A stretch of 64,000 nt of DNA, from the NCBI RefSeq assembly GCF_039523335.1, contig NZ_BAAAFC010000001.1:2666001-2730000 (forward strand), written 5' to 3'. The stretch is from Marinobacter szutsaonensis (GTDB lineage: Bacteria > Pseudomonadota > Gammaproteobacteria > Pseudomonadales > Oleiphilaceae). Shown here one piece after another: positions 1-64,000 of this stretch; position 1 is the stretch's first letter; each line of letters starts with the position of its first letter. The position numbers were made by a program, and so were the translations under genes. The notes beneath the pieces were generated by a model, which did no database searches, was not told the DNA's origin, and worked only from the letters and a program-made list of their open reading frames with translations.

Positions 1-480
1 TCCTGCAGTCCTTTTCCTGTTTCGGGCTCTGGAAAAATTTCCTCCGCCGGCCCTGAAACAGTTTTAAACGTACCGAAACAAATAATTAAATGCCTGTTAC
101 ACAATGATAATTTTGATTTGTCGGGTTGATTTACATGTATGGAATTTGGTGTGGGTTCGGGATAGACAGGTGTGCGTCAAGTGCTTGATTCCCTGTGGGA
201 GCACCAGGCAGATCTGTCGTTTTCACAGGCGGGAATGGGCGACAAAAAATTGACGAAAGCGGTTTTGCAAATTCTGTTTATCTATTTTAGGGAGGGAAAC
301 TATTTCGAAAACGTCTTAAAAATAGTTCTTGTTTCGGGAACTTTCTGAACGATGTCCCGATTGTCATTTCATGAATGGATCTTTTTTTACGGGTTCATCG
401 TGTCCGCGCGCCCCCTTCCCGAAATTGGGGCTTGAATATTTCGAGCGCTCGTTCTATTTTTGGCTTCCGGAGGTTGAGAT
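1..480. other. Leader/intergenic region, no gene
   Basis: No coding region can be supported in these 480 bases. The stretch is A+T-rich relative to its neighbours and carries three copies of the word TGTTTCGG(G) or its complement (19-27, 73-80, 330-338), an 8-bp inverted repeat AACTATTT/AAATAGTT (298-305 and 320-327), and a 10-bp palindrome CGAGCGCTCG at 442-451 just before the first gene. It probably contains the promoter and control sites of the downstream catabolic operon; no promoter could be assigned with confidence. Confidence 0.5.
442..451. promoter_or_regulatory. Palindrome upstream of the SDR gene, candidate operator
   Basis: CGAGCGCTCG is a perfect 10-bp palindrome, flanked by TT on the left and TTC on the right, lying 30 nt before the ATG of the first operon gene and just upstream of its GGAGG ribosome binding site. 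Palindromes of this size and position are typical of TetR-family operators; the TetR gene at 10281 would be a candidate ligand-responsive regulator. This is inference from position and symmetry only. Confidence 0.3.
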
Positions 481-1281
481 ATGAACAATTCCAATAACAC
501 GAACCCTGGCAATACAGACTGGTCCCTGCACGTTGGCGGCAAGACCGCATTGGTCACCGGCGCCGCTGGCGGTCTGGGCCATAGCTTTACCCAATGCCTG
601 CTCGAGGCCGGCGCCACGGTCATCGTCAGTGGCCGCCGCCGCGAGGCGCTGGAATCCCTCAAGAGCGATTTTCCCGAGCATGCCGGTCGAATCCATGTGG
701 TCACCATGGATGTCACCGACGAGGCGAGTGTTACCGAAGCCTTCGACACCATGGCCGATGACGTCGGCATTCCGGATGTGGTGGTTTCCAATGCCGGTGT
801 CGCCACCAGCAAAAAGGCGCTCGACCTGACTGGCTCCGACTGGGACCAGGTGGTCGACACCAATCTGAAGGGTTGCTGGCTGGTGGCCAATGAGGCCGCC
901 CGTCGTCTGTCCGCCATCAACCGGGGCGGCAGCATCATCATGATTTCTTCCATCCTGGGCCATCGGGTGGCCGGCAACGTGGCGCCCTACGCGGCGGCCA
1001 AGGCCGGTGTCGAGCAGTTGACCCGGGCACTGGCGCTGGAGTGGGCCCGCTATGGTATCCGGGTCAATGCGTTGGCGCCGGGCTACATCGAGACCGATCT
1101 GAACAGGGACTTTTTCGCCAGTGAGCCCGGTCAGAAAATGATTCGCCGCATCCCCCAGCGCCGACTCGGCCAGGCAGGGGATCTGAGCGGACCATTGCTG
1201 TTGCTGGCCTCGGACCTTTCCGACTACATGACCGGCAGCACCCTTGTGGTGGATGGCGGCCATCTTCAATCCTCGCTGTAA
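481..1281 (+). CDS. SDR-family oxidoreductase (LvaD-like position)
   Basis: Short-chain dehydrogenase/reductase of 266 aa, a classical SDR length. The Rossmann motif TGAAGGLG is at residues 26-33, the NAG motif at 104-106, and the catalytic triad Ser157, Tyr170, Lys174 is intact (YAAAK). Arginines after the second beta strand (GRRR, 51-54) suggest NADP(H). The start follows a GGAGG site. It is the first gene of a tight operon with an acyl-CoA dehydrogenase, an APH-type kinase, a small protein and an acyl-CoA ligase. In the P. putida lva pathway an SDR (LvaD) reduces the 4-oxoacyl-CoA to 4-hydroxyacyl-CoA, and that is the suggested role here. A 3-hydroxyacyl-CoA dehydrogenase role cannot be excluded. 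Confidence 0.85.
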   Translation: MNNSNNTNPGNTDWSLHVGGKTALVTGAAGGLGHSFTQCLLEAGATVIVSGRRREALESLKSDFPEHAGRIHVVTMDVTDEASVTEAFDTMADDVGIPDVVVSNAGVATSKKALDLTGSDWDQVVDTNLKGCWLVANEAARRLSAINRGGSIIMISSILGHRVAGNVAPYAAAKAGVEQLTRALALEWARYGIRVNALAPGYIETDLNRDFFASEPGQKMIRRIPQRRLGQAGDLSGPLLLLASDLSDYMTGSTLVVDGGHLQSSL

Positions 1282-1291
1282 GGAGCAGGCT

Positions 1292-2497
1292 GTGGACTTC
1301 AATCTGAACCCCAGGAACGAGTCGTACCGGAAACGCATCCGGGACTTTGTGGAACAGGAGCTGTTACCGCTGGAGCAGAACCCGGACGCTTATGACGAGC
1401 ATGAGAACATTGCGCCGGAATATCTGGAGCAGATGCGCGCCAAGGCCAGGGAGCAGGGCCTGTGGTGCCTGCAGATTCCCGAGCATCTCGGTGGCCAGGG
1501 GCTGGATATCTCCGGCATGGCGGCCTGCTACGAGGAGATGAACCGGTCCATCTTCGGGCCGGTGGTGTTCAACTCCGCAGCGCCCGATGACGGCAACATG
1601 ATCGTGTTGGCCAAGGTGGCCACCGAGGCCCAGCAGGAGCGTTGGCTCAAGCCCATTGTCGAGGGTCGGGTCCGGTCGTCGTTCGCCATGACCGAGCCAC
1701 CTCCCGGCTGCGGCTCGGACCCGGGCATGATGCAGACCACCGCCACCCGCAAGGGCGACCGCTGGGTGATCCATGGTCACAAGCATTACATCACCGGGGC
1801 CGGGGAAGCGTCCCATTTCATTTTGATTGCCCGTACCTCCGACGATACCCGCAAGGGCCTGAGCGCCTTCATGTTCCACAAGGACGATCCGGGCTGGGAA
1901 GTGGTGCGCCGCATTCCGATCATGGGGCCGGAGGAGCACGGTGGCCATTGCGAGATCCGTTTTGACGGCCTGGAAATTCCCGACGAGAACCGGCTGATGG
2001 AAGTGGGCGATGGCCTCAAAGTGACCCAGATCCGCCTGGGCACGGCCCGTCTGACCCACTGTATGCGCTGGCTGGGACTGGCCCGTCGTTCCCTGGAAAT
2101 CGCCACCGATTATGTCGAGAAGCGTGAATCCTTCGGCCAGACCCTGGCCCAGCGTGAAGGTGTCCAGTGGCTACTGGGCGAGGCCGCGATGGAGATCCAG
2201 ATCGGCCGGCTGCTGACCATGCACGCGGCCTGGAAGCTCGATCAGGGCGACTTTGCCCGCAAGGAAGTGTCCATGGCCAAGGTTGCAGTGGCCGATACCC
2301 TGCACAAGGCCGTCGATACCGCCATTCAGCTGTGCGGTGCCCGGGGCTATTCCAAGGACACCCCGCTGGAGTGGATCTACCGCTATGCCCGCCAGGCACG
2401 CCTGGTGGATGGCGCCTCGGAAGTGCACAAGATGGTGTTCTCGAAGCTGCTGCTGTCGGAGCGCACCGACTTCTGGCACTGGGGAGTGAAGCCCTGA
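1292..2497 (+). CDS. Acyl-CoA dehydrogenase, ACAD10/11-LvaC-like
   Basis: FAD-dependent acyl-CoA dehydrogenase-fold protein, 401 aa from the GTG at 1292, chosen because AAGGAG lies at 1280-1285; an ATG at 1244 would add 16 unlikely residues overlapping the SDR gene. The FAD/substrate loop FAMTEPPPGCGSDPG is present. Near the C-terminus the sequence reads DGASEVH with Asp373 where canonical acyl-CoA dehydrogenases have the catalytic Glu of YEGT; this DG..EVH form is the one I associate with the ACAD10/ACAD11 and LvaC group, which act on 4-phosphoacyl-CoA together with an APH kinase. The kinase gene follows directly (TGATG overlap). Inferred role: converting a 4-phosphoacyl-CoA to an intermediate of beta-oxidation. 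Confidence 0.85.
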   Translation: MDFNLNPRNESYRKRIRDFVEQELLPLEQNPDAYDEHENIAPEYLEQMRAKAREQGLWCLQIPEHLGGQGLDISGMAACYEEMNRSIFGPVVFNSAAPDDGNMIVLAKVATEAQQERWLKPIVEGRVRSSFAMTEPPPGCGSDPGMMQTTATRKGDRWVIHGHKHYITGAGEASHFILIARTSDDTRKGLSAFMFHKDDPGWEVVRRIPIMGPEEHGGHCEIRFDGLEIPDENRLMEVGDGLKVTQIRLGTARLTHCMRWLGLARRSLEIATDYVEKRESFGQTLAQREGVQWLLGEAAMEIQIGRLLTMHAAWKLDQGDFARKEVSMAKVAVADTLHKAVDTAIQLCGARGYSKDTPLEWIYRYARQARLVDGASEVHKMVFSKLLLSERTDFWHWGVKP

Positions 2498-3522
2498 TGT
2501 CTGCTTTGGCCGACACCTTCAGCAATTTTATTGTCCGGCAGACCGGCGCCCGCAACGCGCGGGTCATCGAGTTCAGCAAGCTCTCCGGGGGTGCCATCCA
2601 GGACAACTTCGGGTTAACCCTGGAGCTGGAAGGCGGCGACCGGCCGGGCGGGCAGGAATTCGTGGTCCGGCAGGACGCCCCCTCGGGGGTGGCGGAGAGT
2701 TTGTCCCGGTCGGAGGAGTTCAGGGTGTTGCAAGCGGCATTCGGCGCCGGAGTTACCGCTCCGGAGCCGCTCTGGCTGTGTGAGGACGCCGAAGTCAGCG
2801 GCCGTATCTTTTATGTCATGAGCCGGGCTTCCGGTACCGCCTCGCCACGGAAACTGGTGAAGGGTGATCTTACCGAGGATCAGCGTCGGCACCTCGTGCG
2901 CCGGCTCGGTGCCGAGCTGGCCCGGCTGCACACGGTGCGGCCGCCGATGGATTCGCTGGCTTTTCTCGAACTGCCGACAGGGAGCAATCCGGCCCTGAGC
3001 CGGGTGGGGCTGTACCGCCGCTACCTTGAGGAAATCGGGGAACCGCATCCGGTGCTGGAATGGGCCCTGAACTGGCTCGAGGACCACGCGCCGGAACCCG
3101 GTCCCACGGTGCTGTGCCACTGCGATTTCCGGACCGGAAACTACATGGTGGATGGTGACGAGTTGACCGCGGTGCTGGACTGGGAGTTTGCCGCCTGGAG
3201 TGATCCCTGCGAGGACCTCGGCTGGCTCTGCTGCCGCAGCTGGCGCTTCGGTGGTGATGACCGGGAAGTCGGTGGCGTTGGCGACAAAGCAGATCTTCTG
3301 GCCAGTTACCGGGAAGTGAGTGGCGCCGACATCGATCCGTCTGCAGTCAGCTACTGGGAAGTCATGGCGCTGGTACGCTGGGCGATGATCGCGCTGCAGC
3401 AGGCACGCCGGCATATGTCCGGAGAACAGCGCTCGCTGGAGCTGGCCCTGACCGGGCGCATGGTGGCCCAGATGGAATACGACCTGCTGAACCAGATTCC
3501 GGAATTGGAGGAAGGGCAATGA
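2497..3522 (+). CDS. APH-family phosphotransferase (LvaA-like 4-hydroxyacyl-CoA kinase)
   Basis: Kinase-like protein of 341 aa starting at the ATG that overlaps the previous stop codon. The aminoglycoside phosphotransferase/choline kinase signature is clear: catalytic loop HCDFRTGN (His208, Asp210, Asn215) and metal-binding DWE (228-230). Such proteins next to acyl-CoA dehydrogenases are not antibiotic-resistance enzymes; the family includes the APH domain of ACAD10/11 and LvaA of P. putida, which phosphorylates the 4-hydroxyl of 4-hydroxyacyl-CoA. The next gene overlaps by 4 nt. Function is assigned from family and operon context; the exact substrate is unknown. Confidence 0.82.
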   Translation: MSALADTFSNFIVRQTGARNARVIEFSKLSGGAIQDNFGLTLELEGGDRPGGQEFVVRQDAPSGVAESLSRSEEFRVLQAAFGAGVTAPEPLWLCEDAEVSGRIFYVMSRASGTASPRKLVKGDLTEDQRRHLVRRLGAELARLHTVRPPMDSLAFLELPTGSNPALSRVGLYRRYLEEIGEPHPVLEWALNWLEDHAPEPGPTVLCHCDFRTGNYMVDGDELTAVLDWEFAAWSDPCEDLGWLCCRSWRFGGDDREVGGVGDKADLLASYREVSGADIDPSAVSYWEVMALVRWAMIALQQARRHMSGEQRSLELALTGRMVAQMEYDLLNQIPELEEGQ

Positions 3523-3881
3523 TCAACGAACCGGATAGCCGCGACCTGCTGACCGAGGCCCGCCAGGTGTTGCTGGATTCCCTGGTACCGGATCTGGCCG
3601 GGGAACAGAAATACCAGGCCCTGATGATCGCCAACGCCATGGGCATGGCCATCCGGGAGATCGAGCAGCGGGCGCAAGGTGAGCCTGACGCCACCGACCG
3701 GTCGCTGTCGCAATTCCTGGCCGGACACCAGTTGCCGGATGACCCTTCAGAGGGTGAGCAGACCCTCGCCCGGGCCCTCCGTGACCGCCGGCTCGATGGC
3801 GATGATCCGGAATTGAGATCGGTTCTGAAGGGCATGACGGAGGCCCGGTTGCGAATCAACAATCCGGGCTTTCTGAAGTAA
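3519..3881 (+). CDS. DUF6285-type small protein (LvaB-like position)
   Basis: A 120-aa soluble protein whose start overlaps the kinase stop by 4 nt (ATGA), so the two are probably translationally coupled. It looks helical, with no signal peptide or membrane segment, and resembles the DUF6285 family found beside APH-type acyl-CoA kinases. In the lva operon the kinase LvaA needs a small partner, LvaB, encoded next to it; this gene occupies that position and has a similar size. A kinase-partner role is inference from synteny and size. Confidence 0.7.
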   Translation: MINEPDSRDLLTEARQVLLDSLVPDLAGEQKYQALMIANAMGMAIREIEQRAQGEPDATDRSLSQFLAGHQLPDDPSEGEQTLARALRDRRLDGDDPELRSVLKGMTEARLRINNPGFLK

Positions 3882-3906
3882 TCCGGACAGTCCAACACGG
3901 TGCGAT

Positions 3907-5520
3907 ATGAACAAGTACAAGAACCTGAACAAGACCGCCGCCAACCATTCCGCCCTGACCCCGCTGACTCTGCTGCAGCGCTCGGCGCGGGTCTACCCGG
4001 ACAAGCAGGCGGTCATCGACGATGACATGACCCTGTCCTACCGGGACCTGTATCGCCGTTGCCGGCAGATGGCGGATGCCCTGCGCGCCCGGGGCATTGC
4101 CTCCGGTGACACGGTTTCGATCCTGTGCCCCAACAGCCATGAGATGCTCGAGTCCCACTACTCGGTGCCCATGGCGGGGGCGGTGCTTAACGCCATGAAC
4201 ATCCGTCTGGACGCGGGCACCCTCTCATTCATCCTGGCCCACGGTGAGGCGCGGGTGCTGTTCTACGACACCCAGTGGGAAAATCAGGTCCGGGCGGCGA
4301 TTGCCGAGCTCGAGGTGCCGCCACTGCTGGTGGCCATCGAGCGCAAGGCCGGCGCCAGCGAAGGTCTGGCGGATCTGGATTATGAGTCCCTGCTCGCGGA
4401 GGGCGACCCGGAGGCATCGTGGTCGCAGCCGGACGAGGAGTGGGATGCCATCACCCTGAACTACACCTCCGGCACCACCGGCAATCCGAAGGGCGTGGTC
4501 TACCATCATCGAGGGGCCTATCTGGCCGCCATGTCGAACGCCATGGCCTTCGACATGACCGCCGAGACCGTCTACCTGTGGACCCTGCCCATGTTCCACT
4601 GCAACGGCTGGGCCTACACCTGGGCGATCACCGCCGTCGGCGGCACCCATGTCTGCCTGCGGGAAGTGGATACCCGGGAGATCTATCGTCGGATCGAGGA
4701 ATACGGCGTGACCCACATGTGTGGCGCCCCGGTGGTGATGAACATGCTGGTGCAGGATCTCGGCCGTGAGAATCTGACACTCTCGCGGCGCGCGCGATTC
4801 GCCCTGGGTGGTGCCGCCCCTCCCAGCAGCGTGATCCGCAAGGCGGAGGAAATCGGTTTCGAAATCACCCACCTTTACGGCCTGACCGAAACGTTTGGTC
4901 CGTCCACCCTGTGCGTGCCCCAGCCGGAATGGCAGGCGCTGCCGCTCGAGGAGCGGGCGATCAAGATGTCCCGCCAGGGCGTGCCCACCCATGGCCTGGA
5001 CGACGTGGACATCCTCGATATGGCCAGTGGCGAGCCGGTACCGGCCGATGGCAGGACCATGGGCGAGATCTGCATCCGGGGCAACACTGTGATGAAGGGC
5101 TATCTCAAGAACGCGGAAGCCACCGACAAGGCCTTCCGGAATGGCTGGTTTCATACCGGCGACCTGGCGGTCATGCACCCCGACCGCTACGTTGAAATCC
5201 GGGACCGGGCCAAGGACGTGATCATCTCCGGCGGCGAGAACATCTCCAGCCTGGAGGTGGAGGAAGTGCTCTACCGGCACCCGAAAGTCTCCGAAGCGGC
5301 GGTGGTGGCCATGCCCGACGAGAAGTGGGGCGAGGTGCCCTGTGCCTTCGTCAACCCCATCGATGACGGTGACGAGCTGACCGCCGAGGACATTATTGCC
5401 TTTTGCCGGGACAACATGGCGCACTTCAAGGCGCCGAGGAAGGTGGTGCTGGGCGAGCTGCCCAAGACCGCCACTGGCAAGATCCGCAAGAACATTCTCC
5501 GGGACTCCCTGTCCCGATGA
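3907..5520 (+). CDS. Acyl-CoA ligase, AMP-binding (LvaE-like position)
   Basis: Adenylate-forming ligase of 537 aa. It has the P-loop YTSGTTGNPKG (near residue 190), the GLTETFG motif, the TGDLAV and IRDRAKDVIISGGENIS hinge region, and the terminal catalytic lysine motif TATGKIRK. It would activate a carboxylic acid with ATP and CoA in the cytoplasm. It closes the enzyme block of the first operon, 25 nt after the DUF6285-type gene, and is followed by a five-gene ABC importer, so it probably activates the imported acid. Chain length is not readable from the sequence; short to medium chain is likely by family. Confidence 0.85.
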   Translation: MNKYKNLNKTAANHSALTPLTLLQRSARVYPDKQAVIDDDMTLSYRDLYRRCRQMADALRARGIASGDTVSILCPNSHEMLESHYSVPMAGAVLNAMNIRLDAGTLSFILAHGEARVLFYDTQWENQVRAAIAELEVPPLLVAIERKAGASEGLADLDYESLLAEGDPEASWSQPDEEWDAITLNYTSGTTGNPKGVVYHHRGAYLAAMSNAMAFDMTAETVYLWTLPMFHCNGWAYTWAITAVGGTHVCLREVDTREIYRRIEEYGVTHMCGAPVVMNMLVQDLGRENLTLSRRARFALGGAAPPSSVIRKAEEIGFEITHLYGLTETFGPSTLCVPQPEWQALPLEERAIKMSRQGVPTHGLDDVDILDMASGEPVPADGRTMGEICIRGNTVMKGYLKNAEATDKAFRNGWFHTGDLAVMHPDRYVEIRDRAKDVIISGGENISSLEVEEVLYRHPKVSEAAVVAMPDEKWGEVPCAFVNPIDDGDELTAEDIIAFCRDNMAHFKAPRKVVLGELPKTATGKIRKNILRDSLSR

Positions 5521-5650
5521 TTGGGCTGACCATGGTCAGCAGGAGGTTGCGATAGCGCGAACAACGCATTCAGACCCACGAAAACCGGTCCCGATGTAAC
5601 GGGCCTGACAGTTCCAGTGACAACAAAGACAAGAACACAGGAGCAATACC

Positions 5651-6874
5651 ATGAAAAAAACAAGCATGAAGAAACTGCTGGTTGCGATGACCGCAGCCGC
5701 AACTCTCGGTACCGCCGGGACCAGCTATGCCGAGGATCCGATCCAGATTGGCGGAATCTACATTCTGTCCGGCAGTGCTGCCACTTACGGTGAGTTTGCC
5801 CAGAAGGGTATTAACCTGGCGGTGGATGAAATCAACGCCTCCGGCGGCATCCTGGGTCGCCAGGTGGAAATGGTCTATGAGGATAGCCAGGGCAAAGCCT
5901 CGGTGGCCATCCAGGCCGCCCGGAAACTGGTCTATTCCGAGGGTGTTGAAGCCCTGGTGGGCCTGGACAGCTCGGGTGTTGCCCAGGGCATGGTGCCGAC
6001 CATGCCGGAGTTGCAGAAGCCGCTGATCATCACCCACGCCGCCACGCCGGATGTCACCGGCAAACTGTGTAACCCGTTCACCTACCGCATCAGCGTCAAC
6101 GTGGCCCAGAACATGAAGGCTGCGGCTCTGGTTGCGGCGGAAACGGATGCCACCAACTGGACCACCATCGGTCCGGACTACGCCTTCGGTCACCAATCCT
6201 GGGAATTCTTCGGTAATTACCTGAAGGAAATCAAGCCGGACGTGAACCTGATGTCGGAGACCAACTTCCCGCGCTTCGGTGCCGAGGACTTCACGCCATT
6301 CATCGACCGGGTGATGAACTCGGATGCCGAGGGTGTGCTGATCTCCGTCTGGGGTGGTGACCTGGTCAACTTCATCCGTCAGGCCAACACCCGTGGCTTC
6401 TTCGACAAGGACATGGAAGTGATGTTCACCGTGGGTGCCGCCACCGAGGTGCTGTCCGCCCTGGGTGAGGAAATGCCCGAAGGTGTGCACCTGTCTACAC
6501 GCTACTGGTATGACGCCTACGACAATGAAGTGAATGATCGCTTTGTCAAAGCCTACATGGATGCCTATGGTACGCCGCCCAGCTATAACGCCGAGGGTGC
6601 CTACGCCGCCATCTATGCCTACAAGCAGGCGATGGAAGCGGCCGGAACCACCGAGGGTCCGGCTGTGGCCAAGGCCCTCAGTGGCATGAGCATGGAAGCG
6701 CCGAATGGTACCGTGACCTTCCGTGCCGGAGATCACCAGGCCATGGTCAGCCCGAACTGGGGTGTTTCCGGCCCGATGCATCCCGAGCACGGTATCCGGA
6801 CCCTGACCAACCTGCAGATCTTTGACGGTGAAGAAGTAGCCCGCACCATCGAAGAGACCGGTTGCAAGCTCTGA
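5651..6874 (+). CDS. ABC importer substrate-binding protein, LIV type (system 1)
   Basis: Periplasmic binding protein of 407 aa with a Sec signal peptide of about 27 residues ending SYA-ED. The mature part opens with the typical hydrophobic-amino-acid/amide binding-protein pattern (IGGIYILSGSAATYG; INASGGILGRQVE). Members of this family bind amino acids but also fatty, aromatic and dicarboxylic acids. A strong stem-loop (6898-6921) follows the gene, a common arrangement that keeps binding-protein transcripts abundant relative to the permeases. The operon context with acyl-CoA enzymes suggests a carboxylic-acid ligand rather than leucine/valine. Confidence 0.85.
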   Translation: MKKTSMKKLLVAMTAAATLGTAGTSYAEDPIQIGGIYILSGSAATYGEFAQKGINLAVDEINASGGILGRQVEMVYEDSQGKASVAIQAARKLVYSEGVEALVGLDSSGVAQGMVPTMPELQKPLIITHAATPDVTGKLCNPFTYRISVNVAQNMKAAALVAAETDATNWTTIGPDYAFGHQSWEFFGNYLKEIKPDVNLMSETNFPRFGAEDFTPFIDRVMNSDAEGVLISVWGGDLVNFIRQANTRGFFDKDMEVMFTVGAATEVLSALGEEMPEGVHLSTRYWYDAYDNEVNDRFVKAYMDAYGTPPSYNAEGAYAAIYAYKQAMEAAGTTEGPAVAKALSGMSMEAPNGTVTFRAGDHQAMVSPNWGVSGPMHPEHGIRTLTNLQIFDGEEVARTIEETGCKL

Positions 6875-6897
6875 TCTGAACCTTTTCAAAAGCTTGC

Positions 6898-6921
6898 CGT
6901 GGCGCCCTCCGGGGCGCCACG
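6898..6921 (+). promoter_or_regulatory. Stem-loop between binding protein and permease genes
   Basis: CGTGGCGCCC and GGGCGCCACG pair perfectly (10 bp) around a UCCG tetraloop. No U-tract follows, so it is better explained as an mRNA-stabilising or processing hairpin, or a weak attenuator, than as a full terminator. Confidence 0.6.
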
Positions 6922-6950
6922 TAACCGGCCCTAACCTAATGAGGTAATCC

Positions 6951-7820
6951 ATGTCTGGCATCGGAGCGGCGTTGCTGAACAGTCTCGATATCGGGCTGCT
7001 GCTATTCATCATCGCAGTGGGTCTGAATATCGTGTTCGGTGTTCTGAACATCATCAACTTTGCCCACGGGGCTCTCTACATGCTGGGAGCCTACCTGGCC
7101 TTCACCCTGATCAACCTTGTGGGAATGCCCTTCTGGGCAGCCCTGTTACTGGCACCGATCGGTGTGGCCATCCTGGCCGTCATCATCGATCGGGTGCTGT
7201 TGCGATTCATCTACAGCCGGGACGTTGCGGACAGCCTGCTGCTGACCTTCGCGATCCTGCTGATCATCAATGAGAGCGTCCGCGTTGTCTGGGGTAGCGG
7301 CATCCACGTGGTCCAGCCACCTCAGCTACTCTCAGGCTCGGTCGAACTGCTGGGCAGTTCCGTGTCCACCTACAGTCTGTTTGTCATTGTCATCGGCCTG
7401 CTGTTGCTGGCCGGGCTCTGGTACCTGTTCAACCGCACCCGCGTCGGCCGCATCATGCGCGCCGCGGCGCTGGACCGGGACATGGCCGAAGCCCTGTGTA
7501 TCAACACCCGCATGGTGGTCACCGGCGTGTTTGCCTTCGGTGCCTGGCTGGCGGCCGTGGGCGGCGTGGTGGCAGCGCCGATGCGGGCACTGGACCCGGG
7601 CATGGGTGACAAGATCATCATCGAGTCCTTCATCGTGGTGGTCATCGGCGGCCTCGGCAGCTTCCCGGGAGCCCTGCTCGGTGCCATCATCCTCGGCCTG
7701 ATTCACGGCTTTGGCGGCCGCTATCTGCCGGAAGTGAACCTGCTGCTGCCGTTCCTTGGCATGGCGCTGGTTCTGTTGTTCAAACCCAATGGCATCATGG
7801 GCAAGGGGGCGACCGCATGA
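6951..7820 (+). CDS. ABC importer permease, LivH type (system 1)
   Basis: Inner-membrane permease of 289 aa, almost entirely hydrophobic with about eight membrane segments. It carries the family hallmarks NIVFGVLNIINFAHGALYMLG near the N-terminus and the conserved loop around VVVIGGLGSFPGALLG near residue 225-240. It pairs with the LivM-type permease that overlaps it by 4 nt to form the translocation pore. Start ATG follows AATGAGGTAATCC. Confidence 0.9.
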   Translation: MSGIGAALLNSLDIGLLLFIIAVGLNIVFGVLNIINFAHGALYMLGAYLAFTLINLVGMPFWAALLLAPIGVAILAVIIDRVLLRFIYSRDVADSLLLTFAILLIINESVRVVWGSGIHVVQPPQLLSGSVELLGSSVSTYSLFVIVIGLLLLAGLWYLFNRTRVGRIMRAAALDRDMAEALCINTRMVVTGVFAFGAWLAAVGGVVAAPMRALDPGMGDKIIIESFIVVVIGGLGSFPGALLGAIILGLIHGFGGRYLPEVNLLLPFLGMALVLLFKPNGIMGKGATA

Positions 7821-8764
7821 AGACCAGGATTCTGATGGGCCTTCTGGCCGTGGTGATCGCGGGGCTGATTGCGGTGCCCTGGATTGCCTCCTACTTCTAT
7901 ATTTTCATACTCACCGAGATCCTGATCCTTGGCCTGTTCGCGGCCAGCTTCAACCTGATCTTCGGCTACACCGGCATGCTCAGTTTCGGACATGCGGCCT
8001 TCTTCGGCATCGGCTCCTACGCCACCGCTCTGGTGCTGATCCACCTGGAGTGGCCGTTCCTGGCCTGCCTGCTGGTGTCCATGGGCGCTTCGGCGTTGCT
8101 GGCCCTGGTGATCGGCTTCCTGAGTGTCCGCCTCAACGAGGTCTACTTCGCCATGCTCACCCTGGCGTTCGGCATGATGGTGTTTGCCATCGCCTACCAG
8201 TGGCGCTCCGTGACCAACGGCAGTGATGGCCTGGCCGGTTTCACCCTGGGCTCCTTCGGCCTTGGTCTGGACCTCACCCTGGGTAACCCGGCGGTCTACT
8301 ACCATGTGGTGCTGGCCATCATCGCCATTGCCGCGGTAGTGCTGTACCTGATCTGCCGCAGTTCGTTCGGCCTGATCCTCAAGGCGATCCGCCAGAACCC
8401 GGAGCGGGTGTCCTTCGCCGGGCTGAACGTGCGTACCTACCGCCTGGTGGCGTTTGTCATCGCAGGTTCCTTTGCGGGCCTCGCCGGTGGCCTGATGGCC
8501 CCGTTCCTGAGGGTGGCCAGTCCGGAACTGTTGCACTGGTCCATGTCCGCCGAACCGGTTCTGATGGCGATTCTCGGCGGCACCGGCTATTTCCTGGGAC
8601 CATTCGTCGGCTCCGCGGTGTTCGTACTGCTGGAGACCTGGATCACCAGCTACACCGAGTCCTGGATGCTGGTTCTGGGCATCATCCTGGCGATGATGGT
8701 GATTTTCTTCCGCAAAGGTCTGCTGGGTACTGCCCTTGACTGGTGGATGGAGGTGAAGAAATGA
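7817..8764 (+). CDS. ABC importer permease, LivM type (system 1)
   Basis: Second membrane component, 315 aa, with multiple membrane segments and the LivM signature NLIFGYTGMLSFGHAAFFG (residues near 50-70) and GGTGYFLGPFVG near 255. It overlaps the LivH-type gene and, by ATGA, the following ATPase gene, so the permease and ATPase genes are translationally coupled. Confidence 0.9.
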   Translation: MKTRILMGLLAVVIAGLIAVPWIASYFYIFILTEILILGLFAASFNLIFGYTGMLSFGHAAFFGIGSYATALVLIHLEWPFLACLLVSMGASALLALVIGFLSVRLNEVYFAMLTLAFGMMVFAIAYQWRSVTNGSDGLAGFTLGSFGLGLDLTLGNPAVYYHVVLAIIAIAAVVLYLICRSSFGLILKAIRQNPERVSFAGLNVRTYRLVAFVIAGSFAGLAGGLMAPFLRVASPELLHWSMSAEPVLMAILGGTGYFLGPFVGSAVFVLLETWITSYTESWMLVLGIILAMMVIFFRKGLLGTALDWWMEVKK

Positions 8765-9543
8765 GCAAGCCGATCCTGACCATAGACAACCTCACCAAGC
8801 GTTTTGGTGGTGTCCACGCAGTCAACGGCATCAACCTGGAAGTCATGCCGAAGGAAACCATCGCCATCATCGGGCCCAACGGTGCCGGCAAGACCACCTT
8901 CTACAACATGGTGTCCGGGCGGATGCTGCCGACCGAGGGCAAGATCACCCTCGACGGGCAGGACATAACCGGGCTGCCGCCCCACAAGATCAGCCGTCTG
9001 GGGGTGTCCCGGTCGTTCCAGATCAACAACATCTTCCCGGAGATGACGGTGCAGGAGAACGTGGAGGTGGTGCTGTCGGCCTACCACGGCCACAGCCGCA
9101 AGCTGTTTAACATTGCCTCCCGCAATACCGGCATCCAGCAGGAGGCCGTGGAATACCTGAAACGGCTGGGCATTGACGGTCTGAAGGACCAGCGGGCCGA
9201 AGTCATCAGTTACGGTGACAAGCGCTTGCTGGAAATTGCCATGGTACTGGCAACACAGCCCAAATTGGTGCTGCTGGACGAGCCCACCGCCGGCATGACC
9301 CCGGACGAGACCCGGCGAACCACCAAACTGGTGAAGAGCCTGGCGGACAGTGGCGATTACACGTTTCTGATCACCGAGCACGATATGGACGTGGTGTTCA
9401 ATCTGGCCGATCGCATTCTGGTCATGCATCGCGGCGAAAAACTGTTTGCCGGCACTCCGGAGGAAGTGAAGAACCATCCGGAAGTTCGTGTCGCCTACCT
9501 GGGTGAGGAAGAAGAGGACGCGGTCGAGGAGGCCAACCCATGA
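8761..9543 (+). CDS. ABC importer ATPase, LivG type (system 1)
   Basis: Cytoplasmic ATPase of 260 aa from the ATG at 8761, which overlaps the previous stop by 4 nt; an upstream in-frame ATG at 8743 lies inside the permease gene and is less likely. Walker A GPNGAGKT is at residues 38-45, Walker B LVLLDEP and the switch histidine (ITEHDMD) are present. The ABC signature is degenerate, ISYGDKR, as is usual in LivG proteins. A short acidic tail (EEEEDAVEEA) ends the protein. Confidence 0.9.
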   Translation: MSKPILTIDNLTKRFGGVHAVNGINLEVMPKETIAIIGPNGAGKTTFYNMVSGRMLPTEGKITLDGQDITGLPPHKISRLGVSRSFQINNIFPEMTVQENVEVVLSAYHGHSRKLFNIASRNTGIQQEAVEYLKRLGIDGLKDQRAEVISYGDKRLLEIAMVLATQPKLVLLDEPTAGMTPDETRRTTKLVKSLADSGDYTFLITEHDMDVVFNLADRILVMHRGEKLFAGTPEEVKNHPEVRVAYLGEEEEDAVEEANP

Positions 9544-10244
9544 TTCTTGATGTTCGCAATATCCAGACCTTCTACGGCGAGAGCCAGGCGCTTCAGGGTG
9601 TCACGCTGCAACTGGACGAGGGCGAGACCGTCTGTATCCTGGGCCGCAACGGTGCCGGCAAGAGTACGACCCTGAAAAGCATCATGGGCCTGACGCCACC
9701 GAGATCCGGCGAGGTGGTCTTTGATGGCAAGCCGATCCACGGCCTGCCCGCCCATCAGATTGCCCGGGCCGGTATCGGTTATGTGCCGGAGGACCGGCGG
9801 ATTTTTCCGGGCCTGACGGTGCGGGAGAATCTGGATGTGGCTGCCTACCAGCGCAAGGGCAGCGCTGCCCGCTGGACCGTGGACGGTATCCTGAAGAAGT
9901 ACGAGATGCTGGGTGAGCGGGCCGATCAGGATGGCGCCACGCTTTCCGGTGGCCAACAGCAGATGCTGGCGGTGGCCCGGTCCCTGATGATCCAGCCGAG
10001 GCTGTTGTTGCTGGACGAGCCCAACGAAGGGCTGGCTCCGGTTATTGTGCAGCAGATCGGTGAACTGATCGACGATCTCAGCAAGACCACCACCATTCTG
10101 TTCACTGACCAGAGCGTGCGGTTCGCCCTCAAGCATGCCCGCAGGGCGTACATTCTTGAGAAAGGGCAGGTGGTGCACGAAGCACCGAGCGATGAGTTGC
10201 GTAAAGATCAGGCAACCCAGGACCGGTTCCTGTCGGTGGCGTGA
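9540..10244 (+). CDS. ABC importer ATPase, LivF type (system 1)
   Basis: Second ATPase, 234 aa, overlapping the LivG-type gene by 4 nt. Walker A GRNGAGKS, signature LSGGQQQ and Walker B LLLLDEP are intact. The switch region reads FTDQS instead of the usual LivF VEQN, a small variation at the histidine-equivalent position. It is the last gene of the importer; the TetR gene starts 36 nt further on. Confidence 0.9.
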   Translation: MILDVRNIQTFYGESQALQGVTLQLDEGETVCILGRNGAGKSTTLKSIMGLTPPRSGEVVFDGKPIHGLPAHQIARAGIGYVPEDRRIFPGLTVRENLDVAAYQRKGSAARWTVDGILKKYEMLGERADQDGATLSGGQQQMLAVARSLMIQPRLLLLDEPNEGLAPVIVQQIGELIDDLSKTTTILFTDQSVRFALKHARRAYILEKGQVVHEAPSDELRKDQATQDRFLSVA

Positions 10245-10251
10245 TCTGACT

Positions 10252-10257
10252 TATAAT
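10252..10257 (+). promoter_or_regulatory. -10-like hexamer upstream of the TetR gene
   Basis: A perfect TATAAT lies 23 nt before the GTG start of the TetR regulator, directly after the livF-type stop. No good -35 element is seen at the usual distance, so an activator or read-through transcription may contribute. Confidence 0.35.
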
Positions 10258-10280
10258 CCCCGCCGCAGGAGCAGACAGGC

Positions 10281-10973
10281 GTGGTACCAATGATTGAAAA
10301 CTATGAGGCATTTCGCAACGAGCTGAGCATGTCCAAGGAGGATGTGGTCCGCGAGGTTTATCGTCAGAACAAGGACAGGATCAGCATCAAGAAGGAGGCG
10401 ACGGCGGTCAAGAACCTGATCCGCATCATCGAGTCGACGCTGAGACTGGCCAATTCCAAGGGCTTCCATGCCATGACCCTGAGGGATCTGTGTTCGGACT
10501 CGGGCATGAGCATGGGCGGCCTTTATGCCTACATTCGCAACAAGGACGACCTGATCCACCTGATCCAGAGCCATGGCTTCACCATCACCCGCCGCACTTT
10601 GTTGCACTACACTGGCGAGGTGGATGACGTACGTGACAAGCTGTTCTCGGCGATCAAGGCGCATCTGTACCTGAGCGAACTGATGCGGGCCTGGTTCTAT
10701 TTCTCCTACATGGAAGCTAAGAGCCTGCCGGCACCGGAAAAGCGGGATGCGGTGGCCATCGAACTGGAGATCGAAGACATCTTCCTGGGTGTCATCGAGG
10801 ACGGTATCGAGGCAGGCGTATACCGGCCCAGGAATGCCCGGCTGGTGGCTTCGAGCATCAAGGCCCTGTTGCAGGACTGGTACCTCAAGCGCCGGAAATA
10901 CCGCGACCAGAATGTGGCCGTTGACGACTATGCTGCCTTTGTCAGGGATGTGATTGAAAGCTATCTGCTCTGA
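10281..10973 (+). CDS. TetR/AcrR-family transcriptional regulator
   Basis: A 230-aa regulator. The helix-turn-helix lies around residues 60-85 (MTLRDLCSDSGMSMGGLYAY), unusually far from the N-terminus because about 45 extra residues precede the DNA-binding domain. The GTG at 10281 is favoured because AGGAG lies 9 nt upstream; an ATG at 10290 would be too far from it. The C-terminal part is the ligand-binding domain. Placed between the first importer and the aldehyde dehydrogenase gene, it most likely responds to a CoA thioester or acid of this cluster. Target operators are not proven. Confidence 0.8.
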   Translation: MVPMIENYEAFRNELSMSKEDVVREVYRQNKDRISIKKEATAVKNLIRIIESTLRLANSKGFHAMTLRDLCSDSGMSMGGLYAYIRNKDDLIHLIQSHGFTITRRTLLHYTGEVDDVRDKLFSAIKAHLYLSELMRAWFYFSYMEAKSLPAPEKRDAVAIELEIEDIFLGVIEDGIEAGVYRPRNARLVASSIKALLQDWYLKRRKYRDQNVAVDDYAAFVRDVIESYLL

Positions 10974-11003
10974 GGGCGTTGACTCTCTCCTGTGAGGACT
11001 GTG

Positions 11004-12473
11004 ATGACTATCAGCTTGACGAATCCGGAACTGCTGCGCGAAAGCGCCTATATCAATGGCGAATGGGTCCAGGCCCGTTCCGGTGATGTGTTGCCGGTGA
11101 CCAACCCGGCCAATGGCGAACATCTGGCCAACGTGCCGGACATGGGCGCCGACGATACCCGACAGGCGATCCAGGCGGCCGAGGCGGCCTGGCCGGAATG
11201 GCGTGCCCGTCCTGCCAAGGAGCGGGCGGTTATCCTGCGCCGGTGGTTTGATCTGGTGATGCAGAACCAGGAGGACCTGGCCCGGCTGATGACCGCGGAG
11301 CAGGGCAAGCCGCTGGCGGAAGCCCGGGGCGAGGTGGGCTACGGCGCCAGTTTCATCGAATGGTTCGCCGAGGAGGCCAAGCGGGCCTATGGCGACGTGA
11401 TTCCGGGCCATGGCCGTGACAAGCGCATCGTGGTGATCAAGCAGCCCATTGGGGTGGTGGCGGCAATCACACCCTGGAACTTCCCGGTGGCCATGATCAC
11501 CCGCAAGGTGGCCCCGGCCCTGGCTGCGGGCTGTCCGGTGGTGGTCAAGCCGGCCGAAGATACCCCGCTGTGCGCCTTGGCCCTGGCGGCACTGGCGGAG
11601 GAAGCCGGTGTCCCGTCCGGGATTCTCAACATCGTGACCTGTTCGAAGGGCCGGGCGCCGGAGGTGGGCGAGGAGCTGACCACCAACCCGGTCGTCCGCA
11701 AGGTGTCGTTCACCGGCTCCACGCCGGTGGGCAAGCTGCTGATGCGCCAGGCCAGCGGTACGGTCAAGAAAGTGAGCCTGGAGCTCGGTGGCAATGCCCC
11801 GTTCATCATCTTTGACGACGCCGATCTCGATGCCGCGGTGGCCGGGTTGATGGCCTCCAAGTACCGCAACACCGGGCAGACCTGCGTGTGCGCCAATCGC
11901 ATCTATGTCCAGTCCGGTGTCTATGACGAATTTGTTGAGAAGCTCAAAGCTGCCGTCAGCAAGATGGTGGTGGGTGCCGGCCTCGAAGGTGACACCCAGC
12001 AGGGCCCACTGATCAATGCCGCGGCACTGGACAAGGTCCAGCGCCACATCGAGGATGCCACCACCAAGGGTGCAAAGGTGGCCCTGGGTGGCAAGGTGCA
12101 TGCGCTCGGCGGTACCTTCTTCGAGCCGACCATCCTTACCGACGTCACCCAGGACATGCTGGTGGCCAGTGAGGAAACCTTTGGCCCGGTGGCACCGCTG
12201 TTCCGGTTCGACACCGAGGAACAGGCGATTGCCATGGCCAACGATTCGGAATTCGGCCTGGCAGCGTATTTCTATAGCAACGACATCCGTCGCATCTGGC
12301 ACGTGGCCGAGGCCCTGGAAACCGGCATGATCGGTATCAACGAGGGCATTATTTCCACCGAGGCGGCGCCGTTCGGCGGTGTCAAGGAAAGCGGCCTGGG
12401 CCGGGAAGGTTCCCGTTATGGCCTGGACGAGTTCATGGAGCTCAAATACCTGTGCCTTGGCGGCATGCGCTAA
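11004..12473 (+). CDS. gabD: Succinate-semialdehyde-type aldehyde dehydrogenase
   Basis: NAD(P)-dependent aldehyde dehydrogenase of 489 aa from the ATG at 11004 (GAGGA just upstream). Catalytic Cys294 sits in NTGQTCVCANR and general-base Glu260 in LELGGN; the cofactor loop TPWNFP is present. The GQTCVCANR context is the one typical of GabD-type succinate-semialdehyde dehydrogenases. In this neighbourhood (4-hydroxy/4-oxo acid enzymes, CoA-transferase) oxidation of succinic semialdehyde or a related semialdehyde would make sense, but the substrate is inferred. Confidence 0.82.
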   Translation: MTISLTNPELLRESAYINGEWVQARSGDVLPVTNPANGEHLANVPDMGADDTRQAIQAAEAAWPEWRARPAKERAVILRRWFDLVMQNQEDLARLMTAEQGKPLAEARGEVGYGASFIEWFAEEAKRAYGDVIPGHGRDKRIVVIKQPIGVVAAITPWNFPVAMITRKVAPALAAGCPVVVKPAEDTPLCALALAALAEEAGVPSGILNIVTCSKGRAPEVGEELTTNPVVRKVSFTGSTPVGKLLMRQASGTVKKVSLELGGNAPFIIFDDADLDAAVAGLMASKYRNTGQTCVCANRIYVQSGVYDEFVEKLKAAVSKMVVGAGLEGDTQQGPLINAAALDKVQRHIEDATTKGAKVALGGKVHALGGTFFEPTILTDVTQDMLVASEETFGPVAPLFRFDTEEQAIAMANDSEFGLAAYFYSNDIRRIWHVAEALETGMIGINEGIISTEAAPFGGVKESGLGREGSRYGLDEFMELKYLCLGGMR

Positions 12474-12498
12474 AAAAACCGGTTGCGAGGAGAGTCGG

Positions 12499-13722
12499 AT
12501 GGCAGGCCCGTTGTCGCACCTGCGTGTGCTTGACCTATCCCGGGTACTGGCTGGCCCCTGGGCTGGCCAGATCCTCGGGGATCTGGGCGCGGAGGTGATC
12601 AAGATCGAGCGCCCGGGCACCGGGGATGACACCCGGTCCTGGGGGCCGCCCTATTTTCAGGGCGCGGATGGCAATGCCGAGTTGTCCGCCTACTTCCTGA
12701 CCGCCAACCGCAACAAGCAGTCCCTGGCCGTGGACATCGCCCATCCCGAGGGGCAGGCGCTGGTCCGCAAACTGGTGGCCGAGTCGGATGTGGTGCTGGA
12801 AAACTTCAAGGTCGGCGGCCTCAAGCGCTATGGCCTGGATTATGACAGCCTGAAACGCATCAACCCGAAGCTGATCTATTGCTCGATTACCGGGTTTGGT
12901 CAGGATGGCCCTTATGCCAGTCGCCCCGGCTACGACTTCCTGATCCAGGCCATGGGTGGGCTGATGAGCATCACCGGGCAGCCGGACGGCGAGCCCGGGG
13001 CCGGGCCTATGAAGGTCGGCGTGGCACTGACGGACATCATGACCGGGCTCTACGCCACCATTGGCGTGCTCGCCGCCCTCAGCCACCGGGACCGGACCGG
13101 GGAAGGGCAGTACGTGGAGGCCGCGCTGCTGGACGTGCAGGTGGCCTGCCTGGCCAACCAGGCTATGAATTACCTGACCACGGGCACCGCACCGGCCCGG
13201 ATGGGCAATGCCCACCCCAACATCGTGCCTTACCAGGACTTCCCCACCGCTGACGGCAACATGGTGCTGACGGTGGGTAATGACCAGCAGTTTGCCCGGC
13301 TATGCGACGTGCTCGGGCACCCGGAATGGGCCAGCGATGAACGCTTTGCCACCAACCGGGCCCGGGTGGCCAACCGCAAGGAGCTGATCCCGAAACTGAG
13401 GCAGGCCACGGTGATGCGCTCGACCCGGGAGTGGGTCGGGATCCTGGAGCAGGCCGGGGTGCCCTGCGGACCGGTGAACACCCTGGATCAGGTCTTTGAG
13501 GACCCCCAGGTGCTGGCGCGGGGCATGCGGCAGACTGTCACTCACCCTAGCCTGGGCGAGGTACCTACCGTTGGTAATCCAATCAAGCTGAAACTGACCC
13601 CGGTGGACTATCGCACGGCACCACCGTTACTCGGCGAGCAGTCCGAACAGGTGTTGCAACGGGTTGCCGGCCTGTCTCCCGGAGAGATCGAAGCGCTCAG
13701 GGAGCGCGGTGTGATCTCATGA
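12499..13722 (+). CDS. CaiB/BaiF-family CoA-transferase
   Basis: Family III CoA-transferase of 407 aa. The ATG at 12499 follows GAGGAGAG; a longer reading frame starting inside the aldehyde dehydrogenase gene is rejected. The N-terminal motif VLAGPWAGQILGDLGAEVIKIE is typical, and Asp179 in ALTDIMTG corresponds to the catalytic aspartate that forms the acyl anhydride. It would move CoA from a donor such as succinyl-CoA to a free acid. It lies 25 nt after the aldehyde dehydrogenase gene and is probably cotranscribed with it. Confidence 0.85.
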   Translation: MAGPLSHLRVLDLSRVLAGPWAGQILGDLGAEVIKIERPGTGDDTRSWGPPYFQGADGNAELSAYFLTANRNKQSLAVDIAHPEGQALVRKLVAESDVVLENFKVGGLKRYGLDYDSLKRINPKLIYCSITGFGQDGPYASRPGYDFLIQAMGGLMSITGQPDGEPGAGPMKVGVALTDIMTGLYATIGVLAALSHRDRTGEGQYVEAALLDVQVACLANQAMNYLTTGTAPARMGNAHPNIVPYQDFPTADGNMVLTVGNDQQFARLCDVLGHPEWASDERFATNRARVANRKELIPKLRQATVMRSTREWVGILEQAGVPCGPVNTLDQVFEDPQVLARGMRQTVTHPSLGEVPTVGNPIKLKLTPVDYRTAPPLLGEQSEQVLQRVAGLSPGEIEALRERGVIS

Positions 13723-13763
13723 CCCCGGCAGTGCGGCTATTCAGTTACGGGTGTCCGCACCGC

Positions 13764-14555
13764 TCATTGCCCCCAGAATTGTGCCGGTCGCTTGGCGAGA
13801 AACGCGGCGACCCCTTCCTGGAAGTCCGACGTTCCAACCGCCTCCAGAAAGGCCTGTCTCTCCGCTTCCAGGTATCCGGAAAGGGTGCCGCCGAAGGCAT
13901 CATCCGAGAGGCGTCGGAAGGCGGCATAAGCTCGGCTTGGGCCCCTGGCAACCTTGCGGGCAAGGTCGGTCAGGGCGTCGCCAAACTCGCCCTCAGGGGC
14001 AACCTGATTGATCAGCCCCCAGTCCAGCGCCTCCTCGGCGGTCAAGGTCTGGCCCAGCAGCATCAGCTGACTGGCCCGACCTGCACCGATGCGGCGGTTC
14101 AGGAACCAGGTGCCCCCGCAGTCCGGGACCGTGCCGATGCCATCGTAGGCCACCATGAACCGGGCGTTGGCGTCAGAAATAATCAGGTCCGCGCCCAGGG
14201 CCAGGCTCAGCCCGGCGCCGGCGGCAAAGCCCCGGACCCCGGCAATGACAGGAGCATTGAGTTCGCGCAGGATGAGAATGGCCGGGTTGAGGGCATCCAG
14301 TAGAGCATTGACCACCTCCCGGGCCTGTTCGGGACCGCCGGCCATGCTGGCGACATCCCCGCCGGCCATGAAGGCACGGCCGGCTCCGGTCAGCACCACG
14401 CACCGAAGCCCGGGCTGGTCTCTCAGGGCTTTGGCGGCCTCCAGAAAGGCCTCGGCCATGGGGATGTCGATGGCATTCAACGCGTCGGGACGGTTGAAGG
14501 TCAGGGTCGCCACGCCGCTGTTGTCGTCGAACTGCAGGATCACGGGGGAGGTCAT
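13764..14555 (-). CDS. Enoyl-CoA hydratase/isomerase (crotonase family, PaaG-like motif)
   Basis: Crotonase-fold protein of 263 aa starting at the ATG complementary to 14553-14555, preceded by AGGAA; a longer frame reaching 14852 would overlap the divergent operon. The oxyanion-hole segment GRAFMAGGDVASM and the second loop FAAGAGLSLALGADL are present. The active-site region reads TVPDCGGTWFL, i.e. Asp in the PDxGGTW motif shared with PaaG-type isomerases, instead of the Glu of classical hydratases. It may therefore be an isomerase. It converges with the CoA-transferase gene and diverges from the second ABC operon. Confidence 0.82.
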   Translation of the reverse strand: MTSPVILQFDDNSGVATLTFNRPDALNAIDIPMAEAFLEAAKALRDQPGLRCVVLTGAGRAFMAGGDVASMAGGPEQAREVVNALLDALNPAILILRELNAPVIAGVRGFAAGAGLSLALGADLIISDANARFMVAYDGIGTVPDCGGTWFLNRRIGAGRASQLMLLGQTLTAEEALDWGLINQVAPEGEFGDALTDLARKVARGPSRAYAAFRRLSDDAFGGTLSGYLEAERQAFLEAVGTSDFQEGVAAFLAKRPAQFWGQ

Positions 14556-14641
14556 TGTTGTTCCTCTGTTTTTTATAGGACCTGACCCCTGAATATAGAA
14601 CACGTTTTTCTGGCGCGGGACCCCTGTGTCGACTATTTTTA

Positions 14642-14670
14642 GGTCTGGACGTTCCAGACGCGTCCAGACC
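14642..14670. promoter_or_regulatory. Inverted repeat between divergent crotonase and ABC operons, candidate operator
   Basis: GGTCTGGAC (14642-14650) and GTCCAGACC (14662-14670) are perfect 9-nt inverted arms separated by 11 nt, and the spacer itself contains TTCCAGAC, a further half-site that pairs with the left arm with 1-2 nt between. It lies 43 nt before the start of the plus-strand operon and 87 nt before the minus-strand start, the right place for a regulator controlling both. No U-tract follows, so a terminator is unlikely. Confidence 0.5.
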
Positions 14671-14712
14671 AACAAACAACAACAATCATAAACATCTTGA
14701 GGCGTGTTATAC

Positions 14713-15528
14713 GTGAGTATCCTCGAGGTCAGTAACCTGTCCTTGTCCTTTGGCGGGGTAAAAGCGCTGCAGGACGTCAGTTTCCGTGTGCCGGAAAATA
14801 CCGTCACCACCATCATCGGCCCGAACGGGGCGGGAAAGACGTCGCTGTTCAACTGTATCTCCGGTTTCTACAAACCCCAGCAAGGCACTATCCGCTATGA
14901 AGGGCGGGAGCTTTCCAGTGGCATCAAGCCGCCGAAACGGGCCGCTCTGGGCCTGGCCCGGACTTTCCAGAACATCGCCCTGTTCCGGGGCATGACCGTA
15001 CTCGACAACATCAAGCTCGGTGCCCATGTGCACATGAGCAGCGGGCTGCTGGGTTCCATGTTCTATTTCGGAGCGGCCCGCCGCGAAGAGATGGAGGTGC
15101 GCCGGGAGGTGGAGCACCGGATCATCGACTTCCTGGAAATCGACCATATCCGCCGCCAGCCGGTGGCCAGCCTCTCCTATGGCCTGCAAAAGCGGGTGGA
15201 GCTGGCCCGGGCGCTGGCGATGCGCCCGAAGGTGCTGATGCTGGACGAGCCGGTGGCGGGTATGAACCGGGAAGAGAAGGAGGACATGGCCCGCTTTATC
15301 CTGGATATCCGGGAAGAGTGGGGTGTGACCGTGCTGATGGTGGAGCATGACATGGGCATGGTGATGGATATTTCCGATCACATTGCCGTGCTCAACTTCG
15401 GGCAGGTCATCACCGAGGGCGAACCGGCGGATGTCCAGAACAATCCGGAAGTCATCAAGGCCTATCTGGGCAACAGCGATATCGACAGCCTGCGCAAGAA
15501 ACTCAATCCGGAAGGGGAGGTCGCCTGA
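14713..15528 (+). CDS. ABC importer ATPase, LivG type (system 2)
   Basis: ATPase of 271 aa. GTG at 14713 is chosen because TGAGG ends 10 nt upstream; the GTG at 14704 has no room for a ribosome binding site. Walker A GPNGAGKT, the ABC signature (LSYGLQK) and Walker B LMLDEP are present, with switch histidine in MVEHDMG. It opens an operon in the order LivG-LivH-LivM-binding protein-LivF-ligase. The next gene overlaps by one nucleotide (TGATG). Confidence 0.9.
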   Translation: MSILEVSNLSLSFGGVKALQDVSFRVPENTVTTIIGPNGAGKTSLFNCISGFYKPQQGTIRYEGRELSSGIKPPKRAALGLARTFQNIALFRGMTVLDNIKLGAHVHMSSGLLGSMFYFGAARREEMEVRREVEHRIIDFLEIDHIRRQPVASLSYGLQKRVELARALAMRPKVLMLDEPVAGMNREEKEDMARFILDIREEWGVTVLMVEHDMGMVMDISDHIAVLNFGQVITEGEPADVQNNPEVIKAYLGNSDIDSLRKKLNPEGEVA

Positions 15529-16406
15529 TGGACTGGCTGTTCTTCGGTGAAATAAGTCTGGCGGGGCTGGCCATGGGCGGGCTGTATGCTCTGATCGCCC
15601 TGGGCTTCGTGATGATCTACAAGGCCACCCGGGTGATCAACTTCGCCATCGGCGAAATCATGATGTTTGCCGCCTACCTGTTCCTGGCGTTTGCCGGTGG
15701 TATGGAGCTGTCCGCCTGGATCGCGCTGCCACTGGCGGTGATCGGCGGCAGTATCCTGGGCGGGGTGATCGAGAAGACCATGATCCGCCCGATGCTGGGG
15801 GAGTCCCCGATCTCGGTGGTGATGGTGACCATCGGTATCGCCAGCATCCTGGTGGGGCTGGTGGAATTCATCTGGACCGCCGACCCGCAGTTGCTGCCGA
15901 GCTTCCTGCCCCGGGAGCCGGTGTTCATCGGCCCGCTCTACCTGGCCCCGAAAATCGCTTACGGCTTTCTGATCGGTTCCGCACTGCTGATCATCTACCT
16001 GCTGTATTTCCGCTTCTCCCGCGGGGGCGTGGCGCTTCGGGCCACCGCGTCGGACCAGGCCGCGGCCTACTCCATGGGCATCAACGTGCGCCGAGTGTTC
16101 AACCTGGCCTGGGTGTTCGGCTCACTCGCGGCCTCCCTGGCCGGCGTGCTGGTGGCCGCCACCGGCGGGCTTAGTCCGCAGTTCGGGATCATCGGGCTCA
16201 GTGTGCTGGTGGTGGTGATTGTCGGTGGCCTGGACAGCATCCTCGGTGCCCTGGTGGCTGGCGTGTTCATCGGCTGGCTGGAAACCGTGGCCGGCGCCTA
16301 CCTCGGTGGCGAATACCGGATGCCGGCGACCTTTGTGGTGCTGGCGGTGATCCTGGTGATCCGGCCCTATGGCCTGTTCGGCACCCACGAAATAGAGCGA
16401 GTATAA
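15528..16406 (+). CDS. ABC importer permease, LivH type (system 2)
   Basis: Integral membrane permease of 292 aa with about eight hydrophobic segments, the family motif KATRVINFAIGEIMM near residues 28-42 and the conserved VVVIVGGLDSILGALVAG loop in the C-terminal part. It starts at the ATG overlapping the LivG-type stop codon. It would form the pore with the LivM-type protein encoded next. Confidence 0.9.
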   Translation: MDWLFFGEISLAGLAMGGLYALIALGFVMIYKATRVINFAIGEIMMFAAYLFLAFAGGMELSAWIALPLAVIGGSILGGVIEKTMIRPMLGESPISVVMVTIGIASILVGLVEFIWTADPQLLPSFLPREPVFIGPLYLAPKIAYGFLIGSALLIIYLLYFRFSRGGVALRATASDQAAAYSMGINVRRVFNLAWVFGSLAASLAGVLVAATGGLSPQFGIIGLSVLVVVIVGGLDSILGALVAGVFIGWLETVAGAYLGGEYRMPATFVVLAVILVIRPYGLFGTHEIERV

Positions 16407-16407
16407 G

Positions 16408-17451
16408 ATGCGCATCGGTGACGCAAAACAGACCTACGAGGCCGATGAGGCAATCTGGACCAGCAGCACCCAGAAGTTCTGGTTTGGCCTGTTGCTGCTG
16501 ATTCTGCTGTTGTTCCCGTTCATGGCCGATTCCTATCTGCTGTACCTGGGCTGCCTCGTGGGCATCGCCGTGATCAGCACCACCGGTCTTAATATCCTGA
16601 CCGGTTTTACCGGACTGATTTCCCTGGGCCAGGCGGGCTTTATGGGGGTGGGCGCCTATACCGTGGCCTGGCTCTCACTCAACACCGGCCTGCCGTTTCC
16701 GGTGACGCTGCTGCTCGCGGGACTGGTGGCCGCCGCCGTCGGTATTCTGGTGGGGCTGCCCTCGCTGCGGGTCAAAGGGCTGTACCTGGCCATTGCCACC
16801 CTGGCGGCCAGCGTGTTCCTGCATTTCATCTTTGCCGAGTGGGAATCGGTCACCGGCGGTATGGGTGGGCTGAGCCTGGAGCCGGCGCATCTGTTCGGTC
16901 TGACCTTCCAGAGCGACTTCCGGATGTATTTCATTATCGTGCCGCTGGCGGTGCTGATGGTGTTCGCCGCCCGCAACGTGTTGCGGACCCGGGTTGGCCG
17001 CGCCTTCATCGCCATCCGGGACCGGGATATTTCTGCCGAGATCCTGGGCATCAACCTGCTGCGCTACAAGCTCATGTCTTTTGCGCTCAGTTCCTTTTAT
17101 GCCGGGGTCGCCGGCGGCCTGTTCGCCTATTTCTATCGGGTAGTGACCCCGGAGAGCTTCCCGCTTTCCATGTCGATCTTCTACCTGGCCGCAGTGATCG
17201 TCGGAGGCATGGGTAACCTGCTGGGGGGCATTCTCGGTGCCGCCTTCATGACCCTGGTACCGGAAGCCCTGAAACTGCTGACCGCCGCGCTGACGCCGTT
17301 CTATCCCAACGCCCCCGTGTTCATGTCGCCGATGCTGGAAATCATCTTCGGTGCCCTGATCGTGGGGTTCCTGATCTTCGAACCCCATGGCCTGGCGGAG
17401 ATCTGGCATCGCATCCGCCGGTTTTTCCGGCTGTGGCCATTCCGGAATTAA
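16408..17451 (+). CDS. ABC importer permease, LivM type (system 2)
   Basis: Permease of 347 aa with an about 30-residue hydrophilic N-terminal tail, then multiple membrane segments. The signature NILTGFTGLISLGQAGFMG and the loop VIVGGMGNLLGGILG are characteristic. It begins one nucleotide after the LivH-type stop. Confidence 0.9.
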   Translation: MRIGDAKQTYEADEAIWTSSTQKFWFGLLLLILLLFPFMADSYLLYLGCLVGIAVISTTGLNILTGFTGLISLGQAGFMGVGAYTVAWLSLNTGLPFPVTLLLAGLVAAAVGILVGLPSLRVKGLYLAIATLAASVFLHFIFAEWESVTGGMGGLSLEPAHLFGLTFQSDFRMYFIIVPLAVLMVFAARNVLRTRVGRAFIAIRDRDISAEILGINLLRYKLMSFALSSFYAGVAGGLFAYFYRVVTPESFPLSMSIFYLAAVIVGGMGNLLGGILGAAFMTLVPEALKLLTAALTPFYPNAPVFMSPMLEIIFGALIVGFLIFEPHGLAEIWHRIRRFFRLWPFRN

Positions 17452-17522
17452 CCGTGTTTCAACGAGTCTTTCTCCGAGAGACCGTGCAACAGCAACAACA
17501 AGAAGCAGCAAGGAGAAGAAAC

Positions 17523-18731
17523 ATGTTCAGAAACATCCTCAAAAAAGGACGCAAGCTCGCCGGGCTTGGTGGCCTGGTTGCTGCGTTGACCGTAGCCGCC
17601 CCTGCCATGGCGCAGGATAAGGAGCCCATCGTGTTCGGTGGTTCCATCCCGCTTTCCGGTGTCTTTGCCTTTGCCGGCATTCACCTCCATGCCGGGCTCA
17701 CCGACTACACGGACTGGATCAACAGCCAGGGCGGCATCAACGGCCATCCGGTGGAATACGTGATGGAAGACACCGCCTACGAGGTAGACCGTTCGGTGGC
17801 GGCCTTCAAGAAGATTTCCGGCAGCAGCTCGCCGGCCACCTATTACGGTGACAGCACCGGCTTCATGAAGGCCATCGCCTCGGAGCTCAACAGCATGGGA
17901 ACCACGCTGATGAGTGGCGCTTCCTTTGCTACGGCGCTGACCGACAACGAGCAGTACCCTTACCAGTTCATCCCAGGGCCCAACTACAGCCAGATGTTCG
18001 GCATCATCCTGGAGTACATCGCCTCCGAGGGTGAGGGCGGCGACATGCCGACCGTGGCCTTCGTCTACAGTGATACCGAGTTCGGTAAGGATCCCATCGA
18101 GAACGGCAAGGCCCGGGCTGCAGAGCTGGGTATCGAGGTGGTTGAGGAGATCGTCACCAAGCCCGGCAGTGTGGATGTTTCCGCCGAGGTCCTGAAGCTG
18201 CGCCGGGTTCGTCCGGATTACGTGGTGTTCCACGGCTACGTGCTGTCGCCGATCAACGAGTTCATGGTGCAGATGCGCCAGATGGGTCTGGACACCCAGT
18301 TCATGGGTACCTTCTGGTCTTCGGACAAGCTGATCATCGACAAGATGGGCGCGGATGCCGATGGCTATATGGGCGTCATGCCATACAACTATTACGACAG
18401 CGAGGAAAGCGGCCCGATGCTGGATGCCCTGAGGGCGCAGGCAGAAAAGAGCGATCCTGACGCTGGCTACCGTCCGACCGGCTACATCCAGGGCTGGTTC
18501 AATGCCATGGTCTGGACCGAAGTGATCAAGCGCACCCTTGATGCCGGTAAGGAGCTGAACGCGGACAACATGGCCGAGGCGCTGGCTTCCATCGAGGACT
18601 GGGACACCGGTGGCATCATTGGCATTCCGGTCACAGTGAAAGACATGTCGTTCCCGGTTGGCCGCATCTGGCGGGTTAATGCCGAGGCGGGCCGTTACGA
18701 GCCGGTGTCGGACTGGATCCACCTCGACTGA
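17523..18731 (+). CDS. ABC importer substrate-binding protein, LIV type (system 2)
   Basis: Periplasmic binding protein of 402 aa from the ATG at 17523, which follows AAGGAG; a longer frame from 17433 is rejected because it overlaps the permease gene and spoils the signal peptide. Signal peptide about 35 residues ending AMA-QD. The mature protein starts FGGSIPLSGVFAFAG and has the INSQGGINGHPVEYV motif of the family. It is unusual in being encoded between the LivM-type and LivF-type genes. Ligand unknown; the attached acyl-CoA synthetase argues for a fatty or aromatic acid. Confidence 0.85.
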   Translation: MFRNILKKGRKLAGLGGLVAALTVAAPAMAQDKEPIVFGGSIPLSGVFAFAGIHLHAGLTDYTDWINSQGGINGHPVEYVMEDTAYEVDRSVAAFKKISGSSSPATYYGDSTGFMKAIASELNSMGTTLMSGASFATALTDNEQYPYQFIPGPNYSQMFGIILEYIASEGEGGDMPTVAFVYSDTEFGKDPIENGKARAAELGIEVVEEIVTKPGSVDVSAEVLKLRRVRPDYVVFHGYVLSPINEFMVQMRQMGLDTQFMGTFWSSDKLIIDKMGADADGYMGVMPYNYYDSEESGPMLDALRAQAEKSDPDAGYRPTGYIQGWFNAMVWTEVIKRTLDAGKELNADNMAEALASIEDWDTGGIIGIPVTVKDMSFPVGRIWRVNAEAGRYEPVSDWIHLD

Positions 18732-18739
18732 GGGGCTGT

Positions 18740-19549
18740 ATGGAAGCCTTACTGGAAATCGATAACATCGAGGTGGTTTACAACAAGGCGGTGCAGGTCC
18801 TCCGGGGCCTGTCACTGCGGGTACCGGAGGGCGCCATTGTGGCGCTCCTTGGCTCCAATGGCGCCGGCAAATCCACCACCCTGAAAAGTGTTTCCGGTCT
18901 GCTGACCCTGGAAGACGGTGAAGTCACCGCCGGCGAGGTGCGGTTCCGGGGCCAGGATGTGAAGGGCATACCGCCGGAGAAACTGGTGCGCAACGGCCTG
19001 TTTCATGTCATGGAGGGGCGTCGGGTTTTCGAGGACCTGACCGTCGAGGAAAACCTGATCGCCGCCACCTATGCGCTTACCGGTCGCAAGCCGTCACTGA
19101 ATGACAGCTACGAGCTGGTCTACAACTATTTTCCGCGACTCAAGGAACGGCGCAAGCAACTGGCGGGCTACCTGTCCGGGGGGGAGCAGCAGATGCTGGC
19201 CCTGGGCCGGGCACTGATTGCCCAGCCGGACCTGATCATGCTCGACGAACCCTCGCTGGGGCTGGCGCCGCTGCTGGTAGAGGAAATCTTCACCATCGTC
19301 GCCCGGATCAACCGGGAGCAAGGCACCGCTATCCTGCTGGTGGAACAGAACGCGGCGGTTTCATTGGCAATCGCCTCCTACGGCTACATCATGGAGAATG
19401 GCAAGATCGTGATCGACGGGCCGACGGAAAAACTCACCGCCAACGAGGATGTCCAGGAGTTCTACCTCGGTGTGGGCGGTGCTGAAGGTGAAACCCGGAG
19501 TTACCGGGATATCAAGCATTACAAACGTCGTAAGCGGTGGCTCTCATGA
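18740..19549 (+). CDS. ABC importer ATPase, LivF type (system 2)
   Basis: ATPase of 269 aa. Walker A GSNGAGKS, signature LSGGEQQ, Walker B LIMLDEP and the LivF-type VEQNAAV switch region are intact. It has a basic C-terminal extension (YKRRKRWLS) beyond the normal end. Its stop overlaps the start of the acyl-CoA synthetase by 4 nt, so import and activation are translationally coupled. Confidence 0.9.
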   Translation: MEALLEIDNIEVVYNKAVQVLRGLSLRVPEGAIVALLGSNGAGKSTTLKSVSGLLTLEDGEVTAGEVRFRGQDVKGIPPEKLVRNGLFHVMEGRRVFEDLTVEENLIAATYALTGRKPSLNDSYELVYNYFPRLKERRKQLAGYLSGGEQQMLALGRALIAQPDLIMLDEPSLGLAPLLVEEIFTIVARINREQGTAILLVEQNAAVSLAIASYGYIMENGKIVIDGPTEKLTANEDVQEFYLGVGGAEGETRSYRDIKHYKRRKRWLS

Positions 19550-21348
19550 CAACACCGGCAGTGCCTGAACTCACTCTCCCACAGATGTTGCGGGCCCATG
19601 CCCGGGACCGGGCCGATCATCTGGCCCTGCGCCAGAAGGATTTCGGGATCTGGCAGGCCTATACCTGGCAGCACTACTATCAGCGCGCCTGTCACTTCGG
19701 ATTGGGGCTGCGGGCACTTGGCCTCGGCGAGGGTGGCCATGTGGCGATCATCTCGGAAAACCGGGTGGAGTGGGTGATTGCCCAGATGGGTATTGGTTTG
19801 GTGAAGGGCATCTGTGTCGGTGTCTACCCCACCAGTCCCTGGAATGAAGTGGCCTACGTGCTGGAACACAGCGATGCCGAAATCGTGGTGTGCGAGGACC
19901 AGGAACAGACCGACAAAGTGATCGAGGCCTGGCCGCAACTCCCGCACCTGCAGCACTGTGTCACCATCGATATGAAGGGCCTGCGAAACTATCCGGCGCC
20001 GCCCACGGCCTTCGAAGCCGTGGAAGCGATGGGCCGCGAGTATGAAACGCAACACCCGGACCTGATTGACCAGATGCTCGCTAGCCAGGCCATGGACGAT
20101 ACCGCGCTGATGATCTACACCTCCGGCTCCACCGGGCGGCCCAAGGGCGCCATGATCAGCTGGAGCAACCTGCATGCGGCGGCGCCGGGGCTGATTGAAC
20201 TTCTGGGTGTCGACCGGCACGCGTCCAGCCTGTCCTACCTGCCTTTGTGCCACGTGGCCGAGCAGGCACTGACCAACATTGCGCCGGTGTATGTGGGCAG
20301 CACCGTGAGTTTCGGGGAAAGCCTGCGGACCGTGCAGGAGGATCTCCGGGAAATCGCTCCGACCTTTTTCCTGGGCGTGCCCAGGATCTGGGAAAAGCTG
20401 CATTCCGCCATCTACATCAAGATCCAGGAGACGGGGCGCCTGCGCCAGACCCTGTTCAATTGGGCGATGCGGACCTGCGAGCCGATGGCCACCAAAAACC
20501 GTGGGCAATGGTCCCTGAAGGAAAAACTGGTTTACGGGGTCAGTTACTGGCTGATCTTCCGGGCACTGCAAAACTACATCGGCCTGCGCCGCTGTCACAT
20601 TGCCCTGACCGGCGCGGCACCTATTTCCACCGGTATCCTGTCGTTCTTCCGGACCATCGGCATTCCCCTGGTGGAGGTCTATGGTCAGACGGAGAGTACT
20701 GGCGTTGCCACCGCCCAGCCCCTGGACAACATCCGGCTCGGTACCGTGGGCGTGGCGATCAGGGGGGTCGAGGTCAAGCTCGGGGAGCAGGACGAAATCC
20801 TCATGCGTGGCGGCAGTATGTTCAAGGGCTATTACAAGAATGATGAGGCCACCGCGTCGACACTGAAGGACGGCTGGCTCCATACCGGCGATGTGGGGGA
20901 ATGGCGTGACGGCCAAATCAGGATCGTCGACCGCCTCAAAGACATCATGATCACCGCCGGGGGCAAGAACCTGTCGCCCACCGAGATCGAGAACACCATC
21001 AAGGCCAGCCCCTACATCAAGGAGTGCATCGTGGTCGGGGAGGCGCGGAAGTACGTCTCGGCCCTGATCCAGATTGATTTCGAGACGGTGGCCAAGTGGG
21101 CGGAGCAGGAGCGGATCCCCTACACCACCTTCCGCAGCCTGGCCGAACACGAACAGGTCAATGACCTGATCCGCGCCGAAATCGAGAAGGGTAATGACCA
21201 GCTGCCCCAGGTGGCGCAAATCAAACGCTTCCACCTGCTGACCAAGGAACTCGACCACGACGACGATGAAGTGACGGCGACCATGAAGGTGCGCCGCAGC
21301 AACATCTACGAAAAGTACATTGATGTGATCGAGTCGCTGTACGCCTGA
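19546..21348 (+). CDS. Long-chain fatty acid-CoA ligase family (FACS type)
   Basis: AMP-forming synthetase of 600 aa, the larger eukaryote-like FACS size class. P-loop YTSGSTGRPKG, GQTESTG, TGDVGEW, VDRLKDIMITAGGKNLSP and a C-terminal TATMKVRR motif are visible. The start is the ATG that overlaps the LivF-type stop. Likely role: cytoplasmic activation of the acid brought in by the second ABC importer, trapping it as the CoA thioester. Long-chain or aryl/alkenoic acids are plausible; not resolvable from sequence. Confidence 0.85.
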   Translation: MTTPAVPELTLPQMLRAHARDRADHLALRQKDFGIWQAYTWQHYYQRACHFGLGLRALGLGEGGHVAIISENRVEWVIAQMGIGLVKGICVGVYPTSPWNEVAYVLEHSDAEIVVCEDQEQTDKVIEAWPQLPHLQHCVTIDMKGLRNYPAPPTAFEAVEAMGREYETQHPDLIDQMLASQAMDDTALMIYTSGSTGRPKGAMISWSNLHAAAPGLIELLGVDRHASSLSYLPLCHVAEQALTNIAPVYVGSTVSFGESLRTVQEDLREIAPTFFLGVPRIWEKLHSAIYIKIQETGRLRQTLFNWAMRTCEPMATKNRGQWSLKEKLVYGVSYWLIFRALQNYIGLRRCHIALTGAAPISTGILSFFRTIGIPLVEVYGQTESTGVATAQPLDNIRLGTVGVAIRGVEVKLGEQDEILMRGGSMFKGYYKNDEATASTLKDGWLHTGDVGEWRDGQIRIVDRLKDIMITAGGKNLSPTEIENTIKASPYIKECIVVGEARKYVSALIQIDFETVAKWAEQERIPYTTFRSLAEHEQVNDLIRAEIEKGNDQLPQVAQIKRFHLLTKELDHDDDEVTATMKVRRSNIYEKYIDVIESLYA

Positions 21349-21356
21349 GGCGACTC

Positions 21357-22304
21357 TCAGTAACTGTCATTCAGCAGCTGGTGGTATTCCGTCTTGAAGC
21401 GCTCCAGGCTCAGGTAACGGTTCCGGTGATCCACCAACCCGGCGGCGTTGAAGGCTTCGACGAAAGCTTCGGATTCGCCGGAATAGACTGTGCCGTACAG
21501 GCCCTCCCAATCCGCGAACTGGACGAGATCCAGCAGTACCGTCAGGGCAAGTTGGCCGTTCGCTTCTTCCAGGTAGTGGTAGGCCAGGGCGTAGTGTTCG
21601 AAGCGGTAGTCGGCGGTGGTGGCGTCGTAGACGGTGACATCCAACAACGGGTCGTAATCATAGTGCTGGTAGACCGGCGCAATGGGCTCTCCGGCTACCA
21701 ACGCTGCCTGGCCTTCGGCAAACCACAGGGGCAGGAGCGAATTCCTCGCCTGATAACGGCTCAGGTTTTCCTGGACGTAGTGGGCCAGTTCATGGGTGAT
21801 GATCCGGTCGGTGTCATAGGGCCACTGGCTGGCGTAGGGCATGATGCTGACGGCCGCAACCGATGCGGACGCAAACTCGGTTCGGGAAACGGTCGGGCTC
21901 AGGCAACCAATCAGCCGGTCCGGGTAGCGAACCGCGGTGCTCCGGTCCTCAACAAACTCCGGCCAGCGTAGCTGGAACCGGCTCAGTACCCCATCAATGC
22001 GCCGCTCCAGTTCGGTTGCCGCCGCGCGGAAGTCGGTTTCGCTGTAGGCGGATGAACCGTAGACCCGGACCCGGCCGCTCTCGGTTTCAAAATACAGGTT
22101 ATCGTCAACACAGACGTCCGCTGCCGCGTCCAGGCTCCAGGAATCGTCCGGGAAGTCATCTCCGGTGTCACCCACATAGAGGAAGAATCCGGGGGTATAG
22201 GAATCCCGGTCCCAGTCGTCATCATAACCCTCGGACACCGTCACCTTGCAGCCTGAGAGCAAGACAACGGCAAGGCCTGTGAGTACTGCTACGGTTCTGT
22301 TCAT
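21357..22304 (-). CDS. Lipoprotein with zinc-metallopeptidase-like HELAH site
   Basis: A 315-aa protein with a lipoprotein signal peptide: hydrophobic stretch then LLSGC with the lipidated Cys near residue 19. In the middle it carries RIITHELAHYVQ, an HExxH zinc-peptidase signature, followed by a downstream glutamate-containing WFAEGQAAL segment that could be the third ligand (gluzincin pattern HExxH...E). It therefore resembles peptidase-MA-like proteins anchored in the outer or inner membrane. It follows the MscK-like gene on the same strand, 103 nt away. No specific family name can be given. Confidence 0.7.
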   Translation of the reverse strand: MNRTVAVLTGLAVVLLSGCKVTVSEGYDDDWDRDSYTPGFFLYVGDTGDDFPDDSWSLDAAADVCVDDNLYFETESGRVRVYGSSAYSETDFRAAATELERRIDGVLSRFQLRWPEFVEDRSTAVRYPDRLIGCLSPTVSRTEFASASVAAVSIMPYASQWPYDTDRIITHELAHYVQENLSRYQARNSLLPLWFAEGQAALVAGEPIAPVYQHYDYDPLLDVTVYDATTADYRFEHYALAYHYLEEANGQLALTVLLDLVQFADWEGLYGTVYSGESEAFVEAFNAAGLVDHRNRYLSLERFKTEYHQLLNDSY

Positions 22305-22407
22305 CCCGACCCCCGGCGATATTGTTGTTACCCGCTATCTTCTCAGAGCGGGAAACGGGATGCCGTCAACCGGTGTAAAGATCCGGTAAATGCCGTTCCC
22401 CTGAGCC

Positions 22408-25170
22408 TTATTCCGGATCATTAGCCTGCTCCCTGGGCGAATCCACAGCTCTGCCCGGGAATGAGCCCGTAGCGGTGCGGATGTGAATGTCCCGTTGCGG
22501 GAAGGGGATCTCGATCCCTGCCTCCCGCAAGGACCGGGTGATGGTCGCGTGCAGCTCATGAGACAGGGGCATGATGTCGTTAATATCTCGCACGAATACG
22601 CGGATCTCGAAGTTCACACTGCTGTCACCGAGGCCGACGCAGAATACTGCCGGTGCCGGATCGTTCACCACCCGTTCGTTGTCGGTGGCAATCCGGAACA
22701 GCAGTTCCTGGACCTTGTCCACGTCGGAGCCATAGGCGACGCCAACCCGGACGATGACCCGGGTAATGGCGTCGGTCAGGGTCCAGTTGGTCAGGTCCTG
22801 GGTGACAAAGGTCTTGTTGGGAATGATCTGTTCCTTGCGATCCCAGTCCACCAGGGTGGTCGCCCGGATACGGATCCGGGAAACGGTGCCGGTGATACCG
22901 CCAATGGAGACGGTATCGCCGACACGGATCGGCCGCTCGAACAGTAGGATCAGACCCGAGACGAAATTGGCCACGATCTCCTGTAAGCCAAAGCCCAGGC
23001 CCACACCCAGGGCCGCGACCAGCCACTGCAGTTTCGACCACTGCAATCCCAGCACCCCGAGCACGGCGATGATACCGATAAAGACAATGATGTAGGTGGC
23101 CATGGTGGTGATGGCGTAACCTACCCCCGGTTCCAGGCGAAGCCGGCTCAGGAACATCACTTCCAGGGTGCCGGGAAGGTTGCGTGCTGCCAGTACGGTG
23201 CCCGCCCCGACCGCAAACGCAAGCATCAGGTCACCGAGGTTGATGGGTACCGAAGTTTCACCTTCGACGCCTGTGTCGATGCTCCACAGGGTGACGGCGT
23301 CAAAGATGCCCAGGGCCGGGAACACATCGTCCCACAGCATCCAGAGGCCGATGCCGGCGACCACCAGGGACAGGGTGCGGAGAAGGGTTTCGCTCTGCTG
23401 GCTGATGGCATTCATATCCTGCCGGGGCGATTCGTAGCTTGCCGGCATGGCCTCGCCCGTGGATTCCGCCGCTTCACGGGCTTCGGTCAGCTTGCGTTCG
23501 GCCTCGCGCTCTTCGAGCTGACGCACCAGGGCCATGCGCCGTTCCCGGACGGTCAGCCCCCGTAAGCCGAGATAATGCAGCAGGATGACAAAGGCGAGCC
23601 AGCAGATACTGATGAACATCAGGCTTTCAAGGCGCACGGCGCTGTAGTGGTAGCCCCAGGCCGAGAGCACCGCCAGCAAGGGCGGTCCTGCGACGGCTAT
23701 GATATGCAGGATCTTCAGAACCCGCCGATTCGGCTGATCCCGGCGCACGGCGGACATGAACAAGTGGGCAAACCAGGCCAGTGCCAGCGAGGCGATGGCA
23801 AAGAGCCCGCGGCCCAGGCTATCGCTGTAGGCCGCCCCCTCGGGTATGGCCATGGTCGGCATGATGATCACGATCGGTGTCAGTATCCACAACAGAAGAG
23901 GAATCTGTTTGCGAAGGGCCTGAAGGGTGTTGGGATTCCATTGGAAGTGTCGCTCACCCAGACCATCGGGATAGGCAACGGTATAGACGCTCCGTAACAG
24001 CAGCATAATGAACGCGGCGTTGGACAAGCCCCGGGACAATGCATGGAGGAACTCGTTGCCCTCGTCCAGCAGCAGTGAGGCAATGCCCAGGACGATCACG
24101 GCGGGCAGGGCTCGCAATAGGCTGAGCAGGCTGGCGTAGAGTGTCAGGTTCCAGTGGTCCTTGCCGACGTCACCCACATCCGCCCCGCAGTCGGCCAGGG
24201 CCTGGCGGAAAGCCTTCCGCCGGGCGGACAGGAAGACCAGCAGGGCTGCGAGCAGGATGATTTCTGGCCAGTGTTCGTCAAAAGAGGTTTTGATCCCATC
24301 CCGTAGTGAGGACCATTTCAGGCCTGAAACCAGCCACCGGACACCTTCGAACAACTTCCCGAAGGTATCCAGACCCATGGCTTCGGTGCTTGGGAGCCAG
24401 AACAGTCGCTGCTGAAGCAGCTCCTTATAAGACTCCAGTCGGTCCTGCAGCTCGGCGACGGTGTTGTAATATTCGTTCAGCACTTCGATGTGCTCGGTGA
24501 CCACACCGTGTAATTGTCGGAGCAGCTGCGAACGCCGGACTTCCAGCTGGCCCCGGATGTCGTCCGTGGGATTGATCACCGCCTCGAATTCCTCAAGGCG
24601 CAATTGTTCTTCCCGGGCCGCGGAGAGCTGGGCGGTAATCCCCTGGGTAAGGCCGGCGGCAATGGTCTGGCTGCGCAGCCGTTCCAGTCGCTGGCGCAGC
24701 AGGTTGGCGTAATCGTCGGTGAGGTTCAGCCCGGCCCGTTCCAGCCGCAGCTGGAAACTCTCGTATTCGTTGTCCAGGCGCTTGAGCAAGGACCCGGCAA
24801 ACTCCAGCCGTTCCTGGCTGGTGCCCAGTGCTTGCTGGCGGGTATTCAGTGCTTCTTCCAGTTTCTGGATCTGCTGGCGAATGTCTTCGGTCTCGGGGGC
24901 CGGTAGCTGGCTTTCCAGCGGCTCCTCGAGCGCTTCGATTTCCGGCTTTACCGGAGTGGGGGAGGGTTCGGGCTCCTTCTCCTCTTCTTCAGGCACCTCC
25001 TCATCCTTGCTGTTCTCGCTGTCTTCTTCTTGCACGGGAGGCTGCTGCTCGGTCTGGGTCTGTACCGGTGGGAGCAGGTCGTCCAGGGCGGCAGTCATCT
25101 GTTGGGCGGCAACCCCGCTGGTCCAGAAGGCCAGGGAGCAAAGCAACAGGAGAAAAAAGCGAATAGTCAT
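22408..25170 (-). CDS. MscS-family mechanosensitive channel, large MscK-like form
   Basis: A 920-aa protein from the ATG at 25170, chosen because it gives a normal Sec signal peptide (MTIRFFLLLL...VAAQQ); a GTG 21 nt upstream is an alternative. After the signal comes a proline/glutamate-rich acidic stretch, a long periplasmic coiled-coil region (residues about 90-270), then many membrane segments and a C-terminal MscS domain with the pore helix followed by LGFGLQEIVANFVSGLILLFERPIRVGD. Large size with a periplasmic coiled-coil domain matches the MscK/YbiO-type members that gate under osmotic downshock. About 40 residues of acidic linker are unusual. Confidence 0.85.
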   Translation of the reverse strand: MTIRFFLLLLCSLAFWTSGVAAQQMTAALDDLLPPVQTQTEQQPPVQEEDSENSKDEEVPEEEEKEPEPSPTPVKPEIEALEEPLESQLPAPETEDIRQQIQKLEEALNTRQQALGTSQERLEFAGSLLKRLDNEYESFQLRLERAGLNLTDDYANLLRQRLERLRSQTIAAGLTQGITAQLSAAREEQLRLEEFEAVINPTDDIRGQLEVRRSQLLRQLHGVVTEHIEVLNEYYNTVAELQDRLESYKELLQQRLFWLPSTEAMGLDTFGKLFEGVRWLVSGLKWSSLRDGIKTSFDEHWPEIILLAALLVFLSARRKAFRQALADCGADVGDVGKDHWNLTLYASLLSLLRALPAVIVLGIASLLLDEGNEFLHALSRGLSNAAFIMLLLRSVYTVAYPDGLGERHFQWNPNTLQALRKQIPLLLWILTPIVIIMPTMAIPEGAAYSDSLGRGLFAIASLALAWFAHLFMSAVRRDQPNRRVLKILHIIAVAGPPLLAVLSAWGYHYSAVRLESLMFISICWLAFVILLHYLGLRGLTVRERRMALVRQLEEREAERKLTEAREAAESTGEAMPASYESPRQDMNAISQQSETLLRTLSLVVAGIGLWMLWDDVFPALGIFDAVTLWSIDTGVEGETSVPINLGDLMLAFAVGAGTVLAARNLPGTLEVMFLSRLRLEPGVGYAITTMATYIIVFIGIIAVLGVLGLQWSKLQWLVAALGVGLGFGLQEIVANFVSGLILLFERPIRVGDTVSIGGITGTVSRIRIRATTLVDWDRKEQIIPNKTFVTQDLTNWTLTDAITRVIVRVGVAYGSDVDKVQELLFRIATDNERVVNDPAPAVFCVGLGDSSVNFEIRVFVRDINDIMPLSHELHATITRSLREAGIEIPFPQRDIHIRTATGSFPGRAVDSPREQANDPE

Positions 25171-25297
25171 GGATGAAAGGAGATCCCGCACGAGTTTCCG
25201 ATAGTGTAGCCAGAATAACGGGTGGGGAGGGAGGATAACGGCGTTACGGTCGTGTAAATGGCCGACCGGTAACGCCGCATGATGTGGCGATGGGAGC

Positions 25298-25585
25298 TTA
25301 CTCGCCGGTTTCTCCGGTGGCTTCGGCATTCAGCAACTGCGGCTTCTTCAGGGCCTTCTGGAACAGGTCCTTCTCTTCGGCGATGGCCATGGCGCATTGC
25401 TCGGCCAGTTGCTCGCTCAGCCCCTCGACCTTGCGCTCCAGGAACATCTGGATGTTCTCGGCCAGTTCCAGGATCTTGTCGCGGGCATCCGCCTCGGCTT
25501 TGGATTGAAAAAGCATCGTGTCGGGATTCTTCAGCGCCATTTCCAGGCCATCCTTATCCGAGTAGTAGAGTGCTTGTACTGCCAT
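25298..25585 (-). CDS. yebG: YebG-family DNA-damage-inducible protein
   Basis: Small soluble protein of 95 aa from the ATG at 25585 (AGGAA upstream). It has the YebG pattern: MAVQALYYSDKDG start, a SKAEADARDKILELAENI helix and an AEEKDLFQKAL segment. E. coli YebG is part of the SOS response and of unknown biochemical role. A clear LexA box lies 27 nt upstream, in support. Residues at the C-terminus are poorly conserved. Confidence 0.85.
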   Translation of the reverse strand: MAVQALYYSDKDGLEMALKNPDTMLFQSKAEADARDKILELAENIQMFLERKVEGLSEQLAEQCAMAIAEEKDLFQKALKKPQLLNAEATGETGE

Positions 25586-25611
25586 GAGGTTTCCTCGCAG
25601 TCTTTTGGGGT

Positions 25612-25627
25612 CTGTATGTTTGTACAG
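25612..25627 (-). promoter_or_regulatory. LexA (SOS) box upstream of yebG
   Basis: CTGTATGTTTGTACAG fits the gammaproteobacterial LexA consensus CTGT-N8-ACAG exactly at both arms. It lies 27-42 nt before the yebG start codon, where LexA binding would block the promoter. Confidence 0.85.
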
Positions 25628-25815
25628 TGGTGGATGGTACACGAGTGTGGGGAAGTTGGGGAGTCAAATAGAAACGCCAGGGTGAATATGGAGCGTGGGG
25701 ATACAGTCCGTAACGAAAAATACCGCTCTTTTTACATTGAACATCCGTTCAGTTTTTTAAATGCGGGTATAGTTCCGACACCAAAAAATACAAGACAAAT
25801 CAGAGGACTGTATCA

Positions 25816-27066
25816 ATGAAAAGGAAAGCAATCCTGCTTGCCGGCTTGATCCTGTGTATCACCAGTTTCCCGCTAATGGCGGAAACGATACGGCTGGGTT
25901 TCAATTATCCGGAGTCCGGGCGTTATAAAAACCTTGGCTTGCAGCAACGACTCGCAGCCTTTCTCGCGGTGAATGAAATCAATGAGGCTGGTGGAATCCT
26001 GGGCAGGGAGGTTGAGCTGGTCATTCGCAATACGGCCGGTGAGCCCGAAAGGGGCGCTACCAATACGGAAGAGCTCATCCGCGAGGAGAACGTGGACATG
26101 ATCTTCGGCGGCGCCTCCAGTGCTGTGACCATCGCCTCGGGCAAGGTGGCGAAGAAGCTGGGACGGCTGTATTTCGGAACCACCACCTCGGCCAACGCCA
26201 CCACCGGCAGCGAAGGCCACGATCACATGTTTCGTGAGTACCCCAACGCCTGGATGACCGCGAACGCGCTCGGCCACTACCTGACCGAAAACTTTGGCGA
26301 TGCCAGTTACTTCTACGTGACTGCCGATTACACCTGGGGCCATTCCTCGGAGGCGTCACTCCGGGCGTTCACCAATACCACCGACACAGAGAAGCACCCG
26401 CATGCCCTGACACCCTTTCCAAGGGCGCTGATCCGGGATTTCAGGAAGGCTCTGGAGGCTGCCGAGGCAAGCAATGCCGACGTGGTGGTATTGGTTCTAT
26501 ACGGCGATGACCTGGTTCGGGCACTTCAGGTAGCCTATGAAATGGGTCTGAAAGACAAGGTCCAGATCGTCCTGCCCAACGTCACTCTGGGCATTGCCCA
26601 GGCTGTCGGTGCCACCATCCTGGAAGGGGTTATTTCCACCACGCCCTGGGAGTGGATGATCCCTTACCAGCTCGACTTTCCCCGTGGCCAAGAGTTTGTC
26701 GAGGCGTTTACACAAGAGTATGGGGTAAGGCCCACCTCAACCGCAGCTACCGCTTATGACATTGTCTATGAGTACAAGTCTGCCGTTGAACGAGCCGGCA
26801 CCACCGATACCCAGGCGCTGATCAAGGCCCTGGAGGGACACGAGTACACCCTGCTGAAGGATCGCCAGCAATGGCGTGCGTTCGATCACCAGAACCTGCA
26901 GACGGTTTACGTGGTACGCAGTAAACCCCGGGGTGAGGTGCTGGACGATGAACTGCGCAGTGACTTCTTCGAGGTGGTTGGTTCTCTCGATGGAGGGAAA
27001 GCCGCACAGACACTGGAGCAGTGGCAGGCTGAGCGGGCGGAGGCTGGTAAGCCGCCGTATTTGTGA
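25816..27066 (+). CDS. Orphan LIV-type substrate-binding protein
   Basis: A 416-aa periplasmic binding protein with signal peptide ending LMA-ET and the family motifs LGFNYPESGRYKN and INEAGGILGREVELV. The ribosome binding site AGGA precedes the ATG. No permease or ATPase gene is adjacent, so it must share membrane components encoded elsewhere (three LIV-type systems are in this window) or act as a sensor. A hairpin terminator follows. Ligand unknown. Confidence 0.82.
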   Translation: MKRKAILLAGLILCITSFPLMAETIRLGFNYPESGRYKNLGLQQRLAAFLAVNEINEAGGILGREVELVIRNTAGEPERGATNTEELIREENVDMIFGGASSAVTIASGKVAKKLGRLYFGTTTSANATTGSEGHDHMFREYPNAWMTANALGHYLTENFGDASYFYVTADYTWGHSSEASLRAFTNTTDTEKHPHALTPFPRALIRDFRKALEAAEASNADVVVLVLYGDDLVRALQVAYEMGLKDKVQIVLPNVTLGIAQAVGATILEGVISTTPWEWMIPYQLDFPRGQEFVEAFTQEYGVRPTSTAATAYDIVYEYKSAVERAGTTDTQALIKALEGHEYTLLKDRQQWRAFDHQNLQTVYVVRSKPRGEVLDDELRSDFFEVVGSLDGGKAAQTLEQWQAERAEAGKPPYL

Positions 27067-27097
27067 GAAGGATTGACCCCGCCTGACACTGTAGAGC

Positions 27098-27118
27098 CGC
27101 CCCGTTTGAGACGGGGCG
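27098..27118. terminator. Bidirectional hairpin terminator
   Basis: CGCCCCGT and ACGGGGCG form an 8-bp G+C-rich stem with a 5-nt loop, between the converging binding-protein gene and the minus-strand TusA-like gene. The T-run is poor (CTTCT), so termination strength is uncertain. Confidence 0.6.
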
Positions 27119-27128
27119 CTTCTAAAGC

Positions 27129-27383
27129 CTATGCCAAACGGATGCGATAACGGAGGACACCTGCGTCCTCCTCACGAATCCATTCAATCCGGTGACCGGT
27201 TATCTCGCAAAGCGCCTGCATGTCCTTGCGGCCGCTGGGGTCATCCGCCAGAAACTCGACCTGCGTGCCGCTGGGCAAACCCTGGGTGCGTTTCTTGAAG
27301 CGTAGGATCGGCAGAGGGCATACCAGACCGATTGCATCGATCTGGTATACCTCGGACTGATCAGTCAAGGCGAACGCTCTCAC
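27129..27383 (-). CDS. TusA/SirA-family sulfur-carrier-like protein
   Basis: An 84-aa protein with the TusA-family core: DAIGLVCPLPILRFKK containing the active-site CPxP motif, then LADDPSGRKDMQALC. Members carry sulfur as a cysteine persulfide. It is the last gene of the formate dehydrogenase operon, overlapping the preceding small gene; formate dehydrogenases need a sulfur transfer to the metal through IscS and FdhD, so a sulfur-relay role is plausible. The start is a GTG at 27383 or, with less overlap, a TTG at 27368. Confidence 0.75.
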   Translation of the reverse strand: MRAFALTDQSEVYQIDAIGLVCPLPILRFKKRTQGLPSGTQVEFLADDPSGRKDMQALCEITGHRIEWIREEDAGVLRYRIRLA

Positions 27384-27486
27384 TGCTGGCCTGTTCGGCT
27401 GAAGACCAGCCGAACTGGTTCAGAACGATCGGGGAGAGAGAAGCAATGACCAATGCTGCGACAAATGCGGAGATCATGACTTTCAT
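27361..27486 (-). CDS. Small membrane peptide of the formate dehydrogenase operon
   Basis: A 41-residue reading frame with a very strong ribosome binding site (AAAGGAGG, 7 nt before the ATG). It encodes one hydrophobic helix (VMISAFVAALVIASLSPIV) followed by a short polar tail. It lies between the cytochrome b subunit (4-nt overlap) and the TusA-like gene. It may be a small accessory subunit of the membrane formate dehydrogenase; no family recognised. Confidence 0.6.
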   Translation of the reverse strand: MKVMISAFVAALVIASLSPIVLNQFGWSSAEQASSESVRLD

Positions 27487-28655
27487 GAAGATCCTCCTTT
27501 GCCTTCTTTGGCCTCGACCTCGGCTACCCAGAGATCGTGGTGCTGGCGGGCCCACTCCAGATCAACCTGACCGTTACCCATGGCATCGAACGCACCTTCC
27601 ATGCCGACCGAGCCGATATAGATGTGGGCGATGATGGCCAGCATCATCACGAACGCCACAATCGAGTGCCAGATGTTGGCATATTGCATCTCTTCGTGCG
27701 GTGCCAGGTCAGTCGGGAGACTGGTGCCCAGGACGCTGTTGATGACACCAAAGGTGTCGGCAAACATGGGCATCTGGAACGGGAACAGCAGCGACAGGCC
27801 GGACAGGGAGACAGAGACGCCCAATATCATGACCGTCCAGAAAATGATCTTCTGGCCCGCGTTGAATTTCTTCGCGGAGGGGTGGCCCTTGGTAAAGATA
27901 CCTCCCCCCGCCTTGATCCACTGCCAGTCCAGCTTGTTGGGGATGTTATGCACTACCCACATGACAAACGTCATCACAAGCCCCAGCATAAAGGCCCAGG
28001 CCACGTTGTTATGAAGCCATTTGGAGCCAACCGCCAGGGTAGCGAAAGCATCTTTTCCGATTACAGGAATCAGGAAACTTCGCCCCATCAACGTTAGCAA
28101 CCCTGTCAGAGCCAGAGCGATAAAGGAGCCCGCTAGCAACCAGTGACCAAAGCGTTCTATGGGCTTGAATCGTTCAATGGTCGTGCCTGCAGGGCCGCCA
28201 TCGATCATGATCCTGCCGCGAACGAAGTAGAAAATCACGAGCAGTACGATGATGCCCAACAGGGCGCTGCCACCGTAGGTGATGACCGGACCTTCCCGCA
28301 ACTTGTACCAGGCGATGCCTTCATCCTGGATCATGACGGTATTGGCGGGGCCGGGGGACTGAATGGTGGGATCAATCTTGTTATAGCGGATAGAGCGCCA
28401 GACATCGGCGTCAGAGCGCCCACCCAGCGTACCCAGCTGTCCACTTATCGGAGCCGCATTGGCGGGATCGCCCAGGTTTTCAGACCGAAAGGATTCGTCG
28501 ATCTTCAACTGCTCCTGACGGCGCATGATATCTTCGAGGGTCTGGGCACCCCCGGTTGCTGTTCGGTCGACCGTCTGGGCCTCTTGCGCCCAGGCAGGAT
28601 TGAACAGCAGTGTCGCCAGCACCAGGGCGGCGGCACCCAATAGGTTTTTGTTCAT
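27483..28655 (-). CDS. fdhC: Formate dehydrogenase gamma subunit, cytochrome b
   Basis: Membrane subunit of 390 aa with a cleavable signal peptide (AWA-QE) and a periplasmic N-terminal domain of about 110 residues before the first membrane helix. The heme-binding di-helical cytochrome b part starts at RFGHWLLAGSFIALALTG and has further histidines in KWLHNNVAW, VVHNIPNK and HSIVAFVMML. It passes electrons from the FeS subunit to the quinone pool. The long periplasmic N-terminal segment is typical of the FdhC/FDH3-type gamma subunits, not of the short E. coli FdnI. Its gene follows the beta subunit by 87 nt. Confidence 0.88.
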   Translation of the reverse strand: MNKNLLGAAALVLATLLFNPAWAQEAQTVDRTATGGAQTLEDIMRRQEQLKIDESFRSENLGDPANAAPISGQLGTLGGRSDADVWRSIRYNKIDPTIQSPGPANTVMIQDEGIAWYKLREGPVITYGGSALLGIIVLLVIFYFVRGRIMIDGGPAGTTIERFKPIERFGHWLLAGSFIALALTGLLTLMGRSFLIPVIGKDAFATLAVGSKWLHNNVAWAFMLGLVMTFVMWVVHNIPNKLDWQWIKAGGGIFTKGHPSAKKFNAGQKIIFWTVMILGVSVSLSGLSLLFPFQMPMFADTFGVINSVLGTSLPTDLAPHEEMQYANIWHSIVAFVMMLAIIAHIYIGSVGMEGAFDAMGNGQVDLEWARQHHDLWVAEVEAKEGKGGSS

Positions 28656-28742
28656 CAGAGCACTCCAACGGAATGAACAAGAAGACTTCGTTGCCTCGAT
28701 GCATGCCGGGGCCCCGAAGGGCCCCGGAACACTCAGGCCAGT

Positions 28743-29351
28743 TTATGCACCCTTCTTCTCGTAGGCTGTGCCCCATCCCCAGGCGCCTGAACCGAAACCA
28801 CGGTTCACCACACGCTGGCGATAGATGTCCGCCACCTCGTTGCCGTCACCGGCCAACAGGGCTTTGGTTGAGCACATTTCCGCACAGAGTGGCAATTTGC
28901 CCTCTGCAATACGGTTGCGGCCGTACTTGGAGAATTCGGCTGTGGAGTTGTCTTCTTCCGGACCGCCTGCACAGAACGTGCACTTGTCCATCTTGCCCCG
29001 GCTGCCAAAGTTACCCGCTTGCGGGAACTGGGGCGCGCCGAAGGGGCATGCGTAGAAGCAATAGCCACAACCGATACACAGATCCTTGGAGTGCAATACG
29101 ATCCCGTCTTCGGTCTGGTAGAAGCAGTCCACCGGACAGACGGCCATGCAAGGCGCGTCTGAACAGTGCATGCAGGCTACCGAGATCGAACGCTCACCGG
29201 GCGTACCATCTTCGATGGTCACCACGCGTCGACGGTTGATGCCCCAGGGGACTTCATGCTCATTCTTACAGGCCGTTACGCAGGCATTACATTCGATGCA
29301 GCGCTCGGCGTCGCAAAGGAATTTTGCTCTTGCTTGTCCTTCAAGTGCCAT
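28743..29351 (-). CDS. fdhB: Formate dehydrogenase beta subunit, 4Fe-4S ferredoxin (FDH3 type)
   Basis: A 202-aa electron-transfer subunit with sixteen cysteines in four clusters: CIECNACVTAC, CMHCSDAPCMAVCP, CIGCGYCFYACP and CTFCAGG...CAEMC. It relays electrons from the molybdenum/tungsten catalytic subunit to the cytochrome b subunit. It lacks the C-terminal membrane anchor of FdnH, as in FDH3-type enzymes. It follows the alpha subunit gene by 15 nt. Confidence 0.9.
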   Translation of the reverse strand: MALEGQARAKFLCDAERCIECNACVTACKNEHEVPWGINRRRVVTIEDGTPGERSISVACMHCSDAPCMAVCPVDCFYQTEDGIVLHSKDLCIGCGYCFYACPFGAPQFPQAGNFGSRGKMDKCTFCAGGPEEDNSTAEFSKYGRNRIAEGKLPLCAEMCSTKALLAGDGNEVADIYRQRVVNRGFGSGAWGWGTAYEKKGA

Positions 29352-29366
29352 GGTCTACACCTCTTG

Positions 29367-32252
29367 TTATGCTGGCTCGATCGCACACAGGGTTGCTTTG
29401 GTCTCTTGCATCTGCGTGACCGAGTCATACCCGTATGTTTGAACCGTGTTGCTGGATTCGCCCAGAACGATGGGGTCGGCGCCCTTGGGATACTTGTCCC
29501 GCAGGTCCTTGCCCTGGTAGTGCCCGCCGAAGTGGAAGGGCATAAAGGCAACGCCTTCACCCACACGCTCCGTCACCATGGCCTTGACCTTGATTTTCGC
29601 GCCCTCAGGACCATGAACCCAGACGTCGTGACCGTCACGGATATTCAGGTTGTTGGCATCGCGCGGGTTCACCTCGATGAACATCTCCTGTTGGAGTTCG
29701 GCCAGCCAGGGGTTCGAGCGAGTCTCATCGCCACCGCCCTCATACTCGACCAGGCGACCGGAGGTGAGGATCATCGGGAACTCCTTGCTGAAGTCCTTCT
29801 TCTGGATTGACTCGTATAGAGTCGGCACCCGCCAGAAGGTCTTGTCTTCGTAGGTCGGGTAGTCCTGCACCAGATCCCGGCGGTTGGTGTACAGCGGTTC
29901 GCGATGCAGCGGTACCGGATCCGGGAAGTTCCAGACAATGGCGCGGGCCTTGGCATTACCGAAGGGTGCGCACTCGTGCTTGATTGCCACACGCTGGATG
30001 CCACCGGACAGATCGGTCTTCCAGTTGGTTTCCGGGCCCGCCACTGCGTCAATGCTGGCCCGCTCTTCAGCAGTCAGATCGCCATCCCAACCCAGGTCCA
30101 TCAGCATCTGCATGGTGAACTCCGGGTAGCCGTCCTTGATCTCCGAGTTCTTGGAGTAAACACCGTCTGCCAGAATGTTCTGGCCGTTGTGCTCAACACC
30201 AAACCGCGCACGGAACGTCAGCCCGCCTTCGGAGACCGGCAGCGACATGTCGTACAGGTTGGCAGTACCCGGGTGGTTCATTTCGGCGGTGCCCCAGCAC
30301 GGCCAAGGCAGGCCGTAGAAATCACCATCACAGGGGCCACCGACTGCCCGCAGCGTGGTTTTGTCGAAGTGGTGCTGGTACTTCATGTGCTTCTTGAGGC
30401 GCTCCGGGGACTGGCCGGTATAGCCGATGGTCCACATGCCGCGGTTGAATTCGCGGGTGATGTCCTCAATCGACGGCTCATCGCCATCAATGGCGATATT
30501 GCGGAACATGCGATCGGTGAAGCCGAACTTGTCCGCAAACAGTTTCATGATTTCATGATCGACCTTGGAGTCGAACAATGGCTCTACCACTTTTTCCCGC
30601 CACTGCAGAGACCGGTTCGACGCGGTTACCGAGCCGTAGGTCTCGAACTGGGTCGTGGTTGGCAGCAGATACGCGCCCTCTTTGCGATCGTGCAGCACCG
30701 CGGAAACGGTGGGGAAAGGATCGACGACGACCAGCAGGTCGAGCTTTTCCATCGCTTCCTTCATTTCCGTCATCCGGGTCTGGGAGTTGGGCGCGTGGCC
30801 CCACAGCACCATAGCCCGGGTGTTGTCCGGCTGCTCCAGGTTTTCCTTGGCTTCCAGAACACCGTCGATCCAACGGGATACGGGAATGCCCTTCTCATTC
30901 ATCATGGCCCTGGATTTGCCGTTCTTGTCCCACACGGCAAAGCGGCCTTTCAGGTAGTCCAGATCCTCTTCCCAGACCCGTGCCCAATGAGCCCAAGAGC
31001 CTGCGGCGAGGCCGTAGTAGCCGGGCAGTGTATCTGCCAGTACACCCAGGTCGGTGGCGCCCTGAACGTTGTCGTGGCCCCGGAAGATGTTGGTGCCGCC
31101 ACCGGCAACGCCCATGTTGCCCAGGGCCAGCTGCAGTACGCAGTAGGCGCGGGTATTGTTGTTGCCGTTGGTGTGCTGGGTACCACCCATACACCAGATG
31201 ACGGTGCCAGGACGATTGTTGGCCAGGGTGCGGGCAACGCGCTCAAGCTGTGCTCCCGGGGCGCCGGTTACACGCTCGACTTCTTCAGGATTCCAGCGCT
31301 TAACTTCTTCGCGAATATCGTCCATACCGTATACGCGGGTGCGGATGAACTCTTTATCTTCCCAGCCATTCTCGAAGATGTGCCAGAGAATGCCCCACAC
31401 CAGCGCAACGTCTGAGCCAGGGCGGAAGCGTACATACTCATCGGCATGGGCCGCCGTACGGGTGAAGCGCGGGTCGCAAACGATCAGTGGCGCGTTATTC
31501 TCTTCCTTGGCCTTCAGCACGTGTAGCAACGACACCGGGTGTGCTTCGGCGGGGTTGCCCCCGATAATGAAGATCGCCTTGGAATTGTGGATGTCGTTGT
31601 AGGAGTTGGTCATTGCGCCGTAGCCCCAGGTGTTGGCTACGCCGGCAACGGTTGTCGAGTGACAGATCCGGGCCTGGTGGTCGACGTTGTTGGTACCCCA
31701 GTAGGCAGCGAACTTGCGGAACAGATACGCCTGTTCGTTGTTGAACTTGGCGCTTCCCAGCCAGTAGACCGAATCGGGGCCGCTTTCCTCGCGGATTTGC
31801 AGCATCTTGTCGCCGATTTCGTTAATGGCCGTATCCCAGGAAATCTTCTGCCACTGGCCGTTGACCATTTTCATGGGGGATTTGAGGCGACGTTCGCCAT
31901 GGGCGTGTTCACGGACCGAGGCGCCTTTGGCACAGTGCGCGCCCAAATTGAAGGGGCTGTCCCAGCCGGGTTCCTGACCGGTCCATACGCCATTCTGGAC
32001 TTCGGCTTCAACGGTGCAGCCGACCGAGCAGTGCGTACATACCGATTTCCTGACGACGACGTCGCCACCCTCGGTCGAGGGGGTCGCAGCTTCAACCCGT
32101 CCCGACGTCAGCGACAGTGCCGCCAAACCACCCACTGCGACACCGGAGGTTGTCAGGAACTGACGACGATCCAGAGTCTTGGCAGCGAGAGACGAAAGCA
32201 AAGAGCCTGCACGGGGGCCTTTCGCTACCCCGTTGGTCTTCTTCCTTAACAT
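29367..32252 (-). CDS. fdhA: Formate dehydrogenase alpha subunit, Mo/W-bis-MGD
   Basis: Catalytic subunit of 961 aa. A twin-arginine signal RRQFLTTSG near residue 30 sends the folded enzyme to the periplasm. The N-terminal 4Fe-4S motif is CTHCSVGC then CAKG. The metal ligand is a cysteine (HQARICHSTTV, codon TGT), not selenocysteine. The C-terminal part carries the molydopterin-dinucleotide-binding domain. The whole island around it supplies cofactor (MoeA, MobA, MobB, FdhD), tungstate/molybdate import and chaperones. Either metal is possible; the Tup transporter suggests tungsten can be used. Confidence 0.92.
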   Translation of the reverse strand: MLRKKTNGVAKGPRAGSLLSSLAAKTLDRRQFLTTSGVAVGGLAALSLTSGRVEAATPSTEGGDVVVRKSVCTHCSVGCTVEAEVQNGVWTGQEPGWDSPFNLGAHCAKGASVREHAHGERRLKSPMKMVNGQWQKISWDTAINEIGDKMLQIREESGPDSVYWLGSAKFNNEQAYLFRKFAAYWGTNNVDHQARICHSTTVAGVANTWGYGAMTNSYNDIHNSKAIFIIGGNPAEAHPVSLLHVLKAKEENNAPLIVCDPRFTRTAAHADEYVRFRPGSDVALVWGILWHIFENGWEDKEFIRTRVYGMDDIREEVKRWNPEEVERVTGAPGAQLERVARTLANNRPGTVIWCMGGTQHTNGNNNTRAYCVLQLALGNMGVAGGGTNIFRGHDNVQGATDLGVLADTLPGYYGLAAGSWAHWARVWEEDLDYLKGRFAVWDKNGKSRAMMNEKGIPVSRWIDGVLEAKENLEQPDNTRAMVLWGHAPNSQTRMTEMKEAMEKLDLLVVVDPFPTVSAVLHDRKEGAYLLPTTTQFETYGSVTASNRSLQWREKVVEPLFDSKVDHEIMKLFADKFGFTDRMFRNIAIDGDEPSIEDITREFNRGMWTIGYTGQSPERLKKHMKYQHHFDKTTLRAVGGPCDGDFYGLPWPCWGTAEMNHPGTANLYDMSLPVSEGGLTFRARFGVEHNGQNILADGVYSKNSEIKDGYPEFTMQMLMDLGWDGDLTAEERASIDAVAGPETNWKTDLSGGIQRVAIKHECAPFGNAKARAIVWNFPDPVPLHREPLYTNRRDLVQDYPTYEDKTFWRVPTLYESIQKKDFSKEFPMILTSGRLVEYEGGGDETRSNPWLAELQQEMFIEVNPRDANNLNIRDGHDVWVHGPEGAKIKVKAMVTERVGEGVAFMPFHFGGHYQGKDLRDKYPKGADPIVLGESSNTVQTYGYDSVTQMQETKATLCAIEPA

Positions 32253-32340
32253 GTCTCATACCTCTCTCATTGTTATTCTCGTTTTTTTGGAGGTGTGATC
32301 ATCCAAGAGCATCACGCAACCTTGAATGAATCACGCTTCC

Positions 32341-32532
32341 TCAAAAGCGAGCCGATTCGAAATACTTACGTGTATGTTCGGTATCCCGTAAACCGCGGCT
32401 TTTGGGCGCGTCTGTTCTGACGACCTCCGCTGCGGCGTTCGGTGCAACCGTCATTGCCACAGCAGCCGGAGCTGCGGCAGCGGCCATTTTCAGGAAACGG
32501 CGACGGCTGTTTTCACGCTTCGGGTTGTCCAT
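32341..32532 (-). CDS. Formate dehydrogenase region Tat-signal protein
   Basis: A 63-aa protein made almost only of a twin-arginine signal (SRRRFLKMAAAAAPAAVAM) and a short tail. It matches the small Tat-target family regularly encoded just before FDH alpha subunits (TIGR02811 as I know it). Ribosome binding site GGGGGAGGTG is strong. Possible roles are a small periplasmic subunit or an assembly partner; unproven. Confidence 0.8.
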   Translation of the reverse strand: MDNPKRENSRRRFLKMAAAAAPAAVAMTVAPNAAAEVVRTDAPKSRGLRDTEHTRKYFESARF

Positions 32533-32572
32533 TGGACACCTCCCCCTGGGTTAAGGGATCTTTCGATCCCGG

Positions 32573-33184
32573 TTACTGAATCGCAAAGGCTTCGGCTTCC
32601 ACCGCCATGAAGGCTCGCCCAAGCGAGCCAACCGGCGCGTAAAAGACGGCGCTTTGCGCTTCTTCCAAATCGGTAAAAAACAGTGCTGCCCACTTCGCCA
32701 GATGAGCGTCAAAAAAGGCTTTCTGCGACTGCAGCCCGTTATCGCAGGGAAATTCGCCGGTAATGATGCCCGCCATGATTTCACACAGGGTGCCGATATG
32801 GTCTTCGGGCTCTTTCACCTCACTGCGGGCTTTGATGCCCCGGGACCTGAGGTCCGTTCGCAGCTCCGCCAGGGGCTTCTCGTTCAGAAAGCCGGTGAGG
32901 TAATAACTTGCGTAGGGGAGCAGCTCGCCACGGCCGAGGCCAACAAACAGGTTGTTGAACTCTCGCTCGGCATCGTAGGGATTGGTTCGTTCGGCAAGGG
33001 CGGCCAAATTTTTGCAGGCCGAACCCAGGGGCGTTTCATCGCCCTGCAGTGACGCCAACCCCTTTAACAATTCACCCGAGGGTGGGTCTGCAAGCAGAAC
33101 GCCCAGCAGTTGATAGATTTGGGCCCTCGCACGATCCTCTTCCGAAACCGAACGCGGGCACTGGATTTCCGCAGTGTTACTCAA
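32573..33184 (-). CDS. TorD/DmsD-family molybdoenzyme chaperone
   Basis: A 203-aa helical protein with a TTG start supported by AAGGAA 7 nt upstream. Features of the TorD family are visible: ARAQIYQLLGVLLADPPS at the N-terminus, EFNNLFVGLGRGELLPYASYYLTG and PEDHIGTLCEIMAGII in the middle. Such chaperones bind the Tat signal of the alpha subunit and hold it until the cofactor is inserted. It lies 40 nt upstream of the Tat-signal gene and may have its own promoter in the 109-nt gap before it. Confidence 0.85.
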   Translation of the reverse strand: MSNTAEIQCPRSVSEEDRARAQIYQLLGVLLADPPSGELLKGLASLQGDETPLGSACKNLAALAERTNPYDAEREFNNLFVGLGRGELLPYASYYLTGFLNEKPLAELRTDLRSRGIKARSEVKEPEDHIGTLCEIMAGIITGEFPCDNGLQSQKAFFDAHLAKWAALFFTDLEEAQSAVFYAPVGSLGRAFMAVEAEAFAIQ

Positions 33185-33293
33185 TTGGTGTTCCTTCTAC
33201 TTATTTTTTGCGGTCTGTCACACTAGTCTAGTCCATATTTCAGAATAGTGGCCTCATCCGCCTTTGATTCGCTAATAGCTGAAATGCATTTGG

Positions 33294-33920
33294 CTAATAG
33301 TCAAAACGCATCCGAGGGCGGAATCGTGGTTCCGGCGCCTCTTCCGACTGGCTGGTTTCTTTTTCGGCAAATTGTTGCTCGGGAAGTTCCGTCGGCGTTG
33401 CCTCGTCATCAAGCTCAAGGGTGTCATCGGGCTCCGGATCCTCGGCGATCGTCGAATCAGACTCAGCCGAGGAAATCCGCACCTGCTCGCTGGACTGGTC
33501 TTCCACGACGTCAGCGGCTTTTTTGGCTTTGTCGACAAGGCCCTCGCCAACTTTGTACAACGATGTCACGGTCTGGCCGGCTGTCGAGGCCAGGGTGTAA
33601 TCCTCGTCGTAATCATTAAGTCCGTCCAGAACCGCAAGCACCGGGTTGGATTTCCAGAGCCCCCGCAAAGCCTTCCGGCGAAGGAACTCCGGAATTTCCT
33701 TGCGCATGAATCCGGTGATGTCGGTGCCTGGTTCGATGGTTTCCGGGTTGGGAAGGCCGTATTTTTCGAGCAACTCGTGTTCGGGCAATGCTTCGTTGAT
33801 CACAAGCTCCTGCTCCTCCGGGGTCGGTTCGGGCTCGGTAACCGGAGGGGGGGATTGTTCTGCCTGCTTGTCGGCTTCGGCTTTTTTGCGCGCCCAGCGC
33901 TGAAGACGTGACTCGGCCAT
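33294..33920 (-). CDS. DUF3306-family protein
   Basis: A 208-aa acidic, low-complexity protein without signal peptide. N-terminal MAESRLQRWARKKAEAD and a central motif FMRKEIPEFLRRKALRGLWKSNP identify the DUF3306 family, which is found only beside FDH genes; the second half is a disordered E/D/P/T/S-rich tail. It overlaps the DUF3305 gene by 1 nt. Function unknown; presumably in FDH maturation. Confidence 0.8.
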   Translation of the reverse strand: MAESRLQRWARKKAEADKQAEQSPPPVTEPEPTPEEQELVINEALPEHELLEKYGLPNPETIEPGTDITGFMRKEIPEFLRRKALRGLWKSNPVLAVLDGLNDYDEDYTLASTAGQTVTSLYKVGEGLVDKAKKAADVVEDQSSEQVRISSAESDSTIAEDPEPDDTLELDDEATPTELPEQQFAEKETSQSEEAPEPRFRPRMRFDY

Positions 33921-34498
33921 TACTGAATTCTCGGCTTTTTGATGTTCGCAGGAGCACGGAAAACGTCGCTTTCCTGACGTATACGCGGGTCGCCTTTGGC
34001 ATCCTCAACGCGATCGACGCGGACCTCGTCGCGACGGCGCTTTTTGAATGGCTCCTCGATGTAGTGCATGTCGATGAACTCTTTGATCCAGGCCGCCAGG
34101 GATTCGGGAATGGGAACCGCCTCGACAATGCTTTCGCCACTATCAAGGGAGTCCAGTGCTTCGTGGGCACTGGCTGTTACGGTGCTGACAACCCACCCGG
34201 ATGGCGACTGGCGCGTTACATCTTTGTCCATAATGATCCAGACAGAAGGCACGGCCATGTTAAGGGAGACCAGGTAGCCCTCCACATCAGCCCGAAACAG
34301 TTCCATTGTTACGGTGCCTGCGTGGTAATCGACCACCTCGCCTTCGCGGACCATCTCTTTCCAGAACGCTTCAGGTGCCCCCGGTATGACCGCAACGGGC
34401 TTCCAGATATCCTTTGCCCAACGGGTAACGCCCGGAGACCGGCGAACGACGGCGCCCACCTTCAATTCGCGTTTCCATTGATCTGTACGACTACTCAT
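33920..34498 (-). CDS. DUF3305-family protein
   Basis: A 192-aa soluble protein of the DUF3305 family, with the recognisable RWAKDIWKPVAVIPGAPEAFW and VSLNMAVPSVWIIMD segments and a basic C-terminal tail. It opens the minus-strand formate dehydrogenase operon, which diverges from the ferredoxin gene. No biochemical role is known to me. Confidence 0.8.
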   Translation of the reverse strand: MSSRTDQWKRELKVGAVVRRSPGVTRWAKDIWKPVAVIPGAPEAFWKEMVREGEVVDYHAGTVTMELFRADVEGYLVSLNMAVPSVWIIMDKDVTRQSPSGWVVSTVTASAHEALDSLDSGESIVEAVPIPESLAAWIKEFIDMHYIEEPFKKRRRDEVRVDRVEDAKGDPRIRQESDVFRAPANIKKPRIQ

Positions 34499-34639
34499 GG
34501 CGTTTCTCTTTTTGTTATAGCTTAAAGCTAGCAGGACCCAAACGATTATCCAATTGTCTAAAATTAAATGGCTGTGGCATGCTCGGAAAGCAACAGAGAT
34601 ACGTATACGTATAAAAACAACGAAAGAGTCAAACTCCTG
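34499..34639. promoter_or_regulatory. Divergent promoter region of the formate dehydrogenase island
   Basis: The 141 nt between the DUF3305 start and the ferredoxin start are A+T-rich and must hold both promoters. No perfect consensus elements or clear operator could be identified. Confidence 0.4.
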
Positions 34640-36619
34640 ATGACGGCATACAAGACCTTACTATTATGCAGCTGCGATAAATCACAGACCTTCGATTCAG
34701 AGGCCTTGCGCAAAGCCGCGGCCGCTGAGCAGGTGGTCGCGGTTGATCAACTGTGCGGCACGGAAATGAGTGTTGCCGCCGAGCACCTGGGCGCCAGCAA
34801 TGACGTGCTCATCGCCTGTGGCCAGCAGGCGGCTCTGTTCGAGCGCCTCGCCGAGGACATCTACGCCGAGATCCAGCACTCTGCACCGCTGCATACTATC
34901 GATATCCGGGATCGCGCCGGCTGGAGTTCGCCCGACGCGAAGCCCGAGCGATTGCACGCCAAACAGGCAGCCCTGATTGCCGCCGCCCAGCTGCCAGCGC
35001 CTATGGCGCCGGCAAAGACCATCCAGTCCAGCGGTGTGTGCTGTATCGTCGGTCCGACTGAACAGGCGATAAGGATGGCGGAGCTCGTGCAGGACGAGCT
35101 GGGTGTGACCTGCATTGTTAACGATGCCGGCCCCATTCAGCTGCCATCCGCCGCTTACGACGTGGCCAAAGGTCAGCTGACGGGTGCCTACGGCGCACTT
35201 GGCAATTTCAAGCTGGAATTTGCCCACCTGCAAACCCTGCATCCGGCCGGGCGCGGTGAACTGGGTTATGAGGCAGCAAAGCCCACCGCCCGCAGTGAGT
35301 GCGATGTGTTTATCGACCTTCGTGGCGGCGCTCCGGCATTTCCCAGCCACGAAAAACGCAACGGTTATTTCTGGGCCGACCCGAAGAAGACCGGCGAGCT
35401 GGAGCGCATTGCCCTGACTGCCCGGGACATGGTGGGTGAATTCGAGAAAACCGTGTATTTCCGGTTGGAAGAATCCCTGTGTGCGCACTCCCGAGCCAAT
35501 AAGCCCGGTTGTACCCGTTGCCTGGATGTCTGTCCCACCGAGGCTATTTTTTCCGCCGGGGACCACATCCAGATTGATTCGGATATTTGCGCCGGCTGCG
35601 GCTCCTGCGCCGCCGTCTGTCCCACCTCGGCGGTGACCATGAACGAAACTCCGTTCGAGGCGCTGACCAAGGCTGTGGAAGTGATGGCCAAGGTCTATCG
35701 GGAGCATACCCACGAATCGCCACGACTGGTTTTTCACACTCTGGGCGCTGGAACCGAAGCCATTGCCAACCTGGCTCGTTACGACGATGGGTTGGCAGAT
35801 GATCTGATTCCGATGGGGCTGGAGCATGTCGACCGGATTGGTCATGCTGAAATCATGGCGGCGTTCGGGGCAGGTTACGCGGAGGTTCTGATCTTGGCGG
35901 ACAACGAAATAGACCGTCGGGCGCTGACTGCGGAAGTGGAACTGGCCCAGGCCATGCTCAAAGGCACCCATAACTCGCCAAGCCGGGTTCGGGTGATTTC
36001 CGCCATTGAACTCTGCAATGCCGGTGACAACACCGGCCGCGTGAGCGAGCCGGTCTTGCTGGTGGGCGGTCGCCGGGACATCACCCGAGTGACGGTTGCC
36101 GCCATGTCGGACAAGATCGAAGAGCCGATTCCACTACCTGTGGGCGCACCCTACGGCGCGATCGAAATCGATTCCGATAAATGCACGCTCTGCCTGGCCT
36201 GCGTATCACTTTGCCCGACCGGTGCACTTGGCGATCACCCGGACCGACCGGAAGTCCAGTTCACGGAAAACGCCTGCGTCCAGTGCGGCATCTGCGACAG
36301 CACTTGCCCGGAGACGGCCATTACCCTGAAGCCGCAACTGGATGTCTCCAAGACGGCACTGAGTGCCCGGGCATTGCACGGTGAAGAGCCGTTCGAGTGC
36401 ATAAAGTGTGGGAAGCCGTTTGGCGTGGCCAGTACCATCAACCGGATCGTCGAGAAACTGGAAAACCAGCACTGGATGTACAAGAACTCTGATAACGTGC
36501 AGCTCATCAAGATGTGTGACGACTGTCGGGTCAAGGCCCAGTTCCATGGCGACACCGCACCCATGGCGGGCGGTGAACGCCCCCGGGTTCGCACCAGTGA
36601 TGATTATCTGGACAGTTAA
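34640..36619 (+). CDS. Multi-cluster 4Fe-4S ferredoxin, formate dehydrogenase-associated
   Basis: A 659-aa soluble iron-sulfur protein from the ATG at 34640; the in-frame ATG at 34568 is possible but adds a non-conserved segment. The N-terminal 280 residues have no FeS motif. A first pair of 4Fe-4S motifs is CTRCLDVCP and [12 protein letters not shown] (about 290-330); a second pair is [12 protein letters not shown] and [12 protein letters not shown] (about 515-560). The C-terminus has CIKCGKPFG and CDDC, zinc-ribbon-like. It is followed by the Mrp gene after 17 nt. Likely an electron or FeS donor for FDH maturation; not characterised. Confidence 0.8.
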
Positions 36620-36636
36620 CAACAACAGGACACACC

Positions 36637-37485
36637 ATGGTTGAGTACCACGAAGTAGGAAAAAAGCCGAATCTGATCGGAACTGACGCTCCCCGGCCTC
36701 AGGATAAAAACCCCAGAGGGGTTGACCGGATCATTGCCATCGCCTCGGGCAAGGGTGGCGTTGGCAAATCCACCGTATCGTCCAACCTGGCCGTTGCTCT
36801 GGCCTCGAAAGGTCTCAAGGTCGGCCTGCTGGATGCGGATGTCTATGGCCCGAGCCAGCCCCGTATGCTGGGGGTTTCCGGGCGACCTTCCAGCCCGGAT
36901 GGCAGCACCATTCTGCCTTTGAGAAACCACGGGGTAACGCTGATGTCCCTGGGCCTGATGGCCCCTGATGATGAAGCCATCGTCTGGCGCGGGCCGATGT
37001 TGATGGGCGCCCTGCAGCAGATGATGAATCAGGTGGAGTGGGGCCGGCTGGACGTACTGCTGGTGGATCTGCCGCCCGGCACCGGTGACGTCCAGATGAC
37101 CCTGAGCCAGAAATTCTTCGTGGCCGGTGCGGTCGTGGTCTCGACGCCCCAGGACATCGCCCTGATGGATGCCCGCAAGGGGATCGATATGTTCAAGCGG
37201 ATGGACGTGCCGCTGTTTGGGCTGATCGAAAACATGGCCTCGTTTATCTGTGATGGTTGCGGTAAAGAGCACCATCCCTTCGGACACGGCGGTGCGCGAG
37301 CGGAGGCAGAGAAACTGGGTGCGCCTTTCCTGGGAGAGATTCCGCTGGATCTCGATATCCGGGTCGGTTCCGACGGCGGTGTCCCGATTGTGGTGTCGAA
37401 GCCGGACAGCCCCCAGGCGCAGGCTTTCCAGCGCATTGCTGATGAAATTGTCGCCTCTGACGTCTACGCCCGGGCTATCCAATGA
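36637..37485 (+). CDS. apbC: Mrp/ApbC-family P-loop ATPase
   Basis: A 282-aa MRP/NBP35 family protein, Walker A deviant [10 protein letters not shown] near residues 31-41, and the family motifs [12 protein letters not shown] and [10 protein letters not shown]. These ATPases carry and transfer 4Fe-4S clusters. The CxxC-type region reads [10 protein letters not shown]. Context points to cluster delivery to the formate dehydrogenase subunits or the neighbouring ferredoxin. The next gene overlaps by 4 nt. Confidence 0.85.
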
Positions 37486-38186
37486 TCGAGTCACCCCAGC
37501 TCCCGCCGTTACTGACCGGAGAAGTGGTACCCAGGCACACCGATCCTTTTGACAAGGCTGTCAGCCGGGCCATCGCGGGTGTCGATTCCGGCACGGTGTT
37601 CTACTCCGAGCAAGGCGACACCCTGCGCGCGGCCCTCGTTCTGGCGCCGGAAACACCCCTCGAAGAGGCGATTCAGGCGGTCTATGTCGCCCAGATAGGC
37701 CTGGCCGAGAGTCTAGGTGCACTGGCCCCGCCTGAAGTCCCTGTGCACTTTCAATGGCCCGACCGCATCAAGGTCAATGGTGCCCTCTGCGGAAGCGTTC
37801 GTTTCGCTGCGGATGTTTCGGACCCGAAGGCGTATCCCAATTGGCTAGTCATTGGCATTGAGGTGCCCTTTATCCCGATGACTGACGAGCCGGGAGAGAA
37901 TCCGAACGAAACCTGTCTGTACGAGGAAGGCTGCGTCGAGATTACTCCCATGGCGCTGCTGGAAAGTTGGTCCAAACACACCCTGTTGTGGCTGACCTAT
38001 TTCATGGACAGCGGCTTCGAGCGTGTCCACAACGAGTGGCGGCCACGCTGTGACACTCTGGGTAAAATGATCGATTATCCGAGGCCCGGACTCTTTGTCG
38101 GGCTGGACGAGAAAGGCCGGATGTTGTTGCGTGAGGGTGTCATGACCGAGACAGTGAGCCTGATTGAATTTTCGGAGCGCGTATGA
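37482..38186 (+). CDS. Biotin/lipoate protein ligase-like protein (DUF4444 type)
   Basis: A 234-aa protein of the BPL/LplA/LipB-like superfamily. The central stretch [19 protein letters not shown] resembles the WPND...KxxG ligase core, but the lysine of the canonical GKK-AG loop is replaced (GALCG), so ordinary ligase activity is doubtful. The C-terminal third matches a DUF4444-like domain. Its start overlaps the Mrp stop and its end overlaps the next gene, so it is part of the same maturation operon. Substrate or target protein unknown. Confidence 0.7.
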
Positions 38187-38659
38187 AACTGGCACGAACC
38201 CTTCAGTTGGACATTTCTGACGAGAACGTTTTTGAAAAGCCTGCGCCCAGCGGCGAGTGGGCGATCTCCGGTGGCTTCGAATTTTCCAACTGGACCGAAG
38301 CGGATCTGAAGGGCAAGGCCCGCCAGGCGTTCAGTAACGGTTGGTACAGCATCGAGTCCGGTGGCCGTGCCAGTTTCGTGGGTGTCTGCAACATCACCGA
38401 GCCGGAACTGGAGCAGCTTCGCCGGACCCTGGCGCAGACCTTTGTTGACCGATACGGCGCGCCGGATATCGATGCGGCTTACCCGGTGGCCTGCGAAGAA
38501 ATCGACCAGATGCGCAGCATGTGTGAGGATTTCGAGGACAACACCCTGCTGATGGTCAGCCGCCGGCTGACCGATCTGGGCGTGGAGGAAACCTACCGTT
38601 CCCGGGCACCGCAGGATGCGTCACTGGAGGCCTTTGCGGTTCATGGCAGCTACGAGTGA
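38183..38659 (+). CDS. DUF6505-type conserved protein
   Basis: A 158-aa soluble protein overlapping the ligase-like gene by 4 nt. No signal peptide or membrane segment. Motifs such as GEWAISGGFEF, GKARQAFSNGW and ACEEIDQMRSMCEDFEDN recur in proteins encoded next to FDH ferredoxin/Mrp genes. Function unknown; context suggests assembly. It ends directly against the converging moeA gene, with no intergenic space. Confidence 0.65.
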   Translation: MKLARTLQLDISDENVFEKPAPSGEWAISGGFEFSNWTEADLKGKARQAFSNGWYSIESGGRASFVGVCNITEPELEQLRRTLAQTFVDRYGAPDIDAAYPVACEEIDQMRSMCEDFEDNTLLMVSRRLTDLGVEETYRSRAPQDASLEAFAVHGSYE

Positions 38660-39922
38660 CTACAGCCCGAAACTGCCGTAGGGAATAAACAGCACGGGGG
38701 TTCCCGGTTCAATCTGTCGGGCACTCTCGTCCAGATCCACCAGACCTTCGGACCAGGCCAGACCGGTGACCCGCCCCGAGCCTTCGGAGCCGAACACCTC
38801 AACCTGCCCATCACGGACCCGGGCGCGCAGCATCTCACTGCGGCCTGGCTTCTTGTTCTTGGAAAAGTTGGCGGGTACGAGGTAGCCCTGGGGTTCGAAC
38901 CACTCGGCTCCCGCCAGCAGTGCCATCGCCGGCGCACCAAATCGCAGCGCGCAGACCCAGGCGGCAACCGGATTGCCCGGCAACCCCACCACGGGCGTGC
39001 CTTTGAACATGGCCAGCGCCAGCGGGCGCCCTGGTTTGATCGCGATGCGCCAGTTGCTGATTTCGCCATGGGCTTTCAGGGTTTTCGACACATGATCCTC
39101 GTCCCCGGCGGAAACACCGCCACTGGTCAGAATCAGATCGCATTGCTCAGCGCCGCGCTCCAGTGCCGCTTTCACCTCTTCGGCCCGGTCCAGCGCATGG
39201 CCCAGGTCCACCAGCTCGTAGCCCAGCTGGGTCACCAGCGCGCTCAGCATCGGGCGATTGGCATCATAGATCTGCCAGTCGGTAACCGGGGAGCCGACGG
39301 GTTTGACTTCGTCACCGGTGGACAGCACGCCGACACGGAGCCGCTGATAGGCATCGACCGATTCGATACCCACGCTGGCGAGCACTGAGATCTGGGTAGG
39401 GGTCAGTCGAGTGCCGGCCGTGAGGATCAGGTCCCGGGCCTCGATGTCCTCGCCGGCTTTACGCCGATTGGCTCCCGCTTTCAACGTGCCATTCAGATGA
39501 AGTTGGCCATCGATGACCTCGCAATCCTCTTCAAGTACCACCGTGTCCGTGCCGGCCGGCATCACCGCGCCGGTCAGGATCCGGATCGCGTGGCCCTCGG
39601 GAACCTGCTCCATATAAGGTTCACCGGCGGCACTGCGGCCATCAACCAGGGGCATAGTGCGGGGTACCTCGGTTAAAGGTCCCGCAAACGCATAGCCATC
39701 AACCGCAGAATTGCTGCTGGGGGGATGGGCCCGAGGCGCATGGACATCGCTGGCCAGTATCCGGCCATTCAGCTGCGACAGCGGGACTGCCGGTTCCAGG
39801 CCCACCACCGGATGCAAGCGTGAACGTAACCGTTCCAGTGCTTCGTCCACCGGCGTCCAGTTCACCCCGGGGGGCAGGGCAAAACAATCGTTTCGAAGCG
39901 GTTTCATGGTGTTTCCGTTCAT
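38660..39922 (-). CDS. moeA: Molybdopterin molybdotransferase MoeA
   Basis: MoeA of 420 aa. It inserts molybdate (or tungstate) into adenylated molybdopterin. Family segments are present: SSNSAVDGYAFAG at the N-terminus, RILTGAVMPAGTDTVV, GDEVKPVG and LTSGGVSAGDEDHV, and PVVGLPGNPVAAWV. The ATG at 39922 overlaps the mobB stop by 4 nt; an internal ATG at 39907 is possible. Last gene of the fdhD-mobA-mobB-moeA operon. Confidence 0.9.
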   Translation of the reverse strand: MNGNTMKPLRNDCFALPPGVNWTPVDEALERLRSRLHPVVGLEPAVPLSQLNGRILASDVHAPRAHPPSSNSAVDGYAFAGPLTEVPRTMPLVDGRSAAGEPYMEQVPEGHAIRILTGAVMPAGTDTVVLEEDCEVIDGQLHLNGTLKAGANRRKAGEDIEARDLILTAGTRLTPTQISVLASVGIESVDAYQRLRVGVLSTGDEVKPVGSPVTDWQIYDANRPMLSALVTQLGYELVDLGHALDRAEEVKAALERGAEQCDLILTSGGVSAGDEDHVSKTLKAHGEISNWRIAIKPGRPLALAMFKGTPVVGLPGNPVAAWVCALRFGAPAMALLAGAEWFEPQGYLVPANFSKNKKPGRSEMLRARVRDGQVEVFGSEGSGRVTGLAWSEGLVDLDESARQIEPGTPVLFIPYGSFGL

Positions 39923-40410
39923 GGTTTTTCACGGTTCAGGATGAAATCAGCGATTCCGGGTACATCGTTTACGTCGTAAACCGGACCCGCAAAATCCGGA
40001 GTATAGTCCGCCGCTACGGCAATGATGCTGGCGTCTTCCCGGTAAAGGGGTGAACGGGAAGAATTTTGTCGGTGCACTTCAATTTTGGGGTGTGCATGGG
40101 TCTTGAATCCCTCAACGACCACCCAGTCGCAGGGGCCCAACCGTCTCAGCAGTTCATCCAGCGTCGGCTCCCTGGCTCCCCGAAGCTCGTGCATGATGGC
40201 AAAGCGCTGACCGCCCGCCAGGATGACTTCCCGGGCACCGGCCTCTCGGTGTTTGTAGCTGTCGGTGCCGGGTTGGTCCACATCCACCATGTGATGGGCG
40301 TGTTTGATCGAGTTGACGGTTAACCCTCTGCTGGATAACTCACGAATCAATGCACTGGCCAGAGTGGTCTTGCCCGAATTTTTCCAGCCTACGATGCCTA
40401 TAACGTTCAC
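39919..40410 (-). CDS. mobB: Molybdopterin-guanine dinucleotide biosynthesis adaptor MobB
   Basis: A 163-aa GTP-binding protein with Walker A GWKNSGKTTL at residues 8-17 and the MobB pattern IKHAHHMVDVDQPGTDSYKHREAGA. It assists MobA in making the guanine-dinucleotide form of the cofactor. It overlaps mobA and moeA by 4 nt on each side. Confidence 0.9.
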   Translation of the reverse strand: MNVIGIVGWKNSGKTTLASALIRELSSRGLTVNSIKHAHHMVDVDQPGTDSYKHREAGAREVILAGGQRFAIMHELRGAREPTLDELLRRLGPCDWVVVEGFKTHAHPKIEVHRQNSSRSPLYREDASIIAVAADYTPDFAGPVYDVNDVPGIADFILNREKP

Positions 40411-40994
40411 TTCAGATGCTGCTCCGCCCAGGCCAGATCTTCCGGCGTGTTGATGTTAAAAAAGTCGTCTTCTGCAAAAATCACCAGCGTCTCACCCTGG
40501 GCTTGTGTCCACTGGCGGATCTTGCGTACCCCGTCGTTCAGAGCGGCTCTCAGTTCCTCCCGCAACGCGACCTTCCAGCGGCCAAAGGTGGGCTGAGGCA
40601 CCCGGCCACGATCCGGATCCGGTGTCGCTGCCAAAACCACCGGTGTATCGTATTCGGAGAAGCGTTCGACCAGGTCCAGGGGGAAGGACGGGGTGTCGGC
40701 CGCGACACTGATCAGCCATTCGTGGCCCTGTTCGGCCGCCCAGTCCATGCCCGCCAGCACACCGGCCAGAGGCCCGGCATAGCCGGAGACAGAGTCGGCA
40801 ACCACCGGCAAACCCAGATCCTCGAAGCGGCTCAGGTCGCCGTTCGCATTCAATACCACGGCGTCCACCTGCGGCGTGATTCGATCGATGACGCGCTGGA
40901 TCAGGGAACGATCGCCCAACATCAGTCGCCCTTTATCGCCACCGCCCATGCGGTTGGCCTGGCCACCGGCCAGAATGACGGCGCACTCAGTCAT
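40407..40994 (-). CDS. mobA: Molybdenum cofactor guanylyltransferase MobA
   Basis: A 195-aa nucleotidyltransferase starting at 40994 (AAGGGG 6 nt upstream); an upstream reading extension lies inside fdhD and is rejected. The signature ILAGGQANRMGGGDKG (GTP-binding, LAGGxxxRMGG-DK) begins near residue 7. It attaches GMP to molybdopterin to give the MGD cofactor used by the formate dehydrogenase. It overlaps fdhD by 8 nt. Confidence 0.9.
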   Translation of the reverse strand: MTECAVILAGGQANRMGGGDKGRLMLGDRSLIQRVIDRITPQVDAVVLNANGDLSRFEDLGLPVVADSVSGYAGPLAGVLAGMDWAAEQGHEWLISVAADTPSFPLDLVERFSEYDTPVVLAATPDPDRGRVPQPTFGRWKVALREELRAALNDGVRKIRQWTQAQGETLVIFAEDDFFNINTPEDLAWAEQHLK

Positions 40995-41856
40995 GCTCTG
41001 CCCCTTTTCGACGCATTTTCTTGTCTTCATCGGGAACCTGCGACAGATCCTGATCGAACACCAGACGATGCTGACCACTAAGGCAGGTGAATTTCTTGCC
41101 CCGCATCCGCCCGATCAGCGTCAACCCGACCTGGCGGGCAATATCAACGCCCCAGGCGGTGAAGCCGGAGCGGCTGATCAGGGTCGGGATCCCCATCAGG
41201 GAGGTCTTGATCACCATTTCGGAGGTCAAACGGCCTGTGGTGTACAGCACCTTGTCGGCCGCAGAAATGTTGTTCTGGTGCATCCAGCCTGCGATCTTGT
41301 CGACCGCGTTGTGGCGCCCGACATCTTCCATATAGGCCAGGATCTGACGGCCCTGGCACAGGGCGGTGCCATGAATGGCTCCGGTTTCCATGTACAGGCT
41401 GGGCGTATGGTTGATCTGGTAGGACAGATCGTAGAAGGTGCTGGTGTGCACCGGCGTATCCGGTAGGGACAGTCCTTCAAGGCCGGCCATCATGTCACCG
41501 AACACCGTACCGACGGCGCAGCCGGAGGTACGGGTTTTCTTCTCCAGCTTGTCCTCGACGTCGGTCACACCGGCCGTGCGCACCACAGCGACTTCCAGTT
41601 CCTCGTCGAAATCAATTCCGGTGACCTGATCGGTCTCTTTCAGCATGCCCTGATTCAGGAGAAAGCCGAGCGCCAGGTACTCGGGATGATCGCCGATGGT
41701 CATCGCCGTCACGATTTCCTGGCTGTTCAGGTAGATGGTCAGGGGGCGTTCTTCGATCACGCTGATCGATTTACCCTGACCGGTTTCATCAATTCCCTCC
41801 ACCGCGCGGGAGAGCCGGGGATCTTTGGGATCGGGAAGTATGGGATCAATCGTCAT
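40987..41856 (-). CDS. fdhD: Formate dehydrogenase accessory sulfurtransferase FdhD, single-cysteine variant
   Basis: FdhD of 289 aa, the protein that carries sulfur from IscS to the metal centre of formate dehydrogenase. The usual CxxC loop is present only in part: the sequence reads TSGCAVGTVFG, so one cysteine remains and the second position is glycine. The downstream segments TGAIHGTALC, YMEDVGRHNAVDKIAG and LTSEMVIKTSLMGIPTLISRS are well conserved. It heads a four-gene cofactor operon in which all genes overlap. Confidence 0.9.
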   Translation of the reverse strand: MTIDPILPDPKDPRLSRAVEGIDETGQGKSISVIEERPLTIYLNSQEIVTAMTIGDHPEYLALGFLLNQGMLKETDQVTGIDFDEELEVAVVRTAGVTDVEDKLEKKTRTSGCAVGTVFGDMMAGLEGLSLPDTPVHTSTFYDLSYQINHTPSLYMETGAIHGTALCQGRQILAYMEDVGRHNAVDKIAGWMHQNNISAADKVLYTTGRLTSEMVIKTSLMGIPTLISRSGFTAWGVDIARQVGLTLIGRMRGKKFTCLSGQHRLVFDQDLSQVPDEDKKMRRKGAEHD

Positions 41857-41919
41857 GTTTGTTACAGCCGTTTCGTGGGTGCCGCAGACGAGTATTTACG
41901 GTCATCGTCAGAGATTAGC

Positions 41920-41955
41920 CTATTTGCCACTCGGGAAAAACAGCTGCTTACCGCC
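41920..41955 (-). pseudogene. Remnant of a tupA-like 3' end
   Basis: Read on the minus strand, 12 codons GGKQLFFPSGK plus stop align with the C-terminus of TupA (DGQQLFFPNAK plus stop) encoded 80 nt upstream; a run of 16 nt (CAGCTGTTTTTCCCGA) is identical in both. No start codon or rest of a gene is attached. It lies after the tupA terminator. It is best explained as the scar of a partial duplication or replacement of tupA. Confidence 0.6.
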
Positions 41956-41960
41956 AATAA

Positions 41961-41987
41961 AAAGCCCCAGCAGTGCCGGGGCTCTTT
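41961..41987 (-). terminator. Rho-independent terminator of the tupBCA operon
   Basis: On the minus strand the sequence reads AGCCCC-GGCACTGCT-GGGGCT followed by TTTTATT, a G+C-rich stem with a U-rich tail, 48 nt after the tupA stop. Confidence 0.8.
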
Positions 41988-42034
41988 GACTAGTGAAAAC
42001 AAGGGCCGGTTTGGTGGCCTCTTGTTCGGCAGAC

Positions 42035-42841
42035 CTATTTCGCGTTCGGGAAAAACAGCTGTTGTCCGTCCACCTTGAAGTCGGCGATGGCCTGCTGGCC
42101 ATCCGCGGAAATCAGCCAATTGTGCCATTGCTTGGCCAGATCGTGCTTGAGGTGCGGATGCTTCTCTTCGGAGAGCAACAGGCTGCCATACTGGTTGAAC
42201 AGTACTTCATCGCCTTCAAACAGCAGCGTCAGGTTCTGACGGTTGCCGAAGGCCACCCAGGTGGCGCGATCCGACATCACGTATGCATCCATCGCCGCGG
42301 CGGTGTTGAGGGTTGGCCCCATACCGCTGCCCAGTTCCCGGTACCATTCGCCCTCCGGTTCAACGCCGGCATTTTCCCAAAGACGCAATTCGGCGCGATT
42401 GGTGCCGCTGTCATCACCCCGAGAAGCGAACGGCGCCTCGGCTTCGGCAATGGCCGCGAATGCCTCGGAGGCACTTTGCGCTTCACTTATATTCGCGGGA
42501 TCGTCTTCAGGGCCGATAAGCACGAAGTCGTTGTACATGACATCGGCCCGTTCGGTGGCAAATCCGTTTTCGACGAAGCGCTCCTCGCCGGCGGTGTCGT
42601 GTACCAGAAGGCTATCGGCGTCGCCGCGGCGAGCGATTTCAAATGCCTGCCCGGTTCCCACGGCCACCACCCGCACTTCGATGCCGGTGGCTTCTTTAAA
42701 CTTCGGTAAAATGGAGTCGAACAGCCCTGAATTCTCGGTGGAGGTTGTCGAGGCCAGGGTGATGTAGTCTTCGGCGTAAGCGCTGAACGCCAGACCCAGG
42801 CTGGTCACGCCTGCGAGTACCAGGTTTAACGTTTTATTCAT
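42035..42841 (-). CDS. tupA: Tungstate ABC importer substrate-binding protein TupA
   Basis: Periplasmic protein of 268 aa with a signal peptide of about 22 residues (AYA-ED). The oxyanion-binding start is LASTTSTENSGLFD, the TTTS-type motif of TupA rather than of ModA, and further motifs are GTGQAFEIARRGDADSLLVHD and RGDDSGTNRAEL. It supplies tungstate, and possibly molybdate, for the formate dehydrogenase. Last gene of tupB-tupC-tupA, after a 69-nt gap with AAAGGAG. Confidence 0.88.
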   Translation of the reverse strand: MNKTLNLVLAGVTSLGLAFSAYAEDYITLASTTSTENSGLFDSILPKFKEATGIEVRVVAVGTGQAFEIARRGDADSLLVHDTAGEERFVENGFATERADVMYNDFVLIGPEDDPANISEAQSASEAFAAIAEAEAPFASRGDDSGTNRAELRLWENAGVEPEGEWYRELGSGMGPTLNTAAAMDAYVMSDRATWVAFGNRQNLTLLFEGDEVLFNQYGSLLLSEEKHPHLKHDLAKQWHNWLISADGQQAIADFKVDGQQLFFPNAK

Positions 42842-42910
42842 CTTGTTTTCTCCTTTCGTGTAGTAAGGGCATCCGTCGGGTAACTACTTTACAAAGCCAA
42901 AAGAGCCGAC

Positions 42911-43654
42911 CTAATCGACCAGCTCGCCAGCAACAAACGCTTTCGCCTCTCGCGAGACGGGCGCTTCAAAAAAGGTTTCTGCGGGAGTGTGTTCGCGTAC
43001 TTTGCCTCCCGAGAGAAACAGGACATCTCCGGCCAGGCGTCTGGCCTGATGCAGATCGTGGGTGGTCATCACGATGCGCGTTCCGCGTTGATGAAACTCG
43101 CGCACGGCGGCCTCAACGGCCTTGATGGCCGCCGGATCGAGCGCGGAGGTGGGCTCATCCAGAAACAGTACCTGGGGTGAAAGCACCCAGGCGCGTGCCA
43201 GTGCCAGGCGCTGTTGCTGGCCGCCGGAGAGTACCCGTGCGGGTGTGTCGCTGCAGGCGGCAAGGCCAAAACGTTCCAGCGCATCAAACGCGAGCTTCGC
43301 ACGAGCCTTGCGTGGGACGTTATTCACGGCCAGCGCGTGAATCAGGTTGGCCACGGCCGAGCGGCGCAGAAGCACCGGCTGCTGAAACACCATCGCCTGG
43401 CGCGGGTTTCCCGCGCTTGACCAGGATACCCGCCCTTGAGAGGGCACGAGCAAACCGTGAGCCAGTCGCAGCAGAAGACTCTTACCCGCGCCGTTAGGCC
43501 CCATCACCAGAGTAGGGCCGGTGCCATCCAGCGTGAAGGAGCAAGGGCCCAGCAGCACCTTCTCCTCGTGGCTGAAGGCGACGTCCGCAAAGCACAGTGC
43601 CGGTGGCGGCAGGAGAGCGGACGAAACGAGCAGTGGAGCGTTAAACGAGGTCAT
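42911..43654 (-). CDS. tupC: Tungstate ABC importer ATPase TupC
   Basis: A 247-aa ABC ATPase with Walker A GPNGAGKS, signature LSGGQQQ, Walker B VLFLDEP and switch MTTHDLH. Its start overlaps tupB by 4 nt, which fixes its role as the ATPase of the tungstate importer. A short variable N-terminal extension (about 25 aa) precedes the ABC domain. Confidence 0.87.
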   Translation of the reverse strand: MTSFNAPLLVSSALLPPPALCFADVAFSHEEKVLLGPCSFTLDGTGPTLVMGPNGAGKSLLLRLAHGLLVPSQGRVSWSSAGNPRQAMVFQQPVLLRRSAVANLIHALAVNNVPRKARAKLAFDALERFGLAACSDTPARVLSGGQQQRLALARAWVLSPQVLFLDEPTSALDPAAIKAVEAAVREFHQRGTRIVMTTHDLHQARRLAGDVLFLSGGKVREHTPAETFFEAPVSREAKAFVAGELVD

Positions 43655-44349
43655 CCTGTCCGCCTCCTGGTCAGTTCACCCAGCATGTAAGCGCCTGCGT
43701 TAATCAGCATGACCAGCGTGAGCAGAACAATGCCCAGCCCCAGCGCCAGGGGCAGGTTGCCTTTGCCGGTTTCCAGCACGATGGCGGTCGTCATCACCCG
43801 GGTAACCCCATCAATGTTGCCGCCCACCATCATCACCGCGCCCACTTCGGCGCTGGCGCGGCCAAATCCGGCCAGTAGAACGGTCAACAACGCAAAACGG
43901 GCGTCCCACAACAGGGTGGGCATCATGCGTGCGCGTGACATGCCCAGTGAAACAAATTGCTCGCGATATTCACCCAGCATCTCTTCTACCTTCTGGCGCG
44001 AGAGTGCGGCCAGAATCGGCAACACCAGCACCACCTGCGCAATGACCATCGCCCCCGGTGTAAACAGAAAACCCAGCTCACCCAGTGGCCCGGCCCGCGA
44101 CAGCAGTAAATACACCATGAGCCCGGCTACCACCGGAGGCAGTCCCATCAGGGCATTGAGTACGACAATCACCCCTCCGCGCCCTGGAAAACGCCACAGC
44201 GCAACCGCGGCTCCGAGGGGAAAGCCCAGCACCGCCGCGATCAGTACCGCCAGAAGCGAAACCTGGAGGGACAGCGCCACGATCTGAAACAGCGAGGCGT
44301 CGAGATTTAACAGTAGCGATAGCGCCACATAGAACGCATTATTTTCCAC
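43651..44349 (-). CDS. tupB: Tungstate ABC importer permease TupB
   Basis: Inner-membrane permease of 232 aa with five to six membrane segments and the conserved cytoplasmic loop FVSLGMSRARMMPTLLWDARFALLTVLLAGFGRASAEVGAV (EAA-like). It heads the tup operon and diverges from the HTH/PBP regulator gene, which suggests that the latter regulates it. Confidence 0.87.
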   Translation of the reverse strand: MENNAFYVALSLLLNLDASLFQIVALSLQVSLLAVLIAAVLGFPLGAAVALWRFPGRGGVIVVLNALMGLPPVVAGLMVYLLLSRAGPLGELGFLFTPGAMVIAQVVLVLPILAALSRQKVEEMLGEYREQFVSLGMSRARMMPTLLWDARFALLTVLLAGFGRASAEVGAVMMVGGNIDGVTRVMTTAIVLETGKGNLPLALGLGIVLLTLVMLINAGAYMLGELTRRRTG

Positions 44350-44466
44350 AGCTGCGTTTCTCCTTGTTATTGAGCATCGTGGCGTTTATAGCTACGCTTT
44401 GCACAGCCTGCTGAAAAATATGCAGCCAAAAACAGTCCTGTGCTTTCCGCACCGCAGGAGAGAAAG
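44350..44466. promoter_or_regulatory. Divergent promoter region tupB / regulator
   Basis: 117 nt between divergent genes. It contains a short dyad GCGT/ACGC with 8-nt spacing (44382-44397) and another GCTG/CAGC; either could be the binding site of the neighbouring metal-responsive regulator. Weak evidence. Confidence 0.3.
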
Positions 44467-45351
44467 ATGCCCCTTCCCGTTTACCTCACCACGGCCGAAG
44501 TTGCCGAGTATCTACGCCTGAAAGAGCGCAAAGTCTACGATCTGGTCAGCCAGGGCGTTATTCCCTGTGTGCGGGTGACAGGAAAACTTTTGTTTCCGCG
44601 GCAGCGAATTGATTTGTGGTTGATGAACCATCTGGAGGGTGATGACGCCGTCAGCTCTCCGATTCCGCCGGTGTTGGCAGGCAGTCAGGATCCCCTGCTG
44701 GAGTGGGCCGTGAAGGAAAGCGGCGCGGAGCTGGCATTGCTTTGTCAGGGAAGCGGCGACGGCGTACAGCGATTGGTTGACGGGCGCGCGATGCTGGCAG
44801 GCATGCATATCTGGCATGCTGAAAGCCAGCGTTACAATGACCCTGCCACGCTGGGACTGAGCGGGATGCGCGATCTGGTGCTGATCCGATGGGCAAAACG
44901 CCAACAAGGACTTCTTGTAGCTGTAGATAATCCTCACCAACTTGCGCGGCTTGAGGATATTGCTCGCCCCGGCGTACGTCTGGCGCATCGCCAGCCTGAT
45001 GCTGGCGTCAGCCATTTGCTGCAGAGCCTGCTCGCCCGACACCGCATCGATGCCACGCAGCTTACGTGGGCCGATCACCCATCGCTCAGCGAGGACGATC
45101 TCGCTTTGGCCATTCGCCAGGGCGAAGCGGATATCGGTCTGGGAATCGAAGCGGCGGCGCGGCGTCAGGGGCTGGCTTTTATTCCTCTGCAGCAGGAGCA
45201 TTTTGATCTGGCCATGCGCCGGCGTCACTACTTTGAGCCGGCCATGCAACGGCTGCTGGCGTTTGCCGGTACCGAGCGTTTCGTACAGCGCGCCGATGCC
45301 CTTGGTGGTTACGATATCAGTGAACTGGGACGGGTGGTGTACAACGCCTGA
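44467..45351 (+). CDS. HTH-PBP-domain regulator, probable tungstate/molybdate-responsive
   Basis: A 294-aa fusion: an excisionase/MerR-like helix-turn-helix in the first 55 residues (LTTAEVAEYLRLKERKVYDL) and then a periplasmic-binding-protein-like domain from about residue 70 on (PF12727-like), lacking any signal peptide. The ATG at 44467 follows GGAG. Such proteins sense the oxyanion or cofactor in the cytoplasm in bacteria without classic ModE. It is divergent from tupBCA and upstream of the molybdate transporter gene. Confidence 0.75.
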   Translation: MPLPVYLTTAEVAEYLRLKERKVYDLVSQGVIPCVRVTGKLLFPRQRIDLWLMNHLEGDDAVSSPIPPVLAGSQDPLLEWAVKESGAELALLCQGSGDGVQRLVDGRAMLAGMHIWHAESQRYNDPATLGLSGMRDLVLIRWAKRQQGLLVAVDNPHQLARLEDIARPGVRLAHRQPDAGVSHLLQSLLARHRIDATQLTWADHPSLSEDDLALAIRQGEADIGLGIEAAARRQGLAFIPLQQEHFDLAMRRRHYFEPAMQRLLAFAGTERFVQRADALGGYDISELGRVVYNA

Positions 45352-45383
45352 TTGGCGCCAATAATCAATAGGCGAATGAAATT

Positions 45384-45413
45384 GGGGTCAGAAGAAAGCC
45401 TTCTTCTGACCCC
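45384..45413. repeat. 30-nt perfect inverted repeat
   Basis: GGGGTCAGAAGAA and TTCTTCTGACCCC are perfect 13-nt arms around AGCC, located between the regulator and the MOT1-type gene. No U-tract follows. GGGGTCAG-headed palindromes of this sort occur dispersed in gammaproteobacterial genomes as REP-like elements; it could also act as a terminator. Confidence 0.6.
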
Positions 45414-45440
45414 GGGGACAGGATAAAACTCGGAGCCTGC

Positions 45441-46565
45441 ATGCCTTCAAGCCAAAGAGATTCAGTAAAAGAAATCAGCGGGGCATTGGGTGACTTAGGC
45501 ACACTGCTGCCACTGAGCCTTGGGGCTATTGGCGTGGCAGGACTGGCACCGGTACCGGTGCTGTTGGGCTTTGCCGCATTCTATATTGCAACGGGGCTGT
45601 ATTATCGACTGCCGATACCGGTGCAGCCGATGAAAGCAGTGGCTGCGTTGTTGCTGACGACTCAGGTGAGTTCCGGGAGCCTGGTCGCCAGTGGCGTGTT
45701 GATCGGAGCGATATTGTTGTTGCTGGGTTCAACCGGATGGATTAACCGGGTGGCCCGTCTGGTACCGGAATCGGTACTGAGCGGCCTTCAGTTGGGGCTG
45801 GGGTTGTTACTGGCCTACATGAGTCTGGGCCTGATGGCCACGTCCTTGGCGCTGGGCGTGGTCACTCTGTTGCTCTTGGCCATTACCCTGAAAATGTTTC
45901 CGAACTGGCCTGCTGCGCTGATAGGGCTTGGTGTGTCGGTGGCGTTGGGTTCCGTGCTGGGGGCTCAGGGGCTCTCGCTTCCTGAGGGCGGTTCCGTTGC
46001 TTTTATCATGCCCCGGTTACCGGGCATCGAGGAATGGCAACAGGGGTTTTCAACGTTGGTGTTACCCCAGCTGGCCCTCACGATTACCAATGCCATTGTA
46101 TTGACGGCTCTGGTGGTGGGGGATTATTTCGGCGACCAATCCCATCGCGTGTCACCCGCCAGGCTGTCGGTAAGCACCGGCCTTGCCAACCTCTTTCTGG
46201 TTCCGTTTGGCGCCTTGCCCATGTGTCACGGGGCGGGTGGCGTGGCCGCGCATTATCGCTTCGGCGCCCGGACCGGGATGGCACCCGTTCTTCTGGGAAC
46301 AGGCTTGCTCCTGGTCGCTTTGATACCTGGCGGCCTCTCAGTCATTGCCGCGATTCCAACGGCCGGTCTCGGCGCCTTGTTGTTGGTGGCCGCAGTTGAG
46401 CTTGCTTTGTCAAAACGCCTCTGGACCGCCAAACTGTCGTGCTGGCCTGTCATCGCAATAACCGCGCTTGTTACCGTCTGCGTCGACCCGTTTTTCGGGC
46501 TTCTGGCCGGGGCGGCTTCAGAGACTGTTCGGGCCGCCTGGGTGCGGCGACAAAAGATTGCGTAG
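45441..46565 (+). CDS. MOT1-family molybdate/sulfate transporter
   Basis: An inner-membrane protein of 374 aa with about ten hydrophobic segments. The N-terminal EISGALGDLGTLLPLSLG and IPVQPMKAVAALLL motifs are diagnostic for the MOT1-like SulP-related molybdate transporters. It gives the island a second oxyanion uptake route besides the ABC system. Convergent with the Na+/solute symporter gene (2-nt gap), so no room for a long terminator. Confidence 0.85.
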   Translation: MPSSQRDSVKEISGALGDLGTLLPLSLGAIGVAGLAPVPVLLGFAAFYIATGLYYRLPIPVQPMKAVAALLLTTQVSSGSLVASGVLIGAILLLLGSTGWINRVARLVPESVLSGLQLGLGLLLAYMSLGLMATSLALGVVTLLLLAITLKMFPNWPAALIGLGVSVALGSVLGAQGLSLPEGGSVAFIMPRLPGIEEWQQGFSTLVLPQLALTITNAIVLTALVVGDYFGDQSHRVSPARLSVSTGLANLFLVPFGALPMCHGAGGVAAHYRFGARTGMAPVLLGTGLLLVALIPGGLSVIAAIPTAGLGALLLVAAVELALSKRLWTAKLSCWPVIAITALVTVCVDPFFGLLAGAASETVRAAWVRRQKIA

Positions 46566-46567
46566 TG

Positions 46568-47938
46568 TCACTTCTGGCGGCGCTGCACCGACGTTAGCAG
46601 CAGGGTAACTCCGCCCGAGGCCACGATCGCCCCGGCAAACGGCGCCAGTGTCGGCACGCCACCGGGGAAACTGGCGATCTGGAGCGCTTCGCTGAAGCTG
46701 CCGCTCATGATCCAGCCCGGCAGAATCGCGCCGATCACCCCAGCCACCACCCCACTCAAGGCAGCGACGGTTGTCACCCGGGCCCAAAGCCCCATCAGAA
46801 TGGGAATGATGGCCGTTGCGCACAGCAAATCGGCGATCAGGAACAGCCGCAGAACCGAGGCACCCTGCAAGGCTATGACCACAACCGGCACCATCAGGGC
46901 CACCGTTACCCAGCGTGCGCCGGTGAGTGTCAGGCCCGCCTTTTCAGCGACCGCCAGAGAGGCGATGCCGTTCTGGAGAGTATCCACGGACGATGCCACC
47001 AGAGTGACCGCCAATACCAGCGCGACCGCGCCCAACCATTGCGGTGCCTCATTCAACAGCGCAAAAAACGGAATGGGTGGCTGACCCAGCTCAAGCCCGG
47101 CCATGGCAGCGCTGATCCCGAGGCCACCCACGACGGCAACCACAGCAATGGTAGTGCCTCCCCCAAGGAGAGCGCCTTTCCAGAGTGATGCGTTATCGCG
47201 CGCGGCCCAGACCCGTTGCCAGTAGCCTTGATGAAAAAGGTTGGCGGCAGTTACCGCAAGTACCAGGGTGAGCGCGACACTGACCGCGCTCCAGAAGGGA
47301 ATCCCGGGCAGTTCAGCCGATTCCGCCACGGCGGGCAGGTGTTTCCAGTCCACGAAAAGCACAGCCGCCGGCAGCGCCATCAATAACAGCGCCTGCCAGC
47401 GATCGGTGGCCAGGCTGGCCCTTAATCCACCCCAGGTGGTGTAGACCAGCGTCGTGACCGCGACGCCAATAATGACCATCTGCCCATTCAGGTCCGACAG
47501 CAGTCCGGTGATCGCACCGATGGCCGTCAGCTCTGCAGCCAGAAAACACGACATGTACAACACCGAGATCAACGAGACCCAGCGGCGCATGCCTTTACCA
47601 AAGCGGCTTTCGGCAAACTCACTGATGCTTCGCCCTTCCGGCATCTGCCGGCGAATGACAGGACCGAGCATGGCAAATACGATAAAAGGTAAGGCCGCTC
47701 CCAGGGCGTAACCGGCAAGAGCCACTGGCCCGACAAATGCGCCCACTTCCGGGGGTGCAAACAGAATCCAGGCACCCATGCCTGACGCCAGAAAGGAAAG
47801 GCCAATGGTGGTGGCGCCCTGACTGTTGCGGGCGGTCATGTAGTCGTCAATGCCGCTGGCTGGTTGACGGGCACGCACGCCCAGCCAACCGAACAGGCAC
47901 AATGCCGCCACGATGGCGGCCATCTGGGTAATCATCAT
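46568..47938 (-). CDS. Sodium:solute symporter, TPP-riboswitch controlled (ThiV-like)
   Basis: SSS-family transporter of 456 aa with about twelve to thirteen membrane segments and typical motifs (GLSFLASGMGAWILFAPPE; SISEFAESRFG). The leader carries a TPP riboswitch whose 3' side includes the GGAGGAAG ribosome binding site. Symporters under THI elements have been proposed as thiamine or hydroxymethylpyrimidine importers (ThiV). Start ATG at 47938 (a second ATG follows directly). Confidence 0.82.
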   Translation of the reverse strand: MMITQMAAIVAALCLFGWLGVRARQPASGIDDYMTARNSQGATTIGLSFLASGMGAWILFAPPEVGAFVGPVALAGYALGAALPFIVFAMLGPVIRRQMPEGRSISEFAESRFGKGMRRWVSLISVLYMSCFLAAELTAIGAITGLLSDLNGQMVIIGVAVTTLVYTTWGGLRASLATDRWQALLLMALPAAVLFVDWKHLPAVAESAELPGIPFWSAVSVALTLVLAVTAANLFHQGYWQRVWAARDNASLWKGALLGGGTTIAVVAVVGGLGISAAMAGLELGQPPIPFFALLNEAPQWLGAVALVLAVTLVASSVDTLQNGIASLAVAEKAGLTLTGARWVTVALMVPVVVIALQGASVLRLFLIADLLCATAIIPILMGLWARVTTVAALSGVVAGVIGAILPGWIMSGSFSEALQIASFPGGVPTLAPFAGAIVASGGVTLLLTSVQRRQK

Positions 47939-48034
47939 GTCGCGCTTCCTCCGCCGGAATGATCCGGATCAGGTTCCAGGGTCTGCTTGAGGCACTCTCA
48001 GCCCCGACAGTTTTGCCGGGACTCCCCTGTCGAC
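47939..48034 (-). ncRNA. TPP riboswitch (THI element)
   Basis: Read on the minus strand: AGGGGAGUCC, then a P3 hairpin, then GGGCUGAGAGUGCC (the CUGAGA core), ACCCUGGAACCUGAUCCGGAUCA (pyrophosphate-side CCUGAUC core) and UUCCGGCGGAGGAAGCG. All conserved TPP-aptamer elements occur in the right order. Flanking GUCG...CGAC extends P1. The Shine-Dalgarno GGAGGAAG lies within the 3' end of the aptamer, so TPP binding would block translation of the symporter. Confidence 0.92.
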
Positions 48035-48276
48035 TGGGATTGTCTGTGTGTGGTGTTGAATGCGTGGCCGGTGAGAAACGGGCATCCGGCATTCATTTGA
48101 GCTGTCAGCGGCATGGTAAAGACATGGCCGGTTCTGAGCAACTGGACGGTGGTGGAGGTCTCACTTGTGGAATTGCGGATAAGACGGGGCAGCAGATCAG
48201 GATGGTCTCAAATCGCTTTGGCTCATTAAGGTCGCGCTATACTTGCAGCATACCCCCTTAGCGAGGTGGTGATTCC
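48035..48276. other. Intergenic stretch between TPP leader and cNMP-binding gene
   Basis: 242 nt without a gene. It must contain the promoter of the minus-strand symporter and that of the plus-strand cNMP-domain gene. A TATACT hexamer at 48238-48243 could be the latter's -10 element. Nothing else supported. Confidence 0.4.
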
Positions 48277-48810
48277 ATGCGTGAGATGGATTCCTTGGCG
48301 TATTGGCAGCAGCGAGGCCCGGCGTTTTTTCGGGAACTTTCCAGCTTTGGCGCCCTTCCTGACGCAGTTATCAAAAAGCTCTTGGAAGAAGGGCGTCTGC
48401 TCAGCCTGAGTCCCGGGGACTCTCTTTACTCTGTTGGCGACCGCAGCGAGGCTTTCTATATCGTGCTCAGTGGCAAAGTCGGTACGTGGATGCCCAGAAA
48501 AGATGGCGGCATGACCCTTGCCCGCTGTCACGAACCAGGCGATGACATGGGGTTTGTGCCCATGATCGCGTTGGCAAATCGACCTGCCAGTACTAAGGCT
48601 GATGAAGCATCCGTTGTACTGGAGATCAGTTGTGGCCAGTTCCTGGATCTACACCAGCAAGAACCGGATGCCTTTGGTCTGATGCTCCTCAATCTCGTTC
48701 GGGGTATGGCCAGATCAATCATTACCATGGCGACCATGCTGGCGGAACAGGATGAGCAGTTGCATCGGGTTTATTCGGGACCCTCCTCTTACCGCAATAA
48801 CAATAAATAG
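48277..48810 (+). CDS. Cyclic nucleotide-binding domain protein
   Basis: A 177-aa protein consisting of a single cNMP-binding beta-barrel (LSPGDSLYSVGDRSEAFYIVLSGKVGTW; PGDDMGFVPMIALANRPASTKA). The phosphate-binding cassette is not the standard FGE...RxA, so cAMP binding is uncertain. No helix-turn-helix follows, only a C-terminal helical segment; it is a sensor or partner, not a CRP-type regulator. Start supported by GAGGTG. Confidence 0.78.
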   Translation: MREMDSLAYWQQRGPAFFRELSSFGALPDAVIKKLLEEGRLLSLSPGDSLYSVGDRSEAFYIVLSGKVGTWMPRKDGGMTLARCHEPGDDMGFVPMIALANRPASTKADEASVVLEISCGQFLDLHQQEPDAFGLMLLNLVRGMARSIITMATMLAEQDEQLHRVYSGPSSYRNNNK

Positions 48811-48970
48811 AAGGCTCCATGCTCGCTCAGTGGCATTTAATCAAAGAAAATCTGAGTTTTCCTGTAAGCTTGTGAATTCTCCTGAGCTGGTGTTTGACAG
48901 TCGTTTTTATCTGACCCTGGAACGAGCTGCATCGCTCGACGTTAGCTTCCTATATCTTTATAATGCGCGG
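48811..48970 (+). other. Intergenic stretch upstream of the glycine riboswitch
   Basis: 160 nt with no supported gene; presumably the promoter of the glycine-riboswitch transcript. No convincing consensus elements seen. Confidence 0.4.
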
Positions 48971-49152
48971 CCTCGCAGGAGAGCGGGCTAATCTGGCCCC
49001 GCCGAAGGCGCAACCTCCCATAAACGCTCAGGCACATGTACTGCGGACATCATTCATAGCCGTCTGGAGAGAGGCTGCCAAAGCAGTCCACCGAAGGGGC
49101 AAGCAGAGCCGTGCTCTGTAAACTCTCAGGTATCAGGGACAGGGGGAGAGGC
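48971..49152 (+). ncRNA. Tandem glycine riboswitch
   Basis: Two glycine aptamers in series. Aptamer 1: GGAGAGCG, CGCCGAAGGCGCAA, then ACGCUCAGGCAC. Aptamer 2: GGAGAGAGG, CACCGAAGGGGCAA, then AACUCUCAGGUAUCAGGGACAG. The GGAGAG/CUCUCAGG and CCGAAGG-GCAA core elements are the family signature. It precedes a TRIC-family channel gene by 22 nt. A short hairpin CACAG (49153-49157)/CUGUG (49171-49175) enclosing the AGGAG site just downstream may be the expression platform acting on translation. Confidence 0.93.
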
Positions 49153-49174
49153 CACAGATACTCAGGAGTCCTGT

Positions 49175-49792
49175 GTGCTGATCTCTATCTATATGATTGC
49201 CATTACCGCCGAAGCCATGTCCGGAGCCCTCGCCGCGGGACGGAGAAACATGGATCTCTTTGGTGTCGCTGTTATTGCATTTTTTACCGCCCTTGGTGGC
49301 GGAACTGTCCGGGATATTCTTCTGGGCAACTTCCCGGTTACCTGGACCCAGCACCCCCGCTACATTTACATGACCATTACCGGCGGTCTGGTGACTGTCG
49401 TGATCGCTCGCTTCATGCGGCACCTCCACCAACTCTTTCTCGTTCTTGATGCCATTGGCCTCGTCGCCTTCACGGTTATTGGCTGCAACGTTGCTCTAAC
49501 CCTGGGTTATGATGCCGTTGTGGTAGTGATGTCCGGTATCACGACGGGCATCTTCGGCGGTATCATTCGAGACATCATGTGCAATCGCACCCCCCAGGTG
49601 TTGCGCCATGAGCTCTACGCCAGCGTTTCCCTGGTCGTGGCCCTGCTCTATCTGGTGTTGGTTCGCCAGGGGGTGAGCGAAAACATCACGCTGCTTGCCG
49701 CATTCAGCCTGGGCCTGCTGCTCCGAATGGCCGCGATCCGCTGGAGTCTGTCGCTGCCGGTGTTCAGCTACTCCCAGAGCCGTTGGCAATAG
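49175..49792 (+). CDS. TRIC-family (UPF0126) cation channel, glycine-riboswitch controlled
   Basis: A 205-aa protein with seven membrane helices built from two repeats, each with a glycine-rich kink: FTALGGGTVRDILLG and GIFGGIIRDIMCN. This is the prokaryotic TRIC/UPF0126 family of trimeric cation channels. The GTG start at 49175 has AGGAG 6 nt upstream. Control by glycine suggests a role in glycine or glycine-linked ion transport; glycine export or uptake by this family is a hypothesis. Confidence 0.87.
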   Translation: MLISIYMIAITAEAMSGALAAGRRNMDLFGVAVIAFFTALGGGTVRDILLGNFPVTWTQHPRYIYMTITGGLVTVVIARFMRHLHQLFLVLDAIGLVAFTVIGCNVALTLGYDAVVVVMSGITTGIFGGIIRDIMCNRTPQVLRHELYASVSLVVALLYLVLVRQGVSENITLLAAFSLGLLLRMAAIRWSLSLPVFSYSQSRWQ

Positions 49793-49817
49793 CAGCCGCC
49801 CCTGAAGTGGGTGCAAG

Positions 49818-50234
49818 ATGCCGGCCTTCGTTGCAGCGGCAGGTGACAGGCTGCTGTTGTCGGACCCCTGTCTGGCCCGACTGGTTTTTGCGAGCAGAGC
49901 ATTGTTGGGCCTGGTCGCTGCGGCAGTTGTTGGTTGGTTTCTTGCCGACAGCCTGGGGTTTACTTACGCGGGCGTGATGCTTGGCGTTGTAGCATCACAC
50001 TTCAGCCTGCTTCTGGCTCGCCAACCGGCGCGTGCGTCCAGAATCGCTTCCACCTTGATCATGATTCCGGGATATTGGCTGGGGCTGATTTTGATTCACG
50101 CCGTTGCTGGCCAACCGGCATTGCAGATTGTCCTTCTGCCCATCATGGTCGGACTCGGTTTCGGGTTGCAGAATGGACACTCGAAGCTGGCAACCATGAT
50201 TATGGCTTTCTATTGGGAGGGGGCAAGAAAATAG
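49818..50234 (+). CDS. Small membrane protein, FUSC-like N-terminal fragment
   Basis: A 138-aa protein with about four hydrophobic segments (LVFASRALLGLVAAAVVGWFL; IASTLIMIPGYWLGLILIHAV; LPIMVGLGFGLQ). It resembles part of FUSC/aromatic-acid-exporter-like membrane domains but lacks the rest, and stops at FYWEGARK. It may be a truncated gene or a small independent membrane protein. The ribosome binding site is weak. It follows the TRIC gene by 25 nt. Confidence 0.5.
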   Translation: MPAFVAAAGDRLLLSDPCLARLVFASRALLGLVAAAVVGWFLADSLGFTYAGVMLGVVASHFSLLLARQPARASRIASTLIMIPGYWLGLILIHAVAGQPALQIVLLPIMVGLGFGLQNGHSKLATMIMAFYWEGARK

Positions 50235-50268
50235 TGTGCTTACCAATTTTCTGGGCATCGGTAACACA

Positions 50269-51276
50269 ATGAATTTTCATCTTTTTCCGGCGCGCGTGCT
50301 GCTTCGGGTATTTTTTCTGGCCACTGTGATGTCGGGCTGTGCCTACGCAGATACCGTCAGTCTTTCCTGGGACAACGACCTACTTCTGGGCCTTGATCAG
50401 GGCTATACCAATGGCGTGCGCCTGTCCTACCTTACCTCACCGTCAAGCGATCAGAATGCCGATTCGGCCAGGCTATCTCGTGCTGCGGGACAATGGCTGG
50501 AGGTGCTTCCGGGTATTGATCCGGAAAGTCAGGATCAGGCGGTATCGCTCAGCCTCCGACAGCTTATGGTTACTCCAGAGGACATCTCCCGTGAGCAACC
50601 CAGCCGGGATGACCTTCCTTACGCCGGTTACCTTTTTCTGAGCAGCACCGCGTGGAGTTGGGATGCAGACAGCATCACTGGCTATGGTATTCATTTCGGT
50701 GTGGTCGGCCCGGAAAGCGGTGCTGAAGCCTCCCAAAAATGGGTGCATAAACTAACCGGTAGTGAAGAACCCCGTGGGTGGGATTACCAGCTCGGGACAG
50801 ATGTCGTCGGCGGCCTGCAAGGTACGCACGCTCGAAAGTTGTGGCGAAGTGGCAGCAAGGGGCGGTTGGAGCAGGAGCTTGCATGGGTCGGCTCGGCAAT
50901 GGTTTCGAGTTTTCGGTCCAATGCAAGAGTGGGCTGGATTTGGCGCACTGGCAGATACTTGCCGATGAATTTTGTACCCGACTATGCCGGGACTTCCAGC
51001 ACGGTTGGACTGCCAGCGGCCTTGAGTGACGCAGGAAGAGGCTGGTCCGTATTTATAGGCCTGGGTCTGGAATACATTCCTTATTCTTATCTGGAAGACA
51101 ACGCTGACCCATACCAGTTTGAGGAAAGTCCGGTACTGGCTCAGGCCGGTGTCGGTGCAACCTGGCAATGGCAAAATCTGCAGACGGCCTTGATCCTCAG
51201 GGCTACCACCGGTGAAGAGCAGTCAAATAAAGACAGCTTCAGTTTTGGTACGCTTTCTTTGACTTGGGCTTATTAG
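50269..51276 (+). CDS. LpxR-family outer-membrane lipid A deacylase-like protein
   Basis: A 335-aa protein. Start at ATG 50269 gives a signal peptide ending AYA-DTV; a GTG at 50236 is possible but spoils it. The mature part shows LpxR-family features: SLSWDNDLLLGLDQGYTNGVRLSY at its start, then DDLPYAGYLFLSS, and a C-terminal beta strand ending in aromatic residues (LSLTWAY), the outer-membrane barrel signature. LpxR removes 3'-acyloxyacyl chains of lipid A in a calcium-dependent way; the Asn/Asp and His/Ser residues needed were not checked one by one. Confidence 0.78.
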   Translation: MNFHLFPARVLLRVFFLATVMSGCAYADTVSLSWDNDLLLGLDQGYTNGVRLSYLTSPSSDQNADSARLSRAAGQWLEVLPGIDPESQDQAVSLSLRQLMVTPEDISREQPSRDDLPYAGYLFLSSTAWSWDADSITGYGIHFGVVGPESGAEASQKWVHKLTGSEEPRGWDYQLGTDVVGGLQGTHARKLWRSGSKGRLEQELAWVGSAMVSSFRSNARVGWIWRTGRYLPMNFVPDYAGTSSTVGLPAALSDAGRGWSVFIGLGLEYIPYSYLEDNADPYQFEESPVLAQAGVGATWQWQNLQTALILRATTGEEQSNKDSFSFGTLSLTWAY

Positions 51277-51398
51277 GGCTGAAGGGCATCGACGAAGTTC
51301 TCTACTGCAGGCATCTGAGCACTCGGCCTCTGGACGACCTCCTGACTCTCCTGCTCATGTTCATTTCCGCCATCGGCTTTTCATGCCGGTGGCAGCGA

Positions 51399-52037
51399 TT
51401 AGCACCTGGCGCTTTCGGACAAACGCTGGACTGCTTTCTCCAGTAGCCGTGGACTGATCGTATGCTCGACACCCGTGTCAGTATCCAGTGTGACGTTGGC
51501 GCCCAGGCTCTCCAAACGCTCGCTAGCGGCACGGGCATGGGTCACGGGTATCACGTTGTCGGCTTCACCATGAAGAAGGTGAATAGCCGTATGCTCCGGT
51601 GCCTGTTCCGGTAATGTGGCGTAGCGTCCTGAGAATCCAAGTACCTGACCGACGAGGCCATCCTTCGCTTTGATCGCCTCCAGAGACATGATTGTGCCCT
51701 GGGAGAACCCGACTAATACGGTGTTTGCGCTTTCAACGCTGTAGTGTTGTTGCAGCCTTTCCACCATGTCGATAAACGCGGGCAGAGCAGCGGCGATCCG
51801 TCGTGGTCGTGTATCTTCGGTGACGTTTTGTACCGAGAACCATTGTCTGCCGTTGCCCCCGAAATCAAAGGGTTCGAAACCGTCAACCACTACGCAACAA
51901 GCGTCGGGAAACGCTGCGTGGAGTGCTTCGCCCAACGGGGCCATGTTCTCCTTGTTGCTGCCGACGCCGTGGGCGATGATAAACAAGGTGTGTGTCTCAC
52001 CCGTGGCCGGTATCTCGATCATGTCTGGTAGTGCCAT
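51399..52037 (-). CDS. YpfH-type esterase, alpha/beta hydrolase
   Basis: A 212-aa cytoplasmic hydrolase starting at 52037 (GGAAGAG 7 nt upstream). Nucleophile motif GFSQG, acid in HGEADNVIP and base in GVEHTIS make a complete triad of the phospholipase/carboxylesterase (YpfH) family. It has no signal peptide. Substrate unknown; isolated gene with no clear neighbours. Confidence 0.82.
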   Translation of the reverse strand: MALPDMIEIPATGETHTLFIIAHGVGSNKENMAPLGEALHAAFPDACCVVVDGFEPFDFGGNGRQWFSVQNVTEDTRPRRIAAALPAFIDMVERLQQHYSVESANTVLVGFSQGTIMSLEAIKAKDGLVGQVLGFSGRYATLPEQAPEHTAIHLLHGEADNVIPVTHARAASERLESLGANVTLDTDTGVEHTISPRLLEKAVQRLSESARC

Positions 52038-52193
52038 ATTGAACTCTTCCCCTGGTCCCGGTGGAGATGTCATGCAGCCCTGAAAAAGGAAAGCTTCATG
52101 TACGCTAGCGGCGCTATGGTACCGCCAAACTCTCAGTTGATCTTGTTATAAAGAATTATTTTGATATATCAATGCCTGGCAAGGGGAGGGAGC

Positions 52194-53282
52194 ATGACTT
52201 GCCCGTCTGAAATCAAAGATCGCGCGGTCGGTTCGATAATGGGCGCCTTTATCGGCGATGCACTTGCGCTCGGCCCGCACTGGTACTACGACCTTGATGA
52301 ACTGCGGAGGGATTACGGTCACTGGATTGACGGATACACTGATCCAAAACCTGGCAGGTACCATGATGGCCTGAGAGCGGGTCAGTCATCACAGGCCGGC
52401 TTCATTCTTGCTCTTACGCTGCGGTCCCTGGTTGAGTCCAAAGGTTACAATGAGAGTGATTTTTGCCGACGAATGGACGAGGAGCTTTTTCCTCGCCTGG
52501 ATGGAACGCCGGTAAACGGGCCGGGAGGCTATACGAGCCAATCAATGCGCGACGCTTGGCGCAAACGGGTTCAGCAAGGTCTTCCCTGGGGCCAGGTTGG
52601 TGGGCATGCTGATACGACGGAAGCCATTGAGCGAACCCTTGCAATCGCTGTTCGTTATTCATTTGAGCCCGCCAGGCTGGCGGCTGCGATTACTGATAAC
52701 ACGACGCTGACCCAGGTTGACGATACCGTGGTGTCAATGACGGTCGCCTTCGGAGCTTTGTTGGGGCTCCTTATTCAGGGGAACAGCCTGGATGCTCAGG
52801 TATCTGACAAACTCATGGCCCAAGTCAAAAACGGTGAGTTGCCGTTTCACGCAGTCACCAGTGACGACCTGAAACCGCCTAAACCTGGCGATTCTGATCC
52901 ACCGCGCGCAGGTCGTTTTGCCTCGCCCGATGCATTGTTGACGCCCTCTTTTATGGCCGCTGCCGCAACCGATCCTGATATTCGAATCGAACCGGCATGG
53001 AAAGTCTCAATCGTCTATGGCATGCCTTGTGCCATTTACCATCAGCTCCCTGCAGCCTACTACCTGTCCTCACGATATCGTGGTGATTTTGAGTCAGCCG
53101 TGCTGCACGCGGTTAACGGAGGCGGGCAAAATCAGGTGCGAGCTATGCTCACTGGTGCTCTCACGGGGGCGCAAGTTGGTATGAGTGGTATTCCGAGGCG
53201 CTTTCTGGATGGGCTTGAAAAAGCCCATGAACTTCAAGACCTGGCTCAGAGGCTAGCATCTCAGATCGCAACGACACGATGA
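52194..53282 (+). CDS. ADP-ribosylglycohydrolase family protein (DraG-like)
   Basis: A 362-aa protein starting at the ATG with GGGGAGGGAG immediately upstream. N-terminal GSIMGAFIGDALALGPHWYYD and C-terminal NGGGQNQVRAMLTGALTGAQVG match the metal-binding cores of the ADP-ribosylhydrolase fold, but the N-terminal pattern deviates from DraG (W/P in place of the usual positions) and an unusual central insertion of about 60 residues is present. Likely removes ADP-ribose from a protein or small molecule; no partner transferase gene is nearby. Confidence 0.75.
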   Translation: MTCPSEIKDRAVGSIMGAFIGDALALGPHWYYDLDELRRDYGHWIDGYTDPKPGRYHDGLRAGQSSQAGFILALTLRSLVESKGYNESDFCRRMDEELFPRLDGTPVNGPGGYTSQSMRDAWRKRVQQGLPWGQVGGHADTTEAIERTLAIAVRYSFEPARLAAAITDNTTLTQVDDTVVSMTVAFGALLGLLIQGNSLDAQVSDKLMAQVKNGELPFHAVTSDDLKPPKPGDSDPPRAGRFASPDALLTPSFMAAAATDPDIRIEPAWKVSIVYGMPCAIYHQLPAAYYLSSRYRGDFESAVLHAVNGGGQNQVRAMLTGALTGAQVGMSGIPRRFLDGLEKAHELQDLAQRLASQIATTR

Positions 53283-53410
53283 AGTGACGATTGTTTTTTG
53301 ATCTACAAAAGGGGTGTGTCATGTGTATCGGAGTAAGTCCATTTCCAGTTTTAAATGGACCTAAATTCTGCGGTAGGGTCAACAGGATGACATTACTAAG
53401 CAGTGAATGG

Positions 53411-54412
53411 TTAAAGGATTGGGGGCAGGTCAGCGGAAACGCAAGTAGGGATGTTGCCAGGTCGTGCTGAGTTCACAAACCTTGCAACCGCCTCATACGT
53501 GCGGGCACAGGCGTGCGGAACCAGGTCCTCCAGATTCAGGTAGGCGTGAATCATGGCGGGCTCGACGTGATGTTCCGTGGCTACGCCAACTTCCCTCAAG
53601 CGATCAACGTACCGTGAACCCTCGTCGCGCAGCGGGCAGAAGCCTGCGGTGACCATAAGGGTGGCCGGATATTCGCTACCGGCAGGCATGAACAGCGGTG
53701 AGGCGGAACGCCGGCATTCATCGGCCTGAAAGTAGTGATCGAAATACCATTGGATTCGGGATTTCTCCAGCAAGAACCCACGGGCAAGTGTGTCCACCGA
53801 AGGGCTTGAAAGCGTGTAGTCCAGGCTCGGATAAATCAGGGCCTGCTTCTCGATTGGCAGGCTGGGGTCTCGTTGGCTGATCGTGCTCAGTGTTGCGCAC
53901 AGTGCGCCGCCGCCAGAATCTCCCACCAGGCTGAGCGAGGGGGTTAAAAGCACGCCGGCGTTGTCCAGATGGGACCACAAATGCTTAATGACCGCGTAGC
54001 AATCCTCAAGAGCCGCCGGATACGGGGACTCCGGAGCCAGTCGATAGTCTGGCGCCACAACAAGCTGGCCAGAGGCGTTGGCCAGCTTACGGCAGATTGA
54101 GTCGTAAACCTGGATACTCCCGCACATGTGGCCGCCGCCATGGAGAAACAGCGTCACCGGCTTTTCGGTGCCTGGTGCGGGATCGTAGATCCTGAGCGGA
54201 ATGGCTACCTGCCGGTTTTTGAGTACAGTGTCCGAGACCCGGGCTACGGCAGGCGCATCGGTAACAAAGGCCTCGGTCATGCGAGCCAGACTTTTACGCA
54301 TGAACGTGGGGGTTATCCGGCCGGCGGCGGACTCACCCTGAAGCTTGACCTGCTCATTCACTCCGCTCAGCCAGTTCGCCAGCTCTGGATGGAGTTCTTG
54401 TGTGTTCAGCAT
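53411..54412 (-). CDS. HSL-family carboxylesterase
   Basis: An alpha/beta hydrolase of 333 aa with the hormone-sensitive-lipase family oxyanion motif HGGGHMCGS, nucleophile GDSGGG, and acid and base in FCPLRDEG and EPAMIHAYL. No signal peptide, so cytoplasmic. It would hydrolyse an imported or intermediate acyl ester or lactone for the preceding CoA-ligase. Overlaps the upstream MaoC-like gene by 7 nt; last gene of the tetR-led operon. Confidence 0.83.
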   Translation of the reverse strand: MLNTQELHPELANWLSGVNEQVKLQGESAAGRITPTFMRKSLARMTEAFVTDAPAVARVSDTVLKNRQVAIPLRIYDPAPGTEKPVTLFLHGGGHMCGSIQVYDSICRKLANASGQLVVAPDYRLAPESPYPAALEDCYAVIKHLWSHLDNAGVLLTPSLSLVGDSGGGALCATLSTISQRDPSLPIEKQALIYPSLDYTLSSPSVDTLARGFLLEKSRIQWYFDHYFQADECRRSASPLFMPAGSEYPATLMVTAGFCPLRDEGSRYVDRLREVGVATEHHVEPAMIHAYLNLEDLVPHACARTYEAVARFVNSARPGNIPTCVSADLPPIL

Positions 54413-54789
54413 TGAAACAGTACCAGTGCTTCACCCCGGCAAATCACACGGTCATTATCACCGCAGCAGATGGTCTCCAGGTTGACCAGGGCCTTGTCCG
54501 GCCTGAGCCTGGATATCCTGACGGTAGCCGTTAATGGTTCGTCGACTCTTGCCTGTTCTGCAAAGGTCATGGATTGTTTGAGGTAATTGGTGCCTTTGCC
54601 GGGCAGCTCCATCCCCAGAAGGTAAGAAAATAATCCCGCAATCAGTGGTTCGGGAACCCTGGAAACAGGCTGTTCCAGGCCTGCCAACCGGGACCACTGC
54701 TCCAGATCGTCAGACGAAAATTGCCGATGAACGCTCACGAGCTGCTGCTCCCGGAGTTGTTCAAAACGGGGAAAAGTAGGTGCGGTCAT
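54406..54789 (-). CDS. MaoC-like hotdog-fold protein
   Basis: A 127-aa single hotdog-domain protein from the ATG at 54789, which overlaps the preceding gene by 4 nt. It lacks the catalytic Asp-x4-His of hydratases, so it is more likely a non-catalytic partner in a heterodimer with the following MaoC protein, as in paired half-size MaoC hydratases. Partner role is inferred from the paired genes. Confidence 0.6.
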   Translation of the reverse strand: MTAPTFPRFEQLREQQLVSVHRQFSSDDLEQWSRLAGLEQPVSRVPEPLIAGLFSYLLGMELPGKGTNYLKQSMTFAEQARVDEPLTATVRISRLRPDKALVNLETICCGDNDRVICRGEALVLFQC

Positions 54790-55175
54790 CGGGCATTTCC
54801 TGTGCTGGGTTCGAGGGTGCATTGGCCTTCAAGGCACACGTCGCCATCGTCTTTTACGATCCGGGCAGAGAAGACCATGTCGGAGTCATCGCCATTGCGT
54901 TCCAGATGAAGCGTGAGCGGCTCCCCGGCGTACGCCGGAGACGGGAACATCAGACGCTGTTCGGCCAGCTGGTAATCCGGACAGCGCCGCTGCAACGAGC
55001 CCCGCAGAACAGTGAACAGCAACATGCCATGGGATACCGTTGCGCCAAAGCGAGTGCTAGCGGAGTAGTCGGGATCAACATGAATGGGGTTATGGTCGCC
55101 ACTCAGATCTGCAAACTGATTGAAGTCGTGCTGGCTGAGCCGGAACCGTTCCTCTATTGAATCGAATGTTGTCAT
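54786..55175 (-). CDS. MaoC-type (R)-enoyl-CoA hydratase, half-size
   Basis: A 129-aa hotdog protein with the hydratase-2 motif FADLSGDHNPIHVDPDYS (Asp/His catalytic pair) and FGATVSHGMLL. It would hydrate an enoyl-CoA to the (R)-3-hydroxyacyl-CoA. It starts 1 nt after the ligase stop and overlaps the other half-size gene, so the two are coupled and probably form a complex. Confidence 0.8.
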   Translation of the reverse strand: MTTFDSIEERFRLSQHDFNQFADLSGDHNPIHVDPDYSASTRFGATVSHGMLLFTVLRGSLQRRCPDYQLAEQRLMFPSPAYAGEPLTLHLERNGDDSDMVFSARIVKDDGDVCLEGQCTLEPSTGNAR

Positions 55176-55176
55176 G

Positions 55177-56688
55177 TTAGAGGTTCCGTAACGTTTGTTT
55201 GGTGATTTTTCCGAGCGCGTTCCGAGGCAGCTGTTCCAGATGCTCAAAGGTTTTGGGCACCTTGTAGCCTGCCAGCCGCTCGCGGCAGAAGATGGTCAGG
55301 TCTTCCGAAGACGGTGGCTGCTGATCGGAGGCGACGGTGAAGCAGGCCTTGCCAACCTCGCCCCAACGCTCATCAGGAACGCCAATAACGGCAACGTCTT
55401 CAATGACAGGGTGCTCGTGCAGAACCTTTTCCACCTCGGCGGGGAACACGTTCTCGCCGCCGGAAATGAACATGTCTTTCCAGCGATCGACGATGTAGTA
55501 ATGGCCATCAGCATCGCAGCGGGCTACATCTCCGCTGTGAAACCAGCCGCCTTCACTGATCGATTCTGCAGTGGCATCGGGGCGGTTCCAGTATCCCGGT
55601 GTTATACCTGGCCCTCGCACCAGCAGCTCTCCAGCTTCACCATTGGCAACATCCCGTCCCTGAGTATCGACAACGCGAACCTCAGCCAGCAGTTGTGGGC
55701 GCCCGACCGAACCGGTTTTCTCGATGACGTTCTCTTCGTCCAGCAGAAATACCGTTGGCCCGGTCTCGGTCATCCCCATGCCGGTGCGAATGAGAATGTC
55801 ATGGCTGGCATACTGTTTTGCCACGTGGGCGGGCAAGGCCGCGCCTCCGCAGCCCCAGGAACGAATCCGCTTGAGGCTGGCGGGGTTGAACGCTGGAGAC
55901 TCCAGAAAGGCTTGGTAGATTGCCGGTACGCCGAAAAAGATCGTTGCCCGTTCAGCCAAGACAGACAGCGCCTGCTCGACATCAAAGGTTCTGGATACCA
56001 GAACGCAGCCACCGGCCATGAGCACGGCGCTTGAATAAAGGTTGATGCCCCCGGTGTGGAACAGCGGTAGGACATTGAGCAGAACGTCCTCCTGGTTCAG
56101 GCCAACCGGAAGGCCAATGTTGAAGTAATTGGCTTCCATCATCCGGTAGGTTTGTATCACGCCTTTCGGGCGCCCTGTAGTACCGGAGGTGTACAGCAGA
56201 TACCAGGGCGCATCGGCGCTGCGTGGCGCGTGTGGGGTCAGGTCCGGAAGAACCGAGGCTAGGGCCTTGTGGTAGTTGGTCTCGTCATTGCCGGTCTCGC
56301 TGTCCAGGCTGATGCCGGTTATGCCGGCCTCAATCAGGGGCCGCGCAGTGTCTTTGAACTCTGGTCCATAGATAAGTGCAGAGGGCTCTGCATCGGCCAT
56401 CAGAGTTTGCAATTCGGGTAGCGCCAGGCGCCAGTTAAGGGGGACCAGAATCAGTCCCGCCTTGGCGCACCCGAAGAGCATGACAAAGAATTCGGCGCGA
56501 CTGTGACCCAGATAGGCAACCCGGTCTCCGGGTTTCAGGTGCCACCGGCGGCTCGCCGCCGCACTGAAGCGGGCGGCCTGAGCGTTAAGCTCCCGATAGC
56601 TGTATCGGGTACCGTCATCCAGGTCCTCGAGGGCGGGTCTTTCGGGTGAAACTTGCGCCCGTTGCGCGAGTAAATCAAACATTTCCAT
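55177..56688 (-). CDS. Acyl-CoA ligase, AMP-binding (third cluster)
   Basis: A 503-aa adenylate-forming ligase. P-loop YTSGTTGRPKG, GMTETGPT, SGDVAR, VDRWKDMFISGGENVFP and PRNALGKITK are present. The ATG at 56688 is preferred; the upstream extension to 56730 is unlikely. It would activate the acid released by the downstream esterase or imported by the divergent ABC system. Confidence 0.85.
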   Translation of the reverse strand: MEMFDLLAQRAQVSPERPALEDLDDGTRYSYRELNAQAARFSAAASRRWHLKPGDRVAYLGHSRAEFFVMLFGCAKAGLILVPLNWRLALPELQTLMADAEPSALIYGPEFKDTARPLIEAGITGISLDSETGNDETNYHKALASVLPDLTPHAPRSADAPWYLLYTSGTTGRPKGVIQTYRMMEANYFNIGLPVGLNQEDVLLNVLPLFHTGGINLYSSAVLMAGGCVLVSRTFDVEQALSVLAERATIFFGVPAIYQAFLESPAFNPASLKRIRSWGCGGAALPAHVAKQYASHDILIRTGMGMTETGPTVFLLDEENVIEKTGSVGRPQLLAEVRVVDTQGRDVANGEAGELLVRGPGITPGYWNRPDATAESISEGGWFHSGDVARCDADGHYYIVDRWKDMFISGGENVFPAEVEKVLHEHPVIEDVAVIGVPDERWGEVGKACFTVASDQQPPSSEDLTIFCRERLAGYKVPKTFEHLEQLPRNALGKITKQTLRNL

Positions 56689-56771
56689 GGTGATTGCCCA
56701 TTCTTTTTGTTGGCAAGGGGAGTGGTTCAATTTTGATTTTTGTTGTTACTGCGGTTGCTGTGACATTGTCG

Positions 56772-57551
56772 CTAGCTGATCTTTTGTGACGATTGCCCCA
56801 GAAAATTGCGCATGCCATTGTCGGCCTCATCCGTCTGGATCTGGGCCTCGAAGGCTTCGTATTCCCGCTGCAGGGAGATGGCGGCTTCAGAGCGATCAGG
56901 GCGGTTGAGGCGGAGTGTGCTGAGGACGCTTTCAGGTTGTTTGGCGCAAAGGTTCTGGCAAATGGTTTGCACCTGCTTTTCCAGAGCTTCGGGCTCGACC
57001 AGATAGTGGGCCAGCCCGTAATCGTGCGCTTGTGTGGCGGTCAGCGTTCGGTTTGTTAGCTGGATTTCCAGGGCTCGGGATGCACCGATTCGCTGCCCCA
57101 TCAATTTGCTCCAGCCACCGTCGGGACTGAAGCCAACAACCGTGTACCAGGGGGCAAAGCTGGCTTTGTGGCTGGCTATCACGATGTCGGACCCCAACAC
57201 CAGGCCAAGTGAGCCGCCGGTGACTAGGCCCTGAACGGCCGACACAATGGGGGCCGGGGCTTCCAGCATCGCCAGAATGACGTCGTTAAGTTTGCCAACC
57301 ACCTTGCGGGCATAGGCGGACCGTTCCTCCCGTGGTGTGTCGAAAAAGGCCCTGACATCTCCGCCGGATGAAAAGGACCGACCTTTCGCCGCTAGGACAA
57401 TCACCCGCGGTGGCGCCTGATGGCACTGCTTGAGGGCGGCCAGTAGATCATCCAGCAATTCTGGTACCAGCGCGTTGTGCCGTTCAGGGCGTGCCAGTGT
57501 GAGACGGACAATGTCGCCGTTTCGCTGAGAGTGAACGTAGTGGTTGGTCAT
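56772..57551 (-). CDS. Enoyl-CoA hydratase/isomerase (third cluster)
   Basis: A 259-aa crotonase-family protein with GRSFSSGGDVRAFF (oxyanion hole) and SPDGGWSKLM (Asp in the position of the PDxGG isomerase motif). Stereochemistry and exact step are not readable. It lies 17 nt after the tetR gene and is followed by the ligase, within one operon. Confidence 0.82.
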   Translation of the reverse strand: MTNHYVHSQRNGDIVRLTLARPERHNALVPELLDDLLAALKQCHQAPPRVIVLAAKGRSFSSGGDVRAFFDTPREERSAYARKVVGKLNDVILAMLEAPAPIVSAVQGLVTGGSLGLVLGSDIVIASHKASFAPWYTVVGFSPDGGWSKLMGQRIGASRALEIQLTNRTLTATQAHDYGLAHYLVEPEALEKQVQTICQNLCAKQPESVLSTLRLNRPDRSEAAISLQREYEAFEAQIQTDEADNGMRNFLGQSSQKIS

Positions 57552-57568
57552 GCCTGTTCCTTCTTCCG

Positions 57569-58198
57569 CTAACCTTTTGGCCCCAGGGCGAGACCGTGGT
57601 TCAGCAGGTCGGTGATGGTGTCGACGATTTCATCGAGCGGAACGTCCTGTTCCCAGAGCGCAAAGCGCAGGCCTAGAAAATTGGACAGTCCCATCAGTGC
57701 CCAAATTCTCACCTCGTCGTTGCCCGGCCGGATTTCACCTTTGTTGGTGGCGTTGGCGAGCATGCGCAAGTAGCCGCGCCCGAAGGCTTCGTAGTATTCG
57801 CGATAGATAGATTCATCAACGAACTGGGCTTCCTGCAGCACGCGATAAAGTGAAGGGTTGGCTGCCACATACTGAAGGAAGGCTTTCAGCCCCAGCCCTT
57901 CAGCTTCAATCCGGTTGTTCGCGTTTTTGACCTCGCTGGCCAGATGAGCCCGCAGTTTCAGCCCCATGTCACGAACCAGTTCGCGCAGGGTGTCTTCCTT
58001 GCTGGCGAAATAGGTATAGAAGGTTCCCTGGGCCACGCCTGCCATTCGTGTGATGTCAGAGACCCCAGCCTGGTGATAGCCCATGGAGCCAAAGGCGTCT
58101 TCGGCGGCCGCCAGGATCTTTGCCCGGGTACGGGCGCCTCGGGCCGTTTTGGGGGCGCTGGGGCTGGTGGTTTTAGTGTCGTCTTTAGTCATTTTCAT
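57569..58198 (-). CDS. TetR-family regulator of the third cluster
   Basis: A 209-aa TetR regulator with the HTH SDITRMAGVAQGTFYTYFASKEDTLRELV at about residues 40-68 and an all-helical ligand domain. It begins the minus-strand operon and diverges from the ABC importer. Two matching 15-nt motifs occur in the shared intergenic region (58220-58234 and 58371-58385), the best candidates for its operators. No Shine-Dalgarno is visible, so the start (ATG 58198 or 58192) is uncertain. Confidence 0.83.
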   Translation of the reverse strand: MKMTKDDTKTTSPSAPKTARGARTRAKILAAAEDAFGSMGYHQAGVSDITRMAGVAQGTFYTYFASKEDTLRELVRDMGLKLRAHLASEVKNANNRIEAEGLGLKAFLQYVAANPSLYRVLQEAQFVDESIYREYYEAFGRGYLRMLANATNKGEIRPGNDEVRIWALMGLSNFLGLRFALWEQDVPLDEIVDTITDLLNHGLALGPKG

Positions 58199-58219
58199 AC
58201 CATCGATTTAAATTTAAAA

Positions 58220-58234
58220 CTGAATCGGTTGTCA
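58220..58234. promoter_or_regulatory. Candidate operator, copy 1 (CTGAATCGGTTGTCA)
   Basis: First copy of a near-identical 15-nt motif, CTGA[A/C]TCGGTTGTCA, 22 nt before the tetR start codon. On the minus strand it overlaps TTGACA (complement of 58230-58235), a perfect -35 hexamer for the tetR operon. The pattern is TGAC/TGAA-N6-GTCA, a weak dyad. Confidence 0.55.
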
Positions 58235-58360
58235 ACTTTGTATTTGCATTATGATTTTGTTTTTCTGATGGCTTCTCTGCAATTTCTATTTTAAACAACA
58301 TTTTAAAGTGTTTTTTGGTGCTTTGCTGTGCCGTGTTCTGCAAAAATTTCTGGATGGTTA

Positions 58361-58389
58361 TTGACGAAACCTGACTCGGTTGTCATATT
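58361..58389 (+). promoter_or_regulatory. Promoter of the third ABC operon with embedded operator
   Basis: TTGACG (58361-58366) and CATATT (58384-58389) are separated by exactly 17 nt. The second copy of the 15-nt motif, CTGACTCGGTTGTCA (58371-58385), fills the spacer and reaches into the -10 element; it includes the palindrome TGAC-N6-GTCA. Binding of a repressor here would block RNA polymerase. Confidence 0.6.
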
Positions 58390-58478
58390 TTGTATCGGTC
58401 GTCTGGCTTAGATGCGCATCCTGGATGTTGCGGTCACAAGCCAGGCCCCTTAACAACAAATACAAGAGAGATGCCACT

Positions 58479-59687
58479 ATGAGACGTTCTCTGTTAACCA
58501 CTGCTCTGTCGTTAACCCTATTTTCCTCTGTGCAGGCCGCGGATACCATCCGGGTTGCGCACGTTACGGACTTTACCGGGGCTCTGGCGCCTTATGCTGA
58601 GCAACTCCACATTGGCATGAACCTGGGGTTCGAGTATGCCACCGAAGGTTCCATGACCGTGGAAGGGCGAAAGCTTGAGGTGATCCGGAAAGACTCCCAG
58701 CTGGACCCGGCCCGGGCCCGGACCCTGGTGGAAGAAGCTTACGGTGAAGACGATGCCCACATCGTTGTGGGGCCGGTGTCATCAGGGGTGGCTCTGGCGA
58801 CCCTGCCTCTGGCTGAGGAATATGAACGCATCATCATGCCCGAGGGTGTCGCAGACGCGATTACCGGTGACAGCTGGAACCGCTACGTTGTGCGTGTTGG
58901 CCGTAACTCGTCTCAGGATGCCGTGTCCAATGCGGTGGCCCTGGGTGAGCCCGGCGTCTGTGTTGCCACGATTGCCCAGGACTATGCCTTTGGTCGTGAT
59001 GGCGTGGCCGCATACCGTGAGGCCATGGAGGCCGAAGGTGGTCGTGTCGTCCACGAGGAATATCTTCCGCTTGACGCGACCGACTTTACGGCAGCGGCGC
59101 AGCGCCTGTTCGGGGCCCTGAAAGACCGCGAAGATTGTGATCAGGGCCGCTACATCTTCACCATCTGGGCAGGTTCCTCGAACCCGTTGAGCCGGATCAA
59201 GGATCTGGAGCCCGAGCGGCACGGCATCCAGCTTGCGGCCGGTGGTAACACACTCGCGGCCATGGTCGGGTACTCGGCGTTTCCAGGCATGGAAGGCGCG
59301 GGCTCCTACTACTTCGAGTCCCCCGACAACGAGCTCAATCAATGGCTGGTGGATGCCCACTTTGAGCGCTATCAGCAGGCACCGGATTTTTTCACAGCGC
59401 AGGGATTCTCGCAGGCGATGGCAATCGTTGCGGCCGTCAAGGAGAGCGGTGGATCAACCGAGGCTGAGGATCTGATTGCGGCCTTCCGCGATCTCCGGTT
59501 CAAAACCCCCAAAGGTGACATGCTGATTCGTGCCGAGGATCACCAGGCGTTGCAGACCATGTATCACTTCCGCATTGACCCTCAGGAACGCGATGACTGG
59601 TTCGCCGACCGCACGGTAAATGTTGGTGTGCCTGAGCTCGTTCGCACCATCCCCATGGATGCCATGGATATCCCCGTTCGTAACTAA
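58479..59687 (+). CDS. ABC importer substrate-binding protein, LIV type (system 3)
   Basis: A 402-aa periplasmic binding protein from the ATG at 58479 (AGAGAG upstream); a longer frame from 58380 has no signal peptide and is rejected. Signal peptide ends VQA-AD. Mature sequence starts IRVAHVTDFTGALAPYAEQLH. It follows the promoter and operator pair and heads the third importer. Ligand unknown; context suggests an acid or ester degraded by the divergent operon. Confidence 0.85.
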   Translation: MRRSLLTTALSLTLFSSVQAADTIRVAHVTDFTGALAPYAEQLHIGMNLGFEYATEGSMTVEGRKLEVIRKDSQLDPARARTLVEEAYGEDDAHIVVGPVSSGVALATLPLAEEYERIIMPEGVADAITGDSWNRYVVRVGRNSSQDAVSNAVALGEPGVCVATIAQDYAFGRDGVAAYREAMEAEGGRVVHEEYLPLDATDFTAAAQRLFGALKDREDCDQGRYIFTIWAGSSNPLSRIKDLEPERHGIQLAAGGNTLAAMVGYSAFPGMEGAGSYYFESPDNELNQWLVDAHFERYQQAPDFFTAQGFSQAMAIVAAVKESGGSTEAEDLIAAFRDLRFKTPKGDMLIRAEDHQALQTMYHFRIDPQERDDWFADRTVNVGVPELVRTIPMDAMDIPVRN

Positions 59688-59737
59688 CGGCGAAGCCGCG
59701 CCGGGCCGGAATTTACAGGCATAAAGAGGAAGTAGTC

Positions 59738-60511
59738 ATGGCGTTTGAAGAGCCGGTTCTGGAAACCCGGAACCTGTCCATTCACTTTGGTGGCCATAAG
59801 GCGGTGAACGATGTCAGCTGCCGGTTTCACCGAGGGACGTTAACCACCATCGTCGGCCCTAACGGAGCAGGTAAGACTACCTGGTTCAACCTGCTCTCTG
59901 GGCAGCTGCGGGCGAGCCACGGGCAGGTGCTGCTGCACGGGGAGGACCTCACCAATCTGAGCGCTTCCGTCCGTGCCGATAAGGGCCTGGGGCGGGCATT
60001 CCAGCTGACGAATCTGTTTCCGGGGCTCAGCGCCCTGGAAAACGTCAGGTTGGCGGTGGCGGCTCAACACCATACCGGCCATGTGTTCTGGCAGGTTTCG
60101 GCCCGTCGGCGGGATATCTCAGACCGGGCGTATGAGTTGTTGCAAACCGTTTCCCTGGCACACCGGGCGGATGACCTGGTTGCCAACCTGCCCCACGGGG
60201 ATCAACGCAAGCTGGAAGTTGCCCTGTTGCTGGCGCTGGAGCCGGAGGTGTTCATGTTTGATGAGCCAACGGCCGGGATGAGCGTGGATGAGGTGCCGGT
60301 CATTCTGGAACTCATCGCCGACATCAAGGCAAAGAAAGACAAGGTTGTGCTTCTGGTGGAGCACAAGATGGATGTGGTGCGGTCGTTGTCTGACCGGATT
60401 GTGGTGCTGCACAACGGCGAGCTGGTGGCCGATGGTGAGCCGGCTGAAGTGATTGCCTCTCCGGTGGTGCAGGAGGCCTATCTGGGTGCGACACAGGAGA
60501 AGGCCTCATGA
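59738..60511 (+). CDS. ABC importer ATPase, LivG type (system 3)
   Basis: ATPase of 257 aa with Walker A GPNGAGKT, Walker B VFMFDEP and switch LVEHKMD. The ABC signature reads LPHGDQR, degenerate as in LivG proteins. It comes directly after the binding protein, in contrast with the first importer. Overlaps the next gene by 4 nt. Confidence 0.9.
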   Translation: MAFEEPVLETRNLSIHFGGHKAVNDVSCRFHRGTLTTIVGPNGAGKTTWFNLLSGQLRASHGQVLLHGEDLTNLSASVRADKGLGRAFQLTNLFPGLSALENVRLAVAAQHHTGHVFWQVSARRRDISDRAYELLQTVSLAHRADDLVANLPHGDQRKLEVALLLALEPEVFMFDEPTAGMSVDEVPVILELIADIKAKKDKVVLLVEHKMDVVRSLSDRIVVLHNGELVADGEPAEVIASPVVQEAYLGATQEKAS

Positions 60512-61248
60512 CCATGATAACGAGCATCCAGCCGGCACTGAGTCTTTCAGGAGTGCATGCGAATATCGATCAGTACCACATTCTGGAAGATGTGGACCTG
60601 GTGGTGCCCAAAGGCGAACTCACGGTTTTGCTGGGCCGTAATGGTGCGGGCAAAAGCACAACGCTGCGGACCATCATGGGTCTGACGACGGTGAAGGCCG
60701 GCCAGATTGAGTTTGGCGACCAGGACATTACCGACTGGGCGACGCCAAGAATTGCCCGCAGTGGTATTGCGTTTGTGCCGGAGCACATGGGCGTGTTCGG
60801 GCAACTAACGGTTCGCGAGAATCTCATGTTGGCGGCGGTCAGTGGCGCGATGGACGAGGAGCGCCTGGCCTGGCTGCTTGACCTGTTCCCACCCTTGAAA
60901 AAATTCTGGGACCGGCCTGCCGGGAATCTCTCCGGCGGCCAGAAGCAGATGCTCGCCATTGGGCGCGCGGTGATTGAGCCGCGTGAACTGCTGCTGATCG
61001 ATGAGCCCACCAAAGGGTTGGCGCCCGCCATTATCAACGATCTGGCCGATGCGCTCGAACAGCTGAAAGCGGAAAAAGTGACGATTTTGCTGGTGGAGCA
61101 GAACTTCAACTTCTCCCGGCGCCTCGGTCAATCCGTTGCGGTTATGAACGATGGCCGGGTGGTGCACTCCGGCACGATGGCGGATCTGGCGAATGATGAA
61201 GCCCTCCAGCATCGATTGCTGGGGCTTGGCCTCGGTGAGCACCAATAG
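60508..61248 (+). CDS. ABC importer ATPase, LivF type (system 3)
   Basis: ATPase of 246 aa with Walker A GRNGAGKS, signature LSGGQKQ, Walker B LLLIDEP and the LivF-type VEQNFNF switch. It overlaps the LivG-type gene by 4 nt and is followed by the permease genes. Confidence 0.9.
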   Translation: MTMITSIQPALSLSGVHANIDQYHILEDVDLVVPKGELTVLLGRNGAGKSTTLRTIMGLTTVKAGQIEFGDQDITDWATPRIARSGIAFVPEHMGVFGQLTVRENLMLAAVSGAMDEERLAWLLDLFPPLKKFWDRPAGNLSGGQKQMLAIGRAVIEPRELLLIDEPTKGLAPAIINDLADALEQLKAEKVTILLVEQNFNFSRRLGQSVAVMNDGRVVHSGTMADLANDEALQHRLLGLGLGEHQ

Positions 61249-61266
61249 CGTAAGGAGAACAAACGT

Positions 61267-62310
61267 ATGTCGACCGTCGAACATACCTCTGAAAGTGATG
61301 GCGTGCTGGCTGGTATAGGGCCAGCGATGCGCCGGTTCCCGGATCAGAGCCCGCACTGGTTCCTGTTATTGGCGATGATGCTGTCAGCGCTGGTGATGAT
61401 GGACTTCACCACCTGGCTGGTACTGACGCTCAGTGGTGCCGCCATGGGGGCAATGCTGTTTCTGATGGCCTCGGGCATGACCTTGACGTTTGGTTTGATG
61501 AACGTCCTTAACCTGGCCCACGGTGCTTTTATCTCACTCGGTGCGTATGCCGGTGCAACGGTGCTGCTGTTCTGGATGAACGATCAGGCCAATGCCTCCT
61601 CGATCTGGCTGAACCTGGCCAGTGTGGTGCCGGCTCTGTTGTTCGCCCTTTTGGTAGCCAGTGTTATCGGCTGGGTCTTCGAAAAGCTGGTGATCAAACC
61701 GGTGTATGGCGATCACCTGAAGCAGATTCTGGTCACGGTGGGCGGCTCCATCATCCTGATGCAACTGATTGAAGTGGTCTGGGGCTCGAATGAAATCGCC
61801 GTGCCTCGTCCGGAAGCCTTCAGTGGCGCCGTGGTTGTGGGTGGTATCGCACTTGAGAAATACCGCTTGCTGGCGGTGATTCTGGGGCTTCTGGTGTACG
61901 GACTGATGACCTGGATTATCGAGCGAACCCGGGTCGGTATCCTGATTCGTGCCGGCGTTGAGGACCGTGAAATGGTGGAAGTCCAGGGCTACCGGGTGCA
62001 TCTGCTGTTTTTGGGGGTGTTCATTGCGGGTTCCGCATTGGCGGGTCTTGGCGGCGCCATGTGGGCCATGTATGAGGAGCTGATTACGGCGCATATGGGC
62101 GACGAGCTGATGATCTCGGTGGTGGTGGTCATCATCCTGGGTGGTCTGGGCTCTGTGAAGGGCTGTTTCTTTGGCGCAATCCTGGTCGGTCTCATCAATC
62201 TGTATGTGGGCTTTCTTGAACCCCGCCTTGCGGCGGTTGCCACGGTAGGGCTGATGGTGGCCGTACTGATGTGGCGGCCTCAGGGACTGATCCCGGTGAT
62301 TCGAGTATAG
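61267..62310 (+). CDS. ABC importer permease, LivH type (system 3)
   Basis: Permease of 347 aa, about 55 residues longer than the LivH-type proteins of the other two systems because of an N-terminal extension with an extra hydrophobic segment. It retains TFGLMNVLNLAHGAFISLGAY and VVVVIILGGLGSVKGCFFG. It follows GGAG. Confidence 0.88.
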   Translation: MSTVEHTSESDGVLAGIGPAMRRFPDQSPHWFLLLAMMLSALVMMDFTTWLVLTLSGAAMGAMLFLMASGMTLTFGLMNVLNLAHGAFISLGAYAGATVLLFWMNDQANASSIWLNLASVVPALLFALLVASVIGWVFEKLVIKPVYGDHLKQILVTVGGSIILMQLIEVVWGSNEIAVPRPEAFSGAVVVGGIALEKYRLLAVILGLLVYGLMTWIIERTRVGILIRAGVEDREMVEVQGYRVHLLFLGVFIAGSALAGLGGAMWAMYEELITAHMGDELMISVVVVIILGGLGSVKGCFFGAILVGLINLYVGFLEPRLAAVATVGLMVAVLMWRPQGLIPVIRV

Positions 62311-62319
62311 GAGTTGGAC

Positions 62320-63513
62320 ATGCTGTCGAATCTGTTGTCGGGGGATTACCCCCGGAGCCGCACACTGATGGCAATACTGGCCATTATTATGGGCGTTCTG
62401 GCTTTCGGGCCATTCCTGTTCCCGGGTGTTCGGGCGTTTTCCATGATGGGTATGATCTGTGTGTTCATCATTCTGGTGGCGTCCTACGATCTGATGCTCG
62501 GGTATACCCACATAGTGTCCTTTGCCCACACCATGTTCTTCGGGATTGGCGCCTATGGCGTGGCCATGGCCACGGATGCCTGGGGCAAGGGGTTTGATTC
62601 GGTGTTGCTGGGCGCCGCCGGGGCACTGCTGGTCACGGTGATGCTGGCGCTGTTGCTGGGGTTGCTGTCCTTGCGAGTGAAGGCCATCTTCTTTGCGCTG
62701 GTGACCCTGGCCGTGGCCTTCGCGTTCCTGAGCCTAGTCACTCAGCTCTATCCAATTACCGGTGGCGAGGATGGTATGCGCGTGCTCGTCCCTCGGGAAC
62801 TGGGGCCGGCGTTCCGCCCTCTAGACGATTCTCTGACTGGGTTCAGCCTGCCGGATGCTGTGGCCGTGCTGGTGGGGCAGTCAGCCTGGCAGGACGTGTT
62901 CTTTGATGTCCGGATCAATGGCCGAACATTGATGTACTACGTGGCTTTCGGCTCCTCGGTGTTGGCTTTTTTGTTCCTGCTTCGAGTGGTGAATTCACCG
63001 TTTGGCAAGGTGCTCCAGGCCATTCGCGAAAACGAGTTCAGAGCCCAGGCGCTTGGTTACAACACAGTGTTGTATCGCACTGCCGTAGTGGTGATGTCTG
63101 CGTTGCTAGCTTGCCTGGCGGGGGTGCTGTTTGCGCTCATCAATCGCTATGTGAACCCGGAAAACACGCTGGCGTTTGACCTGATGGTCTTCATCCTGCT
63201 GATGTGCGTGATGGGCGGCATGGGAACCATGTATGGATCTGTCATCGGTGTCACGCTCTTCTTGCTTGCGCAAAATTATCTGCAGGATCTTCTGAAACTG
63301 CTGGTTGAACAGCTACCTCCGGACAGTGCCCTGGCTCATCTGGTTGGGCCGGAACGCTGGTTGCTGTGGTTCGGCCTCCTGTTTGTGCTCAGTGTGTATT
63401 TCTTCCCTTCAGGCGTTGTTGGGCAGTTGCGAGTATGGGCTGCCCGCTCCCATCAAATGCCTTCCACTCTGGAGGCTGTCGAATTAGACGAGCCCAAAAC
63501 TCAGTCCCAATAA
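62320..63513 (+). CDS. ABC importer permease, LivM type (system 3)
   Basis: Permease of 397 aa, longer than usual, from the ATG at 62320 with GGAG 6 nt upstream. It has the LivM motif YDLMLGYTHIVSFAHTMFFG and the C-terminal CVMGGMGTMYGSVIG loop. A variable insertion near residues 150-200 (VPRELGPAFRPLDDSLTG) lies in a periplasmic loop. Last gene of the operon; a hairpin follows. Confidence 0.88.
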   Translation: MLSNLLSGDYPRSRTLMAILAIIMGVLAFGPFLFPGVRAFSMMGMICVFIILVASYDLMLGYTHIVSFAHTMFFGIGAYGVAMATDAWGKGFDSVLLGAAGALLVTVMLALLLGLLSLRVKAIFFALVTLAVAFAFLSLVTQLYPITGGEDGMRVLVPRELGPAFRPLDDSLTGFSLPDAVAVLVGQSAWQDVFFDVRINGRTLMYYVAFGSSVLAFLFLLRVVNSPFGKVLQAIRENEFRAQALGYNTVLYRTAVVVMSALLACLAGVLFALINRYVNPENTLAFDLMVFILLMCVMGGMGTMYGSVIGVTLFLLAQNYLQDLLKLLVEQLPPDSALAHLVGPERWLLWFGLLFVLSVYFFPSGVVGQLRVWAARSHQMPSTLEAVELDEPKTQSQ

Positions 63514-63517
63514 CCCA

Positions 63518-63539
63518 AGGGTGACCGCTCGGTCACCCT
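63518..63539 (+). terminator. Hairpin after the third ABC operon
   Basis: AGGGTGACC and GGTCACCCT pair perfectly (9 bp) with a GCTC loop, 5 nt after the last permease stop. There is no T-run, so it may act as a 3'-end stabilising hairpin or a weak terminator. Confidence 0.55.
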
Positions 63540-63644
63540 GCCTCCGAACCTAAGGTCTTGTGCTTTCAGGCTACCCATGAGGTTGGCCGGGACACGTTCG
63601 GCCTAGGAATAGCAACAACAAAAACCGAAAGAAAGGTAGCAGCT

Positions 63645-64000
63645 ATGAAAATGACAACACCGAAAATTGTTATCCAAAAAAAGTATCTGCCAATGCATAT
63701 TGCTGCGGTACTTGGATTTACGGCGCCCACGAGCCAGGCAATGGACTTGGATTACGATTTGGGTGCGGACTATCGGGCAACAGCATTTTATGTGCAGTCT
63801 GATGCTCTCGACACTGGAGGCCGCTATGGCAGTAATAACGACAACGGCTTGGCTCATCTCTTAAGGCTTAATGGAACTATAAAAGATCCTGAATCCGGCG
63901 TATCACTGCACGCGACAGTTGAACTGGCGGGGGACCGTTGGAGTGGGGATCTTCGTGACTATGAAACAACAGATGACCGCAGTTACAACCGCGGCAGTCG
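63645..64000 (+). CDS. Partial outer-membrane protein-like gene, cut by window end
   Basis: An open frame from the ATG at 63645 (AAAGG upstream) runs off the window after 118 codons. The N-terminus has a poor signal peptide (a hydrophobic stretch IAAVLGFTAPTSQA), followed by alternating residues and LGADYRATAFYVQSD, as in beta-barrel porins or alginate-export-like proteins. Identification is not possible from this part. Confidence 0.5.
   Translation, partial: MKMTTPKIVIQKKYLPMHIAAVLGFTAPTSQAMDLDYDLGADYRATAFYVQSDALDTGGRYGSNNDNGLAHLLRLNGTIKDPESGVSLHATVELAGDRWSGDLRDYETTDDRSYNRGS

Follow-up and report, generated by a model that had tools for sequence, protein, structure and literature searches.

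The DNA analyzed here (the window, 64,000 nt) lies on a contig of 2.9 Mb in the 3.96-Mb assembly of Marinobacter szutsaonensis and carries a long run of genes on the forward strand. The run begins with an SDR, an LvaD-like probable 4-oxoacyl-CoA/4-hydroxyacyl-CoA oxidoreductase (481..1281; Pfam adh_short_C2), followed by a predicted ACAD-type 4-phosphoacyl-CoA lyase with a GTG start (1292..2497), a predicted APH-type, LvaA-like 4-hydroxyacyl-CoA kinase with the motifs HCDFRTGN and DWE (2497..3522), a DUF6285 protein of the LvaB family, presumably an accessory subunit of the kinase (3519..3881; PF19802, 66 bits against a cut-off of 28), and an LvaE-like acyl-CoA ligase (3907..5520). A full HAAT/LIV-type importer comes next, consisting of a periplasmic SBP (5651..6874; Peripla_BP_6, with a Sec-type signal sequence by eye), LivH-type and LivM-type permeases (6951..7820 and 7817..8764, both BPD_transp_2), a LivG-type ATPase (8761..9543; BCA_ABC_TP_C) and a LivF-type ATPase (9540..10244; ABC ATPase family). 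These are the products that a first-pass annotation had read from this strand, and family matches confirm them; the Asp that it placed in the DGASEVH motif of the ACAD is present where usual ACADs carry Glu, and the overlap that it reported between the kinase and DUF6285 genes amounts to 4 nt. From the SDR to the last ATPase the successive spacings are a gap of 10 nt, overlaps of 1 and 4 nt, gaps of 25, 130 and 76 nt, and three overlaps of 4 nt.

Three further genes continue the run past 10244, so the transcription unit is probably longer than 481..10244. They encode a TetR-family regulator assigned by family match and conserved with the cluster (10281..10973), a succinate-semialdehyde-type ALDH that is a probable operon member (10992..12473; TIGR01780, 743 bits, cut-off 646) and is found in the loci of some relatives but not all, and a CaiB-type CoA-transferase that may also belong (12502..13722; nearest to succinate-glutarate CoA-transferase, 540 bits, below the cut-off of 750). 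Upstream of the SDR, on the same strand, is a promoter-like site, TTGAAT-N17-TATTTT (432..460), whose spacer contains the palindrome CGAGCGCTCG at 442-451, a candidate operator at which the TetR protein is presumed to act as repressor. The site ends 20 nt ahead of the SDR start; its hexamers are weak, and in a consensus promoter scan 432-460 scored below threshold.

Conservation of the cluster and its candidate operator

The window kinase is 98% identical to that of M. pelagius, and the same gene order was found again in other genomes, indicating that the arrangement is not due to chance. Among 80 named kinase loci, an HCMR ACAD was present at 71, DUF6285 at 66, the SDR at 60, the ligase at 41, the TetR gene at 22 and the SBP at 17. 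We also examined 124 genomes of the genus Marinobacter, in which 32 had a window-type kinase, 34 had the SBP and 29 had both, counts that ignore the relatedness of the genomes. In all 29, the kinase and SBP genes were on one contig, 3.1-3.4 kb apart. In a 30th SBP-bearing genome, G006, importer and core are split between two contigs, and in two of the three genomes with the kinase alone the sequence stops at a contig end. Importer synteny extends beyond Marinobacter to Alcaligenaceae (Castellaniella, Allopusillimonas, Pollutimonas), where the importer lies beside the core in 4 loci.

The two parts also occur separately. The core is found without the importer, and three Marinobacter genomes (G011, G063 and G122), probably one lineage judging by eye from their flanking genes, have the importer and TetR without the SDR, ACAD, kinase and DUF6285; the importer can therefore do without the core. 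The ligase is retained in G011 and G063, and all three genomes have other HCMR ACADs.

Of 23 related loci, 19 keep the candidate operator in front of the first gene, and in the other 4 the consensus fails. The exact site occurs once in the whole genome. The palindrome mostly co-occurs with the TetR gene, and at 6 of the 22 TetR-bearing loci the importer is absent (M. caseinilyticus, strain CAII-56, two Advenella, Candidimonas bin L030 and Ectothiorhodospiraceae bin L036). The site may resemble those of fatty-acid TetR regulators. No palindrome ahead of the TetR gene was common to the compared loci, and the consulted part of PMC5343134 gave no motif to set beside the candidate operator. A different palindrome, GCTGACCATGGTCAGC, precedes the SBP gene in several Marinobacter and is absent from other groups.

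Relationship to the lva operon

As the lva reference we used the annotated complete operon on plasmid p12939-PER, standing in for that of P. putida KT2440, and compared further lva operons from Stutzerimonas S116 and Pseudomonas sp. 10-1B. The window proteins are 48, 40, 42, 53 and 56% identical to p12939 LvaA, LvaB, LvaC, LvaD and LvaE, respectively, with the 48% for LvaA extending across the whole kinase. LvaB and the small window protein belong to the same Pfam family, PF19802, and both ligases match PRK08162 above the cut-off. An NCBIfam search returned no model for DUF6285/LvaB at an E-value of 0.001, and among the matches listed none named LvaA or LvaC. It had been proposed from the window itself that the chemistry is that of lva, and comparison of sequences, residues and families supports this. 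When the APH and ACAD proteins were checked for grouping with unrelated families, the kinase instead matched the plasmid-borne LvaA at 48% identity and the ACAD joined LvaC in one HCMR clade, while the DUF6285 protein belonged to the LvaB family.

The same annotation held that an ABC importer replaces the lva permease genes and a TetR protein the sigma54-type LvaR. Both substitutions are visible directly when the window is set beside loci L004, L010 and L074, and that of the regulator gains further support from the conserved candidate operator. We found no match to LvaF/LvaG (DUF485 plus cation-acetate symporter) in window positions 1-25000 or in Marinobacter loci L011-L025, and none to the PrpR-type sigma54 regulator LvaR in window positions 1-25000, where there is a TetR gene instead.

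The active site of the ACAD can be read from alignment with ACAD11, as window R248, H256, R259 and D373 align with R626, H634, R637 and D753, residues whose substitution, according to the consulted sections of PMC12440821, abolishes or strongly cuts turnover by the ACAD domain. In a tree built with p12939 LvaC, and without that of KT2440 or ACAD10/11, the window ACAD fell outside the LvaC clade (18 rows, among them the p12939 protein) and into a sister clade of 61 rows, each with support of 100/100 and both within one HCMR clade. Members of the window clade occur in Alpha-, Beta- and Gammaproteobacteria, Myxococcota and one Acidobacteria bin. Forty-one positions discriminate the two clades. 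In the window clade V372, beside the catalytic Asp, stands where the LvaC clade has Y, and A369 and M310 stand where it has F and W. The ACAD11 residues aligned with 372, 369 and 310 are A, L and L, so that the aromatic rings of LvaC are absent there, as in the window clade. With different residues fixed beside the catalytic Asp in a sister clade, the substrate need not be levulinate, and the clade suggests, on sequence grounds, either a different substrate or a wider range than C5 levulinate.

The window ACAD is nearer to LvaC (42%) than to ACAD10/11 and their orthologues. It scored 215-226 bits against ACAD11/4hr3, versus 451-560 bits for another ACAD of the same genome (L106), and the host holds a separate ACAD11-type module. 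In the consulted part of PMC11342911, LvaC is put at 62% and 56% identity to the ACAD10/11 domains, which does not match the mere 193-199 bits that p12939 LvaC, used here in place of the KT2440 protein, scored against ACAD11.

In the kinase, the H, D, R, G and N of HCDFRTGN and the whole of DWE are invariant across 14 aligned sequences, and arginines R86 and R176, which contact CoA in the ACAD11 kinase, had no confident match in the window kinase alignment. Types of kinase and ACAD have exchanged partners, a quick tree giving 5 such changes, of which no fewer than 3 are forced. Among the homologues listed, 7 of 120 had the kinase fused to DUF6285, and the predicted structure of one fusion was confident (pLDDT 90, pTM 0.87), its fold matches covering mainly the kinase part, residues 1-339. 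The fusions and the model fit the LvaA-LvaB pulldown relayed in the consulted part of PMC6692424. DUF6285 had no relative among PDB sequences at a useful E-value (best 0.044) and no mention in the literature searched.

Proposed pathway and alternatives

What comparison of sequences shows directly is the order of the genes, their families, the catalytic residues and the conservation of both linkage and operator. On this basis the window probably encodes an inducible operon whose substrate is a carboxylic acid carrying a 4-oxo or 4-hydroxy group; the acid would be imported, activated, phosphorylated and then dephosphorylated by elimination. The SBP and ABC proteins would take up the acid, the ligase would form its CoA thioester, and the SDR would convert 4-oxoacyl-CoA to 4-hydroxyacyl-CoA. 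Kinase and DUF6285 protein, the latter as a subunit, would phosphorylate the 4-OH, and Asp373 and FAD of the ACAD would eliminate the phosphate, leaving a 2-enoyl-CoA that could enter ordinary beta-oxidation. TetR at the palindrome would repress until an acyl-CoA of the pathway, or the acid, was present. Each of these reactions, the import substrate, TetR binding and the TetR ligand we infer from the genes. Several observations weigh against the model: the coreless lineage, the 6 TetR-bearing loci that have no importer, the varied ligands of the SBP relatives, the re-pairing of kinases with ACADs, co-occurrence counts that ignore relatedness, the 4 loci in which the operator consensus fails and the weak promoter hexamers. 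The host genome also contains prpB, for propionyl-CoA use.

The identity of the acid is where readings diverge. The operon might act on C5 levulinate or 4-hydroxyvalerate, as in P. putida, with only transporter and regulator exchanged; the ligase (56% to LvaE, and like it PRK08162) and the SDR (53% to LvaD) would fit this, as would a ligase-importer-ALDH unit in G049 that has no core of its own and lies beside a PrpR-type lva cluster, as if cores were interchangeable. We consider it somewhat unlikely, given the separate ACAD clade with its 41 discriminating positions, V372, A369 and M310 among them, and given that ACAD11 likewise does without the LvaC rings. It is conceivable, though doubtful, that clusters of the window type represent a second 4-hydroxy-acid pathway that evolved separately, with an ACAD site more open beside the catalytic Asp and suited to longer or branched 4-oxo/4-hydroxy acids, and with an ABC system that would be the first high-affinity importer dedicated to them.

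The predicted SBP structure (pTM 0.85) is nearest to 3i45 and 4maa. Aromatic acids, urea and amides are among the ligands of the nearest solved proteins, a spread that does not point to a 4-hydroxy acid. Among the matches listed in a literature search, none had a title concerning ABC import of levulinate or of 4-hydroxy acids, and no text in the literature searched joined the lva operon, levulinic acid and an ABC transporter; in PMC10949508, searched for lva terms, levulinate and 4-hydroxyvalerate are mentioned only in a module table. These SBP relatives would suit an importer for a different solute, such as unsubstituted short- or medium-chain or aromatic acids, that shares the ligase, the kinase-ACAD core being an addition to its regulon. 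So would the coreless lineage, which keeps the importer, TetR and the same operator (and the ligase in two of three genomes). But the core is adjacent in 29 of the 34 SBP-bearing Marinobacter genomes and at the 4 loci from Alcaligenaceae, where a single operator precedes core and importer alike, and we think this reading improbable. Least credible, and in our view very unlikely, is that the kinase acts on a tertiary or otherwise placed hydroxyl, like 25-hydroxysteroid kinase, and that the ACAD eliminates from a differently substituted acyl-CoA. That enzyme is among the nearest folds of the kinase part of a 64%-identical fused relative, and its sequence is matched by the window kinase at 56 bits; yet identity is 48% to LvaA overall versus the 19-20% to 25-hydroxysteroid kinase that the relative's fold alignments give. 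In the main text of PMC8449060, on the 25-hydroxysteroid kinase, the words acyl-CoA dehydrogenase are absent.

Discussion

Lipid peroxidation, lactones and levulinate from biomass are sources of 4-hydroxy acids, and work published in 2024 and 2025 reportedly assigned the phosphate-elimination route to mammalian ACAD10/11. The cluster, which pairs a distinct ACAD clade with an importer of its own and a candidate one-site TetR switch, would make a simple genetic system in which chain-length preference, the effect of DUF6285/LvaB on the kinase and the uptake of 4-hydroxy acids by marine bacteria could be addressed. The importer and the TetR/operator pair are possible parts for levulinate or lactone bioconversion.

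Among known systems, the window cluster resembles mammalian ACAD10/ACAD11 and their bacterial orthologues in its predicted kinase-plus-ACAD chemistry and the R/H/R/D active-site set, but its kinase and ACAD are separate polypeptides and DUF6285 is present. With the 25-hydroxysteroid kinase (9fsg, 9ft5) it shares the APH fold and, as predicted, the ATP-driven activation of a hydroxyl for elimination, although the substrate there is a steroid. The PrpR/TRAP lva clusters of Marinobacter G049 and G073 are of the same genus and have the same enzyme types, but differ in having an LvaC-like ACAD, a histidine phosphatase, a TRAP transporter and a PrpR-type regulator. The lva operon itself is alike in all five enzyme types A-E, the PF19802 LvaB, the HCMR and Asp of the ACAD and the PRK08162 ligase. 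It differs in gene order (lvaRABCDEFG versus D-C-A-B-E in the window), in its DUF485 and acetate-type symporter as opposed to a LIV-type ABC importer, in its PrpR-type regulator as opposed to TetR and a palindrome in a sigma70-like site, and in LvaC, to whose clade that of the window ACAD is sister.

Results

The genes proposed in the first-pass annotation from position 481 onward, encoding an SDR, an acyl-CoA dehydrogenase (ACAD), an APH kinase, a DUF6285 protein, an acyl-CoA ligase and a LIV-type ABC importer, were all found in place on one strand by ORF analysis and by Pfam and NCBIfam scans. Small corrections were made to the starts of the ACAD (GTG at 1292), the kinase (ATG at 2497) and the first ABC ATPase (8761), all on the plus strand. 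Past the importer, the gene run continues as far as 13722 with genes for a TetR regulator, an ALDH and a CaiB-type protein. The organism is a Marinobacter. Elsewhere in the window, an enoyl-CoA hydratase lies at 13764-14552 on the opposite strand, and the stretch 14713-21348 holds a second LIV-type ABC system, made up of an ATPase, two permeases, an SBP and, at 18740, an additional ATPase-like ORF, and then an AMP-binding ligase whose C-terminal domain is different. Translations read by eye revealed a formate dehydrogenase-like set of cytochrome, iron-sulphur and large subunit-like ORFs at 27483-32252 on the minus strand.

We compared these proteins with the complete annotated lva operon (levulinate breakdown) of P. 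aeruginosa plasmid p12939-PER, which stood in for that of P. putida KT2440 and contains a PrpR-type regulator, a kinase, a gene annotated lvaB, an ACAD, an SDR, a ligase, a DUF485 gene and a symporter. Identity was 48% for the kinase, 40% for DUF6285, 42% for the ACAD, 53% for the SDR and 56% for the ligase. The p12939-PER LvaB and its equivalents from four further relatives all matched PF19802 (5/5), and the window and lva ligases both passed the 677-bit cut-off of PRK08162, at 811 and 856 bits. Stutzerimonas S116 carries the p12939-PER gene set plus a histidine phosphatase; a gene of that family directly follows LvaB/DUF6285 in several lva-like clusters of relatives (L003, L006, L007, L010, L097 and L098) and is absent from the window.

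As described in one study (PMC12440821), R626, H634 and R637 of mouse ACAD11 share a helix next to the catalytic D753 and were modelled around the 4-phospho group, and their substitution causes the phospho-intermediate to accumulate. By alignment, R248, H256, R259 and D373 of the window ACAD form the same frame. These columns are near-invariant across 80 ACADs from the loci collected here, but those rows were picked for having the HCMR motif, which holds H256 and R259, and therefore only the conservation of R248 and D373 is independent of the selection. The 11 ACADs without HCMR in the same loci are distant. As for the kinase and DUF6285, the two are fused in 7 of the 120 kinase homologues listed, and a model of one fusion, P0075, was confident in both domains except for the linker (pLDDT 90, pTM 0.87), with a helical DUF6285 part and a kinase part whose nearest structures were 3dxp, 3ats and 25-hydroxysteroid kinase. 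LvaB pulls down with LvaA, and growth on levulinate needs both genes, as relayed in PMC6692424. The proposal of lva-type chemistry is well supported by sequence.

We then surveyed 80 named kinase loci, the best 80 of at least 444 relatives, scoring a gene as present by scripted identity cut-offs; contig ends truncate several of the loci. An HCMR ACAD was present in 71 (58 of window type, 13 of LvaC type), DUF6285 in 66, an SDR in 60, a ligase in 41, a TetR in 22 and the SBP in 17, while PrpR-type and histidine phosphatase genes occurred in 6 each. The 17 SBP loci (13 Marinobacter, 4 Alcaligenaceae) all had a window-type ACAD. The importer accompanied TetR in 16 of 22 loci; those lacking it were from M. 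caseinilyticus, an Alcaligenaceae strain, two Advenella, a Candidimonas bin and an Ectothiorhodospiraceae bin. L008, on a Cupriavidus plasmid, is another context for the kinase-DUF6285 pair, with an indolepyruvate-ferredoxin-oxidoreductase-type gene, a LIV-type ABC system and no HCMR ACAD found within the stretch.

The genus survey covered 124 genomes, of which 46 had a kinase at E<=1e-40. In 32 of these it was of the window type, with at least 66% identity and one of them fragmentary; 9 genomes had an LvaA-like kinase (45-48%), and one genome had both. The SBP was found in 34 genomes and together with the window-type kinase in 29 (Fisher p 7e-20, a test that ignores kinship), always on the same contig and 3.1-3.4 kb apart. 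Three genomes had the kinase only, one genuinely (G012) and two at contig ends (G087, G088), and five had the SBP only. In one of the five, G006, the cluster was split over two contigs. G011 and G063 carry a ligase-importer-TetR unit and G122 an importer-TetR unit, all without the SDR-ACAD-kinase-DUF6285 core; this is probably one event, because all three units lie next to one and the same pair of genes, judged by eye to be gyrB- and recF-like. In G049, a window-type ligase-importer-ALDH unit adjoins a PrpR/TRAP lva cluster, and no core of its own, TetR or operator was found in the stretch. The claim that the operon has its own importer is supported by this synteny and co-occurrence and by the candidate operator described below.

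Several other loci were seen in these genomes. G063, G011 and G122 have further HCMR ACADs (L103, L104 and L105, with DGPTEV or DGPDEV), and at L099 in G122 an APH (37%) and a DUF6285-like gene adjoin an ACAD that lacks HCMR, together with a ligase and a different LIV-type ABC system; such pairs may serve other pathways too. The SBP gene is interrupted in G051 and G072 (in-frame stop; split in two pieces), reflecting either decay or sequencing error.

Just upstream of the first gene, at 432-460, is a promoter-like site, TTGAAT-N17-TATTTT, whose spacer holds CGAGCGCTCG; it has 8 of 12 hexamer matches and was not listed by the promoter scan. A 16-mer consensus of this candidate operator occurred with at most 2 mismatches in 19 of the 23 loci L011-L033, each time near the first-gene start as estimated from gene length, and was missing at that threshold from L027, L029, L030 and L032, all TetR-bearing. 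Both Advenella loci had a related palindrome. The remaining 57 named loci (979 kb, both strands) gave 9 occurrences; in L052 and L076 it sits directly before the SDR gene of a cluster of this kind. In G011 and G063 the consensus precedes the ligase gene, and in G122 the SBP gene. In the host genome, it matched exactly at one site. Four further sites with 3 mismatches are background, since a reversed control pattern gave 9 sites at <=3 mismatches. The 432-460 site and TetR look like a local repressor-operator pair, and together with synteny and co-occurrence this candidate operator supports TetR as the regulator, as had been suggested.

Discussion

Must the substrate be levulinate? In a maximum likelihood tree of 91 ACADs, for which the bootstrap had not settled completely and the program flagged long outgroup branches, the window ACAD fell in a 61-row clade and the p12939 LvaC in an 18-row clade, each with 100/100 support, and a Thermus ACAD stood apart from both. 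A quick kinase tree tracked these clades only loosely: the partner type switched 5 times, and at least 3 of these switches were forced, against an average of 17 in shuffles. Forty-one positions discriminate the clades. Beside the catalytic Asp, LVDGA was present in 60/60 window-clade rows read (the script missed the 61st, which is N-terminally cut) and YDGP in 18/18 LvaC-clade rows; ACAD11 and the structure 4hr3 have LADGP. Positions 372, 369 and 310 are V, A and M in the window clade versus Y, F and W in LvaC. From what is known of ACADs, these residues may line the acyl pocket; if they do, the window ACAD would have the roomier site. The ACAD clade argues against assuming that the substrate is levulinate.

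The host also has an ACAD11-type system, which makes it more likely that the window operon is specialized. This second 4-hydroxyacyl-CoA type module (L106, G000:C2:258000-275000, 7193-13241) comprises a LysR, an ACAD (HCMR, DGPDEV), an SDR, an APH, a histidine phosphatase and another SDR. It lacks DUF6285, for which the window copy was the sole family match in the whole host genome. The L106 ACAD is ACAD11-like: it scored 457 bits to ACAD11 and 560 bits to 4hr3, against 217 and 226 bits, respectively, for the window ACAD.
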